From contig JAPJBO010000115.1 of NCBI GenBank assembly GCA_030068145.1, forward strand, positions 306,912 through 370,911: a DNA stretch of 64,000 nt. The letters run 5' to 3'. The notes under the pieces were generated by a model. The model had not been told where the DNA came from and did no database searches. It saw only the letters and a list, made by a program, of their open reading frames with translations. Source of the DNA: Diplonema papillatum (lineage: Eukaryota > Euglenozoa > Diplonemea > Diplonemida > Diplonemidae). The translations under genes and the position numbers were made by a program. The stretch's first letter is position 1; every line of letters begins with the position of its first letter. Positions 1 to 64,000 of the stretch are shown here, in pieces.

Positions 1-4
1 CGCC

Positions 5-75
5 GACACTCAGGTTCCACGTTGACACGATGATCCGCTTAATGTGTCCGCGGCTTAAAGGACCGAAACACAAGC
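5..75 (+). repeat. Dispersed repeat family B, copy 1
   Basis: The block carries the signature ACTCAGGTTCC, then TGTGTCCG and GGCTTAAAGGACCGAAACAC. It recurs at 15531-15600, 15680-15749 and 63857-63927. The 51164-51227 segment matches only the downstream extension of the last copy. This copy is the most diverged. No coding potential is shared between copies, so this is a non-coding dispersed repeat. Confidence 0.7.
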
Positions 76-2065
76 GGTTGGACACAGTTGAGCACCTTCC
101 ATTTACAAAGCACGCGCGTTTCCCCAGTCCACAGAGCTTTAGGCTCAACTTCGATGGAAACGGCAGGTACCTCAATTTCAACCGCACCCAAACCAGCGGA
201 AGAACAAGCAAAACAATTTCTCTGTTTACGCCCGCGACGTGTCTGCCGGGAATGTGGTGGTCTCGCCCCGCTCGTATTCCCCTGGGTCATGGGGAAAAAG
301 ATTTTAACCACAATGGCCACAATGTAGTGTGGGTAAATGTTGTGGCTATTCTGACCACATTGTGGGAAAGGTGTGGGTGCACAGGACTGACCCCGCTGCT
401 CCGTGGGGATCAAAGTATGTACTGAGGAGTTTGTGTACGTTACTTTCGCTCTATTACAAACTGGGCTGGACTGCGAGCTTGAAAAAAGAAAGATGTAGCG
501 GCTCAGGGTGAAAGTCGCGTGGATAAGGTTAAAATTCCCTAGCTTTTAAGAACAACCATCCCCCCCACCAATCTGAAGAACTCCCTTAAACGTCGTTGGG
601 GTACAACCAATTCGGTTGTACGACGGAGGCCGAATTAACTTACCCAGCCTCAGAAACGTGTCGGTTACCTTCACTTGGGTTTTCAGTGCTGCGGGATGCC
701 CTACAAATGAAATTGTGCAGGCTAAAGACGTAGACTGCTTGTTTTGGTGGTTGATCCGAATTCCGAACGATCCGAATTTCGAACCTGAAAATGAAACAAG
801 GTAGAGTCGCGTGGCGACCTGAAACTCAAAAGCGACTTTTCAGTCTTGCGGCTCGCTCGCGTCCCTGTCCTAAAATAAGCGGGGGAAACGATTAACCGAC
901 GCCCGCAAAAACCTTTCTTTTTTAAAAACAAGTACAGCAACACGTACTGCCACTGCAGCAGATACGATACGCACACTAACATACCATACCTTAAAGGAAC
1001 CTTTCCGACAATGGTCACCCGGAGACTTTGGATCCCTAAGCGAACTTGCACTCTAAAAAAAAGACGAAGCGCCTGTTTCGCTTTAGGATCTCCCACACAA
1101 GCGTTCAGGACGGGATGATTTTCGCGAAGAGCTGGGGACTCAGCAATTTTTTTTATTATAGTACATCTGTACTGACGGGAACATTTCCGGAACAACGGTT
1201 GCACATGAAAGAGAAAACGAAGCCAACGAAAAAGTGCTAATACAGGAAACCCCCCCCAGAGAGGTTTATACCCCGCACGCGCGGAGAACAAGAAACCTTT
1301 GCCTTATCATTTTCGTCGCCTTCGGTCAGTTGGTGCTGGTCGTCCGTTGTTCGGTCGTTCCCTGCCTGAGGTACGGCACGCTCTCTCGCCTGCTTTCTGC
1401 CGTCTTGCCTGTCTCGTACCTCCGCAGCTGCCGGGGTTGTTGGTACCCGCATTTTGGAGTGCATCGAAACCCTTGCAGAGCTCAAACAGCGGCTTGGTCA
1501 GCCACAGTTTGAAAGGATGCGGAACCAAAGGTAGCAGTCTGCTCAGGCCACATCTTAAGCCATCCGACAGCACCTTCTAGGCGAGGGTAAACCGGTTGTA
1601 CTTGATGGGAGGGGAACCCGCCCGTCCGAATCCGCTTGTTGCCGACTTCTGTTCCGATGGCACAGCCGAGCGGGTTGAGCGTGGGAGCTTCTGTCCCTCG
1701 TTCTGATTCGATGGAGATGCTTGGAGAATCTCTTTCCGTTTTCCACCGCTACGGAAGGGGCCTCAAACCGACAAAATATACACGATACAGAAGCCCTTGC
1801 GAGGGACCGCAAAGAGCGGGACAAACCCCCACGAGCACCAGACGATCATGAAACGTGGCAAAATCCACCGCGAAGCCTGAAATCTCCACGACCAAGGGTG
1901 CCGGAGACAAAAATAAAAACCCGGACCCCCGGTACACACCCGGCACAAACCCGGAAAAACTCCAAGGTGGATCACACCAAAAAGAAAAAAACGAACTGCG
2001 AAAAAAAAAGAATCAGCTGCCTTCAGGTCGCCTCGTCTGACGCTTGCTGTCGTTGTAGCCGGGGT
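76..2065. other. Intergenic DNA, no recognisable gene
   Basis: No ORF here has recognisable domains. Pieces of dispersed families are present: family F (CAGGCTAAAGACGTAG, about 690-780), family D (GGTCACCCGGAG followed by ACTCTAAAAA, about 1010-1065) and family H (ACGAAGCCAACGAAAAAG, about 1190-1272, also at 59545-59625). The longest open frame, on the minus strand at 722-1291, crosses families F, D and H and is read as spurious. Confidence 0.6.
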
Positions 2066-2292
2066 AAAAAATACTCGAGGGACTGCCTTGTGCTTATTTC
2101 GACGGAGGCTAGAGGGGGAGAAAACAATACAACTACAAAGTGGGTCTTTTTTGTTGAACGCTTACGCCCGCCACTAAACCCAGAATTACCTGTGTTTTGT
2201 GTGGGCTACAGCACATTTACCTCCTTTGATCTTTCGCAGGCAGTCTCCCTCAAGCATTTCCTACAAAGCAGGTGCCTATGCAAAAACAAAGA
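2066..2292 (+). repeat. Dispersed repeat family A, copy 1 (full length)
   Basis: The unit is about 225 bp. It begins AAATACTCGAGG, has an internal GAAAACAATACAACTACAAA and AACGCTTACGCC, and ends TTTCCTACAAAGCAGGTGC followed by an A-rich tail. The first bases and the reverse complement of the 3' part both read AAATACTYGAGG...GCTGCC, so the unit has imperfect terminal inverted repeats like a MITE. Other copies: 9006-9300 (-), 17048-17402 (-, tandem), 20818-21040 (+), 38530-38790 (-), 53487-53555 (-, partial), 54095-54305 (-, diverged), 56024-56252 (+). Confidence 0.85.
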
Positions 2293-2857
2293 AGCAGACC
2301 CCGCCCCGGGTGGTACACCCGCTTGTACACTGTGCTGCCGTAGTGCATTATTACTCTGCACTACCACCCTGCAGAGGACCTGACGGCGAAACCCGGGAAC
2401 CCCAACAAAAGAATAAAAGCGGTTCAACTGCCTCCTCCTGAAATATCCTCAGATTGCGTGCGAAGAACCTGGTTTATGTATCTTTACATGGCGGGTTCAA
2501 AACGCTGCCGACCCTATTTTTTTCGTACCGACGTGGTCCGCGGCGCGGGTATGTTGTTCCAATAAAAGGCGTGCTTCGGGATGAGGGTTCGGCTCTGGCA
2601 GGTTCGGGCCCAGTTTGAAGGAAGCGCGTTCGGATACCACCCGCGATCCGGAATTCTCCCGTCCCTTAAGAGTGCCAACGCTACTCTTTCTACAATGTAG
2701 TTTATTTATGATAACCAACAACATATACATCGTGTATAATCATACCTACTACCCTCATACTACCCGCCTCACAGCCTCAATGGTCAACCGGAGACCCTCA
2801 AACACCGAACCTCTAAACCACAATAACGCTATAAAAGGTGTCACGGGATAAGCCGGC

Positions 2858-3010
2858 AGCCGCTGCTTAACGGTGCATGCTGATCCGTGTGGTCGTGTAC
2901 TTAAAAGTTGTCCCCAGTGCTTAACGGCTTTGTCACGTGGGCGGTCCCTGAGATTACCCCCTTAGGTGACACCTCTTTATCTTTAGCCATACTTCAACCT
3001 TCTTGCGTGT
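2858..3010 (+). repeat. Dispersed repeat family E, copy 1
   Basis: The signature is CCGCTGCTTAACGGTGCATG, then GTGTACTT, GCTTAACGGC and TCACGTGGGCGG, ending near a CTTCAACCT motif. Related copies lie at about 13225-13320, 13860-13960, 27130-27230 and 28098-28210, with a 3' fragment at 9795-9845. It is non-coding and carries no recognisable protein. Confidence 0.65.
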
Positions 3011-3585
3011 TGGTGGCGAAGCACGTACGCTGCAGGGTAGGAGCCCACGGTCCGCTGCACCGCGCGCTCGCTCTGGACTCACTCTTTTTTGGCAAGCTCT
3101 GCTCACTCTTGCGCTTCTGTTCCCGAAGCGAACCGGTTGTTTCGCGTTCTCCTTTTATTCTGCCCTTGCTTATCGCTTCTTGGTCGCGTTTCTTATCTTC
3201 TTCCTCAGGCGTGGTGCCGGCCTCAGGGACCGCTCAGGGAGTTAGCCGTGCGACGTGTCTCTTTCTCTCTCGCTTTCTTTAGGTTTGCATTCTGTCATTT
3301 AGCCCGCTGCTCGAAGCAAGGTCGCCCGGAGAGGTCACCGCCAAGAAGAAATGTGGATGGAATACGGGGTTTGAACCACAGTAAAAACAAATGGGGAAAA
3401 CGGTCAGCAACACCGACGCGCACAAGAACGAAAAAGAGATGCAACAAGACGCAAGGTCGCACGGCGCGGGGCGGCCGGGGCTCGCACCGCGCCTACGACG
3501 TTACGACTTACGCCCGCCGCAGTAGTACGGGACAGTAGCGGGGCGACCGTATTCTCCCCGGACTGGGACTGCTAAGGCGTGCCAA

Positions 3586-3622
3586 CCCCCGCCCCTGTCC
3601 CTCCCAGAGACAGGGGCGGGGG
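3586..3622. other. Perfect 14-bp GC hairpin upstream of the flavodehydrogenase gene
   Basis: CCCCCGCCCCTGTC at 3586-3599 is exactly complementary to GACAGGGGCGGGGG at 3609-3622, with a 9-nt loop. It lies about 190 bp upstream of the gene's ATG. It may be a structured 5' element or a remnant of a palindromic insertion; no function can be read from it. Confidence 0.8.
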
Positions 3623-3695
3623 TGCCACCCCGAATCTAGCCTGGCCCACCTGACCGTGGAGGCCCACACCCTTCGACTCGTTTTGTGTGTTCTCT

Positions 3696-3753
3696 CGTTC
3701 TTTTTTAACTGCAACAAATTATTGCCTCCAGGGAAGCAGAAATCGGTTGTCGC
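3696..3753 (+). repeat. Solo, diverged copy of the retroelement inverted terminus
   Basis: The stretch from CGTTCTTTTTT through CCAGGGAAGCAGAAATCGGTTGTCGC matches, by eye at about 85 percent, the inner half of the 106-bp inverted terminal repeat at 30532-30637 and 34829-34934. No retroelement coding sequence is attached. A run of A follows it, and the dehydrogenase ATG is 61 bp downstream. It is probably a decayed solo terminus. Confidence 0.75.
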
Positions 3754-3813
3754 CAAAAAAAAAAAAAAAAAAGGAATTATCGGGCAAACACAAAAGAAAC
3801 GAAGGGCAGACCC

Positions 3814-5235
3814 ATGCTTCCCGTGGTAACCGCCGAGGAGCTCGCGGGGCATGCCACGGAAGGTTCCCTGTGGATAGCCATCCGGGGGAAGGTGTACGAC
3901 GTCACCAATTTCGGAGCCGACCACCCGGGCGGGGACGAGGTGCTGGCACGGTGCGCGGGGAAGGACGCGACGGAGGAGTTCGACTCGGTGCACTCGGCGA
4001 GGGTGCTCGAAAGCCTGCCAACCACCGTCAAGGTCGTCGGAAGCTTCGCGGGCGGAAGCGCGGCGAAGGCCGTGCAACCGAGCAGCAGCGGGGCGGGTCC
4101 TCCGGAGGCTGAGTTCGCGCTTGAGCACTGCATCAACGTCCGCGACTTCGAGCCGATCGCCGAGAAGAAGATGAAGCCCGCGGCGTGGGTCTACTACGCG
4201 ACGGCGGCGGAGGACGAAGACACCCTCCGAGAGAACGAAAACGCGTTCAAACGGCTGCTGTTCCGGCCATACGTCTTGCGCGACGTGAGCCACGTCGACA
4301 CGCGGTCGACGATCCTCGGGCACCGCGTCTCGATGCCCGTCTTCGTCTCGGCATCCGCCTTGCAGGGCCTCGCCCACCCCACCGCGGAAGTCGGCATTTG
4401 CAAAGCATGCGGCCGCGCCGGCGTCGTGCAGATGGTCGCAGGGTTCTCGACGCTGCCGCTCAAAGACATCGCGGCGGCCCGCGCCCCTGGCCAGGCGCAG
4501 TTCTTCCAGGTCTACGCGAACACGGACCGGCAGGCAACCGCGAGGGTGGTCCGGGAGGCAGAAGCGGCGGGGATGGCGGCGCTGTTCGTGACGGTCGACG
4601 CCCCCCGTCTAGGCAAGCGGGAGAAGGACATGCGCAACAAGTTCACCGGCCCGCTGTCCGCCTTGCACGCCCGGTCGAGCAGCAAGGTCATCCGGGGGGC
4701 CGGCGTGGCGCGCGCGTTGAATTCGTACATAGCCGCGGACCTGACGTGGGACGACGTCTCTTGGTTCCGGTCGATCACCAAGATGCCGATCGTGCTCAAA
4801 GGCGTCCAGCGCGGGGACGACGCCGTGCGGGCGGTGAAGGCCGGCGTCGACGGGCTGCTGCTGTCGAACCACGGCGGGCGGCAGCTGGACGGGGCTCGGT
4901 CAGGTGTCGACGTGCTGGTTGAAGTGACCGAGCACCTCCGCGCCGCGGGGCTTGACGGCAGGGTTGAACTGTACGTTGACGGCGGGATCCGGCGGGGCAA
5001 CGACATCGCCAAGTGCCTGGCGCTCGGGGCTCGAGCTGTCGGGCTCACGAGGCCGGTCGTCTTCGGGCTCGCCGCCTTCGGAGAGGACGGGGCGGCGCGG
5101 GTCCTCGAGATCCTCAACGACGAACTCCGGAACACGATGGCGCTGCTCGGGGCGCAGACCGTCGGCCAGGTATCCCGCGACATGGTCGTGGAGCGTGCGG
5201 GGAACTCGTTCGTCCCCGTCGCGTCGAAATTGTGA
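3814..5235 (+). CDS. Cytochrome b5-fused FMN-dependent alpha-hydroxyacid dehydrogenase (flavocytochrome b2-like)
   Basis: A single open frame of 473 aa starts at ATG 3814. Residues 1-80 form a cytochrome b5 domain with heme-ligand histidines H37 (in HPGG) and H60 (in DSVHS). Residues about 105-465 are an FMN-dependent hydroxyacid dehydrogenase barrel: tyrosines at 126-127, QVYAN (Y234), [10 protein letters not shown] (D262, R269), K329, the catalytic SNHGGRQLD with H353 and R356, and the flavin-phosphate loop [11 protein letters not shown]. All core catalytic residues of the L-lactate dehydrogenase (cytochrome) / glycolate oxidase family are present. The family oxidises L-2-hydroxy acids and passes electrons through heme. 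It is shorter than yeast Cyb2 because no mitochondrial presequence is visible, so the compartment is unknown, and lactate is the likely but unproven substrate. No introns are seen. The last codons lie inside a 133-bp tandem repeat. Confidence 0.93.
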
Positions 5236-5513
5236 CGCCGCCGCTGCCGGCGCGTGCGTGGGGAGGGAAATATGTTGCCACAGGAGTAGCTTCGTACAGC
5301 GACGTTGCTTTTTGCTCCTTAGACGTCGACTCCGTTCCTCGTTCTTCCCCGTCGCGTCGAAATTGTGACGCCGCCGCTGCCGGCGCGTGCGTGGGGAGGG
5401 AAATATGTTGCCACAGGAGTAGCTTCGTACAGCGACGTTGCTTTTTGCTCCTTAGACGTCGGCTCCGTTCCTCGTTCTTCCCCGTCGCGTCGAAATTGTG
5501 ACGCCGCCGCTTG
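5214..5513 (+). repeat. 133-bp tandem repeat spanning the stop codon of the flavodehydrogenase gene
   Basis: The segment CCCCGTCGCGTCGAAATTGTGACGCCGCCGC occurs with its TGA at 5233, 5366 and 5499, an exact 133-bp period. The first two units are complete and nearly identical; the third is cut off after the shared start. The first unit supplies the true C-terminus (VASKL stop). The later ones are downstream echoes. Each complete unit holds an LSU rRNA-like stretch. Confidence 0.92.
5280..5338 (+). other. LSU rRNA-like fragment inside the tandem repeat (second copy 5413-5471)
   Basis: The stretch AGCGACGTTGCTTTTTGCTCC followed by GACGTCGRCTC matches the conserved eukaryotic 25/28S segment AGCGACGTTGCTTTTTGATCC...GTCGGCTCTTCC, which lies upstream of the sarcin-ricin loop. 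The same rRNA segment is present antisense at 23360-23425 and supports the match. The fragment is short and diverged, so it is a relic and not a working rRNA gene. Confidence 0.65.
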
Positions 5514-6865
5514 TGGGGCTCGAAGCACGGCTGGATACCTTACCCACCTATCGCCCAGGCGTGAAAACCCGGTGGCGCCGAGTCATCGGCGCTCGCAGAT
5601 CGGTTGCAGTGCTTGCCGCTGCGGCAACAAAGATTCTCCCTCCCGCTCTGCAGTACTTCGCTCGACGTAGCCCGTATCGCCTGATTAGCCTTCGATGCAT
5701 GAAGTGTCCGCTCCTGCCGCGGTCTCTGTATCTGTCTCGGAAATGGTCAGCGCGGTGGCGATGACTATGAGAACGCAAACGGGTGGGAACTTGGTACTAT
5801 CCCCCGGCCCTGTCTTCTCCCAGGGAGCGCCGCAGTGACACGAGAGTTGTAGAATAGGTGGGAGGCCGCAACAGTGAAATACCACTACTCTTGTTATCGC
5901 TTTCTTATCCAATGATGGCAAGACGGCAGCTGCTCCCTTGTGGGGTTAGGGTCTTCGGATCACCTGCCACACCTTACTTTTGATAAGCTCTCTTTCTCTC
6001 TATCTCTCTCTTCCCTCCCTCTTGGTCCATACCGGCCCAACTAACGTACAACCACGCAAGCTGCCCAAAGGCAATTTGGTACCTCGTCTCAGTGCGGAAA
6101 AAAACTTGTCCAGAGAACCGCAAGGAAGCAGCCCCGGCCAAGCATCTTCCATTATTCCGCCTCCCCCCGCGCTCGCTGGCTTTGGTCCCAAGATTTTTGC
6201 AAGAAGGAGATTGAGCCTGACCTGCGTTTCTTTTGCGGATCTCTCTCGTTCGCCGGCTTCCTTATGCGTTGGAACTGCGTTTCGCTCCAGTTTACCCACG
6301 TTGCGAATTGGAGCAAGAGCATGCCGAACACAGTTTCATCCTCTTCAGGAGGCTTGAGGTAAGTTGTCGCCAAAGACAGAAACTTTTTTGGGATTGAATG
6401 CTTACGCCCAGCACTTAACCCAGGTTTACCGGTGGTAGTTCGTGTGGGCCTGAGCACCTTCTGCAGAATCAACTGGTGACCTCCTCGAATATTTCCCGAA
6501 GCAGGTGCTGATCAGTCCTGCGACCTCAAGTCATATGGCAGCGTGACGGGTGTTAAAGCCGCAGTCCTATCTAACCCACAACACACCGCGTTATCAGCAC
6601 CCAGCAGTTCGTTCACCAAGAAAATAAGAAACTGATACTTGACGACGGCGAAGAGCGTCATCCCGGAGCTGGAAACGAAAGGAAGTCGGATGACAACAAA
6701 CAACTCTCCAGCTCAACTCCGGCAGGGTGGGCGGCCTTCAAAACGAAGCCCTGGCAGCAATTCAACCAAGCGCCTGTGTTTCTTTTCTACTTCTTCTCTC
6801 GTATTATCTTGTTCTGCAAAGTTCAAACAAAGGTGCAGTCGAATGCAAAAACAAAAGTCGAGTCC
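5514..6865. other. Intergenic DNA, no recognisable gene
   Basis: No ORF with domain or codon-bias support was found between the tandem repeat and the first SDR gene. It contains a short CT-rich run at about 5990-6020 and nothing else that could be identified. The SDR promoter presumably lies in its last few hundred bases, but no motif could be assigned. Confidence 0.55.
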
Positions 6866-8101
6866 ATGTCGTGCATCATCAACTGCTTCCGGAGCGAGAA
6901 AAGCGTGCTGGAAGGAGCGTACCGGGGGAAGACGGTGGTGATAACCGGGGCCGGGCGGGGGATCGGACGGGAGCTCGCCATCGTGCTGGCGCGGAGCGGG
7001 GCGAAGACGCTGATCCTGGGCTCGCGGTCTGAACAGCCGCTGGCAGAAGCTGCCGGGCTCTGCAAGAAGGCAGCCACGCACCCGGAGTTCACCGTTTGTT
7101 TCCAGGCGCTCGACGTGTGCGACGGCGCTGCCGTCGAGCAATGGAAGAATGACTACGTGGCTTCCCACGCGAGCGACACACGGGTCCACTTCGTGATCTC
7201 AAACGCGGGAGCCCTCGGCGGCTGTGGTCTGCTGAACACGTCGCCTGCACTGTACACCGAACTCTTCGACACGAACTTCACCTCCATGGTCCACACGCTG
7301 CGCGCATGGCTTCCACTGGTCACAGCGGTGCCGAAGTCCGAGCAATGCGGGATCATCAACATGTCGAGCATGCTCGGCCTCTACGCATCCATGCTCGCCG
7401 GCCCGCCACTGCATCAGCCCTACGTTGCTGCAAAATACGCAGTCAGGGGGTTGACCGAGAGTTTGATCCTCGAGATGAATGCGAAGAAGTGTTGGAACAT
7501 CGGTGTTACCGGGGTGTACCCCGGGCACATCGGCACCGAAATTGCGTCGAACGCGAGGAAAGACGTGAAGAAGAAGAAGGAGGAGGAGGAAGTGCGGCGA
7601 GTCGAAGCCGCAGGCTCGCAGGCGCTGCAAGAGGGTGTGAATCCCATGGAGCTCCAGGCTTTGCGGTTCCTCAAGTACGACGTGTCGCGGGACGCGAGCA
7701 AGGCGGAGGTCGACAAGCTGTTCGCCCAGGCGTTCAACGACTTCGCGCCGATCACCGCCGAAGAGTGCGCGCGCGAGATGCTGGTCGGCGCCGCGCAGAA
7801 GCGGCGGCGCCTCGTCATCGGCTTCGACGCGAAAGTCATCGACCTCTGCACCCGCGTAGCCCCCGAGGCCTCGTACCACCCAATTGTCTACAAGAGTTTC
7901 GCGCTCTTGCTTATCATTCGCCCGTTGTACAGCCGTTTCATCCACCGCAAACGCATGGTCTTTTACCCGATGGTTTGCCTCTTGTTAGCTTTGACCGCCG
8001 CCGCTGTGAAGAAGGTGTCCCCGTTGACGTACGCCGCCGTGGCACAATTTCTCCGCAGCCTCGTTCTAAAAGTGCTTTCGGCTCTGCCCAAACGGCGGTG
8101 A
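6866..8101 (+). CDS. Short-chain dehydrogenase/reductase, membrane-anchored, paralog 1
   Basis: The protein has 411 aa. The ATG at 6866 is chosen because the paralog at 11798 starts at the same conserved MSCIINCF. It is a classical Rossmann SDR: TGAGRGIG cofactor loop at residues 27-34, acidic D83, NAG at 113-115, active-site serine at 167/168 and YVAAK (Y186, K190), so the catalytic tetrad is plausible. A Lys/Glu-rich insert follows at about 225-255. A C-terminal part with RRRLVIGFDAKVID resembles SDRs that act on lipophilic substrates. Two hydrophobic segments near the end (around FALLLIIRPLY and VCLLLALTAAA) suggest a membrane anchor, for example in the ER. Substrate unknown. The 5' coding third is almost identical to the second copy, which points to recent duplication or gene conversion. 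No introns are seen. Confidence 0.9.
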   Translation: MSCIINCFRSEKSVLEGAYRGKTVVITGAGRGIGRELAIVLARSGAKTLILGSRSEQPLAEAAGLCKKAATHPEFTVCFQALDVCDGAAVEQWKNDYVASHASDTRVHFVISNAGALGGCGLLNTSPALYTELFDTNFTSMVHTLRAWLPLVTAVPKSEQCGIINMSSMLGLYASMLAGPPLHQPYVAAKYAVRGLTESLILEMNAKKCWNIGVTGVYPGHIGTEIASNARKDVKKKKEEEEVRRVEAAGSQALQEGVNPMELQALRFLKYDVSRDASKAEVDKLFAQAFNDFAPITAEECAREMLVGAAQKRRRLVIGFDAKVIDLCTRVAPEASYHPIVYKSFALLLIIRPLYSRFIHRKRMVFYPMVCLLLALTAAAVKKVSPLTYAAVAQFLRSLVLKVLSALPKRR

Positions 8102-8548
8102 TGGTGTGATCAGTTTCAGGTTTCGCCGGGTTTGCCTGGTCCTCGCCGAAATTTTTCCTGATGATTGCCGGGTTTGTGTCGGCTTTACGGGAATCAAGAA
8201 CCAGGTGGCTGGGGGGGGGGGGGTGTCGTTGGACGCGAAGAAAACGTGCATGTAAGTAGGTTCACCCTGGATGGTTTGATTTCTCTTCGTTCTTTCTTGC
8301 AGCCACTGGTACCAGGGAAAGCCTGCTACACGGGAGCCAAGCTTCACGTGTTCGGCGGTACTGCAGAGCCACGGGCCTACGGGTCAAGTGGCTTCCCAAA
8401 CTAAAGCATCAAGGCTTGGTATGTCTGCTTTGCGCGTATATCTCTTACGCGCACAACAGCTTTGGTTTCCGGGCACATCTGCGGGCAGTCCAGGTGCAAT
8501 CGCAGGAAAACTTCTGAAACTAGGAAAGTTGACGCTACCTGATGCGAC
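8102..8548. other. Intergenic DNA, no recognisable gene
   Basis: The stretch contains a G homopolymer of about 13 bases near 8210-8223 and no other identifiable element. Confidence 0.5.
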
Positions 8549-9005
8549 TCAAGGTGGCGCCAAGTAGGCCGCTTTCTCGGAGATATATGCTTGAGAAAGA
8601 GACAGGGGCATCTTCGGTAGGCGCTGGTGGTTGGCTGCCCTCAGCCGCCTCTTCGTGTGCATGATCCACAAGGAGTTTCCACGCTGCTGACGTGAGGATG
8701 TCCTTGCGATCCAGTTGGGCTTCTTGCCGTCTGTGGTTCGAATTCCCTCCTGGAGTAGCCTCGCAAGTTGCGACAGCAGGTACAGATCGTCGGCGAACGA
8801 CTTTGGACTCACCCGAGCTCGGCTAACCAAGGCCTTCGAGAGAACAGAGAGGAGCGCGTTGATCAGAACCACTGATATTGGGCAGCCCTGGATATTTCCG
8901 TTGGTGACAGAGAACATCTCGCCTACTCCCAAGGGGTACCGGAAGCGACGCCTCAGGTGCTTGTATATGTGGCGTAAGGGTGCCAGCACACGCTCGTAGC
9001 CTTTG
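8549..9005 (-). pseudogene. Truncated non-LTR-type reverse transcriptase fragment
   Basis: On the minus strand the frame reads NGNIQGCPISVVLINALLSVL and then SPKSFADDLYLLSQ. These are RT motif B (QGxPxS) and the catalytic FADD box, in the right order and at a plausible spacing for LINE-type or related reverse transcriptases. Downstream of FADD the frame loses coherence, as expected after frameshifts. There is no endonuclease, thumb or 3' part, and the upstream side is cut by a family A repeat at 9006. It is a dead fragment from a lineage different from the tyrosine-recombinase retroelement at 30.5-34.9 kb. Confidence 0.8.
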
Positions 9006-9300
9006 TTTTTTTGTATAAGCACCTACTTTGTAGGAAATACTTGAGGAGGCTGCCAGCTGCAAAAGATCAAAGGAGGTACTTCAACGCGGAACCCTCGTCA
9101 TCTGCGGCTATGTCGTGCATGCTTCGCTCGGGATGGTACGATGCCGTCTTCGATAGATACCACTCATTCCACAAAAAAGTGTCATAAAAAACGACTTTCT
9201 ACCTGTTTCTGCCAATTTTTGCCATCTGTAGGAAATGTGCTGCAGCCCACACGAAACACAGGTGAATCTGGGTTCAGTGGCGTAAGCGTTCAACAAAAGG
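9006..9300 (-). repeat. Family A repeat, copy 2, interrupted
   Basis: The 3' end of the unit is at 9006-9080 and the middle resumes at about 9229-9300 (GTGCTGCAGCCCACACGAAACACAGG). The roughly 150 bp between them are unrelated to family A. The outer edge abuts the reverse transcriptase fragment. Confidence 0.75.
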
Positions 9301-10084
9301 CTTTTCACGCCGCAGCAGAACGACCACACCCTACCCAAACCCAAGCACCCTCTAAACGCGTTAGGGGACTTCACAAGGTTTCACAACGGAGTGACACAAC
9401 ACCCGAAACGAGTCGCACTTTTTTACTTTTCTCAACCCCCCGCCATACCCAAGCCTCTACGGTCAACCGGAGACTTTACAATACCGACCTTCTAATCCAC
9501 AAATAACGCTACAAAAAGAAGAAGGCATCTGGAGCAAGGACCGCCCAAAAAGGAGGATTTCTTTGCAAACGTTCTCGTGGATGGATTCATTTCTGCGCTG
9601 CGCACCGTTGGATTCACCTAAACTCTTCTAAACTCTTCTTCACAATCAACGATCGCAAAACGTCTCAAAATGGAGTGTCGTCGGAACGATGGCTTTATGA
9701 CAAACAACCCAAAACAAGTGCTCGCACAGAAAAAAACCTCTCCCGCATGGGAGTCCTGCCTAAACAGTAAGCTAAGATTTCCCCCCACAGAGGTGTGCCC
9801 CTGCAACAACTCCGTATTTGCTTTAGCCGTACTTCAACGCTCTTTCATCCACCTGTGTGATGCTCACAGCACCAGCTGATGCTGATGCGTCACTGCTGCT
9901 GTGTGTGCTTGAAGAGACAACAGCAGGATTCGAACCTGACACGACCGCGCCAAACGCCCTCTCAAGCCGAACTTCAGTGTCGGTGTCCGTGCTCGGACAG
10001 AAACGGGGTGGCATGCCCAATTCGGAACTCCCATTCCACGCGCCGACCGAGGATCTTACTTACATAAGCGCCAGCCCAACTCGC
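9301..10084. other. Intergenic DNA, no recognisable gene
   Basis: Only a fragment of family E (about 9795-9845) could be recognised. Short open frames on both strands at 9820-10080 show no domains. Confidence 0.5.
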
Positions 10085-10345
10085 CAAAAGCTGCCAGACA
10101 AAGAACCGAAGGGATCCCAAGTGCTGTAACTACCGAACCCGTGTTGAACGGACGTGAGGTCATGCGGGTCTACCCCTACACGACAAATCACACAAACACA
10201 ACAGGTCAAAGTCCTGAATGAGAAAACACCACACGGTGGTGTAAGCGAAGAACAAATCAGGGTGTGTTTGTATTGTATTTGCCCCTCAACCTCTACATTT
10301 CCACCCTTCCATTCGGAGTCGAAGCAGCTACGTCGAGTATTTCTG
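10085..10345 (-). repeat. Family G repeat, copy 1 (related to family A)
   Basis: About 260 bp, roughly 90 percent identical by eye to 29090-29343; shared blocks include GGGATCCCAAGTGCTGTAAC and CACACGGTGGTGTAAGCGAAG. Read on the minus strand it starts AATACTCGACGTAGCTGC, contains ATACAATACAAA and CTTCGCTTACACC, and ends with CTGGCAGC. These landmarks have the same order as in family A, so A and G look like two branches of one element superfamily. Confidence 0.8.
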
Positions 10346-11209
10346 TGCTCTGGGGGCCTCGGTATATACTTTGTGTGGATGATCAAGGCAAAGGTTTTTG
10401 AGTAAGGTGGGCGATTGGGCGAAGGCATATTTTTTGCATCGACCGGACGTCCGCCGCTGTGAGACTGGTGTGTGTTCAAAGCCGTTGCTCATCCACTAAA
10501 AGGGAACAGAAATCTCTTGCTGTCGTCGGGGGAAGACGAAATGTTAGTGCTATAAGCTAATTAAAAAGTTTTACTTTAGGTGGCTATAAGCTAAATAAAA
10601 AGTTAGCAGGTGGCTATTAGATAAAAAGCCCAATAAGATATATAAGAGGTATTTGAAAGTATGTCGGACATCGAAAAATATGTCGGACATATAAGGGAAT
10701 TTACCCAATAATAATACGACCGACAAGTTTGCTGCCCCAACCGTCCAGAGAAACGAAAGTAGCTTGCTCAGCGGACATTTCCAACGCCTTTTCTTGTCCG
10801 GACGGGCACTCTTTGGACCGAATTCTTGAGCCCTCTGCATCTGAGTATTGTGGCTGGACTTCGATACAGGAGAGTTCTGCCATGCGCAACCAGAGTTTGA
10901 ATAGAGCATCTACTTATCGGAAAGTAGGTCACGGTACTGTAGGTGCGAGATCGGGCAAACCTTGTGCGCTAGCTTCGTTTAACCGTGAATCTAATAATCA
11001 GGGCTTACCTACATTCTCGCTTTCATTTCACCAACCCTGTGACCAATATCTTCTTCACCGTTCCTGCCAACGCCACCTTTTCCGGGGCGAAAACAAGAAG
11101 AGAGTTGGTCGCCCGCGAACACGTCTTCCCGTCTTCAGGCTTCTAGAACGGACTTTTCGTTTCGATTCCACGGTTCTTCATGAAGAAGTGCTCGCCCTGA
11201 CAACAACGA
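10346..11209. other. Intergenic DNA, no recognisable gene
   Basis: The stretch includes a small direct repeat, GGCTATAAGCTAA...AAAAAGTT, near 10550-10620. No gene was recognised. Confidence 0.5.
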
Positions 11210-11350
11210 ACTTTTACTCTGCTCTCAAAACTGAGCAGTCATTGTCTCTCCCTTCGAAGTAACTCTACTCTGAAAACTGCGCACTCATTGTCTCTCCCTT
11301 CGAAGTAACTCTACTCTCGAAACTGAGCACTCATTGTCTCTCCTCGAAGA
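11210..11350. repeat. 46-bp tandem repeat, three units
   Basis: The landmark CATTGTCTCTCC recurs at 11240, 11286 and 11332, an exact 46-bp spacing. The units contain CGAAGTAACTCTACTCT and differ by a few substitutions. It is non-coding and lies about 450 bp upstream of the second SDR gene. Confidence 0.9.
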
Positions 11351-11602
11351 AGGCTGGATGATGCTGGCATCAAACACAAACGAGGGGGGCAGCTGTCCCG
11401 CGCAAGCGCCAACACGGATTTCCATCCCTGCTCTTGAAAACAAACAATTGCTATCTCCCAGGCGCGTTTAGACGAGAAGAGCCTCCGGACAGCATCTCGG
11501 ACAGGAGTTGACGGCGGGATGAATATCACGCTACACCGCGTTATACAAGGTTGCCGCAAGCATGCGCTGAAGTGCCTCATTTTCTTTGTATTATTGCCTA
11601 GG

Positions 11603-11647
11603 AATGCGGGAGTGGGACTCCCGCATTGCGGGAGTGCCACTCCCGCA
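11603..11647. other. Two back-to-back perfect hairpins upstream of SDR paralog 2
   Basis: AATGCGGGAGT-GGG-ACTCCCGCATT (11603-11627) is an 11-bp stem. It is followed at once by TGCGGGAGT-GCC-ACTCCCGCA (11627-11647), a 9-bp stem. Both stems carry the same sequence, so the block is also a tandem duplication of one palindrome. It lies about 150 bp before the SDR ATG and may be a promoter-proximal structure or a palindromic insertion. Confidence 0.85.
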
Positions 11648-11797
11648 CTTTTTCACTCCCAGAAGAGGTAGCGGGCTCTCAGCTCGCTGTTCGCAACAAC
11701 TGGCTTTCAAAAGCGAAGCCTATTTCATTCTCCATTCCTTCCCCCCCCCCCGCAAAAAGGTAAACCTGCGTTTAGAACAAAGAAAGAAGTCGAGTCC

Positions 11798-13024
11798 ATG
11801 TCGTGCATCATCAACTGCTTCCGGAGCGAGAAAAGCGTGCTGGAAGGCACGTACCGGGGGAAGACGGTGGTGATAACCGGGGCCGGGCGGGGGATCGGAC
11901 GGGAGCTCGCCATCGTGCTGGCGCAGAGTGGGGTGAAGACGCTGATCCTGGGCTCGCGGTCTGAACAGCCGCTGGCAGAAGCTGCCGGGCTCTGCAAGAA
12001 GGCAGCCACGCACCCGGAGTTCACCGTTTGTTTCCAGGCGCTCGACGTGTGCGACGTCGCGGCCGTCGAGCAATGGAAGAATGACTACGTCGCTTCCCAC
12101 GCGAGCGACACACGGGTCCACTTCGTGATCTCAAACGCGGGTGCCAGTGGTGGTGCGGGTCTGCTGAACACGTCGCCTGAACTGTACACCGAACTCTTCG
12201 ACACGAACTTCACGTCCGTGCTACACACGCTGCGCGCATGGCTTCCATTGGTCACGGCGGTGCCGAAGTCCGAGCAATGCGGGATCATCAACGTGTCGAG
12301 CGTCCTCGGCCTCTACGCATCCATGTTCGCCGGCCCGCCGCTGCAGCAGCCGTACGTTACCGCGAAGTACGCAGTCAGGGGGTTGACCGAGAATTTGATC
12401 CTCGAGATGGATGTGAAGAAGTGTTCGAACATCGGTGTTACCGGGGTGTACCCCGGGCACATCGGCACTAACATCGCGGCCAGCACGAGATCCGACGTAA
12501 AGAGGAAGGAAGCTGCAGCCAAGGCCGCAGGCGGAGAGCAGCAGAAGCCGCGGAGGGGTGCGAGCCCGACCGCGTTGCGGGTGCTGCGGTTCCTGGGGTA
12601 CGACGTGTCGCGGGACGCGAGCAAGGTGGAGGTCGACAAGCTGTTCGCCCAGGCGTTCAACGACTACGCGCCGACCACCGCCGAAGAGTGCGCGCGCGAG
12701 ATGCTGGTCGGCGCCGCGCAGAAGCGGCGGCGCCTCGTCATCGGCTTCGACGCGAAAGTCATCGACTTCTGCTCCCGCGTCGCGCCCGACGCCTCGTACA
12801 ACCCAGCCGTCTACAAGAGCCTCGCGCTGCTGTGCGCAGTCCGTCCGCTATACGTGCACTTCATCTACCGGAAGCGCGTCGTCTTCTACCCGCTGTTGTG
12901 CCTCTGGGCGGCATTGACCGCTGTCGCTATGAAGACGGTTGCCCCGTCGGCCTGCGCGACGCTGGCGCAGTTGGCCGGCGACTTCGTTTCAAAGGTCGGT
13001 TCGGCTTTGCCCATCCGGGCCTGA
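11798..13024 (+). CDS. Short-chain dehydrogenase/reductase, membrane-anchored, paralog 2
   Basis: The protein has 408 aa from ATG 11798. It has the same organisation as the gene at 6866: TGAGRGIG loop, NAG, YVTAK active site and the RRRLVIGFDAKVID block. The hydrophobic C-terminal stretches are diverged (around LALLCAVRPLY and LLCLWAALTAV). Identity is very high over roughly the first 350 bp of coding sequence, beginning a few bases before the ATG. It drops in the Lys-rich insert and C-terminus, where lengths differ by three residues. Both copies keep the catalytic residues and look functional. No introns are seen. The gap of about 3.7 kb between the copies contains later insertions (RT fragment, families A and G). 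Confidence 0.9.
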   Translation: MSCIINCFRSEKSVLEGTYRGKTVVITGAGRGIGRELAIVLAQSGVKTLILGSRSEQPLAEAAGLCKKAATHPEFTVCFQALDVCDVAAVEQWKNDYVASHASDTRVHFVISNAGASGGAGLLNTSPELYTELFDTNFTSVLHTLRAWLPLVTAVPKSEQCGIINVSSVLGLYASMFAGPPLQQPYVTAKYAVRGLTENLILEMDVKKCSNIGVTGVYPGHIGTNIAASTRSDVKRKEAAAKAAGGEQQKPRRGASPTALRVLRFLGYDVSRDASKVEVDKLFAQAFNDYAPTTAEECAREMLVGAAQKRRRLVIGFDAKVIDFCSRVAPDASYNPAVYKSLALLCAVRPLYVHFIYRKRVVFYPLLCLWAALTAVAMKTVAPSACATLAQLAGDFVSKVGSALPIRA

Positions 13025-15478
13025 GAGCTCCGACTTCAAGCGGGGGGGAGGGTGAACCTCGAGAGCCGACTTGCGGGGTCCGAGTGATCGCTCCAGAGAT
13101 AGAGAGATCCCACCGAAGGGTGTCGGTTCACCTTGTCAGCAGGACTAGGGTGGACATGGAAGTTGGCATCCGATAGTGAGTGTGGAACAAGTCACCTGCC
13201 GAATGCACTTGGTTCCGGAACTGGATGCTGCTCAAGAGTGCATGCTAATCCATGTGGTTCATGTACTTAAAATAACTCAATGCTCAAGTGATTTACCCGT
13301 GGTTGGCCGCGTACTGGTGTGTGCGAGGTCCGTGCCGTCGTTCGCGTAAGCCTCGAAAGGTCATCACCCTTGCAAGTCTCTCAAAATCTCGCATTCGCGA
13401 TGGACTTCGCGATCGCGTTTTCAAACGAACGCAGAAGGACGTCGTACCCGCCGTAATACGGTCAACGAAGTTGTGTGTCCGAACCTGTTAGGCTTTCGAC
13501 TCGCCGCATGCCCACCCAGACCGCGTCGCACTAGACTGGCCGATTCGACTGGACGACTCAGGTCATAGCAAGCGGAGCAGTGAGGGGCAGAAAACACCGG
13601 AAAATGACACAAGACTTCCCTTCACAACAAAACTACGCACTTCTTTCGGCCTTTCGAGAAACGAGCGCAGCTTCACGAAAACCGTTGCGCATACGACAGT
13701 TGAGAAGCGTTGCGTGACCCACAGGGTTGTCGCCCTTCATACCCCCTCCAAGCCAGAACAAAAAAAGAAGAATACTACGCACCAAACCCACCACCCACCC
13801 CAACCCGGGCTTCCTTTTTACCCCTGCAAACCCGTGAATAGGTGCTACGGGAGTATCTGGCAACCGCTGCTTAACAGTGCATGCTAATCCATGTGGTTCG
13901 TGTACTTCAAAGAACTCAATGCTTAACAGTGCTCACGTGGGCGGTGTCTTCGGACAGCACCTCGTGATGTTCGCATCACAAAACAAAGAAGACAGTGAAA
14001 TGGTCGTTACCTGGTCGGGTTTCGCTCGCGACCGTTTCCTGAACAATCCTTCACTAAATCCGCGGTTAAATAACCTGGCCTCAGTGGTGCAAGCACCACG
14101 CGCTCTTCAAACCCAAGAAACATTTTCCCCCGAAAGCAAACCCCAAACAGAGTCGTCCTCCCAGTCGGACTTCGTTCTTGAGGTGGCCCGTCTTGTCTGA
14201 AGAATGCCCTCTGCTCAACTGGCAGCGTGAAACGAGGGTGCTGCACGAGTTCTTCGTCGGCCCTTTTTCTCGCTCTGTGGCAGAGTAATTCTTAGCACCT
14301 ACGCTTCGCCGTGTGGAGGACGTCGCTATATTTTGCCTCGAAAAATGAAGCTTCAGCCCCCGCGCAGCGGGAAAACAGGGGGAGTGGTTCTGCAAGTCCT
14401 TAAGGAAAACCATCAGCAACCCAAGCCGGGGGTCGCCAGGAACCCAAAACTCGAAACCTACCACCCTCAGGTGGGCCATGAAGCGCTCCGGAAATGCAGG
14501 AAAAGTGGTCGGACGCTCGTTTAGGCTGAAAGTATGGCTGCAGAATGCGAAAACAGGGCAAAGTCACCTCCACAACGCCTTGCCCGGATTTCTAAGTGAT
14601 CGCTCAGAAACGGTTGTAGGGCCTTCTCCCCGAGACGGACTTGCCTGTGCTCTGATAGCATGGGCGGTCTTGGCGGTGACGTACGCACAGCCGCATGCCA
14701 AACCAGAGTCCTCTCTACACTCATGTTCCGAGCAATATTTTCCCCCGTGTATACGGTCGACTCCTTTTGCGGGGCGATCTGAAACCGGCGAGAACGCGAT
14801 CTTGTAACCAGGAGGAGGGCAGGCACTAACAGTCTTGCCCGCTTGCTCTACATTGTACTGTGAACGCCTCATAATACCCAAGGCACACAGCGTGTTTTGG
14901 TGGTTGATCCGTAGTTTTGAACCGAATCAAGACCGCCCCTCCCCTACTTGTTAGAAAATACGAAGCAAAAAAAAAAAAAAAAAAAAAAAGCCGACCGCTT
15001 AGCACACAAGAAGCGGCCTAATAAAAAACGCTGTCCTTTGTGCCAAGAGCGGCGACCCGACCGTTCTCGTGGATCGGCACCTATTTCGAGGCTTGCTTAC
15101 TATTTGCATCGTTCAACCCCTCCGTACCCGGCTGACAATGCAAGTGATAAAACGCAGGGGAGGGGTGGCAACGGTGCTCAGTGGGCCCACGCTGCCTCCG
15201 TCCCTTCGTTGATTGCCGGGGATCAGCTAGTGTTCTCCTCTCCTCCCAGCTCGCCCTCCTTCCAGTTACAGTTCTACATGTTTGCGCTGGCAAACCTACT
15301 GCAGCCACGATGGTTCTTTTTTACCACACAACAAAAAAAAAAAAAAAAAAAAAAAAACACATTCCGCATTTTTTCTCTTCTGATCCGGCGATGCACTGAA
15401 GCGTGCTGCACGGGTGCCGGATGCAAAATGAGACGAGCCACGTCTGTTTTTCCCACGCCCTCCGTGGCATGGGTGGGG
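13025..15478. other. Intergenic DNA with family E copies and poly-A tracts
   Basis: Family E copies sit at about 13225-13320 and 13860-13960. Long A runs occur at 14967-14989 and 15333-15357. A family F fragment (GTGTTTTGGTGGTTGATC) is near 14893. No protein-coding gene was recognised. Confidence 0.6.
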
Positions 15479-15773
15479 CCTGGCTGTGACAGCCGCCTGG
15501 CGAAACCACGCCCACATCGCTGTCCCTCGGCAGACACTCAGGTTCCGCGCTGATGACGGTCATGTGTCCGTGGCTTAAAGGACCGAAACACGGTGCAGTT
15601 AGGACCCATGTGGAGTCGGGCATAAGCCTGGCTGTGACAGCCGCCTGGCGAAACCACGCCCACATCGCTGTCCTTCTGTAGACACTCAGGTTCCGCGCTG
15701 ATGACGGTCATGTGTCCGTGGCTTCAAGACCGAAACACGGTGCAGTTAGGACCCATGTGGAGTCGGGCATAAC
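15479..15773. repeat. 148-bp tandem duplication carrying family B
   Basis: CCTGGCTGTGACAGCC begins at 15479 and again at 15627. Each unit contains GCGAAACCACGCCCACATCG and a complete family B block, and ends with GGAGTCGGGCATAA. The two units differ at only a few positions, so the duplication is recent. Confidence 0.92.
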
Positions 15774-15864
15774 CCGCTATCTTGTAGCTATCCTGGACGA
15801 CGGCTCGAATCCCACAGATGACACTTTCCAGGCGTTCGGAGATGGACTCCCGGAAGAAACTCCT

Positions 15865-16303
15865 AGTCCACAGGAAGAAATCGGGTGGCACAAGGAACCC
15901 CCGACCTAGTTTACCGGAACGTAACCAATCGTGAAGGATGCGCAGGCTCCGCCGTAACAAAACAAAAAAACAATCCTGAGGGAAACCTCAGAGTGAACCG
16001 GTTACTTGATGGTTAGTCCACAGGAAGAAATCGGGTGGCACAAGGAACCCCCGACCTAGTTTACCGGGACATAACCAATCGTGAAGGATGCGCAGCCTCC
16101 GCCGTAACAAAACAAAGCAACAATTCTGAGGGAAACCTCAGAGTGAACCGGTTACTAGATGGTTAGTACAGGAAGAAATCGGGTGGCACAAGGAACCCCC
16201 GACCTAATTTACCGGAACGTAACCAATCGTGAAGGATGCGCAAACAAAGCAAAAAAAACAATCCTGAGGGAAACCTCAGAGTGAACCAGATGGTTCGATG
16301 AGG
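15865..16303. repeat. About 150-bp tandem array, three units, each with a GAAA-capped hairpin
   Basis: Units start at 15865, 16015 and 16165 and share GGAAGAAATCGGGTGGCACA and CCGACCTA.TTTACCGG. Each contains the perfect stem-loop CTGAGG-GAAA-CCTCAG (15976-15991, 16126-16141, 16264-16279), a 6-bp stem closed by a GNRA tetraloop. A second possible pairing, TCGGG with CCCGA, is also conserved. The last unit is slightly shorter and runs into the first coding region of the zinc-knuckle gene. Confidence 0.9.
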
Positions 16304-16407
16304 CGTTCGCGCCTATACCCGGCCCCGCCAATGACACCGTCACCAAGGAAAGCATCGACGCCAGGGAAACGAAGACGAGGAATGACGATCCGCTAACGGA
16401 AGACAAA

Positions 16408-17976
16408 ATGTTCAGCGCCGAAAGCGAAGGCAGGGATCGCAGAAGCATGCACACCGGCGAGGAAAGGACGCGAAAGCGACCGCGCGAAGACGACGATCCG
16501 AATGAGTGCCAAGCCCCTTCACCACGACACGGTACGAATCGAAGAGGTAGGCTACCTAGCGACTAATGCCGGCCATCGCTAAAGACACTCTGCACTATGC
16601 AAACCTCAACTACACCCAGCTTCGACGAGCGATTTGCACGCCAACAACCGCAACGGACCTCCGCCAGGGGGGCCCCCGGCTTTCGTCGGGCGGGAACAGA
16701 AAAAAGGGGGGAAAAAAAAAATGGGCGGCGAAGGAAAAGATGAGCGGGTCTGCTACAACTGCAAGAAGCCGGGCCACTTCGCCCGCGAGTGCCCGGACAT
16801 CCCGGCCGAGAAGCGGGTGCGGCGCGGGCCGAGCGACCGGAGCAGCATCCTCGGCCCGCCCGTCCTGGGCGACGAGAAGGGCGTGCGCCTGTCGATGGTC
16901 GCCGGCCGGTGCTACCGGCTGCCGACGCGCGAGGTGGCGGCGGTCGAAGAAGTCGAGCTCTCCAGCGAGGCGGCGGACCTCGACGTGAAGTACGATCCCG
17001 GGACTGGACAGTACAGCCTCCGCATGCGTGAGGTCTGGCCCCTCTCCTTTTTTATTTGTGTAAGCACCTGCTTTGTAGGAAATGCTTGAGGAGACAGCCA
17101 GTTGCGATAGATCAAAGGACTGTAGCCCACACGAAACACAAATAAATCTGGGTTTAGTGGCGGGCGTAAGCGTTCAACAAAAAAGACCCACTTTGTACTT
17201 GTATTGTTTTCTCCCCTCTAGCCTCCTTCGAAGTAAGTTTAAGGCAGCCTCTCGAGTATTTCTTTGTATAAGCACCTGCTTTGTAGGAAATGCTTGAGGA
17301 GACAGCCAGTTGCGATAGATCAAAGGAGGTAAATGTGCTGTAGCCCACACGAAACACAGGTAAATCTGAGTTTAGTCGGGCGTAAGCGTTCAACAAAAAA
17401 GATGCTATTGGGTGTCATGGGGGGGTCTTCACGTGGCGACACTGTTGACCGCACCTTAATTGAGTCGCGGTCGCCTATCCCCCAACCGCCAGCATCATGT
17501 ACTTGATGCGACGCGGAACAAGTGCTGACAGCACCGCCCGGCGAATAGAGGGCCACCGATGTGGCAAATCGACCGGTCGGGGGGTGCATAGGGGGCGGTC
17601 TGTAGCCAATGGCCTGATGGCTGAGTGCACCCCTAAGCAGGGCTGCATCCTCCGTGTTGTGTATAAGGCTTCGTGGGGGTCTGGTCAACCACCTCATCAC
17701 AACAGGCGCAAACTTTTCTCGACAGTGATTGGACAGTCGGGATGCCGGGGGCGGGTCTCCATGAGGAAGAGAAAAGTAAAGCCAGACCTGCCCCCTGCGC
17801 CTGCTGTCCGGCTGTGCTTCGGCAGACGACACATACTTTTAGGGGAAAAAGGAAGTGCGCCGAATCATAATTCCTCGTCATCAAACTCCACATCGGACGT
17901 GAAGGGCGCACCGGAGACAAACAGTGCGCGGGGCAAGAAGCGACCGAAGCATGACACGACGCGTGCAAAGAGGTAG
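16408..17976 (+). CDS. CCHC zinc-knuckle nucleic-acid-binding protein, spliced (exons 16408-16546, 16620-17027, 17843-17976)
   Basis: The proposed splicing gives 226 aa in one frame. Intron 1 is 16547-16619 (GTAGGC...CACCCAG, 73 bp). Intron 2 is 17028-17842 (GTGAGG...ACTTTTAG, 815 bp). Residues 47-75 are Gly/Pro/Lys-rich, followed by one zinc knuckle CYNCKKPGHFARECPD (C-x2-C-x4-H-x4-C), typical of single-stranded RNA/DNA binders. An unrecognised conserved-looking stretch then follows up to QYSLRM. The C-terminus has a Ser/Asn run and a basic end with RGKKRPKHD, a plausible nuclear localisation signal. The frame is open upstream of the ATG as far as 16285, so a further 5' exon is possible. Intron 2 holds two tandem family A copies. 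The splice sites are inferred from phase and consensus and have no transcript support. Confidence 0.7.
17048..17402 (-). repeat. Family A repeats, copies 3 and 4, joined head-to-tail in an intron
   Basis: A nearly complete unit (17048-17261) is followed directly by a second, 5'-truncated one (17262-17402). At the junction the start AATACTCGAG of one unit meets the end GCAGGTGCTTATACAAA of the next. Both lie in the second intron of the zinc-knuckle gene, antisense to it. Confidence 0.85.
17655..17815. repeat. Family I repeat (copy also at about 24838-25000)
   Basis: Shared blocks are GTGATTGGACAGTCGGGAT, GCCGGGGGCGGGTC and GACCTGCCCCCTGCGCCTGC, in the same order in both copies. This copy ends just before the 3' exon of the zinc-knuckle gene. 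The repeat is non-coding. Confidence 0.8.
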
Positions 17977-18509
17977 TCTGTAGCGGCTTGTGCAGTCTAT
18001 CGACACAGATTGTTGCTGCATAACAAGTTCAAACTACTACTACTGTAGATGCAATTGGTCAAGAACAAAAGCTGATCGAAGCAGCAGCATGCTTTCCTCG
18101 CTCCCGTTAGGTGAAGTAAACAGGTCTGAAGGAATGCGCACGAACGAACATTGTGGGTGTACTGTGCAGGCTAAAAAGACGTAAGCGCACACCTTCAACA
18201 TAAGAAGAGCGTGTTCTGGTGAGTGATCAGTGTTCTGAACTTACCGGCACTCACACAAAACGAGATAATCGGCTCTAGCCTCTACTGAAGGCGCCCGGTG
18301 CGTGTTTCGACGGCGGCTAAGCAGGAGTAGAAACAAGTACTCACCACTACAAACGGGTTTTTTGTTGAAACGCCCGCTCTACGGCTGTACCCAGAACAGC
18401 CTTCTGGAAAAAACTCCTCTCCGATCAGCAACGGGCGGCCGGCTTCTACCCAAGCACGTGCTATTATAAGCGAAAGGTGAATCCTACCCGCATTACCAAT
18501 TCCACACAG
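17977..18509. other. Gene-poor stretch, probable 5' intron and upstream region of the ASCC1-like gene
   Basis: A family F fragment lies at 18150-18260. The next exon begins at an acceptor-like ACACAG at 18509, so an upstream exon should lie in this stretch or before it. No N-terminal exon could be assigned with confidence. Confidence 0.45.
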
Positions 18510-19394
18510 GTGCGACCGGAGTACTACAAATTCTTGATCGGATCCAAAGCAATGACGCTGCAGCAGTTGGAGAAGGAGACCGGCGCGTCTATCACGATAC
18601 CGAAGACGAAGAAGGAAGAGGAAGAGGTCGGAGTAGTCCTAAGGGGACTGAACGAGCGAGCGATAGTCGACGCGAAGCAGCGCATCGACTATATCGTGGA
18701 GAGGTCTCGGGACAAAATACCGTACACGCACTTCGTGAGCGTTCCCCTCGACATGGACACCCTCTCCCCCCGCGTGTCCGATCTGATCGCGAAACTGCAG
18801 CGGTACGTCACCCCCGAGACGAGAATACACTCCTCCGTCTTCCAGCTGCCCGAAAAGCTGCACTTGACCTTTCTCATGCTCCGCTTGTACACCGACGAAG
18901 ACATCAAAAGCGCGGTCAACACGCTGCGAACGTGCTCCAAGGGGCTATTCGAGCTCTTTAATAAAACCGATCGGGTGCATGTGAAAGGCATTCGTTGCAT
19001 GAATGACGACCCGTCCCAGGTAAACGTGGCGTTCCTCGGCATCGAGAAGGGGGAGGGCCAGCAAAAGGTCCTAGATCTCATCGACCTGGTGTCGAAGGAG
19101 TTCATCCTTTCTCGGCTGTGCACGAGCAAGGAAGTCGAAGGGAACCGAAGGTTGCACGCCACCATCATGAACTCGAAGTGGCGGAAGGAGGCGGGCGAAG
19201 AGCCAGAGGAAGAGGACGAGGACCTGCGGGCGAAAAAGATGGCAAGGGTGCCCTTTGACCTCTCCGGCATCCTCGAAGACTTCGAAGACGTCGACCTGGG
19301 CGAACACAAGCTTATGCGGCTCGAACTGTCGGCCATGGCAGAACGGGGGGAGACTGGGTACTACGAGGCAGTGCACAGCATTGCTTTTCCGTGA
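18510..19394 (+). CDS. ASCC1-like protein: KH domain plus AKAP7-type 2H phosphoesterase domain (N-terminus unresolved)
   Basis: An open exon of 294 codons follows an acceptor TTCCACACAG. The open frame can be extended a few codons upstream without an ATG, so the true start is in an unseen exon. The first 65 residues are a KH RNA-binding domain (YYKFLIGSKAMTLQQLEKETG, with the I-G-x-x-G motif present as IGSKA). Residues about 75-290 are an AKAP7-like 2'-5' ligase/2H phosphoesterase domain with its two HxT motifs, LHLTF and LHATI. This architecture is that of ASCC1, a subunit of the ASC-1 complex that works with the ASCC3 helicase in alkylation repair, ribosome quality control and transcription; that role is from the family, not shown here. 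An acidic patch is seen near the C-terminus (EEPEEEDEDL). No other introns are seen. Confidence 0.85.
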   Translation: MRPEYYKFLIGSKAMTLQQLEKETGASITIPKTKKEEEEVGVVLRGLNERAIVDAKQRIDYIVERSRDKIPYTHFVSVPLDMDTLSPRVSDLIAKLQRYVTPETRIHSSVFQLPEKLHLTFLMLRLYTDEDIKSAVNTLRTCSKGLFELFNKTDRVHVKGIRCMNDDPSQVNVAFLGIEKGEGQQKVLDLIDLVSKEFILSRLCTSKEVEGNRRLHATIMNSKWRKEAGEEPEEEDEDLRAKKMARVPFDLSGILEDFEDVDLGEHKLMRLELSAMAERGETGYYEAVHSIAFP

Positions 19395-20421
19395 CGGCAG
19401 CGGCAGGGACTGTTTTTTTTGTGTTAACAATGCATTGTTGGTACTAAGAATTAGTAGTTGGCAGCGTACTACATGAAACTTACCAAAGCAGGTGAGTTCC
19501 GCCAGTGCGCACAAACAAAAGAAAGTGCCATACTAATTTTTTTTCAGTACGAACAATCTTGCGGGTTGCCCTTCAATGTATTGCGCAGGCTAAAAGACGT
19601 AGGCAGCGTGTTTTGGATCAGAATTCCTCACCTGAAAAATATGACACCCGTGTTGTGTCCAAGGCTGCCAGGATATCCACCAGCAGCAAAAGGGCAAAGG
19701 TGCTCGTCCTCTAGGCCCACGCCTCGTTCCGCATCCACCCGCAAAGACCTGTTTGGACTTGGATTCAAGGATGGCCTTTGTGCCTTCATCTGCGACGTGG
19801 CGCCGGGCGATTGACGGTTGTCCTGGTCTGCCAGAGCGCGTTGTGCTGCTACGTCTACGTGCCAGTGTGAGCAAGCGAAATGCTAGGTGCGACTGGCCTC
19901 CGTTAGCGCGTGTGATTGACCGCTGCGCGCGGAAGCCCGTCCAGACGCTATATCTCTTCCTCCACATTCGGGCCTCCTCCTTGCCTACGCGGGCCTCCGC
20001 TAAAAGCTGCGTACCGTTTGCCTTCGTGTCTGAGAGTGGACGAGTCCACAAAAGGTCGCTGGATACACGACATGAAATAAGACGTTGGTACATGGCTGCG
20101 TCAATGTACTAACTTGCGTTGCCCTACAATGTATCGGCTAAAAAAACGAAGAGGGCAACAGCTGCTGGGACGCACAAACAATGCGAAGCACCCGTCTTCG
20201 TAGAGTTGAAGTTTGCTTGAGATTTTGGGGGGTTTGAGAGAAGAATACAGCGCGACCACACGGAGACAAAACGAGGGAGTCGTAGCAACACCCAAGAACA
20301 CCGAGATGCGAATCATTGGCATAGCAGTGATGTGGTCGAAAAGGCTTCTGCAAGTTATCCCAGTACAGCGGTCGCTTGCTTTGTGAAATTTCACAGTAAA
20401 AAGCCGCTTTGACTGTTTGCC
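19395..20421. other. Intergenic DNA, no recognisable gene
   Basis: A family F copy at about 19540-19640 carries CAATGTATTGCGCAGGCTAAAAGACGTAGG. Other family F copies are at 690-780, 18130-18260, 53555-53625 and 54975-55070 (antisense). Short open frames show no domains. Confidence 0.55.
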
Positions 20422-20738
20422 CCAGGGCTTACGCTCCGTTTTCGGTCTCAGAGAAAATACGTGTGGTCCACGTGTGGGCGCTTAAGGTTCGAGGGGAAAA
20501 AAAACCTTTCCCCTCATGTGCGACGGCAAAAAAAAAAAAGAAATAGCGTCGCTACTGGACTTGGGCGACACCTGGGCTGTGCGGCCTTGACCGCTAGTGG
20601 GCCTAGACTCCCCTGCATGTGGACCAATAAATCAAAATCCACATGTGGTACATGTGGATCCACACGTGGGGGAACAAAATCCAAAAAGAATTAACGTGTG
20701 GAAATCCACACGTTCCACACGTGGAGCGTAAGCCCTGG
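20422..20738. mobile_element. Complete MITE with 16-bp TIRs and 6-bp target-site duplication
   Basis: CCAGGGCTTACGCTCC at 20422-20437 is the exact reverse complement of GGAGCGTAAGCCCTGG at 20723-20738. TTTGCC directly precedes the left end and directly follows the right end, which is a 6-bp duplication. Inside, the two flanks carry clusters of CCACACGTGG / CCACATGTGG palindromes (about 20460-20480 and 20620-20725) that look like subterminal transposase-binding repeats. There is no coding capacity, so it is a non-autonomous DNA transposon of 317 bp. Confidence 0.92.
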
Positions 20739-20817
20739 TTTGCCCCCTCGCCATCGCCGTTACCTGTGTTCCTGCCTTCCAGACACGCTTCTTGGATACC
20801 ACCTACGACCAGGTCTA

Positions 20818-21040
20818 ATCAAAAAAATACTCGAGGGGCTCCCTTGTGCTTACTTCGAAGGAGGCTATAGGGGGAGAAACAATACAACTACAAAATGGGT
20901 CTTTTTTGTTGAACGCTTACGCCCGCCACTGAACCCAGATTTACCTGTGTTTCGTGTGGTACATTTACCTCCTTTGATCTCTCGCAACTGGCAGTCTCCT
21001 CAAGCATTTCCTACAAAGCAGGTGCTTGTACAAAAAGATT
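20818..21040 (+). repeat. Family A repeat, copy 5 (full length)
   Basis: It starts AAATACTCGAGGGGCTCCC, carries the internal ACAATACAACTACAAAATGGG and ends GCAGGTGCTTGTACAAAAAG. It lies about 400 bp upstream of the AhpD-like gene. The 41 bp around CTACAGCAC seen in other copies are partly deleted. Confidence 0.85.
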
Positions 21041-21447
21041 AACTGCTACAGTAAGCCTTGACAAACACAATCATAAGGAGAGAAGTTTCAACGCACAAGA
21101 CTGCACAAGCTGACACAGTTACACCAAACGCACAAAAACTTTCACTCTAAAAAAAGCCTCGAGCGGAAAAGAGAACGAAAAAAGGAAAGAAAGTCCCACC
21201 ACAAGCGAAAAGAGAAGTCGCCGTGTGTACGGAGAAGAAAGAGAAACAACAACCTGTTAAACAGCAGAACATACTAAAAGATACAAAAAGGCGGTGGCAC
21301 CCTTTCATTCATCCGCGAGCCACACCCCCTCGCCCGGACCGTGAGGGAGGAGCGAAAGAAGAGGCAGAAAAAGCCGTCTCTTCTTTTTGCGCGTGCGCAA
21401 ATAAAAGAAAAAGGAGAAGGCAGAGGCGGGCGGGGCCTGTAGTTGCC

Positions 21448-23040
21448 ATGACGACTGACGGGAGCCTGTTGAGGCAAACCCCTCAGCAGGCTGAGGATCG
21501 ACTGTTCTCAGCACCGGACGCGAATTTGACGGATTTGTTCATCGCGTACCCGCAGACGAGTTCGCCCTTGCTGCAGCTATGCCAGGCCGTGATGCAGGCG
21601 GATGACTGTTTGAAGGTCTCGGATCGGTATCTCTTGGCGGCCTACGTGGCAGGGCTGTCTGGTTGTCAGTACTGCGTGATCGTGCAACAGTCAGCGGCAG
21701 TGCTCAGTGGGATCGACGAGGAGCTACTCGCATCTCTGATGCGCGACCTGGACACTGCGCCGCTGCAAGAGCGACTGAAGCCGATCTTCAATTTCGCGCG
21801 CAAGTTGACCCTGTTCCCGGCGACGGTCGGTTCCGAAGACACGCAAGCCATCTTCAACGCCGGCTGGCCCAAGCGTGCCGTCCACGACGCCAGCTACATC
21901 ACGGGCTTGTTCTCGATGCTTTCCCGCATCTGCCCAGGCATGAACATGACCGCGCCGAAGGAGGCGCCCGAAGTCGGCAGATTGCTCTTTGCAGTATGTG
22001 TTGTCTCTCTCTCTCTCTCTCCGTTGCACACCAGAAAATACTTGGCACATACTCGCACACCCACACCCATCGGAAAATGAGCTGAGTCAATAGACCCACG
22101 GTTGAACAGAGCTACCGCAGATGGTTTGCCTGCTTCCGCACCTGCTCTCCGATGCCAGATTGATGAACTATTCGAACTCTCTTCCCTGTACTGACTGAGA
22201 CTCCACGGATGCAACCCCGCACACAGGGAGGGTACACCGCGATTGCGCAGGCACATGGGTTGTCGTTTCGCGAGAGGGAAACGAGGCTGGAGTCGGCAAG
22301 CCTGGCTCGGAACGCCGAGGAAAGTGCGTTGGTTCCCGGGCAACGTGTGGTGCTGAATGACGCGACGAAGCCGGTGCATACTGGGAAGAAAGCGACTGTG
22401 CTGGAGTACGTTCCCCAGACGGCTAATTGGAGGGTCGAACTCGACAATGCGATAGTCCTCCGGGTGTCATCCGACGCATGCATCCCAGACACTTCTGACG
22501 AGCCAGACAGCGACTCCGGCTATTACCAGTCCGAAGCCACGATGGAACACTCTGCTTCGTCCGGCAACAAGGCCGGCATCAACGTCCCGCTTCCCTTCAA
22601 AGGGCCGATGTCCCGCGAAGAGTTGGCCGCGTCGCGCTTCCAGCGCGTGCAGGAGCGGATGGCGCGCGAATTCGCCGCCTCGCCCATCTTCCAGTCTGTC
22701 CGCATCGAGACGGAAGACAAGACCGAAACCGTGTATTTCCGCGTCAACACCCGCTGGGACAAGCGCAGGAAGGCTCGCTTCGCAAAGACGTACACGAGAT
22801 TGTATGTGAGATTCTGTTTCTTCATCAAAAAGAGTCGTCGACACAAACGACTAAGATACGTATATTGCTTGATGCTACCCTGCAGGACCACCCAGCGGTC
22901 CTCCTCAGTTCCGATTAGCGGTGGTTCAACAGGCCCATGCCCACGTCATCCAGGAACTGGAACCGGGGATACCTCTCGTACAACCCCGTATTGCTGTCGG
23001 AATGCGCTGGCCCGATGGGCACTCTCCACCACTAGGGTAA

Positions 23041-23084
<44 letters not shown>

Positions 23085-23288
23085 GTTAGTGGGTGAACAA
23101 TCCAACCCTTAGACAAATCTGCTTGTCTAGGTTAGGAAGAGCGTTCAGCCATAATCCATCCAGTGGTAGCATCACGGCACTGTCCGATCGAACAACCGTA
23201 GATACCAGGGACTAGAAACGGGAGTTCCTCTCGTACTTCCCCGTATTGCTGTCGGAATGCGCTGGCTCTCTCTCCATCAGTAGGGTAA

Positions 23289-23332
<44 letters not shown>

Positions 23333-23832
23333 GTTTCGTGGGGAAACAATCCAACCCTTCGACAATTCTGCTTGTCTAGGTTAGGAAGAGCCGGCATCGG
23401 AGGATCAAAAAGCAACGTCGCTATGAACGCTTGGCTAGACGACCTGCAGCAGGTTCCATTGTCACAACGTTATTGTATTTTGCCGCCTAAGTTTTACGTT
23501 TGCTATTTGAGGACACTAAATAGGTGCCATTGTTTTGTTATCAGTCTGAGCTCCAATCAAAAGAACGCCGACACAGGCGGGAAGAGATTTGACGCCAGAA
23601 CCCCCCCAGAAGAAGTATCTTTGTTTTGGCAATGTGTGACTTAGCATGGGGAACAGAAAACAAGAATTGTTGCATCGTCGTTGTGCTGAAGTCGTGAAAT
23701 CCCCGCAGGTACAAGGACAACCACCGCAAGCTACGCGTGCTCATTTATGACAGAGACGACCAGAAGTCAGTCGGCGACTCATCGCAAACGCACTACCCCG
23801 ATCCGATGGAAGGGATGTACGTCGACTTGTGA
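21448..23832 (+). CDS. AhpD/carboxymuconolactone decarboxylase-like protein with C-terminal SH3-like module (exons 21448-21993, 22227-22801, 23709-23832)
   Basis: The predicted protein has 414 aa. Exon 1 encodes an all-helical CMD/AhpD fold of about 180 aa, with SGCQYCVIVQQ carrying the CxxC redox pair. The histidine that usually follows (CxxCxxxH) is replaced by glutamine. Family members are peroxidase-related or decarboxylases; no substrate can be assigned. Exon 2 contains GQRVVLNDATKPVHTGKKATVLEY...WRVELD, the pattern of an SH3-like/KOW-like beta barrel. The C-terminus (exon 3, KDNHRKLRVLIYDRDD) is not recognised. Introns: 21994-22226 (GTATGT...ACACAG, phase 0) and 22802-23708 (GTATGT...CCGCAG, phase 2). 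Both join open frames exactly, which supports the model. Intron 2 contains antisense LSU rRNA fragments. Alternatively, exon 1 could be a separate gene read on to a stop at 22078. Confidence 0.72.
22880..23425 (-). pseudogene. Two tandem partial LSU (25/28S) rRNA copies, antisense, inside an intron
   Basis: On the minus strand the sequence reads GCCAAGCGTTCATAGCGACGTTGC, AACCTAGACAAGCAGA, GGAACGTGAGCTGGGTTTAG, CCGTCGTGAGACAGGTTGG and AGTACGAGAGGAAC. These are universally conserved eukaryotic LSU segments up to and including the sarcin-ricin loop, then GGATTATGGCTGAACGC. A second, more diverged copy follows from about 23140 down to 22880, beginning CTTCCTAACCTAGACAAG and containing TTGTACGAGAGG. 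Both are partial and do not form an rDNA unit. They lie in intron 2 of the AhpD-like gene, in the opposite direction. Confidence 0.93.
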
Positions 23833-24837
<1,005 letters not shown>

Positions 24838-25000
24838 GCTTTGTTGTGCATAAGGCGTCGTGATCACTATGGGGCACAGCCCTTTCGCGACCGTGATTGG
24901 ACAGTCGGGATTGCCGGGGGCGGGTCCATTCATAGGAGTATAAAAGAAAAGGCAAAGCAAGTGACCTGCCCCCTGCGCCTGCTGTCTTCGGCACTTCGAC
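24838..25000. repeat. Family I repeat, copy 2
   Basis: It matches 17655-17815 over TGCATAAGGCGTCGTG, GTGATTGGACAGTCGGGATTG and GACCTGCCCCCTGCGCC. The copy is flanked by unrelated sequence and is non-coding. Confidence 0.75.
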
Positions 25001-28000
25001 ACTTACTACTACAACTGCTGCTTCTCTCTTGCTCACGAAAGCTCGCACAGAGCTATTGCTAGGGCTGTCGGCGGTGTACGTTTTCCAACGGTTGTCGCAA
25101 ACACACGATTGCAAGCGTGTTTTCTTTATCAGTGTCTGTACACGACGGCATGCCAAGTGTCCTGCGTAGCAAGAATCTTTGCTCGTGAAATTACAAGTGG
25201 GGTTCTAACACTTATGTTTACAAGTGTTGTACTTGGAAATCCCTTGCATTTGATGTTAATAAGACCAGATGACCGTTTTCCGTACCGGGGCCGACTCTGC
25301 TGCCGACGATTGCAAAAGCGAAAAAGAAGAAAAAATAGTGGAGTTTGCACTCTAAAAAAGCTATGCATATCCTTGTTTTGACACAATGCGGCACGCGATG
25401 AAACCCGCCCCGAAGATTTAAGCAAACAAAAACTACCGAACTTTCACTCTCTAAAAAAGAACGAGGTGGCGTGCCCGGGGGGACGGGTGGTCGGTTCTTC
25501 CTTTCGGCCTGTAGGCAAAACCCCGTTTCCACATTTCGTTGCCAAGCTGTGTCCACTTCTTCACTGCTACCACCTCCCCCTTTCATTGCTTAGCAAGTTC
25601 TTACGCTTTCACTCACCGACCGTCGCAAACGTAATCGGGAGCAAAGTGAAAAAAAAGAACGAATTCCTCTCCCCGCTCTGTTCCTTTAAGTTGTTTCGTT
25701 TTTTTTTATCGTATAAGATCGAAGATCTTAGAAGATTAATACTATTCCGACGAGAACTAACACTTGTACAAAGGTTATTACCCCGTCGCTCTCGAGAAGA
25801 ACACCGTAATTTTACCCCTCGCTTGCCCACCCACCCTTGCCCATTTTTCTCTTCTAGTCCAGTGTCCTGAGGCGTCACGGAAAGTTCGTGGCATACACGA
25901 AGAAGTTCGTGGCATACACACGAGAATCTCTTCATGACCTTTCTACGTTTGTTACGCACCATCAATCTGACATCACGCAGCAGCAAGGACGAGAGCAGCG
26001 AGTACGGAGCAGCGAGACGGGCGAGGAGGAGAGTATTACCACGTCCGTTCTTAATGGATCCGCTTTGTCTGCACACGTTGTGTCTGAGTGTAGTGGCTGG
26101 AATCATTGGGTCGACGGGAAGCAGTACAATGATATGATCTGAACCTACCTAACAGAGTCGGAGCTCAGCGTTGAAGTTCCCCGGCGTTTACGCCGAAGAA
26201 CAGACAACGACCACACTACCTTCTCAATTACCGTTAGGGACTACCTAAACCGATTTTATGGCGTAGTTATAACCCGACTTTATGGCGTAGTGAGCAGTCA
26301 CGTTGCGCAAACGGCCCGTTGCAACGTGGTTTTGTCTCTGTGAGACAGCACCGTACTATTCGTTGCGGAAGCACTATGCTGTGTCCGACACTTCAGAGAA
26401 ATGTCGACTTAAAAATATAAAGCTACAATTCCAAAAACTTGCCGCTCATCATCAAGCCTTCCCCCTGCCGAATGATGCCGTGCCACTTCGCGCTTTTACT
26501 TTTTTCCCGACACGCGCAGTCAAGCATTGCGTGCTGAATGTCATCAGATTTGCGCACTGACTGCGTTTGTCGATAGCAAACATCATGGCTAGCTGGAAGA
26601 CAATTTGGCCAGCCTTCCTTTAACATCGACACGCATCCCTCTTTTTATTACCGATGGCCATACTTGTACGGAAAGTTGTACCCCGCCTTAAAAAAAAAGC
26701 GGGGGAAAAGCGGGGGATCAGACAACACAATTCTGGACGAATATGGGTGAACAGGTCATCCACACCTGTCGGGGCATGCGTCGACGAGGCTCGGAGGCCC
26801 TCCGGTCGCATTTCAGACATGCTTCCGTCACCGATGCCGCGCTCATGGCCAGGGCAGGTATACACGAGCATACGTGTGTCCAGAAACGGGCGATCTTCTT
26901 TCTGAAAAAGCGCCAGTTGCGAAATCACAAGTAGTTCAGCTTTTGAAGGGAACATGTTTCCAGAGCAATGGTTGCACATGAAGCCTTAAAAACGAAGCCT
27001 GCTAAAGAAAAGGGCTCGCGCGGGAAACTTCACAAAACTCAAACCCTCAAACCTGATACGGGAACATACTGGAGCCCGGCATGCTACGAGGGAACTTGCA
27101 CGGTAGTTAATTCATAAAACCAACTACATAGAAGGCCGCTGCTTAACGTGGTTCATGCATGTGGTCCATGTACTTCAAAGTTCCCAGTGCTTGACGGCTT
27201 TATCACGTGGGTCAGGGGACACCACTTGGTTCATCCCCGTCATTCGGGATCGTTGGAAACACAAAGAACCCCTTTTTCCTGGAGACTCAGCACCAGCCGG
27301 GCTCTTCGAGCATGCCGCAGCCACGAAAGAACGCGCAGGCGCTATCGCGGCGAAAATCACCCGAGACTTCACAACTCTCACTGGAGGGCAACTCTCACTG
27401 GAGGGCAAAAGAGAAGTGATCCCAGGGCCAGATCCGCTGACCGCCCGCTCGTTCTGGAGAGCCGGTGAAAGCGGTATAGACCGCAAGGTGGCTTCGAGTT
27501 CCCGAGGGTGTAGTCAGTGCGGAGGGTGGTCGCCTTTCTTGCTCAAAAAGCGGCCTACAATTCGCGTAGGCGGGCGCTCAGTCTGTAAAAGAAAGGAAGA
27601 GTATCGGCAACAGAAAAAACAGAAACAGCCTGAAAAGAAAAGGCGTCGGAAATGTAAAAAAAGCAACAACAATCAGGAACTGGAAAGCGCAGAACGGCTG
27701 ATGCTGATTCTGGTTGTGCGTCTAGTTTCGGTAGCTTGCTCAATGTCAATAAATTTACCTACTGTTTCCTTCCGCGTGAAGGCACACGGAAGAGGGCCTC
27801 CGCAGGGGTGCTGACCCCAGCGAATGAAAGGGCTCCTTTTCCGCGGCAGGATGTATCTAGCAAGGTGGCCGGTGCTTCTCACTGGCCCCGACGCACGCCA
27901 GCGTCCTCCTCCAAACCCTCTCTGTCTCTATTTATGTCTCTCTTTCTCTTTTCTCCGCATGTGGTACAAAGAAGCGAGGTTTGGCGCGGCAGCTCTTCCC

Positions 28001-29089
28001 CAGAGAAGGGAAATAAAACTGTTCTGGTTGGCGTATGGTTTGGACCACAAGTAAAACAACTGCTCCCGAAGGGTGCATAGGGTGATGCTGCCGCACAGGG
28101 CCGCCAGCACGGGGTTTTATCACGTGGGCGGCTCTGATATTACCCCCTCAGGCGACGCCACTGTCCTATGTTTATCCATGCTTCAACTTCCTCTGGGCTT
28201 TGGGGACCGCAGAAAGCCTTTTTGATTTTCGTTACCGATGCACTGTTGGTACGTATTAGTAGTCGGCGGCGTTACTCTGCAACTTACAACAAGGAATCTC
28301 AAGCGAAACGTTAACTCTGAAAAAAGATGAGAACCAGTCGTGCCTGCGAACGAAATAAATCTCTTTTTTTTTTTGTCGTATAAGACGCTAGTCTTAGAAG
28401 ATTAATATTAACCGACTAATGATATACTGTGAAACAGGGCCTCTCGCTCCATCACACAACCGCTCACGCTCTTGCTCACTAATTTTACTGTCCAAAAAAC
28501 CTTTTCGTTCTTTTTTCGTAATCCTTGGATCTTAGAAGATGAATACTTTCCAAATAACTAGCAACAGCTTTGAAGCCTTGAAGGACTTTCAAAGCGAAGT
28601 TTCACTCTAATAACTGCAAACAGGGCCCCTTTCCCTCGAAACACCCCTTGCTCCTTTCTCTCGCTACCGGAAAGCACAAAGATCATCGACAATTGGATTT
28701 TCCTGCTCAACCTTTCTGCTGTGACCCAACTACTGTTTTTGTGGCACTGAGCAGACGACTTCTTCCCTTGGGACTCAACTATTCTATCCCTCTGGGCGAC
28801 AATTTGTTTCAACTTCAATTTCTTCGGCACGTTTGAGCAGACGTTTTCTTCCCTTCACTCATTCCTTCACACGCTTTGGCGGCTTTGGCGGCGGCGGCTT
28901 GTCCCAGGGTTATGAATACCTCGGGCGAGTTCGTTGGCTGTGTGAGCAAAAAAAAAGCTGAAATAAAAGATTCTTGTTCTTCGCGTCCGTGAAGCCCCTG
29001 ACGGTCGCGTTCTCCGCACGAAAACTTTCACTCTGACCACCGCCTTTTTCCTACATGAGTGCCAGCTTGGAAGGAAATGCTCGACAATA
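25001..29089. other. Four-kilobase gene-free stretch built of dispersed repeats
   Basis: Recognisable pieces are family C (TCGTATAAGA...CTTAGAAGATTAATA at about 25705-25742 and 28373-28410, diverged at about 28513-28545), family D tails (TTTCACTCTAAAAA or TGCACTCTAAAAA at about 25342, 25440, 28310 and 28596), and family E (27130-27230 and 28098-28210). A 219-codon frame at 27155-27814 begins within family E and ends in Lys/Arg runs; it matches no known domain and is left uncalled. Confidence 0.6.
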
Positions 29090-29343
29090 GCTGCCAGACA
29101 AACTGAAGGGATCCCAAGTGCTGTAACTACCGAACACGTGTTGAACGGACGTGAGGTCATGCGGGTCTACCCCAACGACAAATCACACAAACACAACAGG
29201 TCAAAGTCCTGAGTGAGAAACCAACACACGGTGGTGTAAGCGAAGAACAAATCAGATCGTGTTTGTATTGCATTTCCCCCTACCTCTATGTTCCCTCCCT
29301 TCCATTCGGAGTCTAAGCAGCTACGTCGAGTATTTTTTCAGAG
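29090..29343 (-). repeat. Family G repeat, copy 2
   Basis: It is a near-identical partner of 10085-10345, sharing CGAACACGTGTTGAACGGACG, GGTCATGCGGGTCTACCCC and CAGCTACGTCGAGTATT. It differs mainly by small indels, so the two copies are of similar, fairly young age. Confidence 0.8.
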
Positions 29344-30531
29344 TGTTTTTTTTTTTTTGCATCTGCAGAAAATTACGAAAAACCTCCAGACAGAATCCTG
29401 TTTTCTCATCAAGGACTTCGCGAACGAAGTGAGAGAAGTTCTAGACGAACTTATATATCCGCAAGGTGAATACCGACCGTTGAACCCAGGAAACAGTCTA
29501 AAAACTTGTCAGAACGGGCTGCCTGGCTGATTTTCTGTCTGCAAAAAAGGGGAGTGAACTGAAAGGAGAACCAGGATTATCCAAGAAAGAGGAGGGATAG
29601 CAGTACTAATTGTTGTTGGAAATAAAGAAAACAAAAAGAAAAGGTCCACAAGAGAAGAAAAAATAAGCAAGCAAAATAAGCCGCCAAACATCAGGACGAC
29701 GTCATTCGTCGACCACACACAATCCCGACCCTAATCCACGAGTACCAAGGCTACATCCCTCGAAGGAATGTACTTGGTGTCGGTCGCAAACAGTCCCATG
29801 GTCAGCCTGCCTTTGCCCACAATGAAAGTGCACTCCAAATAAACAACCTGCACACACCCAGATTGCCCTTACTTGCTCTAAAAAAAGAGAACCCATTGAA
29901 CAAAGGTCACCCGGAGGCCTAAAATACCGGAATCTAAAGCGAACGTTAACTCTAATTTACACTAAAATTTTACTTACGACACTCAGAGCACAAAGAATAT
30001 CCCCGGAGTTTCAAGCAAACTTTCACTCTAAAACGTAAGCGTGAGCAAAGATGCGAATCAATAAAGGTGGGGATGCGAAAGCTATGGGTAAGGGTCAGAA
30101 AAAGCTATTTGTCGCGTTGAGAATATTGGACTGTACCTGCGGTTACAGTCAGCGCCCGAGAGGAGCCCCAAGTAGTATCGCAGACGCTTGCATTTTCATT
30201 TCATTTCAATGTTCATGAAGCCTAACGGAACACGGTCGTTAAAAAGAATAGACCCCGTGTCTCTAGACTCACCTCTCCCCCGCCGAAAGGGGTGAAGGCT
30301 TCAGTCTTCAGTCAGCCGTATATTGTTCTTCATCGCAAAGCAATTCAAAGGAATGGACGTTCTGACACCGTCCGTCCGCATCATGCACTGCCGTCGCGCG
30401 CCCCTTGCAAACGCTGCTGGCTATGAACGTGATCCCCGTCTGGTCAGTCGCAACCAATGCGGCTGCTGGGCCTCTGACTCTTCACGATGCTGCAAATTGG
30501 AAGGGAGTGCGTGGCGCTTCAAAAAAGGGGG
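29344..30531. other. Intergenic DNA left of the retroelement
   Basis: Family D blocks occur at about 29902-29955 (GGTCACCCGGAGGCC...GTTAACTCTAA) and 29995-30035. No gene was recognised. The sequence directly before the inverted terminus is a short A run and GGGGG. Confidence 0.55.
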
Positions 30532-30637
30532 TTTGTTTGTGCGATTTAACCTACGTGTGTTCTGGTTAAACCGCTGCCAACGTTCTTTTTAGCTGTAACA
30601 AATACTGTCTCCAGGGAAGCAGAAATTGGTTGTCGCA
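30532..30637 (+). repeat. Left inverted terminal repeat of the YR retroelement
   Basis: It runs from TTTGTTTGTGCGATTTAACC to GAAATTGGTTGTCGCA and is the exact reverse complement of 34829-34934 over all 106 positions checked. Homology stops abruptly on both sides, which defines the element ends. Confidence 0.95.
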
Positions 30638-31283
30638 TAAAAGAACAGGCACCGGAGCACGAGCGGCCCCTATTCGGACCCCCCCTCCCCCCTCCTTCTC
30701 AAGCTTGTCAACCCCACCGATTTTCTATCTTCTTTCCCCCTCCCCCTTTTCGACGTTGCTGTTGACTAACGGTTAGGTCGGACCCTTCCCCGGTGAACAT
30801 CCCATGAAAGTAACAGTGTTGACTTAGACCGATACGGGCTACATGGCAACCCCTGCTCAACATGTATGCACGTGGGGGGCCCAGGGCCACATTCATTGCG
30901 AATGTGTTCGTGGTGTCGGTCGCAGAAGTCTTTTGTTTTGGCTAGCCAAAGAGAGAAAAAGAGCGAAAGAGTACGTACAGTAGTGAGTAGAGAAGAGAAC
31001 GAGTGTAAAAGAAAGGAGGTAGCACGGACTACCAGGCCAGCGGAGACCACCGCAAAAAGAAATTTTCTTTCCCCTACTTCATCCCACAAAACCATCACCA
31101 ACAACAACGACTCCCCCCTCCTTCTCACCACCGTAAGCGACAGATAACCCGGGATGGGACCCGGCGGAAACTAAGCAAAAAAGCGGCTGATCGCCTGATA
31201 TGATGAATTGCATGCCACACGGAGGAAAAACCAACCGACCCACTTGACGAGGACTCGACGAAGCGGGAAGTCGATGTTGGGCG

Positions 31284-32588
31284 CTAACATTGCGGACGAT
31301 TCAGTCTTGTGTACTGATCCGCGATGTTCTGGAGCGACGGAACGTAGCTGATGTTCAGCCGGCTCCTGGATGAGGCCAAGCTCTTGTTGATCAGAGTTAG
31401 CAGCTGCATCGCATCCTGACGAAGCGTGTAGCCGCGGCGTACGCAGCCTATCACCGCCTTGTTGTCACAAAGCAGGTTGATGTCCATGCTCGACTGGGCG
31501 TGGACCGCGTGCTCTACGGCCCGAACGACGGCGTATAGCTCCTTCATGAAGATGTCCGCGTGGAGCAACTCCGAAGGAAAGCCCCCATAGACATGGAACC
31601 CGTCTGCCACGAATGCCCATGCCGACATGCTGGCGTCGGAGACGACATCAATCGAACGAGTGTAAACCGGTCTGCACCATTGCCGCCAGGCGTTACCCCG
31701 CATGTCGGAGCACTGGGCAGCGAGGCAGCTCTTGACCGCAGCTGGGCAAGGCGCGACGGAGTCCCAGAACGCGCTGTCGGTAGACGCGCGGCCGGAGGCC
31801 AGGGCGGACATCCAATGCAAGAGGGGAAGCACCTCGTGGAGAGGGTACCCCATCACGTGGCGACGCCAGAGCAGAGACCCGGTCAGTTTCCACCACACGC
31901 GGACGGGAGCCGCACTGAACTCCAGGATCTGGCCCATTACCGGTCCGGCCTTCATCGTCCAGGCTGGGTCCACGCGCCATCTCTTCGCTGCGAGGTCGAG
32001 ATCCAGTCCCAGCAGCACCGCGCGGGTAGAAGGCTTGGACCAGCTCCCGATGGTCAAGCCGTACTTCGAAGTCAAAGCCTTGAAGCGAGCCGAGGCTTCC
32101 ATAACTTCGGCCTCAGTGTCCGCCACGAAGATCACGTTGTCGATCCACGCGAGGACCTCAACGTCAACACCCTGGGCGGCGGCAACCGCAAGCTCCAGCG
32201 AGACCGCCTGGGCCGCCTGAGGCGCGGCACGGTAGCCCATCGGCAGGCGCGTCATCCACATCAGCCTGCCCTCAACACGGAAATAGAAATACTTCCTGAC
32301 CTCTGGAGGCAGCGCAAACTGGAAGAAAAAGGAGCGGAAGTCGAACTCAGCCACCCACTTGCGGGACAGCACCGTAGTCACGATGGTGGCGTAGCTGGGC
32401 AGGTCGCAGGGGGGCAGAGGCACGTGTGCCGTAGCCCGGTTGATGGATTCGCAGCTGAGGATGAAGCGCAGCTGACCGGGGGCCCGTTTGTCCACCGTAA
32501 ACGCGCCGTGGAACCAGCGGGAAGACGCCGCTTCAGGGACCGGTGCAGCGACGTCCAACTCAAGCAAGCGATCGACGTGCGGCATCAT
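31284..32588 (-). CDS. Reverse transcriptase-RNase H of the YR retroelement
   Basis: The frame is open for 434 aa from ATG 32588. RT motifs in order: FTVDKRAPGQLRFI, motif A VAEFDFRSFFFQF (catalytic Asp), motif B RLPMGYRAAPQ, motif C LAWIDNVIFVAD and motif E LLGLDLD. The catalytic YxDD box reads W-I-D-N; the second Asp is Asn (codon at 32136-32138, one base from GAC). RNase H follows with its D-E-D-D set: VVSDAS, MKELYAV, LLCDNKAV and NIADQYTR. The ATG overlaps the stop of the preceding frame as ATGA (32585-32588), which suggests coupled reinitiation. The product would make element cDNA, if the Asn is tolerated. Confidence 0.93.
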   Translation of the reverse strand: MMPHVDRLLELDVAAPVPEAASSRWFHGAFTVDKRAPGQLRFILSCESINRATAHVPLPPCDLPSYATIVTTVLSRKWVAEFDFRSFFFQFALPPEVRKYFYFRVEGRLMWMTRLPMGYRAAPQAAQAVSLELAVAAAQGVDVEVLAWIDNVIFVADTEAEVMEASARFKALTSKYGLTIGSWSKPSTRAVLLGLDLDLAAKRWRVDPAWTMKAGPVMGQILEFSAAPVRVWWKLTGSLLWRRHVMGYPLHEVLPLLHWMSALASGRASTDSAFWDSVAPCPAAVKSCLAAQCSDMRGNAWRQWCRPVYTRSIDVVSDASMSAWAFVADGFHVYGGFPSELLHADIFMKELYAVVRAVEHAVHAQSSMDINLLCDNKAVIGCVRRGYTLRQDAMQLLTLINKSLASSRSRLNISYVPSLQNIADQYTRLNRPQC

Positions 32589-32826
32589 TCGGAAGTTGCG
32601 GGGCCCCGGGCCGCCATGTTGCTGCGGAGGCTGGGGAAATCCTGCAGAAGCGCTTCGTGATTGAACGGCGGGGCGGTCGCAGCGATCTCTCCGTCATACG
32701 AGGCCTTCGTGACCCGTTTCCCGCTACTCGCGTCTAGCCAGCCGTTGGCGTAGTCATACCCCTGCAGGATCTTGTCGAGATGACGCGGCCACAGCGATTG
32801 TTTGGCGGGGCCGCTGTTCACCCAGT
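32585..32826 (-). other. Short open stretch linking YR and RT frames
   Basis: In a third frame the sequence KDWVNSGPAKQSLWPRH to RSNMAARGPATSE is open from just after the YR stop to a TGA that overlaps the RT ATG. Its composition (Leu, Asp, Tyr, Phe spread, low bias) resembles protein. It may be the N-terminus of the RT polyprotein reached by frameshifting. The remainder of the 460-codon frame that contains it is a shadow of YR. Confidence 0.5.
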
Positions 32827-33738
32827 CCTTTGCAAGGCAGCTGTGCCCGGGGCTGAGAGCAGGACCGGCTGCCAAAGGTGATGCGGAGTGTATAAGCGCG
32901 TCGTCCTGGGATTCAGGTGTCGCCCCACGTTCATCGCCGTCTGCTCGCCCTCCAGGAGGGCCACCCAGCTCAGCGCGGCATGTCTGATGCGGTGCGACGA
33001 CACCCCCAGCTCCTCTTGTAGGAAACTGTTGTAGGCCTGTCGTGACAGGTTGGGGAACAGGGGCGCCTTGGTGCCCAGGGCCGGCCGATGGATCGTGATC
33101 CATTCCCAGAAAGGCGTCAGAAAAGGACCGCTTCGCGGTAGCAAGAGACCCTGGCCTCTTGAGGTAGGGTCGGTCTTCCCGCCGACGAACAGGATCATGA
33201 CCTGTCCTGTGTCCACCGACCACATGTGGTCCAGCCGAATCCGCTGCAGATCCACGAACCTGCAAGCCGTCGACCACTGGAACCGGAGGGCCATGGCGTG
33301 CAAGGACGAGCCTCGTGAGACTACCAACTGTATCGCCGCCTTGGTCGGAGTCCGTCCGGCGTCGCGGGTGCGTCGGCCCTCGAACTGTTCCATGGTCAGC
33401 TTGACCGAACGGCGATAAGCACCCATCCAGTCCACCCGGGACATCCTGAAGTACGTTGCGTACTGGAGGGCAGATTCGGCAGTGAGCTCGCCGGCCATCA
33501 TCTTCCGGTTCACCCACATGAGGAAAGCCTCCTCGTCGGACAATGCGGGGTAAAACCGGCGGGCCTCCACTGCGTACCTCTGAGCACGGCTCACCACCGA
33601 CAGCATAGCAGGGGTGCTCTTGTAGCACTTCTGCAACGCGAGGAGTAGTGACTCCTGGTCCGTCCGGAACCGATCTTGATCGGGGCACGCGGAGTCCTTT
33701 TTCCGAGGTCGTGACCTCGCTGCCAACTCCTTCCACAA
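32818..33738 (-). CDS. Tyrosine recombinase of the YR retroelement
   Basis: 306 aa from the candidate ATG at 33738. Catalytic residues of the tyrosine recombinase/integrase fold are all visible: the first Arg in STACRFVDLQRIRLDHMW, Lys in FVGGKTDP, H-x-x-R in SSHRIRHAALSWV, His in VGRHLNP and the nucleophile Tyr in TRLYTPH. The N-terminal 120 residues would form the SAM-like core-binding domain. The family cuts and joins DNA through a covalent phosphotyrosine, here to insert circular cDNA of the element. The frame is uninterrupted, so the enzyme may be active. Confidence 0.93.
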   Translation of the reverse strand: MWKELAARSRPRKKDSACPDQDRFRTDQESLLLALQKCYKSTPAMLSVVSRAQRYAVEARRFYPALSDEEAFLMWVNRKMMAGELTAESALQYATYFRMSRVDWMGAYRRSVKLTMEQFEGRRTRDAGRTPTKAAIQLVVSRGSSLHAMALRFQWSTACRFVDLQRIRLDHMWSVDTGQVMILFVGGKTDPTSRGQGLLLPRSGPFLTPFWEWITIHRPALGTKAPLFPNLSRQAYNSFLQEELGVSSHRIRHAALSWVALLEGEQTAMNVGRHLNPRTTRLYTPHHLWQPVLLSAPGTAALQRTG

Positions 33739-33783
33739 ACCCTCCGAAGGCAGGCCGGTGGGAACAGAAGCGCTCGCCGCAAT

Positions 33784-34334
33784 TCACTTCCGCGGCCTCT
33801 TCGAGGGGTGCTCCCTCCTTTCGTCCCTCTGGTCCGCCTTTTTTGAGAGGTCGGCCATGGACTTTTGCGCCTGGACCAGAGCCGACTTCGTGAAGTCGGT
33901 GTAGTCCAAAGACCCGAACCGGGTCTCCCACGCAATCTGGAATTCGATCCCGTTCGCATGCAAGCACTTCAGCCGCAGGGCCTCCAGGCGGACCATGATG
34001 TGATGGAGCACCTGGAGGATGGGCGGGGTCTGGTACGCCAACGGCATCAGGGCGATAAGAGTGACGAAGTGGGTCCGGCGCTCGTGGTCGACCACGCTCC
34101 CCGCGTCGTGGGGGTTCTCGGGAACCAAATGGTAGGCGTATCTGCCTTTTATTTCGGACAGGATGACTTGGCGCCCGCCAACCCCTCCACCCAAGTCATG
34201 ACTCGGCGTGGGTCCACCGCCTCGGTCATGACCGGTGCGGCCTGCGCAGCCATCGGGAGGTTTTGGAAGGCAGATTGGGCGAACAAAGCGAGGAGAGCGG
34301 TCTTGACCGGGCCCTCCTCAACGGCAGCGAGCAC
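33784..34334 (-). CDS. Gag-like protein of the YR retroelement, with one frameshift
   Basis: Two overlapping minus-strand frames read as one protein. The first, 34334-34149, begins MLAAVEEGPVKTALLALF and ends TWVEGLAGAKSSCPK. The second runs to 33784 with VILSEIKGRYAYHLVPENP, HHIMVRLEALRLKCLHANG and a charged end with KKADQRDERREHPSKRPRK. The switch is a -1 shift near 34150-34170, either programmed or a mutation. The protein is small and basic at the C-terminus, as in first ORFs of DIRS elements. It matches no named domain. A decayed relative is on the minus strand at 39820-40115. Confidence 0.65.
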
Positions 34335-34828
34335 TCTCTGGTACGAGACGCAATTCGTTTACAATTCCATTCCAGGGCCCCAGACTGTCCTTGAGCTCAA
34401 CGGATTCAAAAGCGTTCAAAAACGTCCTCGGAATGTATTTTTCGACACAGCCACGAAACCTGAACGAGGTTTTCAGGTTCTGGCAGGTCTAGCTGGCTGC
34501 CTAAAGGGTAAACCACGGCTCAGTCACCCAAGGTGGGCGTGAAAAAAACTCTTTTTTGGGCCAGAATCCCTATAGAAACCGCCCCCCCCAACCCCCCTCC
34601 AAAAACCCAGGGGTTAAGTTAGGACCTTTTCTCAGCTCTATTTCCGGTTTTGTTGGTGTTGCCGTCGGATCCAGCAGTGCGTACTGAAGCAGTGCAGTGA
34701 AGGAAGTGGGACGAGTCGGCTTCGGGCTGGGCTTGTCCCACTTATTCTTTTTTCATTAACCGGGTTTTGGAACCGGTCCTGACTTAAACCCGCTGCTAGA
34801 CTATGTTTTTTCTCTTTTTCTTATTTTT

Positions 34829-34934
34829 TGCGACAACCAATTTCTGCTTCCCTGGAGACAGTATTTGTTACAGCTAAAAAGAACGTTGGCAGCGGTTTAA
34901 CCAGAACACACGTAGGTTAAATCGCACAAACAAA
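34829..34934 (-). repeat. Right inverted terminal repeat of the YR retroelement
   Basis: It is the exact inverse of 30532-30637. A zinc-ribbon ORF begins 17 bp beyond its outer end. A diverged solo relative is at 3696-3753. Confidence 0.95.
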
Positions 34935-34951
34935 AAATAATTGCTCGTGCT

Positions 34952-35506
34952 ATGGCTTGTGAGTTCAAGGCCGTGGATTGGTCCCCGATCCAGGTTGTCC
35001 GCGCCCCCGACGAGTGGGAGGCCGCGGAGGAAGACGTCGACTGCTGTGTCGATTGTGGAAAGATCCACACCGCGGGGGCGTTCTGTGCCCGATGCGGGAA
35101 ACGGGGTCTGGCCACCTGCCTCAAAGCGGCGCTCCCAAGGGAAGTCGCGCCCCTGTTCGTAGACCACTTAGCGGCGGACGGGTGGGTTTGCCCCGCCTGC
35201 ATAGTGGCGGTGCACCAGGCTGGCACCACTCTTCAAGAAGAGTTCCGTGTCCGGATCGCTCGTGCTCAAGAGCACGACGCTCCGCCGAGCTTGGCTCAAG
35301 AGCCATTTTCCTTTGGTTATCGTTCAGGGCCCGGGCTCCGAGTTACAGGTACCCCCGGGAGGGGGGTCAGCCGGCTGATGGATGGATGGACGGTTCTTAA
35401 CAAGATGCCTGGGGAGTCTTCCTTCCGGATGAGAACTGGAAGCAGAAGACGTGTTCAGAAACCCGAGGGGTGGGGAAGGGTGTCGCAATCAACCAAAGAA
35501 AAGTAA
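34952..35506 (+). CDS. Zinc-ribbon/zinc-finger protein of unknown function
   Basis: The 184-codon frame starts at ATG 34952. Residues 30-52 contain CCVDCGKIHTAGAFCARCG, two CxxC pairs that could form a zinc ribbon, and a third pair follows in DGWVCPACIV. The first 130 residues are GC-rich with the codon use of the other genes. The last 50 lose that character (Arg/Gly-rich), so the true end or a splice site may be near 35345. The ORF starts directly outside the right terminus of the retroelement and reads away from it, so its original promoter may have been displaced. It could be a host gene, a captured gene or part of an older element. Confidence 0.55.
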   Translation: MACEFKAVDWSPIQVVRAPDEWEAAEEDVDCCVDCGKIHTAGAFCARCGKRGLATCLKAALPREVAPLFVDHLAADGWVCPACIVAVHQAGTTLQEEFRVRIARAQEHDAPPSLAQEPFSFGYRSGPGLRVTGTPGRGVSRLMDGWTVLNKMPGESSFRMRTGSRRRVQKPEGWGRVSQSTKEK

Positions 35507-37902
35507 AGGGGAAACAGTCTAAACGCCGCGGGCCGCTTCACGACCTACCGCGAAGCACTTGCGCGGGCTGCCTGCATGGAAAGGGCGAACGGGCGCTGAG
35601 GAACCATTTCCTCGGCGACGGCCTGGGATGGACCCAAAATCCCCTCGATATTCATAATATTATACGTAAGATGACCACCTACCGCCTGGGGCCGGCTGAC
35701 CCCACAATGTGGTGTCCACGTGTACGCTCAGACGCCACGTAGACCTGTACTGCGCAACGAAGTGGTCACACCTTCCCAGACGTCTATGGTGCCACAATTG
35801 AAAGTGTGCGCAACAGATCGAAGGCCGGCGGCCACTGACTGGCAATGTTGTAAGGGAGGATAGCGCTAGAAAAAAGATGGGTCGAAAACGAAACGCAGTG
35901 TTTTCCTGTGTGCCGAAAAGGAGGCCCATCGTACGTGAGTCCGTCACTCAGCTGCCAACTTAACGCGGAAACGCTCAGAGAATATAGTTGGTGTTTGTTG
36001 CGTCCAACTCGTCCAACAGGAAAACACCGCCCAAAAAAGGGGGGGAAACGATCCACGTGGGTGTACATTATGTTGGTCTTCTTGGCAAGAGCAAGTTGGC
36101 CGAAAACCGGTCGATGGCAGCGTACTACCCTCCTTCTCGTTTACCATCAAGAAAACAGGTTGAAGGAAGTGCGCACATATAAATTGTGTTCCAGCAACGC
36201 CTATTGAGGCCAGAAACATTCCCTGCTGGACCACCCATTTTCGAGCCACGTCGGAACGCATTTACAAAACGCACGGCAGCGCATGTCACAACCTGGATAT
36301 TGATATAGCATGCCGATGACTCCCCACTAGCGCAACAATATTCCAATCTCAAAGCAGGGAAATGTGCTGTAGCCCTGTATTTTGTCGTGCCATTCGGCGA
36401 GCGGCCGGATGCCACGAGACACTGAACGCGTGAACCCTGAGCGGGCACCGTTAGCGTCCAAGCAACAAACATCAGTTCTGTTTCGTCTTTTTTTGTTTTT
36501 CTTTTTACTTTGCTTCATGTCCTGCTTATTTCTGCTTTCGTATGGGCATCTGCCTGTGAAATCCCTCGTGCCGGGTGGGTTTAGAAGAGAAGAACGTGCT
36601 GTTCTGCATGCCTCTCGACAACTTGCGCGGGGGAGGGTAGCTGCTTCTAAAGGTACTGCCGATTGGGGACTTTTGCATGTTTCGCCTTTCTTCTTGGATT
36701 TACTCCAGCAAGGAAGTGCGACGCGCGCGCACGAAAGGGAGACCAGATACGTCACGAACCAGCAAAGGTCATCGTGAGGGACGTTTGTCCCGCAAGCAGC
36801 GTTTGCCTTTCTTTTGCTAATACGATTCTGCGCGCAACGCATCGCCCCCACTTTTCTTCTTCTCCTTCTTTTTGCTCCCACCCCTCCCACCAGGGCTGTG
36901 CTTCGTACGTCGACTGTCGGGCTCTTTGGGCATGCCGCTGGCGGGGACAACGCGCGAGATGCTTAGCTGGACGACACCAGAACCGCACCGTCGTGTGGGA
37001 TCACCTTTCGAGAGATTTTGTAACTAAGCACCCCCCCATTCACCGCCCTAACGGTTTAAAAATGGGTTGTGGGCGGCTTGCTAGCTAAATGACACCTCGA
37101 ATACACCATGTTGTCGACAACAAGCGTTGCAACATATTTGCCGCTCTGCCGCTTGCCGTTCCTGAGAGGTCTCCTCTCGGAAGCACAGCCCTGTCCCCCT
37201 CCCCTCCCCATGCCTTTCTATATTTTTTTGTTCTAGCCGTGAAGCTTGTGCAGGAATGGAAGGACTCCTGTAGAACCGAAATGGTTATTGACCCTGTGGA
37301 CGAAGAGTGTACCCATGGGCCCTCGCCGACAAGCACGTGCCTGTCTTGACCTGAGGCGTCGACGTGAACACTTTCCTTGTGTACCGCACGAGGGCGGATA
37401 CGTACGCTCTGGTACGCAGCAAGGTTCTCGGGGTCAAACTTGCATGCTCAGGAACGTCGGCAGCGGGTTTGACCGAAGGCGGAAAACGTTCTGCAAACCC
37501 GCTTAAAAAGCGCGGAAGAAACTGGGGGTTCGTGCGCATGGTGCAGGGCGTTTAGCTCACGCGTTCACCCGCTTCGTAACAATACGGGCCAAGACGCTCG
37601 ACAGGAGAAGACGCGTCTGGAGGAATCGTGCGCGCTGATTGCGGTGTGTGAATACTCAACACTGGGCTTGCAGGTCCGAACAAACCCTTGGAGTTCAAGG
37701 TAGCTGCTTCAAAGAAGCATCTGTTCGGCGAAAAATAAAAGCCCTGCCGGCGCCCCCCTCCCTTACCCCAGCCGTTTCGTTCCTGTTCTTGCGTTCTTTT
37801 CATTCTCCGCCGCCACCGGGCACGCCGTTACTCACTCGGCTGTCGATATTCCCTGCTCCGCAGTTAGCTGGGCGGCAGTCGAGTGTGAGACCTCTCGTCG
37901 GC
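35507..37902. other. Intergenic DNA, no recognisable gene
   Basis: Short frames on both strands show no domains. A frame at 35470-35742 continues with some protein-like character (CAGCLHGKGERALRNHF) and might be a 3' exon of the zinc-ribbon ORF, but no convincing splice pair was found. Confidence 0.5.
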
Positions 37903-39297
37903 ATGGCCGCCGAAGAGGCTACGCAACTTAGTTCCTGCACGAGTCCCGCACCCACTCTCACACCCATACCCAGCAAGAAAAGGTGCAAGCTTGAACTGTA
38001 CGTACCGTCAGTGGAACGGACCGCGTGGATAGTCTGGTCGTAGGCTACACGCTGACAGCGTTCTCTTTCGTGTTCACAGTTCATGTTGTTATGAGCCGTT
38101 TCACCCTGAAAGCGACCTGAGTACTCGATTACGCGGCGGTTACGCTCTATTTTCGCTCGATTACGCTCTACGAAACTCTGGTTGACGCAGATTTCTGCCA
38201 CATATTATTTGCAAACTACGAAACTAGATTGAATCCTTAGATGCAGAACTCGTTCACATTTTCACTTTTCTCGCCCCCTTTCCCGATTACCGTTCTGTCC
38301 CTCCTCCTATTCAAGTGCCGTCGATCAGGGGTTGCCATCCATGCCGTGGCACGCTCATGTTCCCGGAAGAGTTGCAACGGAATGTCTTAAATGAGTTAGC
38401 ACTCCCATTTAGTACCTCCTTAGTTATAAGCCGTTCCGTACAGGCGCAGCAGCGTCGTCAACGTGTTGATGTTGTAACCGTGTTTCCGTATTCAGAAAAG
38501 TACTGCGCCAGAAGGCTTGTGGACTTACTTTATTTTTTGTATGAGCACCTGCTTTGTAGGAAATACTTGAGGAGGCTGCCAGCTGCAAAAGATCAAAGGA
38601 GGTAAATGTGTAGTAGCCCACACGAAACACAGGCGAATCTGGGTTCATTGGCGGGCGTTAGCGTTCCCACTTTGCAGTTGTATTGTTTCTCCCCTTCTAG
38701 CCTCCTCCGAAGTAAGCACAAGGCAGCCCCTCGAGTATTTTTTGTATGAGCACCTGCTTTGCAGCACTTACAATCTCCCAAAGGAGCATGTTGAGTCTGG
38801 GATTGGTAACTACGGACTCGTTCCCCAAGACCGATCGAGATCGAGATCATGAACCGCAACACACTTCCTATCCTTTTTTTAAGAGCTAACCTTTGGCGCT
38901 TCCCCTCGGCAACCCCTTCAGAATTACAATTCAAGGACCCCACGACGGCACTGGCCCAATCCCTTCACTTTTTCTTCTTCAGCCCGCAAGAAAAATACTA
39001 CCGTTTCTTACCATTCTGCTTGTGCGACAAGCTATCGTCGGCGCAACTCGGGAACGTGACCGCCGCCGCGAGGGGCTAAACGACTCACCACCCAGCAGCA
39101 TAGCCGCAGTCGCTGCCTGTCTCGCTGTTGTCGCCTCGGCTGCGGCTCCTGTACATGATTGCCGTCGGCAGATCTACACGGACTACGAAGACCTGCAGCG
39201 GCTCGTCGTCTCAAAGGTCATCAATGATGACCCGGACCTGGCTGCAATCCTGCCAGAGTACCGAGAGACGAGGTCCCACCAAGTCGAATTGCAGTAG
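37903..39297 (+). CDS. Candidate small two-exon gene, unknown function (exons 37903-38001, 39172-39297)
   Basis: ATG 37903 has a strong context (GGCATGGCC). Exon 1 reads MAAEEATQLSSCTSP to KKRCKLELY and ends at a GTACCG donor. The acceptor GTCGGCAG at 39171 opens an in-phase exon IYTDYEDLQRLVVSKVINDDPDL ending HQVELQ and TAG, for 74 aa in total. The second exon has the charged, helical look of real protein. No domain was recognised. Extra exons may lie between. The proposed 1.17-kb intron contains a family A repeat. This is inference from phase and composition only. Confidence 0.4.
38530..38790 (-). repeat. Family A repeat, copy 6, with the start of a second unit
   Basis: A full unit is present on the minus strand (38530-38745), and its 5' side is joined to another unit's 3' end (TTTGTATGAGCACCTGCTTTGCAG, 38740-38765). 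This is the same head-to-tail junction as at 17262. It lies in the proposed intron of the candidate gene 37903-39297. Confidence 0.85.
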
Positions 39298-39396
39298 TGA
39301 TCACCGCAGGAATCCATCGATGTGAAGAAGCGGGGAACGAACTGCCTTCTTCTACTATACAATCTTCTACCTACATAGTAGTCAAACGATTCGCAT

Positions 39397-39560
39397 GCGA
39401 TAATAATTATCGCATTGTCGCACAAAGTTATCGCACATCATCGGCGTGCGATAATATGCGATAGTCCATAGTACTGCATTTGCCCAGGTTTTAAGCGTGC
39501 GATGATGCGAATGAAAATGCGATAATTGGCGCCAAAATCCCAAATGCGATGATATGCGAT
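39397..39560. mobile_element. Palindrome-rich insertion of about 160 bp (GCGATAAT element) with a paralogous empty site
   Basis: The insert is dense in ATGCGATAAT and its inverse ATTATCGCAT, starting GCGATAATAATTATCGC. The flanks TAGTAGTCAAACGATTCGCAT and ATCCACCTGGTC are continuous at 41154-41195 (TAGTGGTCAAACGATTTGCAT-TATCCACCTGGTC), which serves as the empty site. No coding sequence is present. The duplicated target bases are ambiguous (GCAT or AT). Confidence 0.8.
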
Positions 39561-39589
39561 AATCCACCTGGTCTGGGCTCCCGGTAAGT

Positions 39590-39650
39590 TCCCCGAAACT
39601 CCCGACACTTCCCCGAAACTCCCCGAAACTTCCCGATACTCAGCCCGATT
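39590..39650. repeat. CCCCGAAACT short-motif array; inverse array at 41200-41272
   Basis: About five copies of (T)TCCCCGAAACTCCC lie here. The reverse-complement motif GGGGARWTTCGGG is repeated about seven times at 41200-41272. The arrays face each other about 1.6 kb apart, like subterminal repeats of a larger element, although matched outer ends were not found. Confidence 0.65.
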
Positions 39651-39663
39651 CTTGTGAGAAAAA

Positions 39664-39800
39664 GTGGGGCTGCCGGTGGGTGGGCAGGTGTACAGGTCGG
39701 TAGTTGGGTGGTTGAGTGGACAGATTTTTGGGTGGGGGTGGGCAGGTCGGTGGATGGATGAACAGGTGGGTAGTTGGGTAGACGGGTGGGTGGATGGGCA
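39664..39800. repeat. GGTNGGTNG-type G-rich minisatellite
   Basis: Imperfect repeats of GGTGGGTGG, CAGGTCGGT and TAGTTGGGT are present. On the minus strand it gives a Pro/Thr/Ser/His-rich open frame that is a by-product of the repeat. Confidence 0.8.
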
Positions 39801-39819
39801 GGTAGGTGTGTTCGTGTGC

Positions 39820-40115
39820 TTCGGACGCGGCTCTCTTGAGCCGTCCGTGTTCCTCCTCCTCCGATCCTCTTCCTTGGCCATCTCGACAGCTCGCAGGGCG
39901 TTTCTTAACACTGTGCGAGAGAACTCGGATGCATCTACCAACTGTAGCTTGGACTCCTAGGCAGTTGTTGAGGCATACCCTGCAGCCTGCGGATTCGGAG
40001 GGCCTCAAGGCGAACCAGCAGTTGCTGGAAACCTGCAGGACCTGCCTTTGAGTCCTTGGACACAGGGAGGAGACGCGTCCTGAACAGGACGCGTCTTGTG
40101 CATGTGCGCAGGTTC
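39820..40115 (-). pseudogene. Decayed relative of the YR-retroelement gag-like gene
   Basis: A minus-strand frame has QQLLVRLEALRIRRLQG, matching HHIMVRLEALRLKCLHANG of the intact element. After a stop and frameshift it continues as LQLVDASEFSRTVLRNALRAVEMAKEEDRRRR, matching the position and charge pattern of the intact C-terminus. No YR or RT remains nearby. This indicates an older insertion of a related element. Confidence 0.55.
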
Positions 40116-40639
40116 AACCATCATCTGACTCTTCTGTTTGCGGTTGCAACCTTCGGTACCACGAGTTTGCCATTCTTATGTCAAACTCTCCAATTCCCTC
40201 TTGGATTTTTGGTTTGGGCAAGAAGTATTCGCCCGCCATCTCCCGATGACCTTCCCACTTCTGTCCACGCTGCAGCAGTCACGGGCAGACCCAGTCGTCT
40301 TCCCCCATCTGGTCCCTGAACGACGAGCACCGCTCTTGCACCCGAGTTTAGCCTTCGATGATCGGAAACAGTGGGTCAACCCATCCCGGAATTCTGAATT
40401 CGTGCACCCGGTGTGCCTCGGCAGCAGCGCGCTACCGACGCTTGCCGACGCTTGCACTCTTCGCATTTCACTTTGTGATATCTCGTGCACGCTCTCTCGT
40501 CCTTGGTGGTGGCCTGGGCACGCCTACCTCCATGCGCTGGATCTCCGCCGCCCACTAAATTTGCCCTCTTCTGCCCCTTCTTGCCGGAGGTGCCGTCTTC
40601 GAAGGCGTCCCACCAGCACGTCCAATCCTTTTCTCCCCA

Positions 40640-40957
40640 TACCTACCACCCCCCGTTTAAGATCGCGCCCTCCCCCCCCGTGTATAAGATCGGTTTTTTT
40701 GAGAAATGAGGGCGATCTTATACACGGGGGGGGAGTGGGGTGGGGTCCCGCGCAGCGGGAAAGTTTTTTTTTGGGCGTTTTTACTGTGGGGGGGGGTTCA
40801 GGGCCCCGCGCAGCGGAAAAAAAATTTTTGGGGTGTTTTTTGTCCCCCCCCGTGTTTAAGATCGTCCCCCCCCGTGTATAAGATCGTTTTTTTTGGGGGG
40901 CGATCTTAAACACGGAAAAACGCGATCTTAAACACGGGGGGGGGGGTAGGTACGTGG
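40640..40957. mobile_element. Probable non-autonomous element with CCCCCCCGTGTWTAAGATCG repeats
   Basis: The motif GTGT(A/T)TAAGATCG next to a C run occurs about six times in alternating orientation. The outermost copies, ACCTACCACCCCCCGTTTAAG (left) and CTTAAACACG...GGTAGGT (right), mirror each other and act as imperfect TIRs. No clear target duplication and no coding sequence was found. Two small direct repeats, CCCGCGCAGCGG, lie inside. Confidence 0.7.
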
Positions 40958-41428
40958 AAAATTCGTCCATCCCCCAGACCTCATCATTGAAGGCGTGCCT
41001 GTTCGTCCCCAGCTGCGACTCGAGCACGAGCATCGTCTCTGTACCCGCACGACCTCTGGTGGAACGGTTCCTGCTCTCCTTGCCGCAGCGGATCCTGTCG
41101 CTACCTGTGTCAAACCGTGTCAGCCTGTGGGCGGGGACTTTCGTGGGGGGCCGCATAGTGGTCAAACGATTTGCATTATCCACCTGGTCCAGACGAAAAT
41201 ATCTCGGGGAATTTCGGGGAGTTTCGGGGAAATTCGGGAAGTTTCGGGGAAATTCGGGGAGTTTCGGGTATTTTCTTTGTGGCGACCACTTCCCTGCAGC
41301 CGGCCTTGGCGAAGGCGGGGAGGGAATCATGGCCTACCTTGCGCAGAGCGGTCCCGTGTTTGGCTATGCCCCGAAGACGACGATAGAGGCTGAGAAGGAA
41401 GGACAGACTGGGAGGTAAGGACCCACTG

Positions 41429-41675
41429 ATGAGCTCTAACTCTGCGTTCACGGACGACTGCGCCGCGGCGCCAGGACTCTGCGGGGCGGGCGTCGATCCC
41501 GCCACGGCCTTGAACGACTTCATTTGCTCTTGCCAGACCGGCACCGGGTCTTCCGCCGGCGCGCCGGCGGCGTGTGTTGTCGACGAGTGCGATGCCGACC
41601 CCTGCGGCACGGGGCAGGACTGCTCGGATCCAGCGAAACCCGAGACGAAGAACGAGGTGCACACAACACCGGTGA
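41429..41675 (+). pseudogene. Fragment of an EGF-like repeat protein
   Basis: The plus-strand frame reads DDCAAAPGLCGAG, LNDFICSCQTG and VDECDADPCGTGQDCSDP. The Cys spacing and the DxC...PCGxGQxC / NDFxCxC pattern are those of EGF-like, calcium-binding-type repeats found in long protist surface proteins. Only about one and a half repeats are present, with no signal peptide, and downstream the frame loses character. It is either an isolated exon or a gene fragment carried by the surrounding mobile DNA. Confidence 0.6.
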
Positions 41676-42260
41676 AAAATAAAAAGAGGACTAGTCCCTC
41701 AAGGTTTCATACCCTACCTGCGGAGTCTTACACTCCCTGCGACCCTATACCCTTTTTCTTTTTTCGAGACATTGCAATGTGTTCCAAAAATGTAAGCCTG
41801 AGCAATGAGCGAACTAACACCAACTGAAGATTCATGTCACTGTCACAGTTTACTTGTCCGTGCTTCACATGGAGATCCCTAACTCAAGACATACCAGGTG
41901 AAAAAAAAGAAGAACAACCTGAAGAGAGGCCTGGAACTCGGCCTGCTCAAAAAAAAGTGTGGATGCGTCAACGCAACAGTTTTTGAAAGGAAAGCGAAAG
42001 AGAGAAGGCATATTTTTCCCTTTTCTATTTTACCATAGTTCCTTTTTTCTCTTTCAGAAGAAGAGGACAGATTTTCGGGAAAAAAAAAAAGACTTTTTTT
42101 TTTGTAAAATTTGCCGTCTGTTTTCTAGACCAAGCTTGTGCACGCGGACTAAGGTAGGGACACCGCGCGCAGTTAGAAGGCTTCGTGACCAGTCGCTGTG
42201 TCCACGCATCTGCAGAAGACCAAAACCTGCCAGGCACCTTGTTTATTATGAAAGACAAGC

Positions 42261-43049
42261 ATGCCAAAGAGACCAAGATGCGACTCTTCTGAAGAGACGT
42301 CCAGTGCAAGTGAGGTAGAAGAAGCAGAAGAGGACGAAGAGAGCGAGTTCGAACCCGGACCTACGATGTGCCAAGTGATAAAGACAAGCCTGTCGCCGAC
42401 ATGTCTGAAAACGCTCAGGCGTATTACAAGTATTGGTATGGAAGAAAGAAGCGTGCGGGAAAGAAGGCTTGGAGCAGGTTGCGTTTTTTGGGTTGGGTTT
42501 CTGACAAACCGTACCCTGGGACGACCGATAGGCTGCTGACCGTTTGCTTCGGCATGAAATCGTGCAGCACTGAATCAGTGACTTTCCTGTAGTGCCAGAA
42601 AAGAAGAAGGAAAAGGTGATCCAGGCTCTGTTCCAGCTTTCGCAGGCTCCTCGGGACCGGCCAAGCTGTACCAGCATATCTGCGCCGGACGCCACTGCAA
42701 CGACGCGCTTCCAGTAGCCTCTCGTAGAATATCGACTGAGGAATGGGAGGAGTACGAACATTTGTCTTCGCTGCGACAGCTTCTTCAGCGGTGCAAAAAA
42801 GGTGGCCCAACACATGCCGAACAGCACCGTTCGAACTTGCGAGGTCGCCTGCTTTCACTAAGCCAACAGGGCCGCCAATAATTCCTTGGTGCTTCGAGAG
42901 GCTTCCTCCACATTGTTCACGAGGAAGACGCTGACTTTGACGATGACGGTGACAAGCCCAACGTCAAAATCAACATGTTCGACGCATGCTCGGCCTTTTC
43001 TGAAATGAAGTTCAGCTCGTTCATCCTAAAACCATCGGTGCACAAATAG
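42261..43049 (+). pseudogene. Decayed spliced gene of unknown function (one frameshift, one in-frame TAA)
   Basis: The ATG at 42261 opens MPKRPRCDSSEETSS and an acidic stretch. A 1-nt shift at about 42361-42369 moves to a frame reading DKDKPVADMSENAQAYYKYW, GRKKRAGKKAWS. An intron at 42478-42592 (GTTGCG...TTCCTGTAG) then joins in phase to ARKEEGKGDPGS, HICAGRHCND and STEEWEEYEHLSSLRQLLQRC. TAA at 42879-42881 interrupts, after which the same frame continues GFLHIVHEEDADFDDDGDK to a TAG at 43047. The consistent frame over four segments argues for a real but inactivated gene. No domain was recognised. Confidence 0.55.
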
Positions 43050-43264
43050 CGTGAGTTTTGCTGCCCTCACTTTTTACCGCGATTTACCATTCTATGAGGT
43101 TTCTTTCACATCGAAGCAGTCACCAAAAAATTGGCTATATTTTACAAAAGTGAAAAGAAGAAGATTATTTCCGGCCGCTCAATTTTACATATCTTGAAGA
43201 ATCTTTCGTATCTATGTTTTACACTTTCTTCGAAGAAGACTTGATGCTAGCATCAAACGCATGA

Positions 43265-44656
43265 CATACATGTAACCCCCGACAAATTTGTCGGGGGAAA
43301 TCGGGGGGAATCGGGGGCTAAAAAACCCCCGATTTTTAAAATCGGGGGAAATCGGGGGGGTTTCGCTGTAGTGCACTGGCTGGGATTTTTTTTTGTCGGC
43401 CCATGGGCATGACTACCGATTGAAAGGCTGAGAAAGAAAATAGAATTTCTGAGAAATGGCGAACGAACGGAAAAAAGAAATGTTAGCCGAGGCACGTTTT
43501 GTGCGACCCGGTCAGCTTTTGCGGCTGCTTTGCGAGTATTTCGCTCAACGCCCGCGCTTCCTTGACAACTGCCGGGGTTGGCATTCGGACTGCTTTTAGT
43601 TGCGCGGGCTTTCGGTTCGACGCTGCGCTGCTTCCGGCTCTTCATCGCTTGTCGTGTCTTCGATAGACACCAGTCTTCTTTTTAGCTCTCTTATTTTCTG
43701 CGGGGCCGTCCTGCTGCCTTCCGAGGTGGTGAAGCAGCATGCGGAGTTTTGTTCAGCCAACGGCTTTCTGCTGAAGAACAAGGAAATCCGGGACGGGCTA
43801 AACAGGCGGCGGCTACGATGAAGATGTTGGTATCTTCTACAGCTAGTGCACAGCTGTTCGATCGAAATTCGACTTTGGCGCACTGGCCAGCCTGCATACC
43901 CAGAACCCTGAAGAGGGCCTATACAGAGCACCCGAATTACGGCATCTTCATCAGTCTTCGATTCCTTCACCCAGCAATGGTCCTCCTTACCAGACGGTGC
44001 CTCTATCGAGGCAATGTGTGCTCTGTTTGCCGCGAGCTTCGCGGGCAGTTTGTGCAGTGGGCCGGCAGTGCTACGCTGACAAGCACCCGCGGTACAGCCC
44101 ACGACTATTGTGGGCATCCTACACGGGGGAGCATCCGGCACTGCAGTACTTCGCTAAAATGTGTCTCAAGCTTTCACCGACCGACACACACACGTCTTCA
44201 GTACACTGAACATACTCGGAGAGAATAAAAGACGCCGCCGGTTGAAGCCGGAGATCATCGCAATGCGCGGCACTGATGCGATGTCGCAGGTGGGATTCGC
44301 GAAGATGGTTGAGTGCCATGAGACATCTTCAGAGGAGTCGGACTTGGTGAGTAGGTGTCATGGCCCGTGAGAAATAGCCGGAGAAAAAATATTCTGAGAG
44401 TATCCCAGTTTCGAAACACGTCGAAATAGTTATTTAATGCGATGTATGCACTTGTTTTCCCATCTCTTTGCCTTGCAGACAGGTAGAGTCCAACCATAAA
44501 TACCCCCGATTTCCCCCGATTTCCCCCCGATTTTCCACCCTTTTCCCCCGATTTCCTTACCGAGTTTCCCCCGATTTCCCCCCGATTTCTGCTGAGCCAT
44601 CAGACCCCCGATTTTCCCCGATTCCCCCGACAATTTTGTCGGGGGTTACATGTATG
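43265..44656. mobile_element. 1.4-kb DNA transposon with long TIRs and 6-bp target-site duplication GCATGA
   Basis: The left end CATACATGTAACCCCCGACA and the right end TGTCGGGGGTTACATGTATG are inverted repeats of about 33 bp with one or two mismatches. GCATGA flanks both sides (43259-43264 and 44657-44662). Inside each end lie arrays of the short motif CCCCCGATTT, or its inverse (43285-43365 and 44500-44640), probably transposase-binding subterminal repeats. The central 1.1 kb has gene-like pieces on the plus strand: EVVKQHAEFCSANGFLLKNK (about 43715-43780), a Cys-rich CVLC...CAVGRQCYADKHP (about 44005-44085) and LKPEIIAMRGTDAMSQVGF ending at a GTGAGT donor (about 44250-44346). No transposase was recognised, so the element is non-autonomous or encodes an unfamiliar protein. 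Confidence 0.88.
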
Positions 44657-44847
44657 GCATGAGAGGCAGTTTACTCTCACGCGGCGATCTTGAACAAAAC
44701 AGGTGGAGTCGGCAGGGGGAAAAAAAGCAAGAAAAAGAAAAAACGTCGGAAGGACACCAATCTGTACGCCGCCTCATACGGGACCTCCGGAAACACGAAC
44801 AGGGGAGTGAAGTAGTCAAAAGCGGCAGCGACCGCCCAAAGCGAGCT

Positions 44848-47800
44848 ATGGGCGCGGACGTTCCGTTGACGATCAGCAAGGAGGGGTGGTGGTGCCCTGC
44901 AGTGGGCGGGCAGCCCGTGTACTTGTACCGCGTCGAGCATGCGGCGAGCAGCAGGGCGAAGTGCAAGAAATGCAGCGAGCTGATCGAAAAGGGCGAGGTC
45001 CGCCTCGGCATCCCGTTCAAATGGAAGTACTGGGTGAACACCTGGTGCCACCCCGCCTGCACACGCGCGCCCCCCGGCTGCGACCGGGCGGCCCTCTCGA
45101 AGAAGGTGTACAACGTCAAGAAGCTCAAGCCCGCCGAGCGAAAAACGCTCCTCGACGCGCTGACCTCCCAGGACCCGCCGAAGCACCAGCAGCAGCAGAT
45201 GGAGGTCCTCAAGGACACGTGGCTGCCGTCGGCGGCGGCGAAGGCCATCCGGCCGGCTGACCTGCCCAAGCTCAAGCTCCCGCTGCTCCCCTTCCAGAAG
45301 ACTGGCGTCGCGTGGATGATCCAGCAGGAGCGCGACCCTGCAGCGGCCGGCGGGATCCTGGCCGACGAGATGGGCCTCGGCAAGACCATCCAAACCATCG
45401 GCCTCCTCTCCCACCAGAAGGCGGCGGCGGGCAAGCCGAAGCGTGGCGGCGGAAACGGCCGGGGGAATCAGCAGCCTGCTGATTCGCCGGCCACGTTGAT
45501 CGTCGTCCCCGCGTCCGCCCTCGGACAGTGGGTGGACGAGATCGCCCGGTTCGGACGGGACTTGTCCGTGTACGTGTACTACGGCGCGTCCCGAGAAGAA
45601 GACGCGGAGGAAAAGTTCAAGGGCGTCGACGTCGTGCTGACGACGTTCACCATCGTGCAGCTGGAGTACAGCAAGGTCCTCGACGCCGCGAAGGTCTGCT
45701 GCGAGTTCTGCGGGAAAAGATACCTGCCGAAATCGCTGTCAGCGCACCAGGAGTACTTCTGCGGGCCGGACGCGTACCGCACGAAACGCCTGGCCCTGCG
45801 CGAGTCGAAGGCGGGGGACGCCGCCGAGAAGGCGAAGGCCTCGCTCGGCATCCCAACAGCGGGGGTCGTAGACCGGGGCGCCGGTGTCCCGTCGAGCATC
45901 CCGTCGATGACCAACGTGTACCGACAGATCATGGAGGAGGGCGGGCGGTCGCCGATCGGCCGGTACGACAAGGGCGAAAAAGCCCGCCGCCGCGCCGACG
46001 AAACCGCGCGCTCGACCATCACCGTCGCCGCCGAGGGCGCGAAGGAGTTCTCCGTCAGCCCGTCCGACCCGGAGGCGCGGACCCTCGCGTCCTTCCAAGC
46101 GCTCCTCGCCCACCGCTTCGGCGTCGCGCCCCCGGGCCAGAAGCTCTTCACCCGCGCCGCCGCCGGCACCCTCACCCCGGTCGCTCATTCCGGTGGTCCG
46201 AAAGGAGCGTACAAACCCTTGAAAACGTTCGGAATCGCAGCCGGAACTGCGGTCGTCGTCCGGATGGACCGAAAAGCGCTCGCGACGGCCAGCAAGGCAG
46301 GCCCGGCGAAGCGCCTGCTGGAGGCACTGACCGGGGAGAAGAAGACGAAGCAGCAGCGGAAAAGCTTGGTCACCGTGAAACTCGTGATCGACGGGCCCAA
46401 AAATGACGACGACGACGTGGCGGAAACGAGCGAACAGGCGCATTTGTACTTCCCCTGGAAAGACGTCGAAGGGCAAACCGTGCATGACTTCGTACGGATG
46501 GTCGACGAGCGGGTGCGGGCCCTGGCGAGGGATGGATCGGTGGCGACCGAATCGCTCGGAAACCTCTGCTTGGCGCGGCTCGTCGTGGCGGGCGCGGACG
46601 GTTACGAACGGGCGCTGCCGCCGGCGAAAATCGCCGCCGCGCTGCCGAAGCCGGCGACCAGCGTCGGCATCGCGCGCGGGGCCACCGTCACGGTCACCGC
46701 CGCCGCGGAGGCGCGCCTGCCGAGCAGCACGAGGCATCGCCTGCCCATCTTTTTCAACCCGCCGGACGCCGAGGCCGAGGACCCGGCCGCCGGCGACAGC
46801 GGCGGCACGTGGGACCCCGCCGCGTGGGACGGCCTGCGCGAGCCGTCGAACAAGAGGGGCGGCGCGAAAGGCGCAGTCACCGTCCGTTTTTCCCGCGGAA
46901 TGGTCGTCAGGCGCGCGCGGGCCGACGGGAAGAAGGCGCTCAAAACGAACGGGCCGGCTGGGAAGAAGCAAGCTGCCGCATTCCAACGAAAACCCCGGAA
47001 ACCCGATGCGGATCCCCGGGAAACAGTGGCGGGGCTTTGCATCCCTACGGACCACGCCGTCGCAAGATCCGTCGCGTCGCTGTCCGACTTCGTCGCGCGC
47101 GTGAGCGGCGTCCCTGTCGACCAGCAGAAGTGGAGGTTCGGAAGGCAGGTCCTGCCAACCGGGACCGTGGCGGCCCGGCGGAAGCTGTTGAAAACGGTCG
47201 GCGTGGCCGCCGGCGGCAGCTTGACGGTCGAGCGCGATTCTGCGGATTCCCCGATCAAGAAAGAAGCGAACGGGAAGGTGAAGAAGGAAGAGAACGCGCT
47301 CGAGATGATCGCCAAACGTGTGAAAGCCGAAGTAAAAGAAGAAATTTCATCGGGAACGGAAAGCACCGCCGACTCAGACGCAGACGCAGACTCAGACTCA
47401 GACGCTGACTCCGACTCAACGAGTGAAGCTGACGGAAGCAGCGAGGTAGACACATCATCATCGGAAGACGCCCGGTCTTGCTCGTCTTCGTCGAGTACCG
47501 AAAGCGAAGCCCCAGGTAAGCGGCGCAACACCCGTGGGACCAACGGGGCGTCGAAGGTGACGGCGGGGCGGAAGAAGAGAAAGTCGGTCCGCCAAAACAA
47601 GCTCGACTTCAAGTCGGCGCCCCTCCTCCGCCGGCGGTGGCACCGGCTGGTGGTCGACGAGGCCCACCGCATCAAGTCGCGCACGACGGTCACCGCGAAG
47701 GGGATCTACGCGGTCAATAGCATCTTCAAGTGGGGCCTGACCGGCACCCCGCTGCAGAACCGGGTCGGCGAGCTGTTCTCCCTCGTCCGCTTCCTGCGGC

Positions 47801-49248
47801 TCCGCCCGCACGCGTACTACCTGTGCTCGGCGAGCGGCTGCGGCTGCGAGCACCTGGACTGGGAGTTCGGGTGGAACAACAGCAACTGCGAAACGTGCGG
47901 CCACACGGCGTTTCGGCACTATTCCAGCTTCAACAAGCACGTTTTGAACCCGATCGCGCGGTACGGCTACGTTGGCGACGGGTACCAGGCTTTGAAGGTG
48001 CTGAGGCATGACGTGCTGGAGAGGGTTCAGTTGAGGAGGACGAAGCTGGAGGTCGCAAAAGACGTGAACCTGCCGCCGCTGGAGATCAAGGTAACCAGCC
48101 TGAAGCTCAACGCCAAGGAGCGTGACTTCTACGAGGCGCTGTACAAGCGGAGCGCGCTCCGCTTCGACGGGTTCGTGAAGAAGGGCACCCTCCTCCACAA
48201 CTACGCACACATCTTCGAGCTGCTCGCGCGCCTCAGGCAAGCCGTCGACCACCCATACATCGTGTCCGGCGTCACAGACGAGATGTCCACCCTTCCCGCG
48301 TTGTCCCCAGCGTCGAGTAAACAGTCGATGTGCGTGTTCTGTGGGTCGAGTGTCGTGAAGCGGTCTGCTCGTGGTGCGAGCAAGAGCGACGCCGACGACG
48401 ACGAGGATGCGCCGGGGGTGAGCACGCCGTGTTGCAAAGAGGTCATCCACAACGCGTGCCTCGAGGCGTATTTGGAAGGGAAAGACGGGCTTTTGAAGGT
48501 GCCCTGCCCGGGCCTGGGCTGCGCGGAGACGCTGAGCCAGACGGCCTGCGCGCGCATGCTGGAAGGCGCCGCCGCCACGGCCGGCGTCGGCGCAAAGAGA
48601 AAGCGGGCGGCGGACGACGAGAACAGCGGCGAAGACGACGCCGAGGGCTCGGCCGACTCCGATACGAACGACGGAGAACCCGAGGTGGCGTCCCCGTTCT
48701 TCACGAGTCTCGCCACCAAGCCGCGGTTCGAGTCGTCGACGAAGGTCGAGGCGTGCGTGAAGCTGCTGAAGAAGGTCCCGAAGGGCGAAAAAGCGATTAT
48801 CTTCTCTCAGTACACGAAGATGCTGGACCTCGTCCGCTTCCGGCTTCGCGGCGAGCAAATAAGCTGCGTGCAGCTTACCGGCAGTATGCCCATGGACAAG
48901 CGGAATGACATCCTGCGCCGGTTCAAGGAGGACCCGAAAATGAAAGCGATTCTTCTGAGTCTGAAGGCTGGAGGGGAGGGTCTCAACCTCCAGGCGGCCA
49001 ATCACGTAGTGGCATTGGACCCTTGGTGGAATCCCGCAGTCGAGATGCAGGCCATCCAGCGTGCGCACCGCATTGGTCAGGACAAGCCGGTGACGGCAGT
49101 TCGGTTCATGACAGTCGACACCATCGAGGAGCGGATGTTCCAATTGCAAGAGAAAAAGCAACTCGTCTTCGACGGCACTATCGACGGCAGCGGCGCCGCG
49201 CTTGCAAGGCTGACCGCGGATGACCTCGCGTTCCTCTTCCAGCGCTGA
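44848..49248 (+). CDS. SNF2-family RAD5/RAD16-type DNA translocase with PARP-type zinc finger, RING and a large insert in the ATPase core
   Basis: 1466 aa from ATG 44848; an in-frame ATG at 44650 lies inside the neighbouring transposon and is rejected. Domains in order: PARP-type zinc finger at about 35-72 (CKKC...CHPAC); SNF2 motif I DEMGLGKT at about 175; motifs Ia/Ib at about 215-275; C-x2-C...H-x4-C finger at about 285-306; up to three ubiquitin-like segments (about 408-474, 535-620, 735-795); a Ser/Asp tract at about 828-890; motif II VVDEAH at about 936; motif III LTGTPLQN; a RAD16-type Cys-rich block CGCEH...CETCGH before FNKHVLNPI; RING-like CVFC...CPGLGC at about 1162-1228; and helicase C with IIFSQYTKMLDL, SLKAGGEGLNLQ and QRAHRIGQ. 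The family remodels DNA or nucleosomes and ubiquitinates targets in repair. The roughly 760 aa between motifs I and II far exceed the usual size. No introns are seen. Confidence 0.93.
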   Translation: MGADVPLTISKEGWWCPAVGGQPVYLYRVEHAASSRAKCKKCSELIEKGEVRLGIPFKWKYWVNTWCHPACTRAPPGCDRAALSKKVYNVKKLKPAERKTLLDALTSQDPPKHQQQQMEVLKDTWLPSAAAKAIRPADLPKLKLPLLPFQKTGVAWMIQQERDPAAAGGILADEMGLGKTIQTIGLLSHQKAAAGKPKRGGGNGRGNQQPADSPATLIVVPASALGQWVDEIARFGRDLSVYVYYGASREEDAEEKFKGVDVVLTTFTIVQLEYSKVLDAAKVCCEFCGKRYLPKSLSAHQEYFCGPDAYRTKRLALRESKAGDAAEKAKASLGIPTAGVVDRGAGVPSSIPSMTNVYRQIMEEGGRSPIGRYDKGEKARRRADETARSTITVAAEGAKEFSVSPSDPEARTLASFQALLAHRFGVAPPGQKLFTRAAAGTLTPVAHSGGPKGAYKPLKTFGIAAGTAVVVRMDRKALATASKAGPAKRLLEALTGEKKTKQQRKSLVTVKLVIDGPKNDDDDVAETSEQAHLYFPWKDVEGQTVHDFVRMVDERVRALARDGSVATESLGNLCLARLVVAGADGYERALPPAKIAAALPKPATSVGIARGATVTVTAAAEARLPSSTRHRLPIFFNPPDAEAEDPAAGDSGGTWDPAAWDGLREPSNKRGGAKGAVTVRFSRGMVVRRARADGKKALKTNGPAGKKQAAAFQRKPRKPDADPRETVAGLCIPTDHAVARSVASLSDFVARVSGVPVDQQKWRFGRQVLPTGTVAARRKLLKTVGVAAGGSLTVERDSADSPIKKEANGKVKKEENALEMIAKRVKAEVKEEISSGTESTADSDADADSDSDADSDSTSEADGSSEVDTSSSEDARSCSSSSSTESEAPGKRRNTRGTNGASKVTAGRKKRKSVRQNKLDFKSAPLLRRRWHRLVVDEAHRIKSRTTVTAKGIYAVNSIFKWGLTGTPLQNRVGELFSLVRFLRLRPHAYYLCSASGCGCEHLDWEFGWNNSNCETCGHTAFRHYSSFNKHVLNPIARYGYVGDGYQALKVLRHDVLERVQLRRTKLEVAKDVNLPPLEIKVTSLKLNAKERDFYEALYKRSALRFDGFVKKGTLLHNYAHIFELLARLRQAVDHPYIVSGVTDEMSTLPALSPASSKQSMCVFCGSSVVKRSARGASKSDADDDEDAPGVSTPCCKEVIHNACLEAYLEGKDGLLKVPCPGLGCAETLSQTACARMLEGAAATAGVGAKRKRAADDENSGEDDAEGSADSDTNDGEPEVASPFFTSLATKPRFESSTKVEACVKLLKKVPKGEKAIIFSQYTKMLDLVRFRLRGEQISCVQLTGSMPMDKRNDILRRFKEDPKMKAILLSLKAGGEGLNLQAANHVVALDPWWNPAVEMQAIQRAHRIGQDKPVTAVRFMTVDTIEERMFQLQEKKQLVFDGTIDGSGAALARLTADDLAFLFQR

Positions 49249-50094
49249 ACAGGCCAAATACTGGCCCGACTAGTTTTCTTTCTTGTTGGCAGCTGTCTGC
49301 CGAGGTGGACCTATTGGTTTGCCTTCGAAACCCATCTACCTCTCTTCTTTGAGTTCTCGAGAGCTTTCGCGCCACTCAACAGCATAAACTGAACACCAGC
49401 ACCGATATCATCACTTGCAACCTCATTCGTTCTCTTGTTCCAACAAGGTGCAGAAATCTGTGAGCTTCTTGTGCGTGGCGAAGCTTGGGCTCAAGCATGG
49501 CCGTGACGATCGAGACTCCCTTCCCGCCTCTGGGTTTTGTACTCCCTGATATTTTTTACATACATCAAGCATGCCTGAGCTTTTTTAGACAGCGTGTTCT
49601 GCCGGCTAACATGAGACACATTGCCCTATTGGCCCTCTTCTCAGGACAAAACCTTCGTTCTCTGCGTGTAGAAGCCCTTTGGCGGTACAAGGTCCACACC
49701 CCGCTGCTTTGCCAGAATGTTGCTCCCGTCCCCCTTCCGGCCTCAGATATTAAAAACCCCTCAGACAGCGGAAAAACGGGACCACCTCAGAAGAAGCACG
49801 CCGTCCCCTGCCCCTTATCATGGCTTGTCGCCCACTCGCTTAGAACTTACAAATCTACGGAGCTGTTCTGCAATGTATTGTGATGGCAAGAACAGACACC
49901 GGCAGCGTGTTTCGTCTCATCTGTGGTTCGGTCAGAACGGCAGGCACAACCGAAGCGAAGCATCTATGGCTTTCTCGTTTTTGCTTGTACGCCAACATCC
50001 CCCGCATCTCTCATCAACCAAATCGTATCTTCCTTCCTCCAGAAGCTGCGTTCTCTTCGCATTCGTTGACAAGCAACCCCCGATCATACCGTCC

Positions 50095-50262
50095 ACTCCT
50101 CTAGCCTGACCCCCGGTAGAGGGTCAGTCAGATGATCAATGCACCAGCAGCGCAGTGAAACGCGGCCGCACCGCCAGTATAGGTCGGCGCGGGGCGTGAC
50201 ACGACACGAACTCCTCTAGCTTGACCCTCGGCGGAGGGTCCACCAAATGATCAATGCACCAG
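50095..50262. repeat. 115-bp-spaced duplicate carrying a GACCC...GGGTC hairpin
   Basis: ACTCCTCTAGC-TGACC and GATCAATGCACCAG occur at 50095-50152 and again about 115 bp downstream. Each holds a short stem-loop, GACCCCC-GGTA-GAGGGTC and GACCCTC-GGCG-GAGGGTC; the second is fully paired. The intervening sequence is not duplicated a third time. Confidence 0.75.
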
Positions 50263-50306
50263 TAAGCGCAGCCGAAGTGTCAGTTTAAGTCTCGCGCGAA
50301 GCTGGA

Positions 50307-50337
<31 letters not shown>

Positions 50338-51344
50338 CCGTTCCCCGGGCAAACGTTTTGTTTTATTCCTCGCCCTGCAGGCCCTGTTGTGTCGACGTGG
50401 ACCTGTCCTCCCATTCGCGACAGAAACAACACGATGCGAAGTTCCCAACAGCAGAACTGCAGAGGACGAGCAACCGTCGTTTGTGGGTACGACAGTCGGT
50501 GGCATTGTGCGCGCCCAAAGGTGAAAGCAGGGGGTTGGTATCTTGTTTCGTTACCCTTTGCCTAGTTCAAGCCGGTACACCCCTATGGCTTGCCCCTCTC
50601 TGCCACGGTAGATCGTGGCACACCACGGTCTGTCATGAGGAGATGACCGGCTTACAGTTGGCAACAGCAGCAGATCGCCTTCTGCAACCCTTGTTCATGT
50701 TGAAGCGCACCGGGATTTCATCGGTTCCTGTCTTTTCGACGGATATCCCTCCGCGAACGTTCAGCACGAAATGCGTGGGTGTTTCTGCTGGGCTTCAGTT
50801 TTTCCGCCGTCGTGCTTTGCACGCTTCTCGCGCCGAGTGTCGAACCCTGGGCCTGTGCCGTGCGTCGCCGTGAAGACAATATAGTTCGCTCCACGAGCGG
50901 CAGCCACGAATGGGGCGGGCTTCCCGGGTTCTTTGAGTGGTCGCCCAGACACGGTCGTAAGGGCCCGATCCATCCCGAGGCACCTGTGCTCTCGCTGGCG
51001 TTCGTGTCTGAAGCGAGCTGCGAACAGCCGCCCCCAGGCAGACCCGGCAGACAACCTGTGTATCCTCACTGGATGGGCGGGTTTGAGCAACCATTCCGAA
51101 CACATCCTCACGGTCCCTCCCCCAATTCGTGTGGCACGGCACACCAGCCCCCCAGCCGCCCCGTAGACGGGATCAGTGCGGTGTTGAGCACATACCCATT
51201 CCAAGCACGTTCTTGCAATCCCCCCCCGAGCCAACGTCTGCGAAGCGGGGCGGTGCGCGGTCATGCGTTGCCATTCTCCTATTTCTCGCTGATTCGCAAC
51301 CCCCCGCAGACGCCCAATACAGTACCATAAAAGAACGCCATTAC

Positions 51345-51372
51345 TCAGGCCGAAGGCGAGACTTCGGCCTGA
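51345..51372. other. Perfect 11-bp hairpin with 6-nt loop
   Basis: TCAGGCCGAAG (51345-51355) pairs exactly with CTTCGGCCTGA (51362-51372) around the loop GCGAGA. There is no adjacent gene whose 3' end it would serve. It may be a palindromic insertion footprint. Confidence 0.8.
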
Positions 51373-52398
51373 ATAGGGCGACGCAAAGCCCCCGCTCCGT
51401 TCTTAGCACTTTCTCGAACGAGAGCTGGGGATCAAGGACGGGCGGACGCCGTCGCAGTCAGACCCATTACCTTTCACCTCTACCTGACCTAAGCAAAAAG
51501 CTTCGTGGGTGTGGTGAAGTTGCTGGGAGGTGGTTTGGTGTTCCTTTACACACTTCATGGAGAAGTGCTTGCCTGCCTTCATGGCACCTGCACTTTACTG
51601 ATCATGTACTTCATGGACACTCCTCGTGTCACGGGGAAAGTAATGTTTCCGGAGACGTGTAGCAAAAGGAGCGTCCCATCAAGGACTAATAAAACAGCCG
51701 GCACCGCTTGTTTCCCCGCTTTTTCGCCAAGATTCCTGCTGGTGCGTGGCAGCGTTCGCGCCCGCCGTTCTGTGTTGTGCTCGAACGACCTGACCATTGG
51801 TCAGCCTCGAATTCTGTGCTACGCTGGGTGGCGGAGTATACAGACCCGATGATTGAGAGAGAGTGTGCGAATCCGAAGCAGAAAGATCGTTTCAACACGG
51901 AGTGGTTCACACTTCAATTCGAGACACGAGAATACGTTCAAAAAAAGTAGATCACGACGTATTCGGTCTAAGAAGCCCGGCACCGAAATAGCCGATATGA
52001 GAAATGTGGACACTATCGAGAGGTTTGGGTTTATCTTTGCGAGCGGGACACCTAGAGGGCGAACGAAGCGGGAGGCTACGAAATTCTTCTTTTCTTTTAG
52101 AGACGGCGCGAGACAACAAAAAAAAGGACGTTAACCCAAACAACTTCCGCCGGTAGAGTAATCTTGCCTAAAGAAATCAACTGCCTTCGGGTAGGCTAGT
52201 CTGACACTAGTTGTCGTCGGGGAAAAAAAAAGTAGGGCTGCTCAGAACTCGTGAACAGGGTTTCACCGGACACCGTCGCTGGCATGCTTTCATTAGCCTG
52301 CACTGTTATTCGAAACATCGACGCTTCGAAACCACGAAACATACAGGAGTTTTCAAGCTCAAGCAAGCGACACCAGCCCCAAGAGAGACATCGCAACC

Positions 52399-53448
52399 AT
52401 GATTTTCGGAGTGCCGACCAGTGATGTTGTGCAGGGCGTGTCCGGCGGGTTGCTGATCGCCGCCGGAAGCAGCTTGAACATGCTGCTGTACGGCCGGATT
52501 TCGGGGCTGAGCGGGATGCTTGAGACGATGGTGACGCAGGGGAAAGGGTTCGACTGGAAGGCGGCCTTCCTCGCCGGGCTTATCGCGCCGGCGTGGGTCG
52601 TGCGGATGTTCCTGCTGCGCTCGCCAGACCAGGTAGTCCAGGTGGGGGACTTCCAGTTCCAGTTCTTCGACAGCCCGAGCCAGATCACGAACAACGTGAA
52701 CACCCTCGGCTGGATCGCGAGCGGCCTTCTCGTCGGCATCGGGACGAAGCTCGGCAACGGGTGCACCAGCGGCCACGGTGTGTGCGGGCTCCCGAGACTG
52801 TCGAAGCGGTCGATCGTCGCGGTTCTGACGTTCTGCGCCACGGGGTTCGTTGCAGCCACCGCCCTGGCCAAGGGATACGCGCCGTTCCTGACGGAAGGCG
52901 GGCACCCGCTGCTCGGCGGCGAAGCCGAGGGCATGTACCAAAAAGGGGTTCTCGCCTTCCTCGCCCTGTGCGCCGTCGTCGCCGCCGGCGGGCGCTCGCC
53001 GGCCCTGACGAAGGAGCGCATCGACTCCTTTGCTTCCGGCGCGATGTTCGGGACCGGGTTGCTGGTTTCTGGGATGTGCCGGCCGTCGCGGGTGAAGGGT
53101 TTCCTGACGCTGATTCCCGGCCAGTTCGACCCGCTGCTGATGTTCGTGCTCGGGACCGTCGTGTGCGTTAACCTCGCGACGTTCACGCAGATCCTGCGCA
53201 ACACGAAGCCCTTGAACGCGCTCGCGTTTGAGCTGCCCACGCTCAAGGACGTCGACGGGCGGCTGATGCTCGGCGCCGCCCTGTTCGGCCTCGGCTGGGG
53301 AGTCGGCGGCATCTGCCCCGGCCCGGGGATGATTGGCTTCTTCAACTACTCGTCAGCCCTCGGCCTCTGGATGGCGGCGATGCTCGCCGGCAACTACATC
53401 GGGCGCCAGGCCGTCGCCGCCCCCGCCGTTTCCGCCAAGATCCACTGA
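52399..53448 (+). CDS. YeeE/YedE-family sulfur (thiosulfate) transporter
   Basis: 349 aa from ATG 52399, GC-rich, one exon. It is a polytopic membrane protein with about nine hydrophobic segments. The diagnostic motifs of the sulphur-transport family are all here: GNGCTSGHGVCG (C122), SGMCRPSRVKGF (C227) and GGICPGPG (C306). These cysteines correspond to the three that line the thiosulfate path in bacterial TsuA/YeeE. It is a full-length two-repeat form, not the split PmpA/PmpB type. The function inferred from the family is uptake of thiosulfate or a related sulfur compound across a membrane. In eukaryotes the family is patchy and a bacterial origin is likely. No start alternative fits better, since the frame is closed upstream. 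Confidence 0.93.
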   Translation: MIFGVPTSDVVQGVSGGLLIAAGSSLNMLLYGRISGLSGMLETMVTQGKGFDWKAAFLAGLIAPAWVVRMFLLRSPDQVVQVGDFQFQFFDSPSQITNNVNTLGWIASGLLVGIGTKLGNGCTSGHGVCGLPRLSKRSIVAVLTFCATGFVAATALAKGYAPFLTEGGHPLLGGEAEGMYQKGVLAFLALCAVVAAGGRSPALTKERIDSFASGAMFGTGLLVSGMCRPSRVKGFLTLIPGQFDPLLMFVLGTVVCVNLATFTQILRNTKPLNALAFELPTLKDVDGRLMLGAALFGLGWGVGGICPGPGMIGFFNYSSALGLWMAAMLAGNYIGRQAVAAPAVSAKIH

Positions 53449-53486
53449 CCACCCGCCCACGGAACGGCTCCTTAGAGCCTTCCTCC

Positions 53487-53625
53487 CTTTTTTTTTTGTA
53501 TAAGCACCTGCTTTGTAGGAAATACTTGAGGAGGCTGCCAGCTGCAAAAGATCAATGCATGGTGGCGCAGGCTAAAAAGACGTAGGGCAGGTGTTTTGGT
53601 GGTTGATCAGAATTCCTTACCCAGG
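53487..53625 (-). repeat. Family A 3'-end fragment joined to a family F copy
   Basis: The first 70 bp match the family A end (GCACCTGCTTTGTAGGAAATACTTGAGG on the plus strand). Then CAGGCTAAAAAGACGTAGG...TGGTTGATCAGAATTCC (53560-53620) is family F in plus orientation. The join falls at GATCAATGCATGG. Confidence 0.8.
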
Positions 53626-55233
53626 GGGGTAAATACAAGCGGGAAAACGAAGCGTCTGTCTTTTTTCAGCCGCCGGTGTACAGTACCTGCTTTGTAGGAA
53701 ATGCTCGAGTCGGTGGTTGCGAAATCTCTAAAGGTTCACAAAAAGCCCTTTCCCCCCCACCTCGTTGAGTCGCCTTTGGTGCAGTTGTTTTCCTTCTGTT
53801 CTCGTTCTTTTCTTTTTTCTGTTTGCATGTTTTAGCACCGCCACGCTAGCCTGCGGGACAAAGCCTGAACCTTTAGCATCGGGGGGGGGGCGAGTGTGAC
53901 TCGACCTGAGCTTCTGCCAAGGAAGCTCGTCTTTTGTCACTGAAAATGAACAGCGCGTGGCTGAGCGCGGATGTTTGGAGCAAGGCGTTCGCACCTTGAC
54001 CGCAACTGTGCTTCTGATCCAGGAACGGCGCCACCGCTGCTCCTCTTCACTGAACTGAGAGAGTGAGCTGGAAAGATTTTGCTCGCTTTTTCTTCTTGCA
54101 AAAAAGCATCCGCCTTGCATAAAATACTCGAGGAGGTCGCCCGTCGCACATTCACAAAGGAGGAAACATGTGCTGTAGCCTACACGGAGACGCCGGCCCA
54201 ATCTTGTGCCGGTTGTTCAACAGATTTGCAGTTGTATTGCTTATCTCCTCTCTAGCCTCCGTCGAAGCAGGCACCGGGCAAGAACCCCTCTGAGTATTTT
54301 GCCGAAGGTGCTGTTCAAGAGACGGACAGCCCGAGCAGCTGTCTACGTACTCGCCCCCTTGCCAATCGGATTCGTCTTCGCTGTTGCGAGGAGTGCCAAC
54401 TGAAGAAACAAGAGAACTTTCTTCCCCCCACCCTTCCCAGCACCACAGGGCTCCCGCTTGCCTCCTGCCATTTGCTCAGCCGAAGCGACACCCACCGGTT
54501 TTCTTGACATTCTGTGTTGGGCTTGGCCTCGTGAATGCAGCTTTTTCTAGCTGAAACACAGTCGGGCCACGCTGGCACAGGGGGGACCGTTCGTTGGTAG
54601 CACACGCACTGTCCAAGGGCAACAGGTTTAGCAACAGGCCGTGTTCCTGCCCTCCACCTTACCTCGCAGCTTTGCTGCCAAGAAGCACGTCCCGTTGCTG
54701 TATTTTGGAAGTCTTTAAGGACAGTTTTAGGACGCCTTTCCTTCCCCGTTCGGGACGACTTGGTCACGACTCGCAGCTCGCGAAGAAACAGCACGTCAGC
54801 AGAGGCCATGGAGTCAGGACATCGCGGAGGTGCGCTGACGGGCCTGCGTCGGGGTTTACTCCTTGCAGCTTGGTGCAAAAGAGAAAGGAGGCAGGTCCTG
54901 AGGAGATTCAGCACCAGGTTCTGTGCGTGCCGGTTGATCGTTTTTCCCACTTGTATTTACTCTGTGTATATTCAAGTAAGGAATTCTGATCAACCACCAA
55001 AACACGCTGCCTACGTCCTTTTAGCCTGCACAATACATTGAAGGGCAACCCGCAAGATTGTTTGTACTAAAAAACGAGACTGGAGCAGTTCAGTTTCTAC
55101 TCTCCCCTGACTCTCGATTGCGCTCGATTTTCCGCTCAATTACGCTCAACTAGGTTGACCGCCACAGCTGTGGCTCGCGGCCGTCGGCCCGAAGGGGGGC
55201 GGGGGTTGCGGGTGAGGAAACTCTGTCCGCCGA
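53626..55233. other. Intergenic DNA with repeat fragments
   Basis: A diverged family A unit is at 54095-54305 and an antisense family F copy at about 54975-55070 (GGAATTCTGATCAACCACC, CCTGCACAATACATTGAAGG). No gene was recognised before the EF-hand/WD40 gene. Confidence 0.6.
54095..54305 (-). repeat. Family A repeat, copy 8, strongly diverged
   Basis: It keeps the order of landmarks (AAAATACTCGAGGAGG, ATGTGCTGTAGCC, GTTGTATTGC, CTCTAGCCTCCGTCGAAG, GAGTATTTT) but only about two thirds of the bases. It is an old member and shows that the family has been active over a long period. Confidence 0.65.
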
Positions 55234-58200
55234 ATGGGTGATGCGGGGCACTACGGGGGCCCGCAGGCCGGAGGGGGACGCTCGATGTACCACGTGCTGA
55301 AGGAGGTGCCGGAAGAGGACCTCGCGGCGCTCCGCGTGGCTTGGGAGGGTGGCCGCGGCAAAACGGGGTCCGAGCTGTCGGTGGTGCAGTTCGTCGGGCT
55401 GCTGCTGCCCGTCGTGAAGAAGATGGTCGAGAAGCTGACGCTCGCCCAGGAGCGGACGGCGGCGCAGTTCCTTCGCGTGCTGAAGCACGGCGGGAAGGCC
55501 GACCGCTCCGCCGGCAACTGGAGCAAGGCGTCCGCCGTTTGCGCGCCTCCGGTGCCCGCGTACTCAGCCCGCGAAGTCGCCAACGACCTGCGCTGCGCGT
55601 TTTCGCAAATGGACCTCCAGGGCACGAACGCCCTGTCGTGGCATGCCTTCGTTTGCTACCTCCGAAACTACGGCAAGCGCGAATCGTACTTCGACACGAC
55701 CACCTCCGCCGCGCAAGTAGTGTCCCCCCAGGTGGCCCCCACGGACGACAGCCAGTCGGCGTTCCACGACCGCGAGCCGGGAGCCGAGCTCGGCAGCCCC
55801 GCTGGGGCGGGCAACCGGCGGGGGACGAACCTCCGCTTTTTCGTTGAGCGGGGGCAGGCCAAAACGCCGCCCGTCGTGCCGTCGTTGAAGGACAGCGTCC
55901 TGGACACCGCGGCCGTGCACGCATCTGACACCCCGGTTTTCGGAATTCGACGGCTTCGGTACTACGACCACCCATCGTCCTGCAGGATGGTCGCGACTAC
56001 AGGTGTGCCGGCCCGCCGCCCTTCAAAAATACTCGAGGAACTGCCTTGTGCTTCCTTCGAAGGAGGCTAGAGGGGGAGAAAACAATACAACTACAAAGTG
56101 GGTCTTTTTTGTTGAACGCCTACGCCCGCCACTAAACCCAGGTGCACCTGTGTTTCGTGTGGGCTACAGCACATTTACCTCCTTTGGTCTTTTGCAGCTG
56201 GCAGCCTCCTCAAGTATTTCCTACAAAGCAGGTGCCTATACAAAAAAATACTTTCCCGCGCTTTTCGTCGAAGCTTCCATCAAAATGAAACTGGAGTTCA
56301 ACCGGTTTCAGAGATTGTATCGTGTGTCAAGCCTAGCTTGATGCATTGCTCATTCCGTTCCTACTTCAGCTACAATTCTTACTAAGATACGGCGTGCATG
56401 TGTTTTGGCGACGACGGCAGGCTGCACCAAATATCACTATTAACTGTAGACCTTCATAAGGCTAAAAGCATCTGCAGAAGAACACGAAAAGCCTCTAGGC
56501 GAATCCATTCGATATTTCTTCAGCTTCAACACTATATTGGACGAACAAATCTTCCGCACGCAGGTACCAAGATACACGTCGTGAACCCGGACACACTTTG
56601 CGTCGAGGAGACCGCCAGCATCGGGTCGCGCGAGGCGTCGAAGCGGTTCATCGCGTCGTGCGTGTACTTCGGCGACGACGGCAGCTCACCGTCCGGCTGG
56701 TCCGCGAAGCCAGCGAGCACCGGCCCCGCGATTGTCGCGTGCTGCAGCGACCTCTCGCTCCGCAGCTACCGCGGGCGGCCGGCAGACATCCTCGGCGCCG
56801 CGCCGCGGTCGGCACGGAAGAAGCAGGCCGCCGACGGCTTCGGATTCCCCGCCTTCGAAGGCGGCAACGCAGGGGACGTCGTGCGGAATGCGAGGAGTTC
56901 CGTCGTGGACCTGCCGGTAGTGCGGGCCTTCCGGGTCAAAACGGCGAGCAACACGACCCTGGCCACCATCGGCAGCCTGATCGTCGCGGGCACCCGGGAC
57001 GGGGGCGTTTACGGGTACGACGCTTTGGAGTTGATCAGCGGGAAAGAGGTGCCGAAGCAGCACCTCGGCGAGCCGAACTTCCTGCCCAGCATCAAAAACC
57101 AGCCCGGGTCTCTTTCTCACCCGTTCAAGGCCTCGCACGACGGTGAGGTCACCTCGCCTTCGTTTCATTCGGCCGGCTGCGACTTCCCCGTGATCAGGCC
57201 GCGGGTGGGTGTCGCTGGATGCCACCCGGGTTCGGCGGTATCCGCGCTGTTGGCGCTCGCGAAGCGGCCGGTGATCGCTTCGGCGGCGCTGGACGGGACG
57301 CTGTCGTTCATAGACCTCGCCACGTGGGTGCTGGTGGACCGGGTGAAGAAGGGGCCGCGGGGCATCCTGTGCTTCGCGGAGATGCCCGAGCACAGCATGA
57401 TCATCTGCGGCGGCTCCGACAACACCGCGTTCTGCATCGCGACCGATACCGGCACGCAGGAACCCGCGTACGAACTCTGCGACGCGTATCTCCCGCACAC
57501 TTCGCCGATCGTCGACGTCATCGCGATTCCGGGCACGCCGCAGGCGGTGACCATGGACGAGGGGTACCTGGTCAAGACGTGGGACATCCGGACGTACAAA
57601 TGCTTCCAGACTATTTGCCCGCTGATCGGCAGCGGAAATATGGGCGGGAAGCCGTCGAGGCTGGCGGGGGTGGGGAAGCCGAGGTGCCCGGGTTGCTGCT
57701 ACGTCGGCGGGAAGGACGTGCTGGTGTCGGTCGCGGGGGACCAGTTCCTGGCGTGGGAGAACAAGGAGCGGAAGAAGCAGCCGTGGGCGGCTGACGACTC
57801 GGCGGTGATCTCCGTCGCGGTCCTCTCGAGCTCGCAGCGGGTTGCCACCGTCGCCCATGAGAACGACCGGCGCGAGGTCCGATTCTGGTCGCTCTGCACC
57901 GGCGCGACGACCGGCGCCCACTCCTTCGCCCCGTGCCCCGAGATCACGTGCCTCGCCGCAGACGCCGCCGGCGAGACGCTCTTCGTCGGCCACGCGAACG
58001 GAAAAGTCACCTCGCGGGACGCGACGTCCCTCGCCCTCACGCAGACGCACTCCCTTTCGTCGTCGGAGGTGGTCCAGATGGCCCATCTCGACAGGAGGGG
58101 CTGCCTCGTGTGCCTGCACGAGAGCGGGATCTTCGCCCTCATCTACGGCGCGCACCACGGGAAGGCGCCCGTGTGCGTCCGCGCGATATCGACGACGAAA

Positions 58201-59493
58201 GGCTCGAAACGCTGCGAATGGTCCGATGCCCTCGGGCTCGTCGCGACCGCGGACGCAGCCACGCTGCGGGTGTGGGACGCCGACACGGGCGTGTTCTGCG
58301 TCGAGTTCGACCCGCTGCGGCGGGTCGACGAGCAGACGGGGCAGCCGGAGCTGACGTGGGACCTGGGTTGTGATGGCGGTGTGCTGCTCGACGGGACCGC
58401 GATGAAAAAGCGGGCCATGGCGGCCTTAGCGCTGAAGGGCGGCGGCCGCGGCGCTGCGGAGGGCGATGCCGGGGGCGTGCGCCTGGAGCCGGGGGTGCAT
58501 TGGGAGGACGGGCCGAAGCACAAGAAGCCCGCGCGCCGCGGCAAGTCGTCGCCGAAGGCGAAGTCCCGGTACGGCCGGTCCGTCGAGCGCAGCCGCCGGC
58601 TCCTCTTGAAAGCGAACCACGCTCCGCGCGTCGACAACCACCCGTTCGACGAAACCATCGGCTTCGACAGCACCCAACCGAACGCCGCGTCATCCCTCCG
58701 CGCGCAGACCACCCTCCACTACTTCGATTCCACCACGTTTTCGAAGACGCCGTCGCCCCTGTCGACCGCCTACCTCGGCGGCGCCATGGAGGACATCACG
58801 TCGATCACGTTCCTCGGGAAATCCGCGCTCCTCTCCGTCACGGGGAGCAAGGGCACGATCGCCGTCTACGACGTGCGGCCGCGCACGGCGGGCGTCCGCC
58901 TCTTCGCGAAATGGACCCTGCCCTCCCCCGCCGTCGCGGCATCGTTCGACCCTCGAAAGCGAGTCCTTTTTGTGAGCGACGAGGCCACGAAGCTGTCCGT
59001 GTGGTGCCTCAAAGCGCTGTTCAAGGAACCCGCGGGCGGCGGGAACGGGTCAGTCAGGGGCGAAGCGGACGTGCGGCTGGTGAGGAGGACGAGCATCGTT
59101 GATCACCGCAGGCAGCCGGTGTCGGTGAAGGGGATGGTGTTCCAGCGGGGGCTGCGGGCCCTGCTTGCGTGGAGCGGGGACGGCGTCGTCGGGGTGTGGG
59201 ACGCCACGGGCCGGGTGCGCGGCGTACTGGTGCAGTCCGGGCAATCGCATTGGTCGTCCGCCCTGCGCCACGCCGCCGAGCGGTGCATCGAAGAGTCGAT
59301 CCTCAACGGCGGGAAGCCCGCCCGCGAGGACCCGCCCGACGACAGCAGCAGCGGAGACGACGCCGCGGCGCAGCCGGCCGCGAAAGGCTCGTTTCCCCGG
59401 ATCGGCGGCGGCGACGACGCGACGCAGCCCTTCCGCGCACCGCCTCGCAGCGGAAGTTTCTTCCCCCAGATCGCTAAGGCTCGGGTTGGATGA
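55234..59493 (+). CDS. EF-hand-containing WD40-repeat protein, two exons (55234-56002, 56564-59493)
   Basis: 1232 aa after removing a 561-bp phase-1 intron (GTGTGC...CGCACGCAG, 56003-56563). The join rebuilds a WD40 strand, MVATTG-TKIHVVNPDTL. The N-terminal 200 residues are helical with a degenerate EF-hand (REVANDLRCAFSQMDLQGTNALSWHAFVCYL) that lacks several calcium ligands. From residue about 235 many WD40-like blades follow (for example GGSDNTAFCIATDTG, LVKTWDIRTYKCFQ, RVWDADTGVFCVEFD, LLAWSGDGVVGVWDATG). A basic Lys/Arg-rich linker (about 755-800) splits the propeller region in two, and the C-terminus is disordered. EF-hand plus two WD40 propellers resembles WDR49/WDR64/EFCAB8-type proteins, some of which are ciliary. 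That role is only a suggestion. The intron carries a family A repeat. Confidence 0.88.
56024..56252 (+). repeat. Family A repeat, copy 9 (full length, inside an intron)
   Basis: It runs from AAAATACTCGAGGAACTGCC to GCAGGTGCCTATACAAAAAAATAC and is collinear with copies 1 and 5. It begins 21 bp after the splice donor of the EF-hand/WD40 gene and lies wholly within the intron, in the sense direction. Confidence 0.92.
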
Positions 59494-60687
59494 GTCCTCG
59501 ATTTTTTTTGGTACACGTGCACCGAAGAGAACACTTCGTCACAACCGATGGCATATGAACGAAGAAAACGAAGCCAACGAAAAAGGGCTAATACAGGAAA
59601 CCTCCCCTGAGGTTTATAACCTGTGCATGCGAAGGACACAAATGAAATCGTTGTCGAAAGCTCGTCCACGTCCACGTCGTCGCCGCAAAAACGTGGCGTT
59701 TTTACATGCGTCTTGAATCCAACTTGTATCGTAAAAACGATCAGGCACTGCGCATTCAACGAAATGAAGACGTACCTGCTTCGTTGAAAATCTTCGAGGA
59801 GGCTGCCCGTTGTACCATCTGAAAAACAATACCGCATGCCGGCGACACCCCATTCTTGCAGCCAAAGTCCATCTCAAAGGAGAAAATGCGAATGACGACC
59901 AGAAGACATAGTGTTGAGCACAGCACACTCTCGCTTGCGAGTCGGTACTACCTGTGTGTTGCTCATTGTGTATGCGTTTGGGTATCGATCATTTACTCGC
60001 TGCTTCTTGTCTACCTTCTCCTGCAGCTTCCCGCGCCTACTTCTATGCAAATCCGGGTCTATGTGCTCTCACTACCACCTGGGCCTTCAGCATCAACGGT
60101 TCCCGTCCCCCGCACCATCTATTCACCGGCAGCCACTTTTCCAGGTTTCGCTGCCGATGTGGAAAAGAAAAGATAGTCGTCGATCTGTGCTGACCCACGA
60201 TTTGTTGCCCGCCTCCTCTTTCTGAACTGCCCGCGGCCTTTCTAGTTTGACTTCTTGTCCCTTTTTATGCATTCTCACGTTGCTACCACCACGCGGTCAG
60301 AACCGCAGTTGGCCAGTCTTCGTTCGTTAGAACCGCAACTATCGCACTAGCACAATCTTTCTAAGCAACCCGGAAGAGTCAATGGCCAGTCTAAGCTAGA
60401 ACTGCTGTATCTTCGATCTGATTGGCAGCAAACAGAAGCAGTCTTTGTGTGTGTGCCGCAGGAGGGCTCAGTCTTCACAAAAGAAATCACTCAAAATTTG
60501 TGCCAACCAGCAATACGAGAAAAATACCGGAATCCCCATGCGAAGTTTAGCTCTAAACCCCCAGGAAAAAAAAAAAAAAACGTTCAAACCTCAATTGGGC
60601 ACCAACGGACGCGCGCAGAAGGGCGCTTGGAGGGGGTTCCGCTTGCGAACAGCCTTCGGGCCGGCCTCGGGGGGTAACGGCGGCGCG
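59494..60687. other. Intergenic DNA, no recognisable gene
   Basis: A family H copy at 59545-59625 (ACGAAGCCAACGAAAAAGGGCTAATACAGGAAACC) matches 1190-1272. A short A run lies at 60568-60581. Small frames at 59856-60225 have a hydrophobic stretch but no supporting features. Confidence 0.55.
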
Positions 60688-62726
60688 ATGCCGGGGGGAT
60701 CGTCCGCCGATCGAGTGAGCCTGGCGGTGGCGGGGCTGTGCATGTGCCTCGGAGCGCCGTTCGTCATCCTGGGGATGACCGCCTTGCACACAGTCTGTGA
60801 CCCGTGGTCCGACGAGCACTACTTCAGCACCTGGTCGCTCTTGGACAGCACGCTGATATGCTGCAATTCGTCGTGCCCTGCAATGGAAGTCCTCGGGAAC
60901 TGCGACTGGGTCAACGGCAACATGAGCCACTTCGGCGAAAACTGCGTAGTTGGCCACGCACCGCCGTTTAAGTGGTGCTGGAGCGACGACCGGTGCTTCG
61001 TCGGCGACTACAACAACGTCGGCATCGCGATCGTGCTCATCTCGTTCGGGACCCTCTTCGTCTCCGCCTCGCTCGGCCTCTGCGCCACCGGGCTGTGCCC
61101 CACGCTGCCGGTCTTCCTCTGGCGGCTCAAAGCGAAGCGCAGGCTCGGGCTGCAGCTGAAGAAACTCAGGCGCCGCGGGCTGCTGTTCCTGTGGATCACC
61201 GGCTGCGAGGGGGTCGGCCGGCGCCGCGCCCGGTCCTCTGCGGTGACCGGCAGAATACCCGAGGGTGGGAGGAGAGCAGACAAGCGGTACTTACTGCTGC
61301 CGTTCGACCTGCGGCTGCTGGTTCTCGAATTCTACATGCTCGGCCCGTACGACGTGGAGTCGGACGCCGGGGAGGACGGCGCCGGCAGCGACGCGTCGGC
61401 GGCGACTTCGGTTTCCGTCAGCGCGCGGCAGAGCCCGTCTCTCGCGGGGGCTTCGCTGCTGAACATCACGTCCTTGCCCCCGGTGTGGAGGGACCAGGAC
61501 ATGACGCGGTTGATCGTCCAACTGTTCGACCATCTCTCCCAAGGGACCACGGCGGCCACCACGCCCAGTCTCAAGCGCGTCCTCGCAGAGGACGACCGGC
61601 TGATGATCGAGCACCTCCAGATGTACAACAACCCGCCCGATGATAGTGCCGCGAAACCGGACCCACCGCACGCCGCCGAATCCCCCGCGCACGACCCGTC
61701 TCAGCAAGTCCCCGCTGCCGAACCCAGCTCATCCGACGCTCGGCTTAAACAACGGGAAGCCCCCGTGGCGACCTCGTCAACTTCGCCGTGCAACGAACCG
61801 GCTGATCATAGCTTGCTGGGTGCAGAGTCCGACCAGCGGCAAGCCTCGTCCATGTCGCCTCGCAACGAGCCGTCTGCGCTCAGCTCGCTCGGTCCGAGGA
61901 CTGGCCAGGGGCAAGCATCCGCCGCTGGCTATTTGTCGACGTCACCTTGCAAGGGGTTGCCTGTTTCGAGTGCTGTTGGTGCCAAGACTCTCCAACGGCA
62001 AGCCTCCGGCGCCTGCTCGTCGGTGTCGGCTTGCTTCTCGTCCTCGGCGACCCCGATTGATCTCACGTCGGAGGAAGCGTCGCCTTGTTCGTTGTCGTGC
62101 TCAACGGACTTCCAGCCTACCCAGCCGCCGTCCCCCCGACAAGACGCGAGGTTGGAGCAGTCGGGGCAACCGGGCAGGCAGGGCAGCAGCACCTCGCTTC
62201 GGTCTTCGGACTACGCGCCTTCGCCATCCGATGGCGGGCACGCTGCTGGACAAAGCAGCCCGCCCCCCGGCGTCGATGCAGGCGACGTGGCTTCCCGTCC
62301 CCGCAGCGGGCCGTTGGTGGCTGCTGAGGCGCAGGCGACGGCGGCCGTGGAGTTCCAGAAGCGCCGGTTCCATCGCACGCCCTGCATCCTGCAGCTCATG
62401 GGCAAAAACCTCGTCACCAACTACGGCGCGCAGGGCTCGGCGGAAGAAGAGAGCACCCGGCTGGAAGTTGACGCTGAGAACGTGCTGGGTTTCGGGGCGT
62501 CGAGCGACGTTTCCACCCTCACCGTGCTTCCCCTTGCGGCGGTGAACCGTGTGCTCCTCCTCCACCACTCCACCCTGTGTGTGGTGGGCCAGCGCCTAAC
62601 GCGCGATGCCGACAAAAAGGCGGTCCTCAGCTTCGAAGAATACGACTCGGAGGCCACGACGGAACCCGCCGAGGTTGTGGTCATGCTCACGACGCCCGAC
62701 TGGGAGGCGTGGATCATCTGCTTCAG
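60688..62726 (+). CDS. Two-TM protein with Cys-rich loop, disordered repeats and PH-like C-terminal part; 3' exon(s) not identified
   Basis: ATG 60688 is the best start; an in-frame ATG at 60538 is possible. The first transmembrane segment (VSLAVAGLCMCLGAPFVIL) and the second (VGIAIVLISFGTLFVSASL) bracket a loop of about 75 aa with eight cysteines, probably disulfide-bonded outside the cytosol. A basic stretch follows (KAKRRLGLQLKKLRRRG). The middle 250 aa are disordered, with three loose 30-residue repeats ending RQAS or GQAS and a PIDLTSEE motif that resembles a SUMO-interaction motif. The end (LEVDAENVLGF...PDWEAWIICFR) resembles the last strands and helix of a PH domain and breaks off at a GTGTGC donor at 62727. 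A candidate downstream exon was not found before 64000. Function unknown. Confidence 0.75.
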
Positions 62727-63856
62727 GTGTGCTTGCAGCTTCCTTTTTTGGCTCGCTAAGCCGGCCCACCTCCGTGATAGATCGTCAAATGCACCAGGCA
62801 AATCTATGCAGCTCCAGGAGGAAAGGGATAGACCTGATCGACCGGGGTGCACCGTAGTGCAGCGTGATAAAAACAGCGGCAGGCAATCCGTTCCAGTACA
62901 CAACGCAATATGAAGGCTAGAAGGCGGTAGTGGTTTGTTGTTGAGAGCCTGAAGATAACCTGAAGTGAAACCGGGTAAAAGCAAGTGGAAACACAATCGC
63001 CTTCTTTGAAAAAACACTCAACTCCATGCACCCTGCACCGCAACCTCGCAGTGCACCGCAACAGATTAGCTACCTCCGAAGCAACCTACTGGGGGGGGGC
63101 TAACTACTATTGAACCGTACAATACAATTGAACCGTATAATACAATTCAACTGCAATGTTACTGTACGGCTGACACTTTCGCACTGCACTTTCGCATTGC
63201 ACTGAGTGTGAGCCTGACAGTGTGGCGGTTTCAGGCCGTTTTCGTTTCGGCTTTTTTGGAAAAGTCATGTTAGACCACCAAAGCGGAGAAGAAATCTTAA
63301 AACGAAGTTTTGGAGTCATTCCGAACCCGGGTCTTCCAAAGGTTTTGGGCATGCTCATGATGATGTCGCTGTTGCCGTTGCTCGTGCCAAAGTCTTGGAG
63401 CTGGCTGTGTGCGGGGATCACGACGCACAATCATGGCAATGGGCCGGCAACCGGAGTGCGGTGGTGGCTCCGGAGCTGCGGAGCCAGCTCCGGAGTTGAG
63501 CTTCCGGAGCCAGCCGGAAACACTGCCAATCGTGACCGTGGGCGATGGGACGTCTTGTTGTGCACGAGAAACAAGGCTCGGAGTCCGAACTGCGGGTTCG
63601 AGCCTTTCACTTGTTTTGTGAATTTCCCTTCGCTTTTTGCTCGGAGTGCATTGCACTCACATTGTGTCATTTAGTCACAACATCAACGTGTTTCTAACAG
63701 GCAAACCGCACTTCAATTGTAATCCACTAGTTCTTATAGGGGGGGGTCTGAGACCCCCCAATTCCACGCCGTGTATCGCTATATTACTATTGAACTCAAG
63801 TGTAATATTGCCCCCCCCCCCCCCCGACAAACCAGACTCACACCGCAGTCCTGTCT
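62727..63856. other. Probable intron or intergenic DNA after the two-TM gene
   Basis: A small direct repeat (TTGAACCGTA.AATACAATT) occurs at 63110-63145, a GC-rich inverted stretch GCTCCGGAGCTGCGGAGCCAGCTCCGG at 63468-63500, and a C run at 63811-63826. No exon could be assigned. Confidence 0.45.
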
Positions 63857-63995
63857 GCAGACACTCAGGTTCCACGCTGATGATGGTCCGCCTTATGTGT
63901 CCGTGGCTTAAAGGACCGAAACACGGCGCAGACGGGACCAGTGCGTGTTGAGCACATACCCATTCCAAGCACGTTCTTGCAATCCCCCCATTCCA
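63857..63995 (+). repeat. Family B repeat, copy 4 (longest)
   Basis: It includes the core (ACTCAGGTTCCACGCTGATGA...GGACCGAAACACGG) plus an extension, GTTGAGCACATACCCATTCC...TCTTGCAATCCCCCC, that is found alone at 51164-51227. This copy therefore shows how the two segments belong together. Confidence 0.8.
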
Positions 63996-64000
63996 GTAGG

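Follow-up and report, generated by a model that had tools for sequence, protein, structure and literature searches.

Several groups of retroelements pair a tyrosine recombinase (YR) with a reverse transcriptase (RT) and RNase H, and in two of these, the PAT-like and Ngaro-like elements, the RT gene precedes the YR gene. The groups are sorted by their end repeats because different repeats imply different ways of reverse transcription (PMC6681497). VIPER and TATE, the VIPER-like elements, end in split direct repeats of the form A1...B1-A2-B2 (PMC6681497, PMC12278014), the published examples being at least 57 bp long (PMC6681497). They carry an open reading frame (ORF) in the gag position, followed by the YR and by RT/RNase H. 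The YR and RT frames overlap according to PMC12278014, and PMC3266345 presents Viper as usually free of overlaps. Split direct repeats are also reported for PAT-like and Ngaro-like elements (PMC4157794, PMC3266345), and DIRS1-like elements have inverted ends together with internal complementary regions (PMC3266345).

The hosts of VIPER and TATE are kinetoplastids, and Diplonema belongs to the sister group of these hosts (PMC12278014). The genome paper of Diplonema papillatum, in its available text, names TATE-like ORFs under 'DNA transposons' (PMC10161547). Among the papers listed by literature searches, no title or beginning of an abstract describes YR retroelements of diplonemids or a YR-before-RT order paired with plain inverted ends. 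Here, we describe an element of D. papillatum in which this order and such ends occur together.

Results

The window that was analysed comprises 64,000 nucleotides of a contig of the marine flagellate D. papillatum and contains a 4,403-bp element at 30532-34934, the coding strand of which is the minus strand. Read from its right end leftward, the element consists of an inverted repeat, a gag-position ORF, a YR gene, an RT/RNase H gene, a region of about 650 bp with no recognised gene between the RT stop and the repeat (30638-31283), and the second inverted repeat. The repeat at the 5' end of the coding strand (34829-34934, minus strand) and its inverted copy at the 3' end (30532-30637, plus strand) are identical over the outer 106 nt, and the similarity extends inward to 114 nt at 98% (112 of 114 positions, 34821-34934 and 30532-30645). 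Their distances, about 460 bp to the gag position and about 650 bp to the RT stop, are those expected of element ends. Thus, the initial annotation of this DNA, which had reported identical inverted 106-bp ends around gag-like, YR and RT-RNase H frames in that order, is confirmed. It should be noted that the inverted ends are known from one copy of the element. No target duplication was visible in the flanks, and the 10 flanking bases differ between the two sides.

The gag-position ORF (33787-34358, minus strand) is called gag by position only and had no domain match in Pfam. Its open stretches, 34152-34358 and 33787-34317, lie in different frames, so that it is apparently interrupted in this copy. 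The second of these segments lies in one frame with the YR, from which it is split by a single stop codon (TGA). The YR gene (32818-33738, minus strand) encodes 306 aa from the first TTG, within a frame that is open from 33783; in P0005 and P0006, which are database models, the protein starts at a methionine encoded near 33606. The residues R-K-H-R-H-Y (in the arrangement R-K-HxxR-H-Y), the roles of which are presumably those known from tyrosine recombinases, are kept and are complete in all five sequences. The predicted structure matches Xer, Cre and lambda integrase, and type IB topoisomerases, which have the same fold, rank lower. The identification of the protein as a tyrosine recombinase is based on the residues, weak Pfam matches and the modelled fold. 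The single sequence had no match among PDB sequences, and the 21 matches of the YR profile to PDB sequences (Rap1 GTPases, antibodies, butyrophilin) were discarded, none being a recombinase. Among 4,190 candidates, the YR protein search retrieved three D. papillatum proteins (74-100% identical) and P0008 (36%).

The RT/RNase H gene (31284-32588, minus strand) encodes 434 aa with a match to Pfam RVT_1 (E 3.4e-8). At E<=1e-3, a search that scored the 7,995 candidates with most words in common retrieved four proteins, all from D. papillatum and 84-97% identical. When the search was limited to a region and relaxed to E<=10, eight proteins were found among 4,582 candidates, namely four from D. papillatum as well as P0009, a EukProt transcript, and P0010-P0012, from ENA contigs, which are 46-49% identical over the RT core. 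A profile built with eight relatives matched the PDB entry 8r0s, named 'Enzymatic polyprotein' (7e-9), which we take to be a pararetroviral RT, and MMLV RT (2e-4), and more weakly two protease-RT-RNase H proteins (0.06-0.08) and 4ol8 (0.5), presumably Ty3; one of the 11 profile matches, to a ribosomal protein at 0.22, was spurious. Motif C of the RT reads WIDN, not YxDD, the second aspartate being replaced by asparagine in all eight aligned sequences. The RNase H had no Pfam match and was recognised by four conserved acidic residues, which are present in all five D. papillatum proteins and also align in P0010-P0012, and the C-terminus of P0009 has neither these residues nor RNase H motifs. The succession of an RT core and an RNase H is that of LTR-type and pararetroviral reverse transcriptases. 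In a tree of nine RTs, composed of the family and its relatives with no named reference family included, three groups were resolved: the D. papillatum proteins, P0010-P0012, and P0009 on a long branch. The structure model of the RT was unusable (pLDDT 36). Pattern matches in IMG/VR viral contigs (31, 66 and 259) and in GTDB genome contigs (144) yielded no confirmed relative.

Judged from the sequences of these relatives, the YR-before-RT order looks like a trait of the lineage. The D. papillatum gene model P0004 unites YR and RT in one polypeptide that is colinear with the element, as YR and then RT, and in P0003 the RT frame runs through the YR region into the RT; read one base later, this extension encodes the YR (score 233.6, versus at most 42.2 in 15 shuffles). 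In P0009, some 470 residues precede the RT, and one base later they read as a relative of the Diplonema YR, with scores of 175.8, 213.9 and 147.3 against three YR queries (maxima of 15 shuffles each: 44.7, 41.2 and 42.8); a shift by two bases gave 25.6-27.7, no better than shuffles. Thus, P0009 comes from a second eukaryote in which the YR lies ahead of the RT and overlaps it in another frame, and the order, being shared with this distant transcript, is old. For P0008 (YR) as for P0012 (RT), the listed source is one ENA contig of length 16,755; the two therefore probably stem from the same contig, so that YR and RT are probably linked there as well.

In the window copy itself, the RT reading frame extends far upstream of the RT without a stop (32588-34195, minus strand, 536 codons), crossing the entire YR and a portion of gag. 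Over the 321 YR codons, a stop-free frame was matched by a fraction of only 0.0012 of 5,000 synonymous shuffles, which had a mean of 5.7 stops; the other shifted frame has 10 stops, versus 11.9 in shuffles. The element shows the VIPER-like order of gag-like ORF (by position only), YR and RT/RNase H on one strand, and VIPER-like overlapping frames of YR and RT/RNase H, likewise found in P0003 and the P0009 transcript. The DIRS-like order, with RT/RNase H before the catalytic part of the YR, was not found. The likeness of this order to that of the kinetoplastid elements VIPER and TATE, which the initial annotation had pointed out, holds, and it gains from the position of Diplonema in the sister group of their hosts. 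The suggestion of a new lineage or clade of YR retroelements, made in the same place, is borne out in part, in that the order recurs in P0004, P0003 and P0009 and RT relatives exist outside the D. papillatum genome. Copies with RT before YR, named there as evidence that would speak against it, were not seen among the D. papillatum gene models covering YR as well as RT, of which there are two.

Split direct repeats, whether of the VIPER-like or of the PAT-like and Ngaro-like kind, were not found at the ends of this one copy (at least 25 nt within 28000-38000; at least 16 nt within 30000-35500). The sole direct repeat of at least 25 nt in the wider interval is a 44-nt pair at 70% identity, at 29745-29788, outside the element, and 30881-30924, inside it; in the narrower interval, the direct repeats that reached 16 nt were a 17-mer in the 3' region, rich in pyrimidines, and an 18-mer at 89%. 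The inverted terminal repeats typical of DIRS-like elements are present, and a DIRS-like internal complementary region was not detected, as exact words, and 20-mers and 30-mers with mismatches, gave nothing beyond chance. The longest internal matches to the terminal repeat are 8 nt direct and 10 nt inverted, and 27 of 200 shuffles reach at least 10 nt inverted. In the four minus-strand frames scanned, there was no match to a methyltransferase.

Within the terminal repeat, a pyrimidine run followed by AG (34874-34883, minus strand; repeat positions 52-61) may be a spliced-leader acceptor. It is the one such site in the repeat; because these motifs are common, at about 1.6 per kb in the window, it is weak evidence of an acceptor. 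The proposal of a structured RNA in the repeat was dropped, the folding z of 0.02 being nothing special and no Rfam family being reached at gathering thresholds. Exact matches to the repeat core were absent from IMG/VR and from GTDB genomes, collections in which records very near the D. papillatum genome may be missing. The inner half of the repeat has a relative (85-86%) at 3696-3768 (plus strand). It precedes the ATG of a cytochrome b5 / FMN dehydrogenase gene by about 45 nt and is oriented to this gene as the 5' repeat is to gag, with AA at the place of the possible acceptor AG. This stretch could be a solo remnant or, alternatively, host sequence taken up by the element; since the inner half occurs alone upstream of a host gene, part of the repeat may be host sequence or belong to another repeat.

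The D. papillatum proteins P0001-P0007 belong to the same family, being 74-100% identical to the window proteins. Their database names are 'Pol polyprotein', 'Aspartic protease' and 'hypothetical protein', and neither the database nor the available text of the genome paper (PMC10161547) calls them YR retroelements. The YR P0005 is 99.6% identical to the window YR over 262 aa, and its cluster at the 90% identity level comprises four sequences on 10 contigs. Such near-identical YR genes on other contigs indicate that the family probably moved recently. From its sequence, the copy in the window looks defective, with interrupted gag and RT frames: compared with P0003, some 20 residues are missing and the frame changes where the RT-frame extension joins the RT core, and the RT frame ends early at this short deletion. 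The comparison was made against predicted gene models, and the break in the gag frame may be an assembly error. Thus, the recent mobility that had originally been proposed from the identical ends is likely for the family, whereas the copy at hand looks defective.

The surroundings of the element were also characterized. Three Rfam matches to 28S rRNA gene fragments (13105-13235, 23114-23254 and 23293-23444) fit the published description of the D. papillatum genome, which has about 3,600 28S pieces and an assembly of which repeats make up 52% (PMC10161547). Dispersed repeats of about 220 bp, which may be a short interspersed element, occur in both orientations as a family of at least seven pieces that are about 79-97% alike (2066-2286, 17043-17402, 20810-21036, 38528-38764 and 56025-56249, and the shorter 9000-9298 and 53482-53555). 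Short tandem or near-tandem duplications with alignments of 151-287 bp lie at 15478-15775, 15864-16287, 5205-5511 and 22950-23391, the last overlapping 28S fragments. The DNA of the neighbouring genes 6846-8090 and 11778-13013 is 86% identical over 1.2 kb, and the first has a short-chain dehydrogenase domain. Seven of the nine plus-strand frames scanned have Pfam matches at E<=0.01 (one below its cut-off), and host genes on the plus strand include 44596-49248, 52297-53448 and 56386-59493. The element, on the minus strand, is opposed to the likely co-transcription of these genes.

Discussion

The element shares with the VIPER-like elements its gene order, the overlap of YR and RT frames (PMC12278014) and a host from the sister group of the kinetoplastids, and no methyltransferase was matched in the four minus-strand frames scanned; a relation to VIPER and TATE, resting on gene order and host lineage, fits these observations. 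However, the termini of VIPER and TATE are split direct repeats (PMC6681497, PMC12278014), whereas the ends here are one perfect inverted repeat, and the element is therefore termed VIPER-like in gene order and not a member of the group. With DIRS1 it has in common the inverted terminal repeats, YR, RT/RNase H, overlapping frames and the absence of a target duplication, but it differs in having YR before RT and no detected internal complementary region. The PAT-like and Ngaro-like elements are likewise YR and RT/RNase H retroelements, but they have split direct repeats (PMC4157794, PMC3266345), which were not found here. With neither split direct repeats nor an internal complementary region detected in this copy, the combination is neither of the VIPER/TATE type nor of the DIRS1 type. 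We consider it quite probable that the element belongs to a diplonemid lineage of YR retrotransposons that works in the general mode of DIRS-order elements, in which an RNA copy would be reverse transcribed and the product integrated by the YR without target duplication.

It might be argued that the element is an ordinary Euglenozoa VIPER/TATE-like element with split direct repeats as its true termini, the inverted ends being a local accident such as a rearranged or secondarily copied end. The gag-YR-RT/RNase H order and the host lineage agree with this explanation (PMC6681497, PMC12278014), as do the mention of TATE-like ORFs in the genome paper (PMC10161547) and the fact that the inverted ends come from one copy. 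Nevertheless, it is clearly unlikely, since the direct repeats that were found (44 nt at 70%, the 17-mer, and the 18-mer at 89%) do not lie at the ends, published repeats measure at least 57 bp (PMC6681497), and an accidental perfect 106-bp inversion exactly around the coding part would be unlikely in itself. Inverted ends are a hallmark of DIRS-like elements (PMC3266345) and YR elements show homoplasy in structural features (PMC4157794), so a DIRS-like element that kept its ends, lost its internal complementary region and had its YR/RT order swapped also has to be considered. The internal matches to the ends, which stay within chance (8 nt direct, 10 nt inverted), the lack of a methyltransferase match in the four frames scanned and the YR-first order, which is common to the distant P0009 transcript and thus old, render this highly improbable.

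A composite, in which a DNA transposon with terminal inverted repeats of 106 bp, or a pair of inverted solo repeats, encloses a retroelement, would agree with the isolated occurrence of the inner half of the repeat at 3696-3768. It is the least probable of these explanations, given that no target duplication lies beside the repeats, where the 10 flanking bases differ, that no transposase family was matched in the four frames scanned between the repeats, and that the distances of about 460 bp to the gag position and about 650 bp to the RT stop correspond to the spacing of element ends.

Within the preferred reading as a YR-first diplonemid lineage, the perfect inverted repeat in place of split direct repeats of the trypanosome type implies that the DNA ends may be completed differently. 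Essentially all mRNAs of D. papillatum receive a spliced leader (PMC10161547). The RNA of the element might thereby lose its outermost 5' bases and start inside the 5' repeat, for example, at an acceptor near repeat position 61. In the resulting cDNA, the repeat at the 5' end would be complete and the inverted one at the 3' end truncated. With plain inverted repeats as its ends, the cDNA could complete itself by folding back: its 3' end would pair with its own 5' repeat as template and be extended to the tip, which would restore the lost end. No internal copy of the ends would be needed, and both repeats would come out identical; identical ends, as observed, are what fold-back copying predicts. 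The two tips, brought together, could form a circle with a palindromic 212-bp junction, the two inverted arms of which would be the YR site for integration. This completion step, which would differ from the models published for split repeats and for DIRS1 as far as these are laid out in the cited sources, is put forward tentatively, as a possible but doubtful part of the scheme. D. papillatum has already been transformed by gene replacement (PMC10161547), and the idea could thus be tested there.

Taken as a whole, the explanation by a YR-first diplonemid lineage with inverted ends is, in our view, moderately probable. It is a speculative and somewhat unlikely extension that a fifth YR-retroelement architecture exists in diplonemids and other, probably marine, protists, defined by a leading YR, an RT frame through the whole YR, plain perfect inverted repeats without an internal complementary region, self-templated fold-back that restores cDNA ends lost through spliced-leader trans-splicing, and YR-mediated integration of a circle with a palindromic junction. 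Intermediates between split direct and inverted repeats have not been observed, according to the available text of PMC4157794. The element, with the gene order of the VIPER group, which has split repeats, and with plain inverted ends, is a candidate for such an intermediate form.
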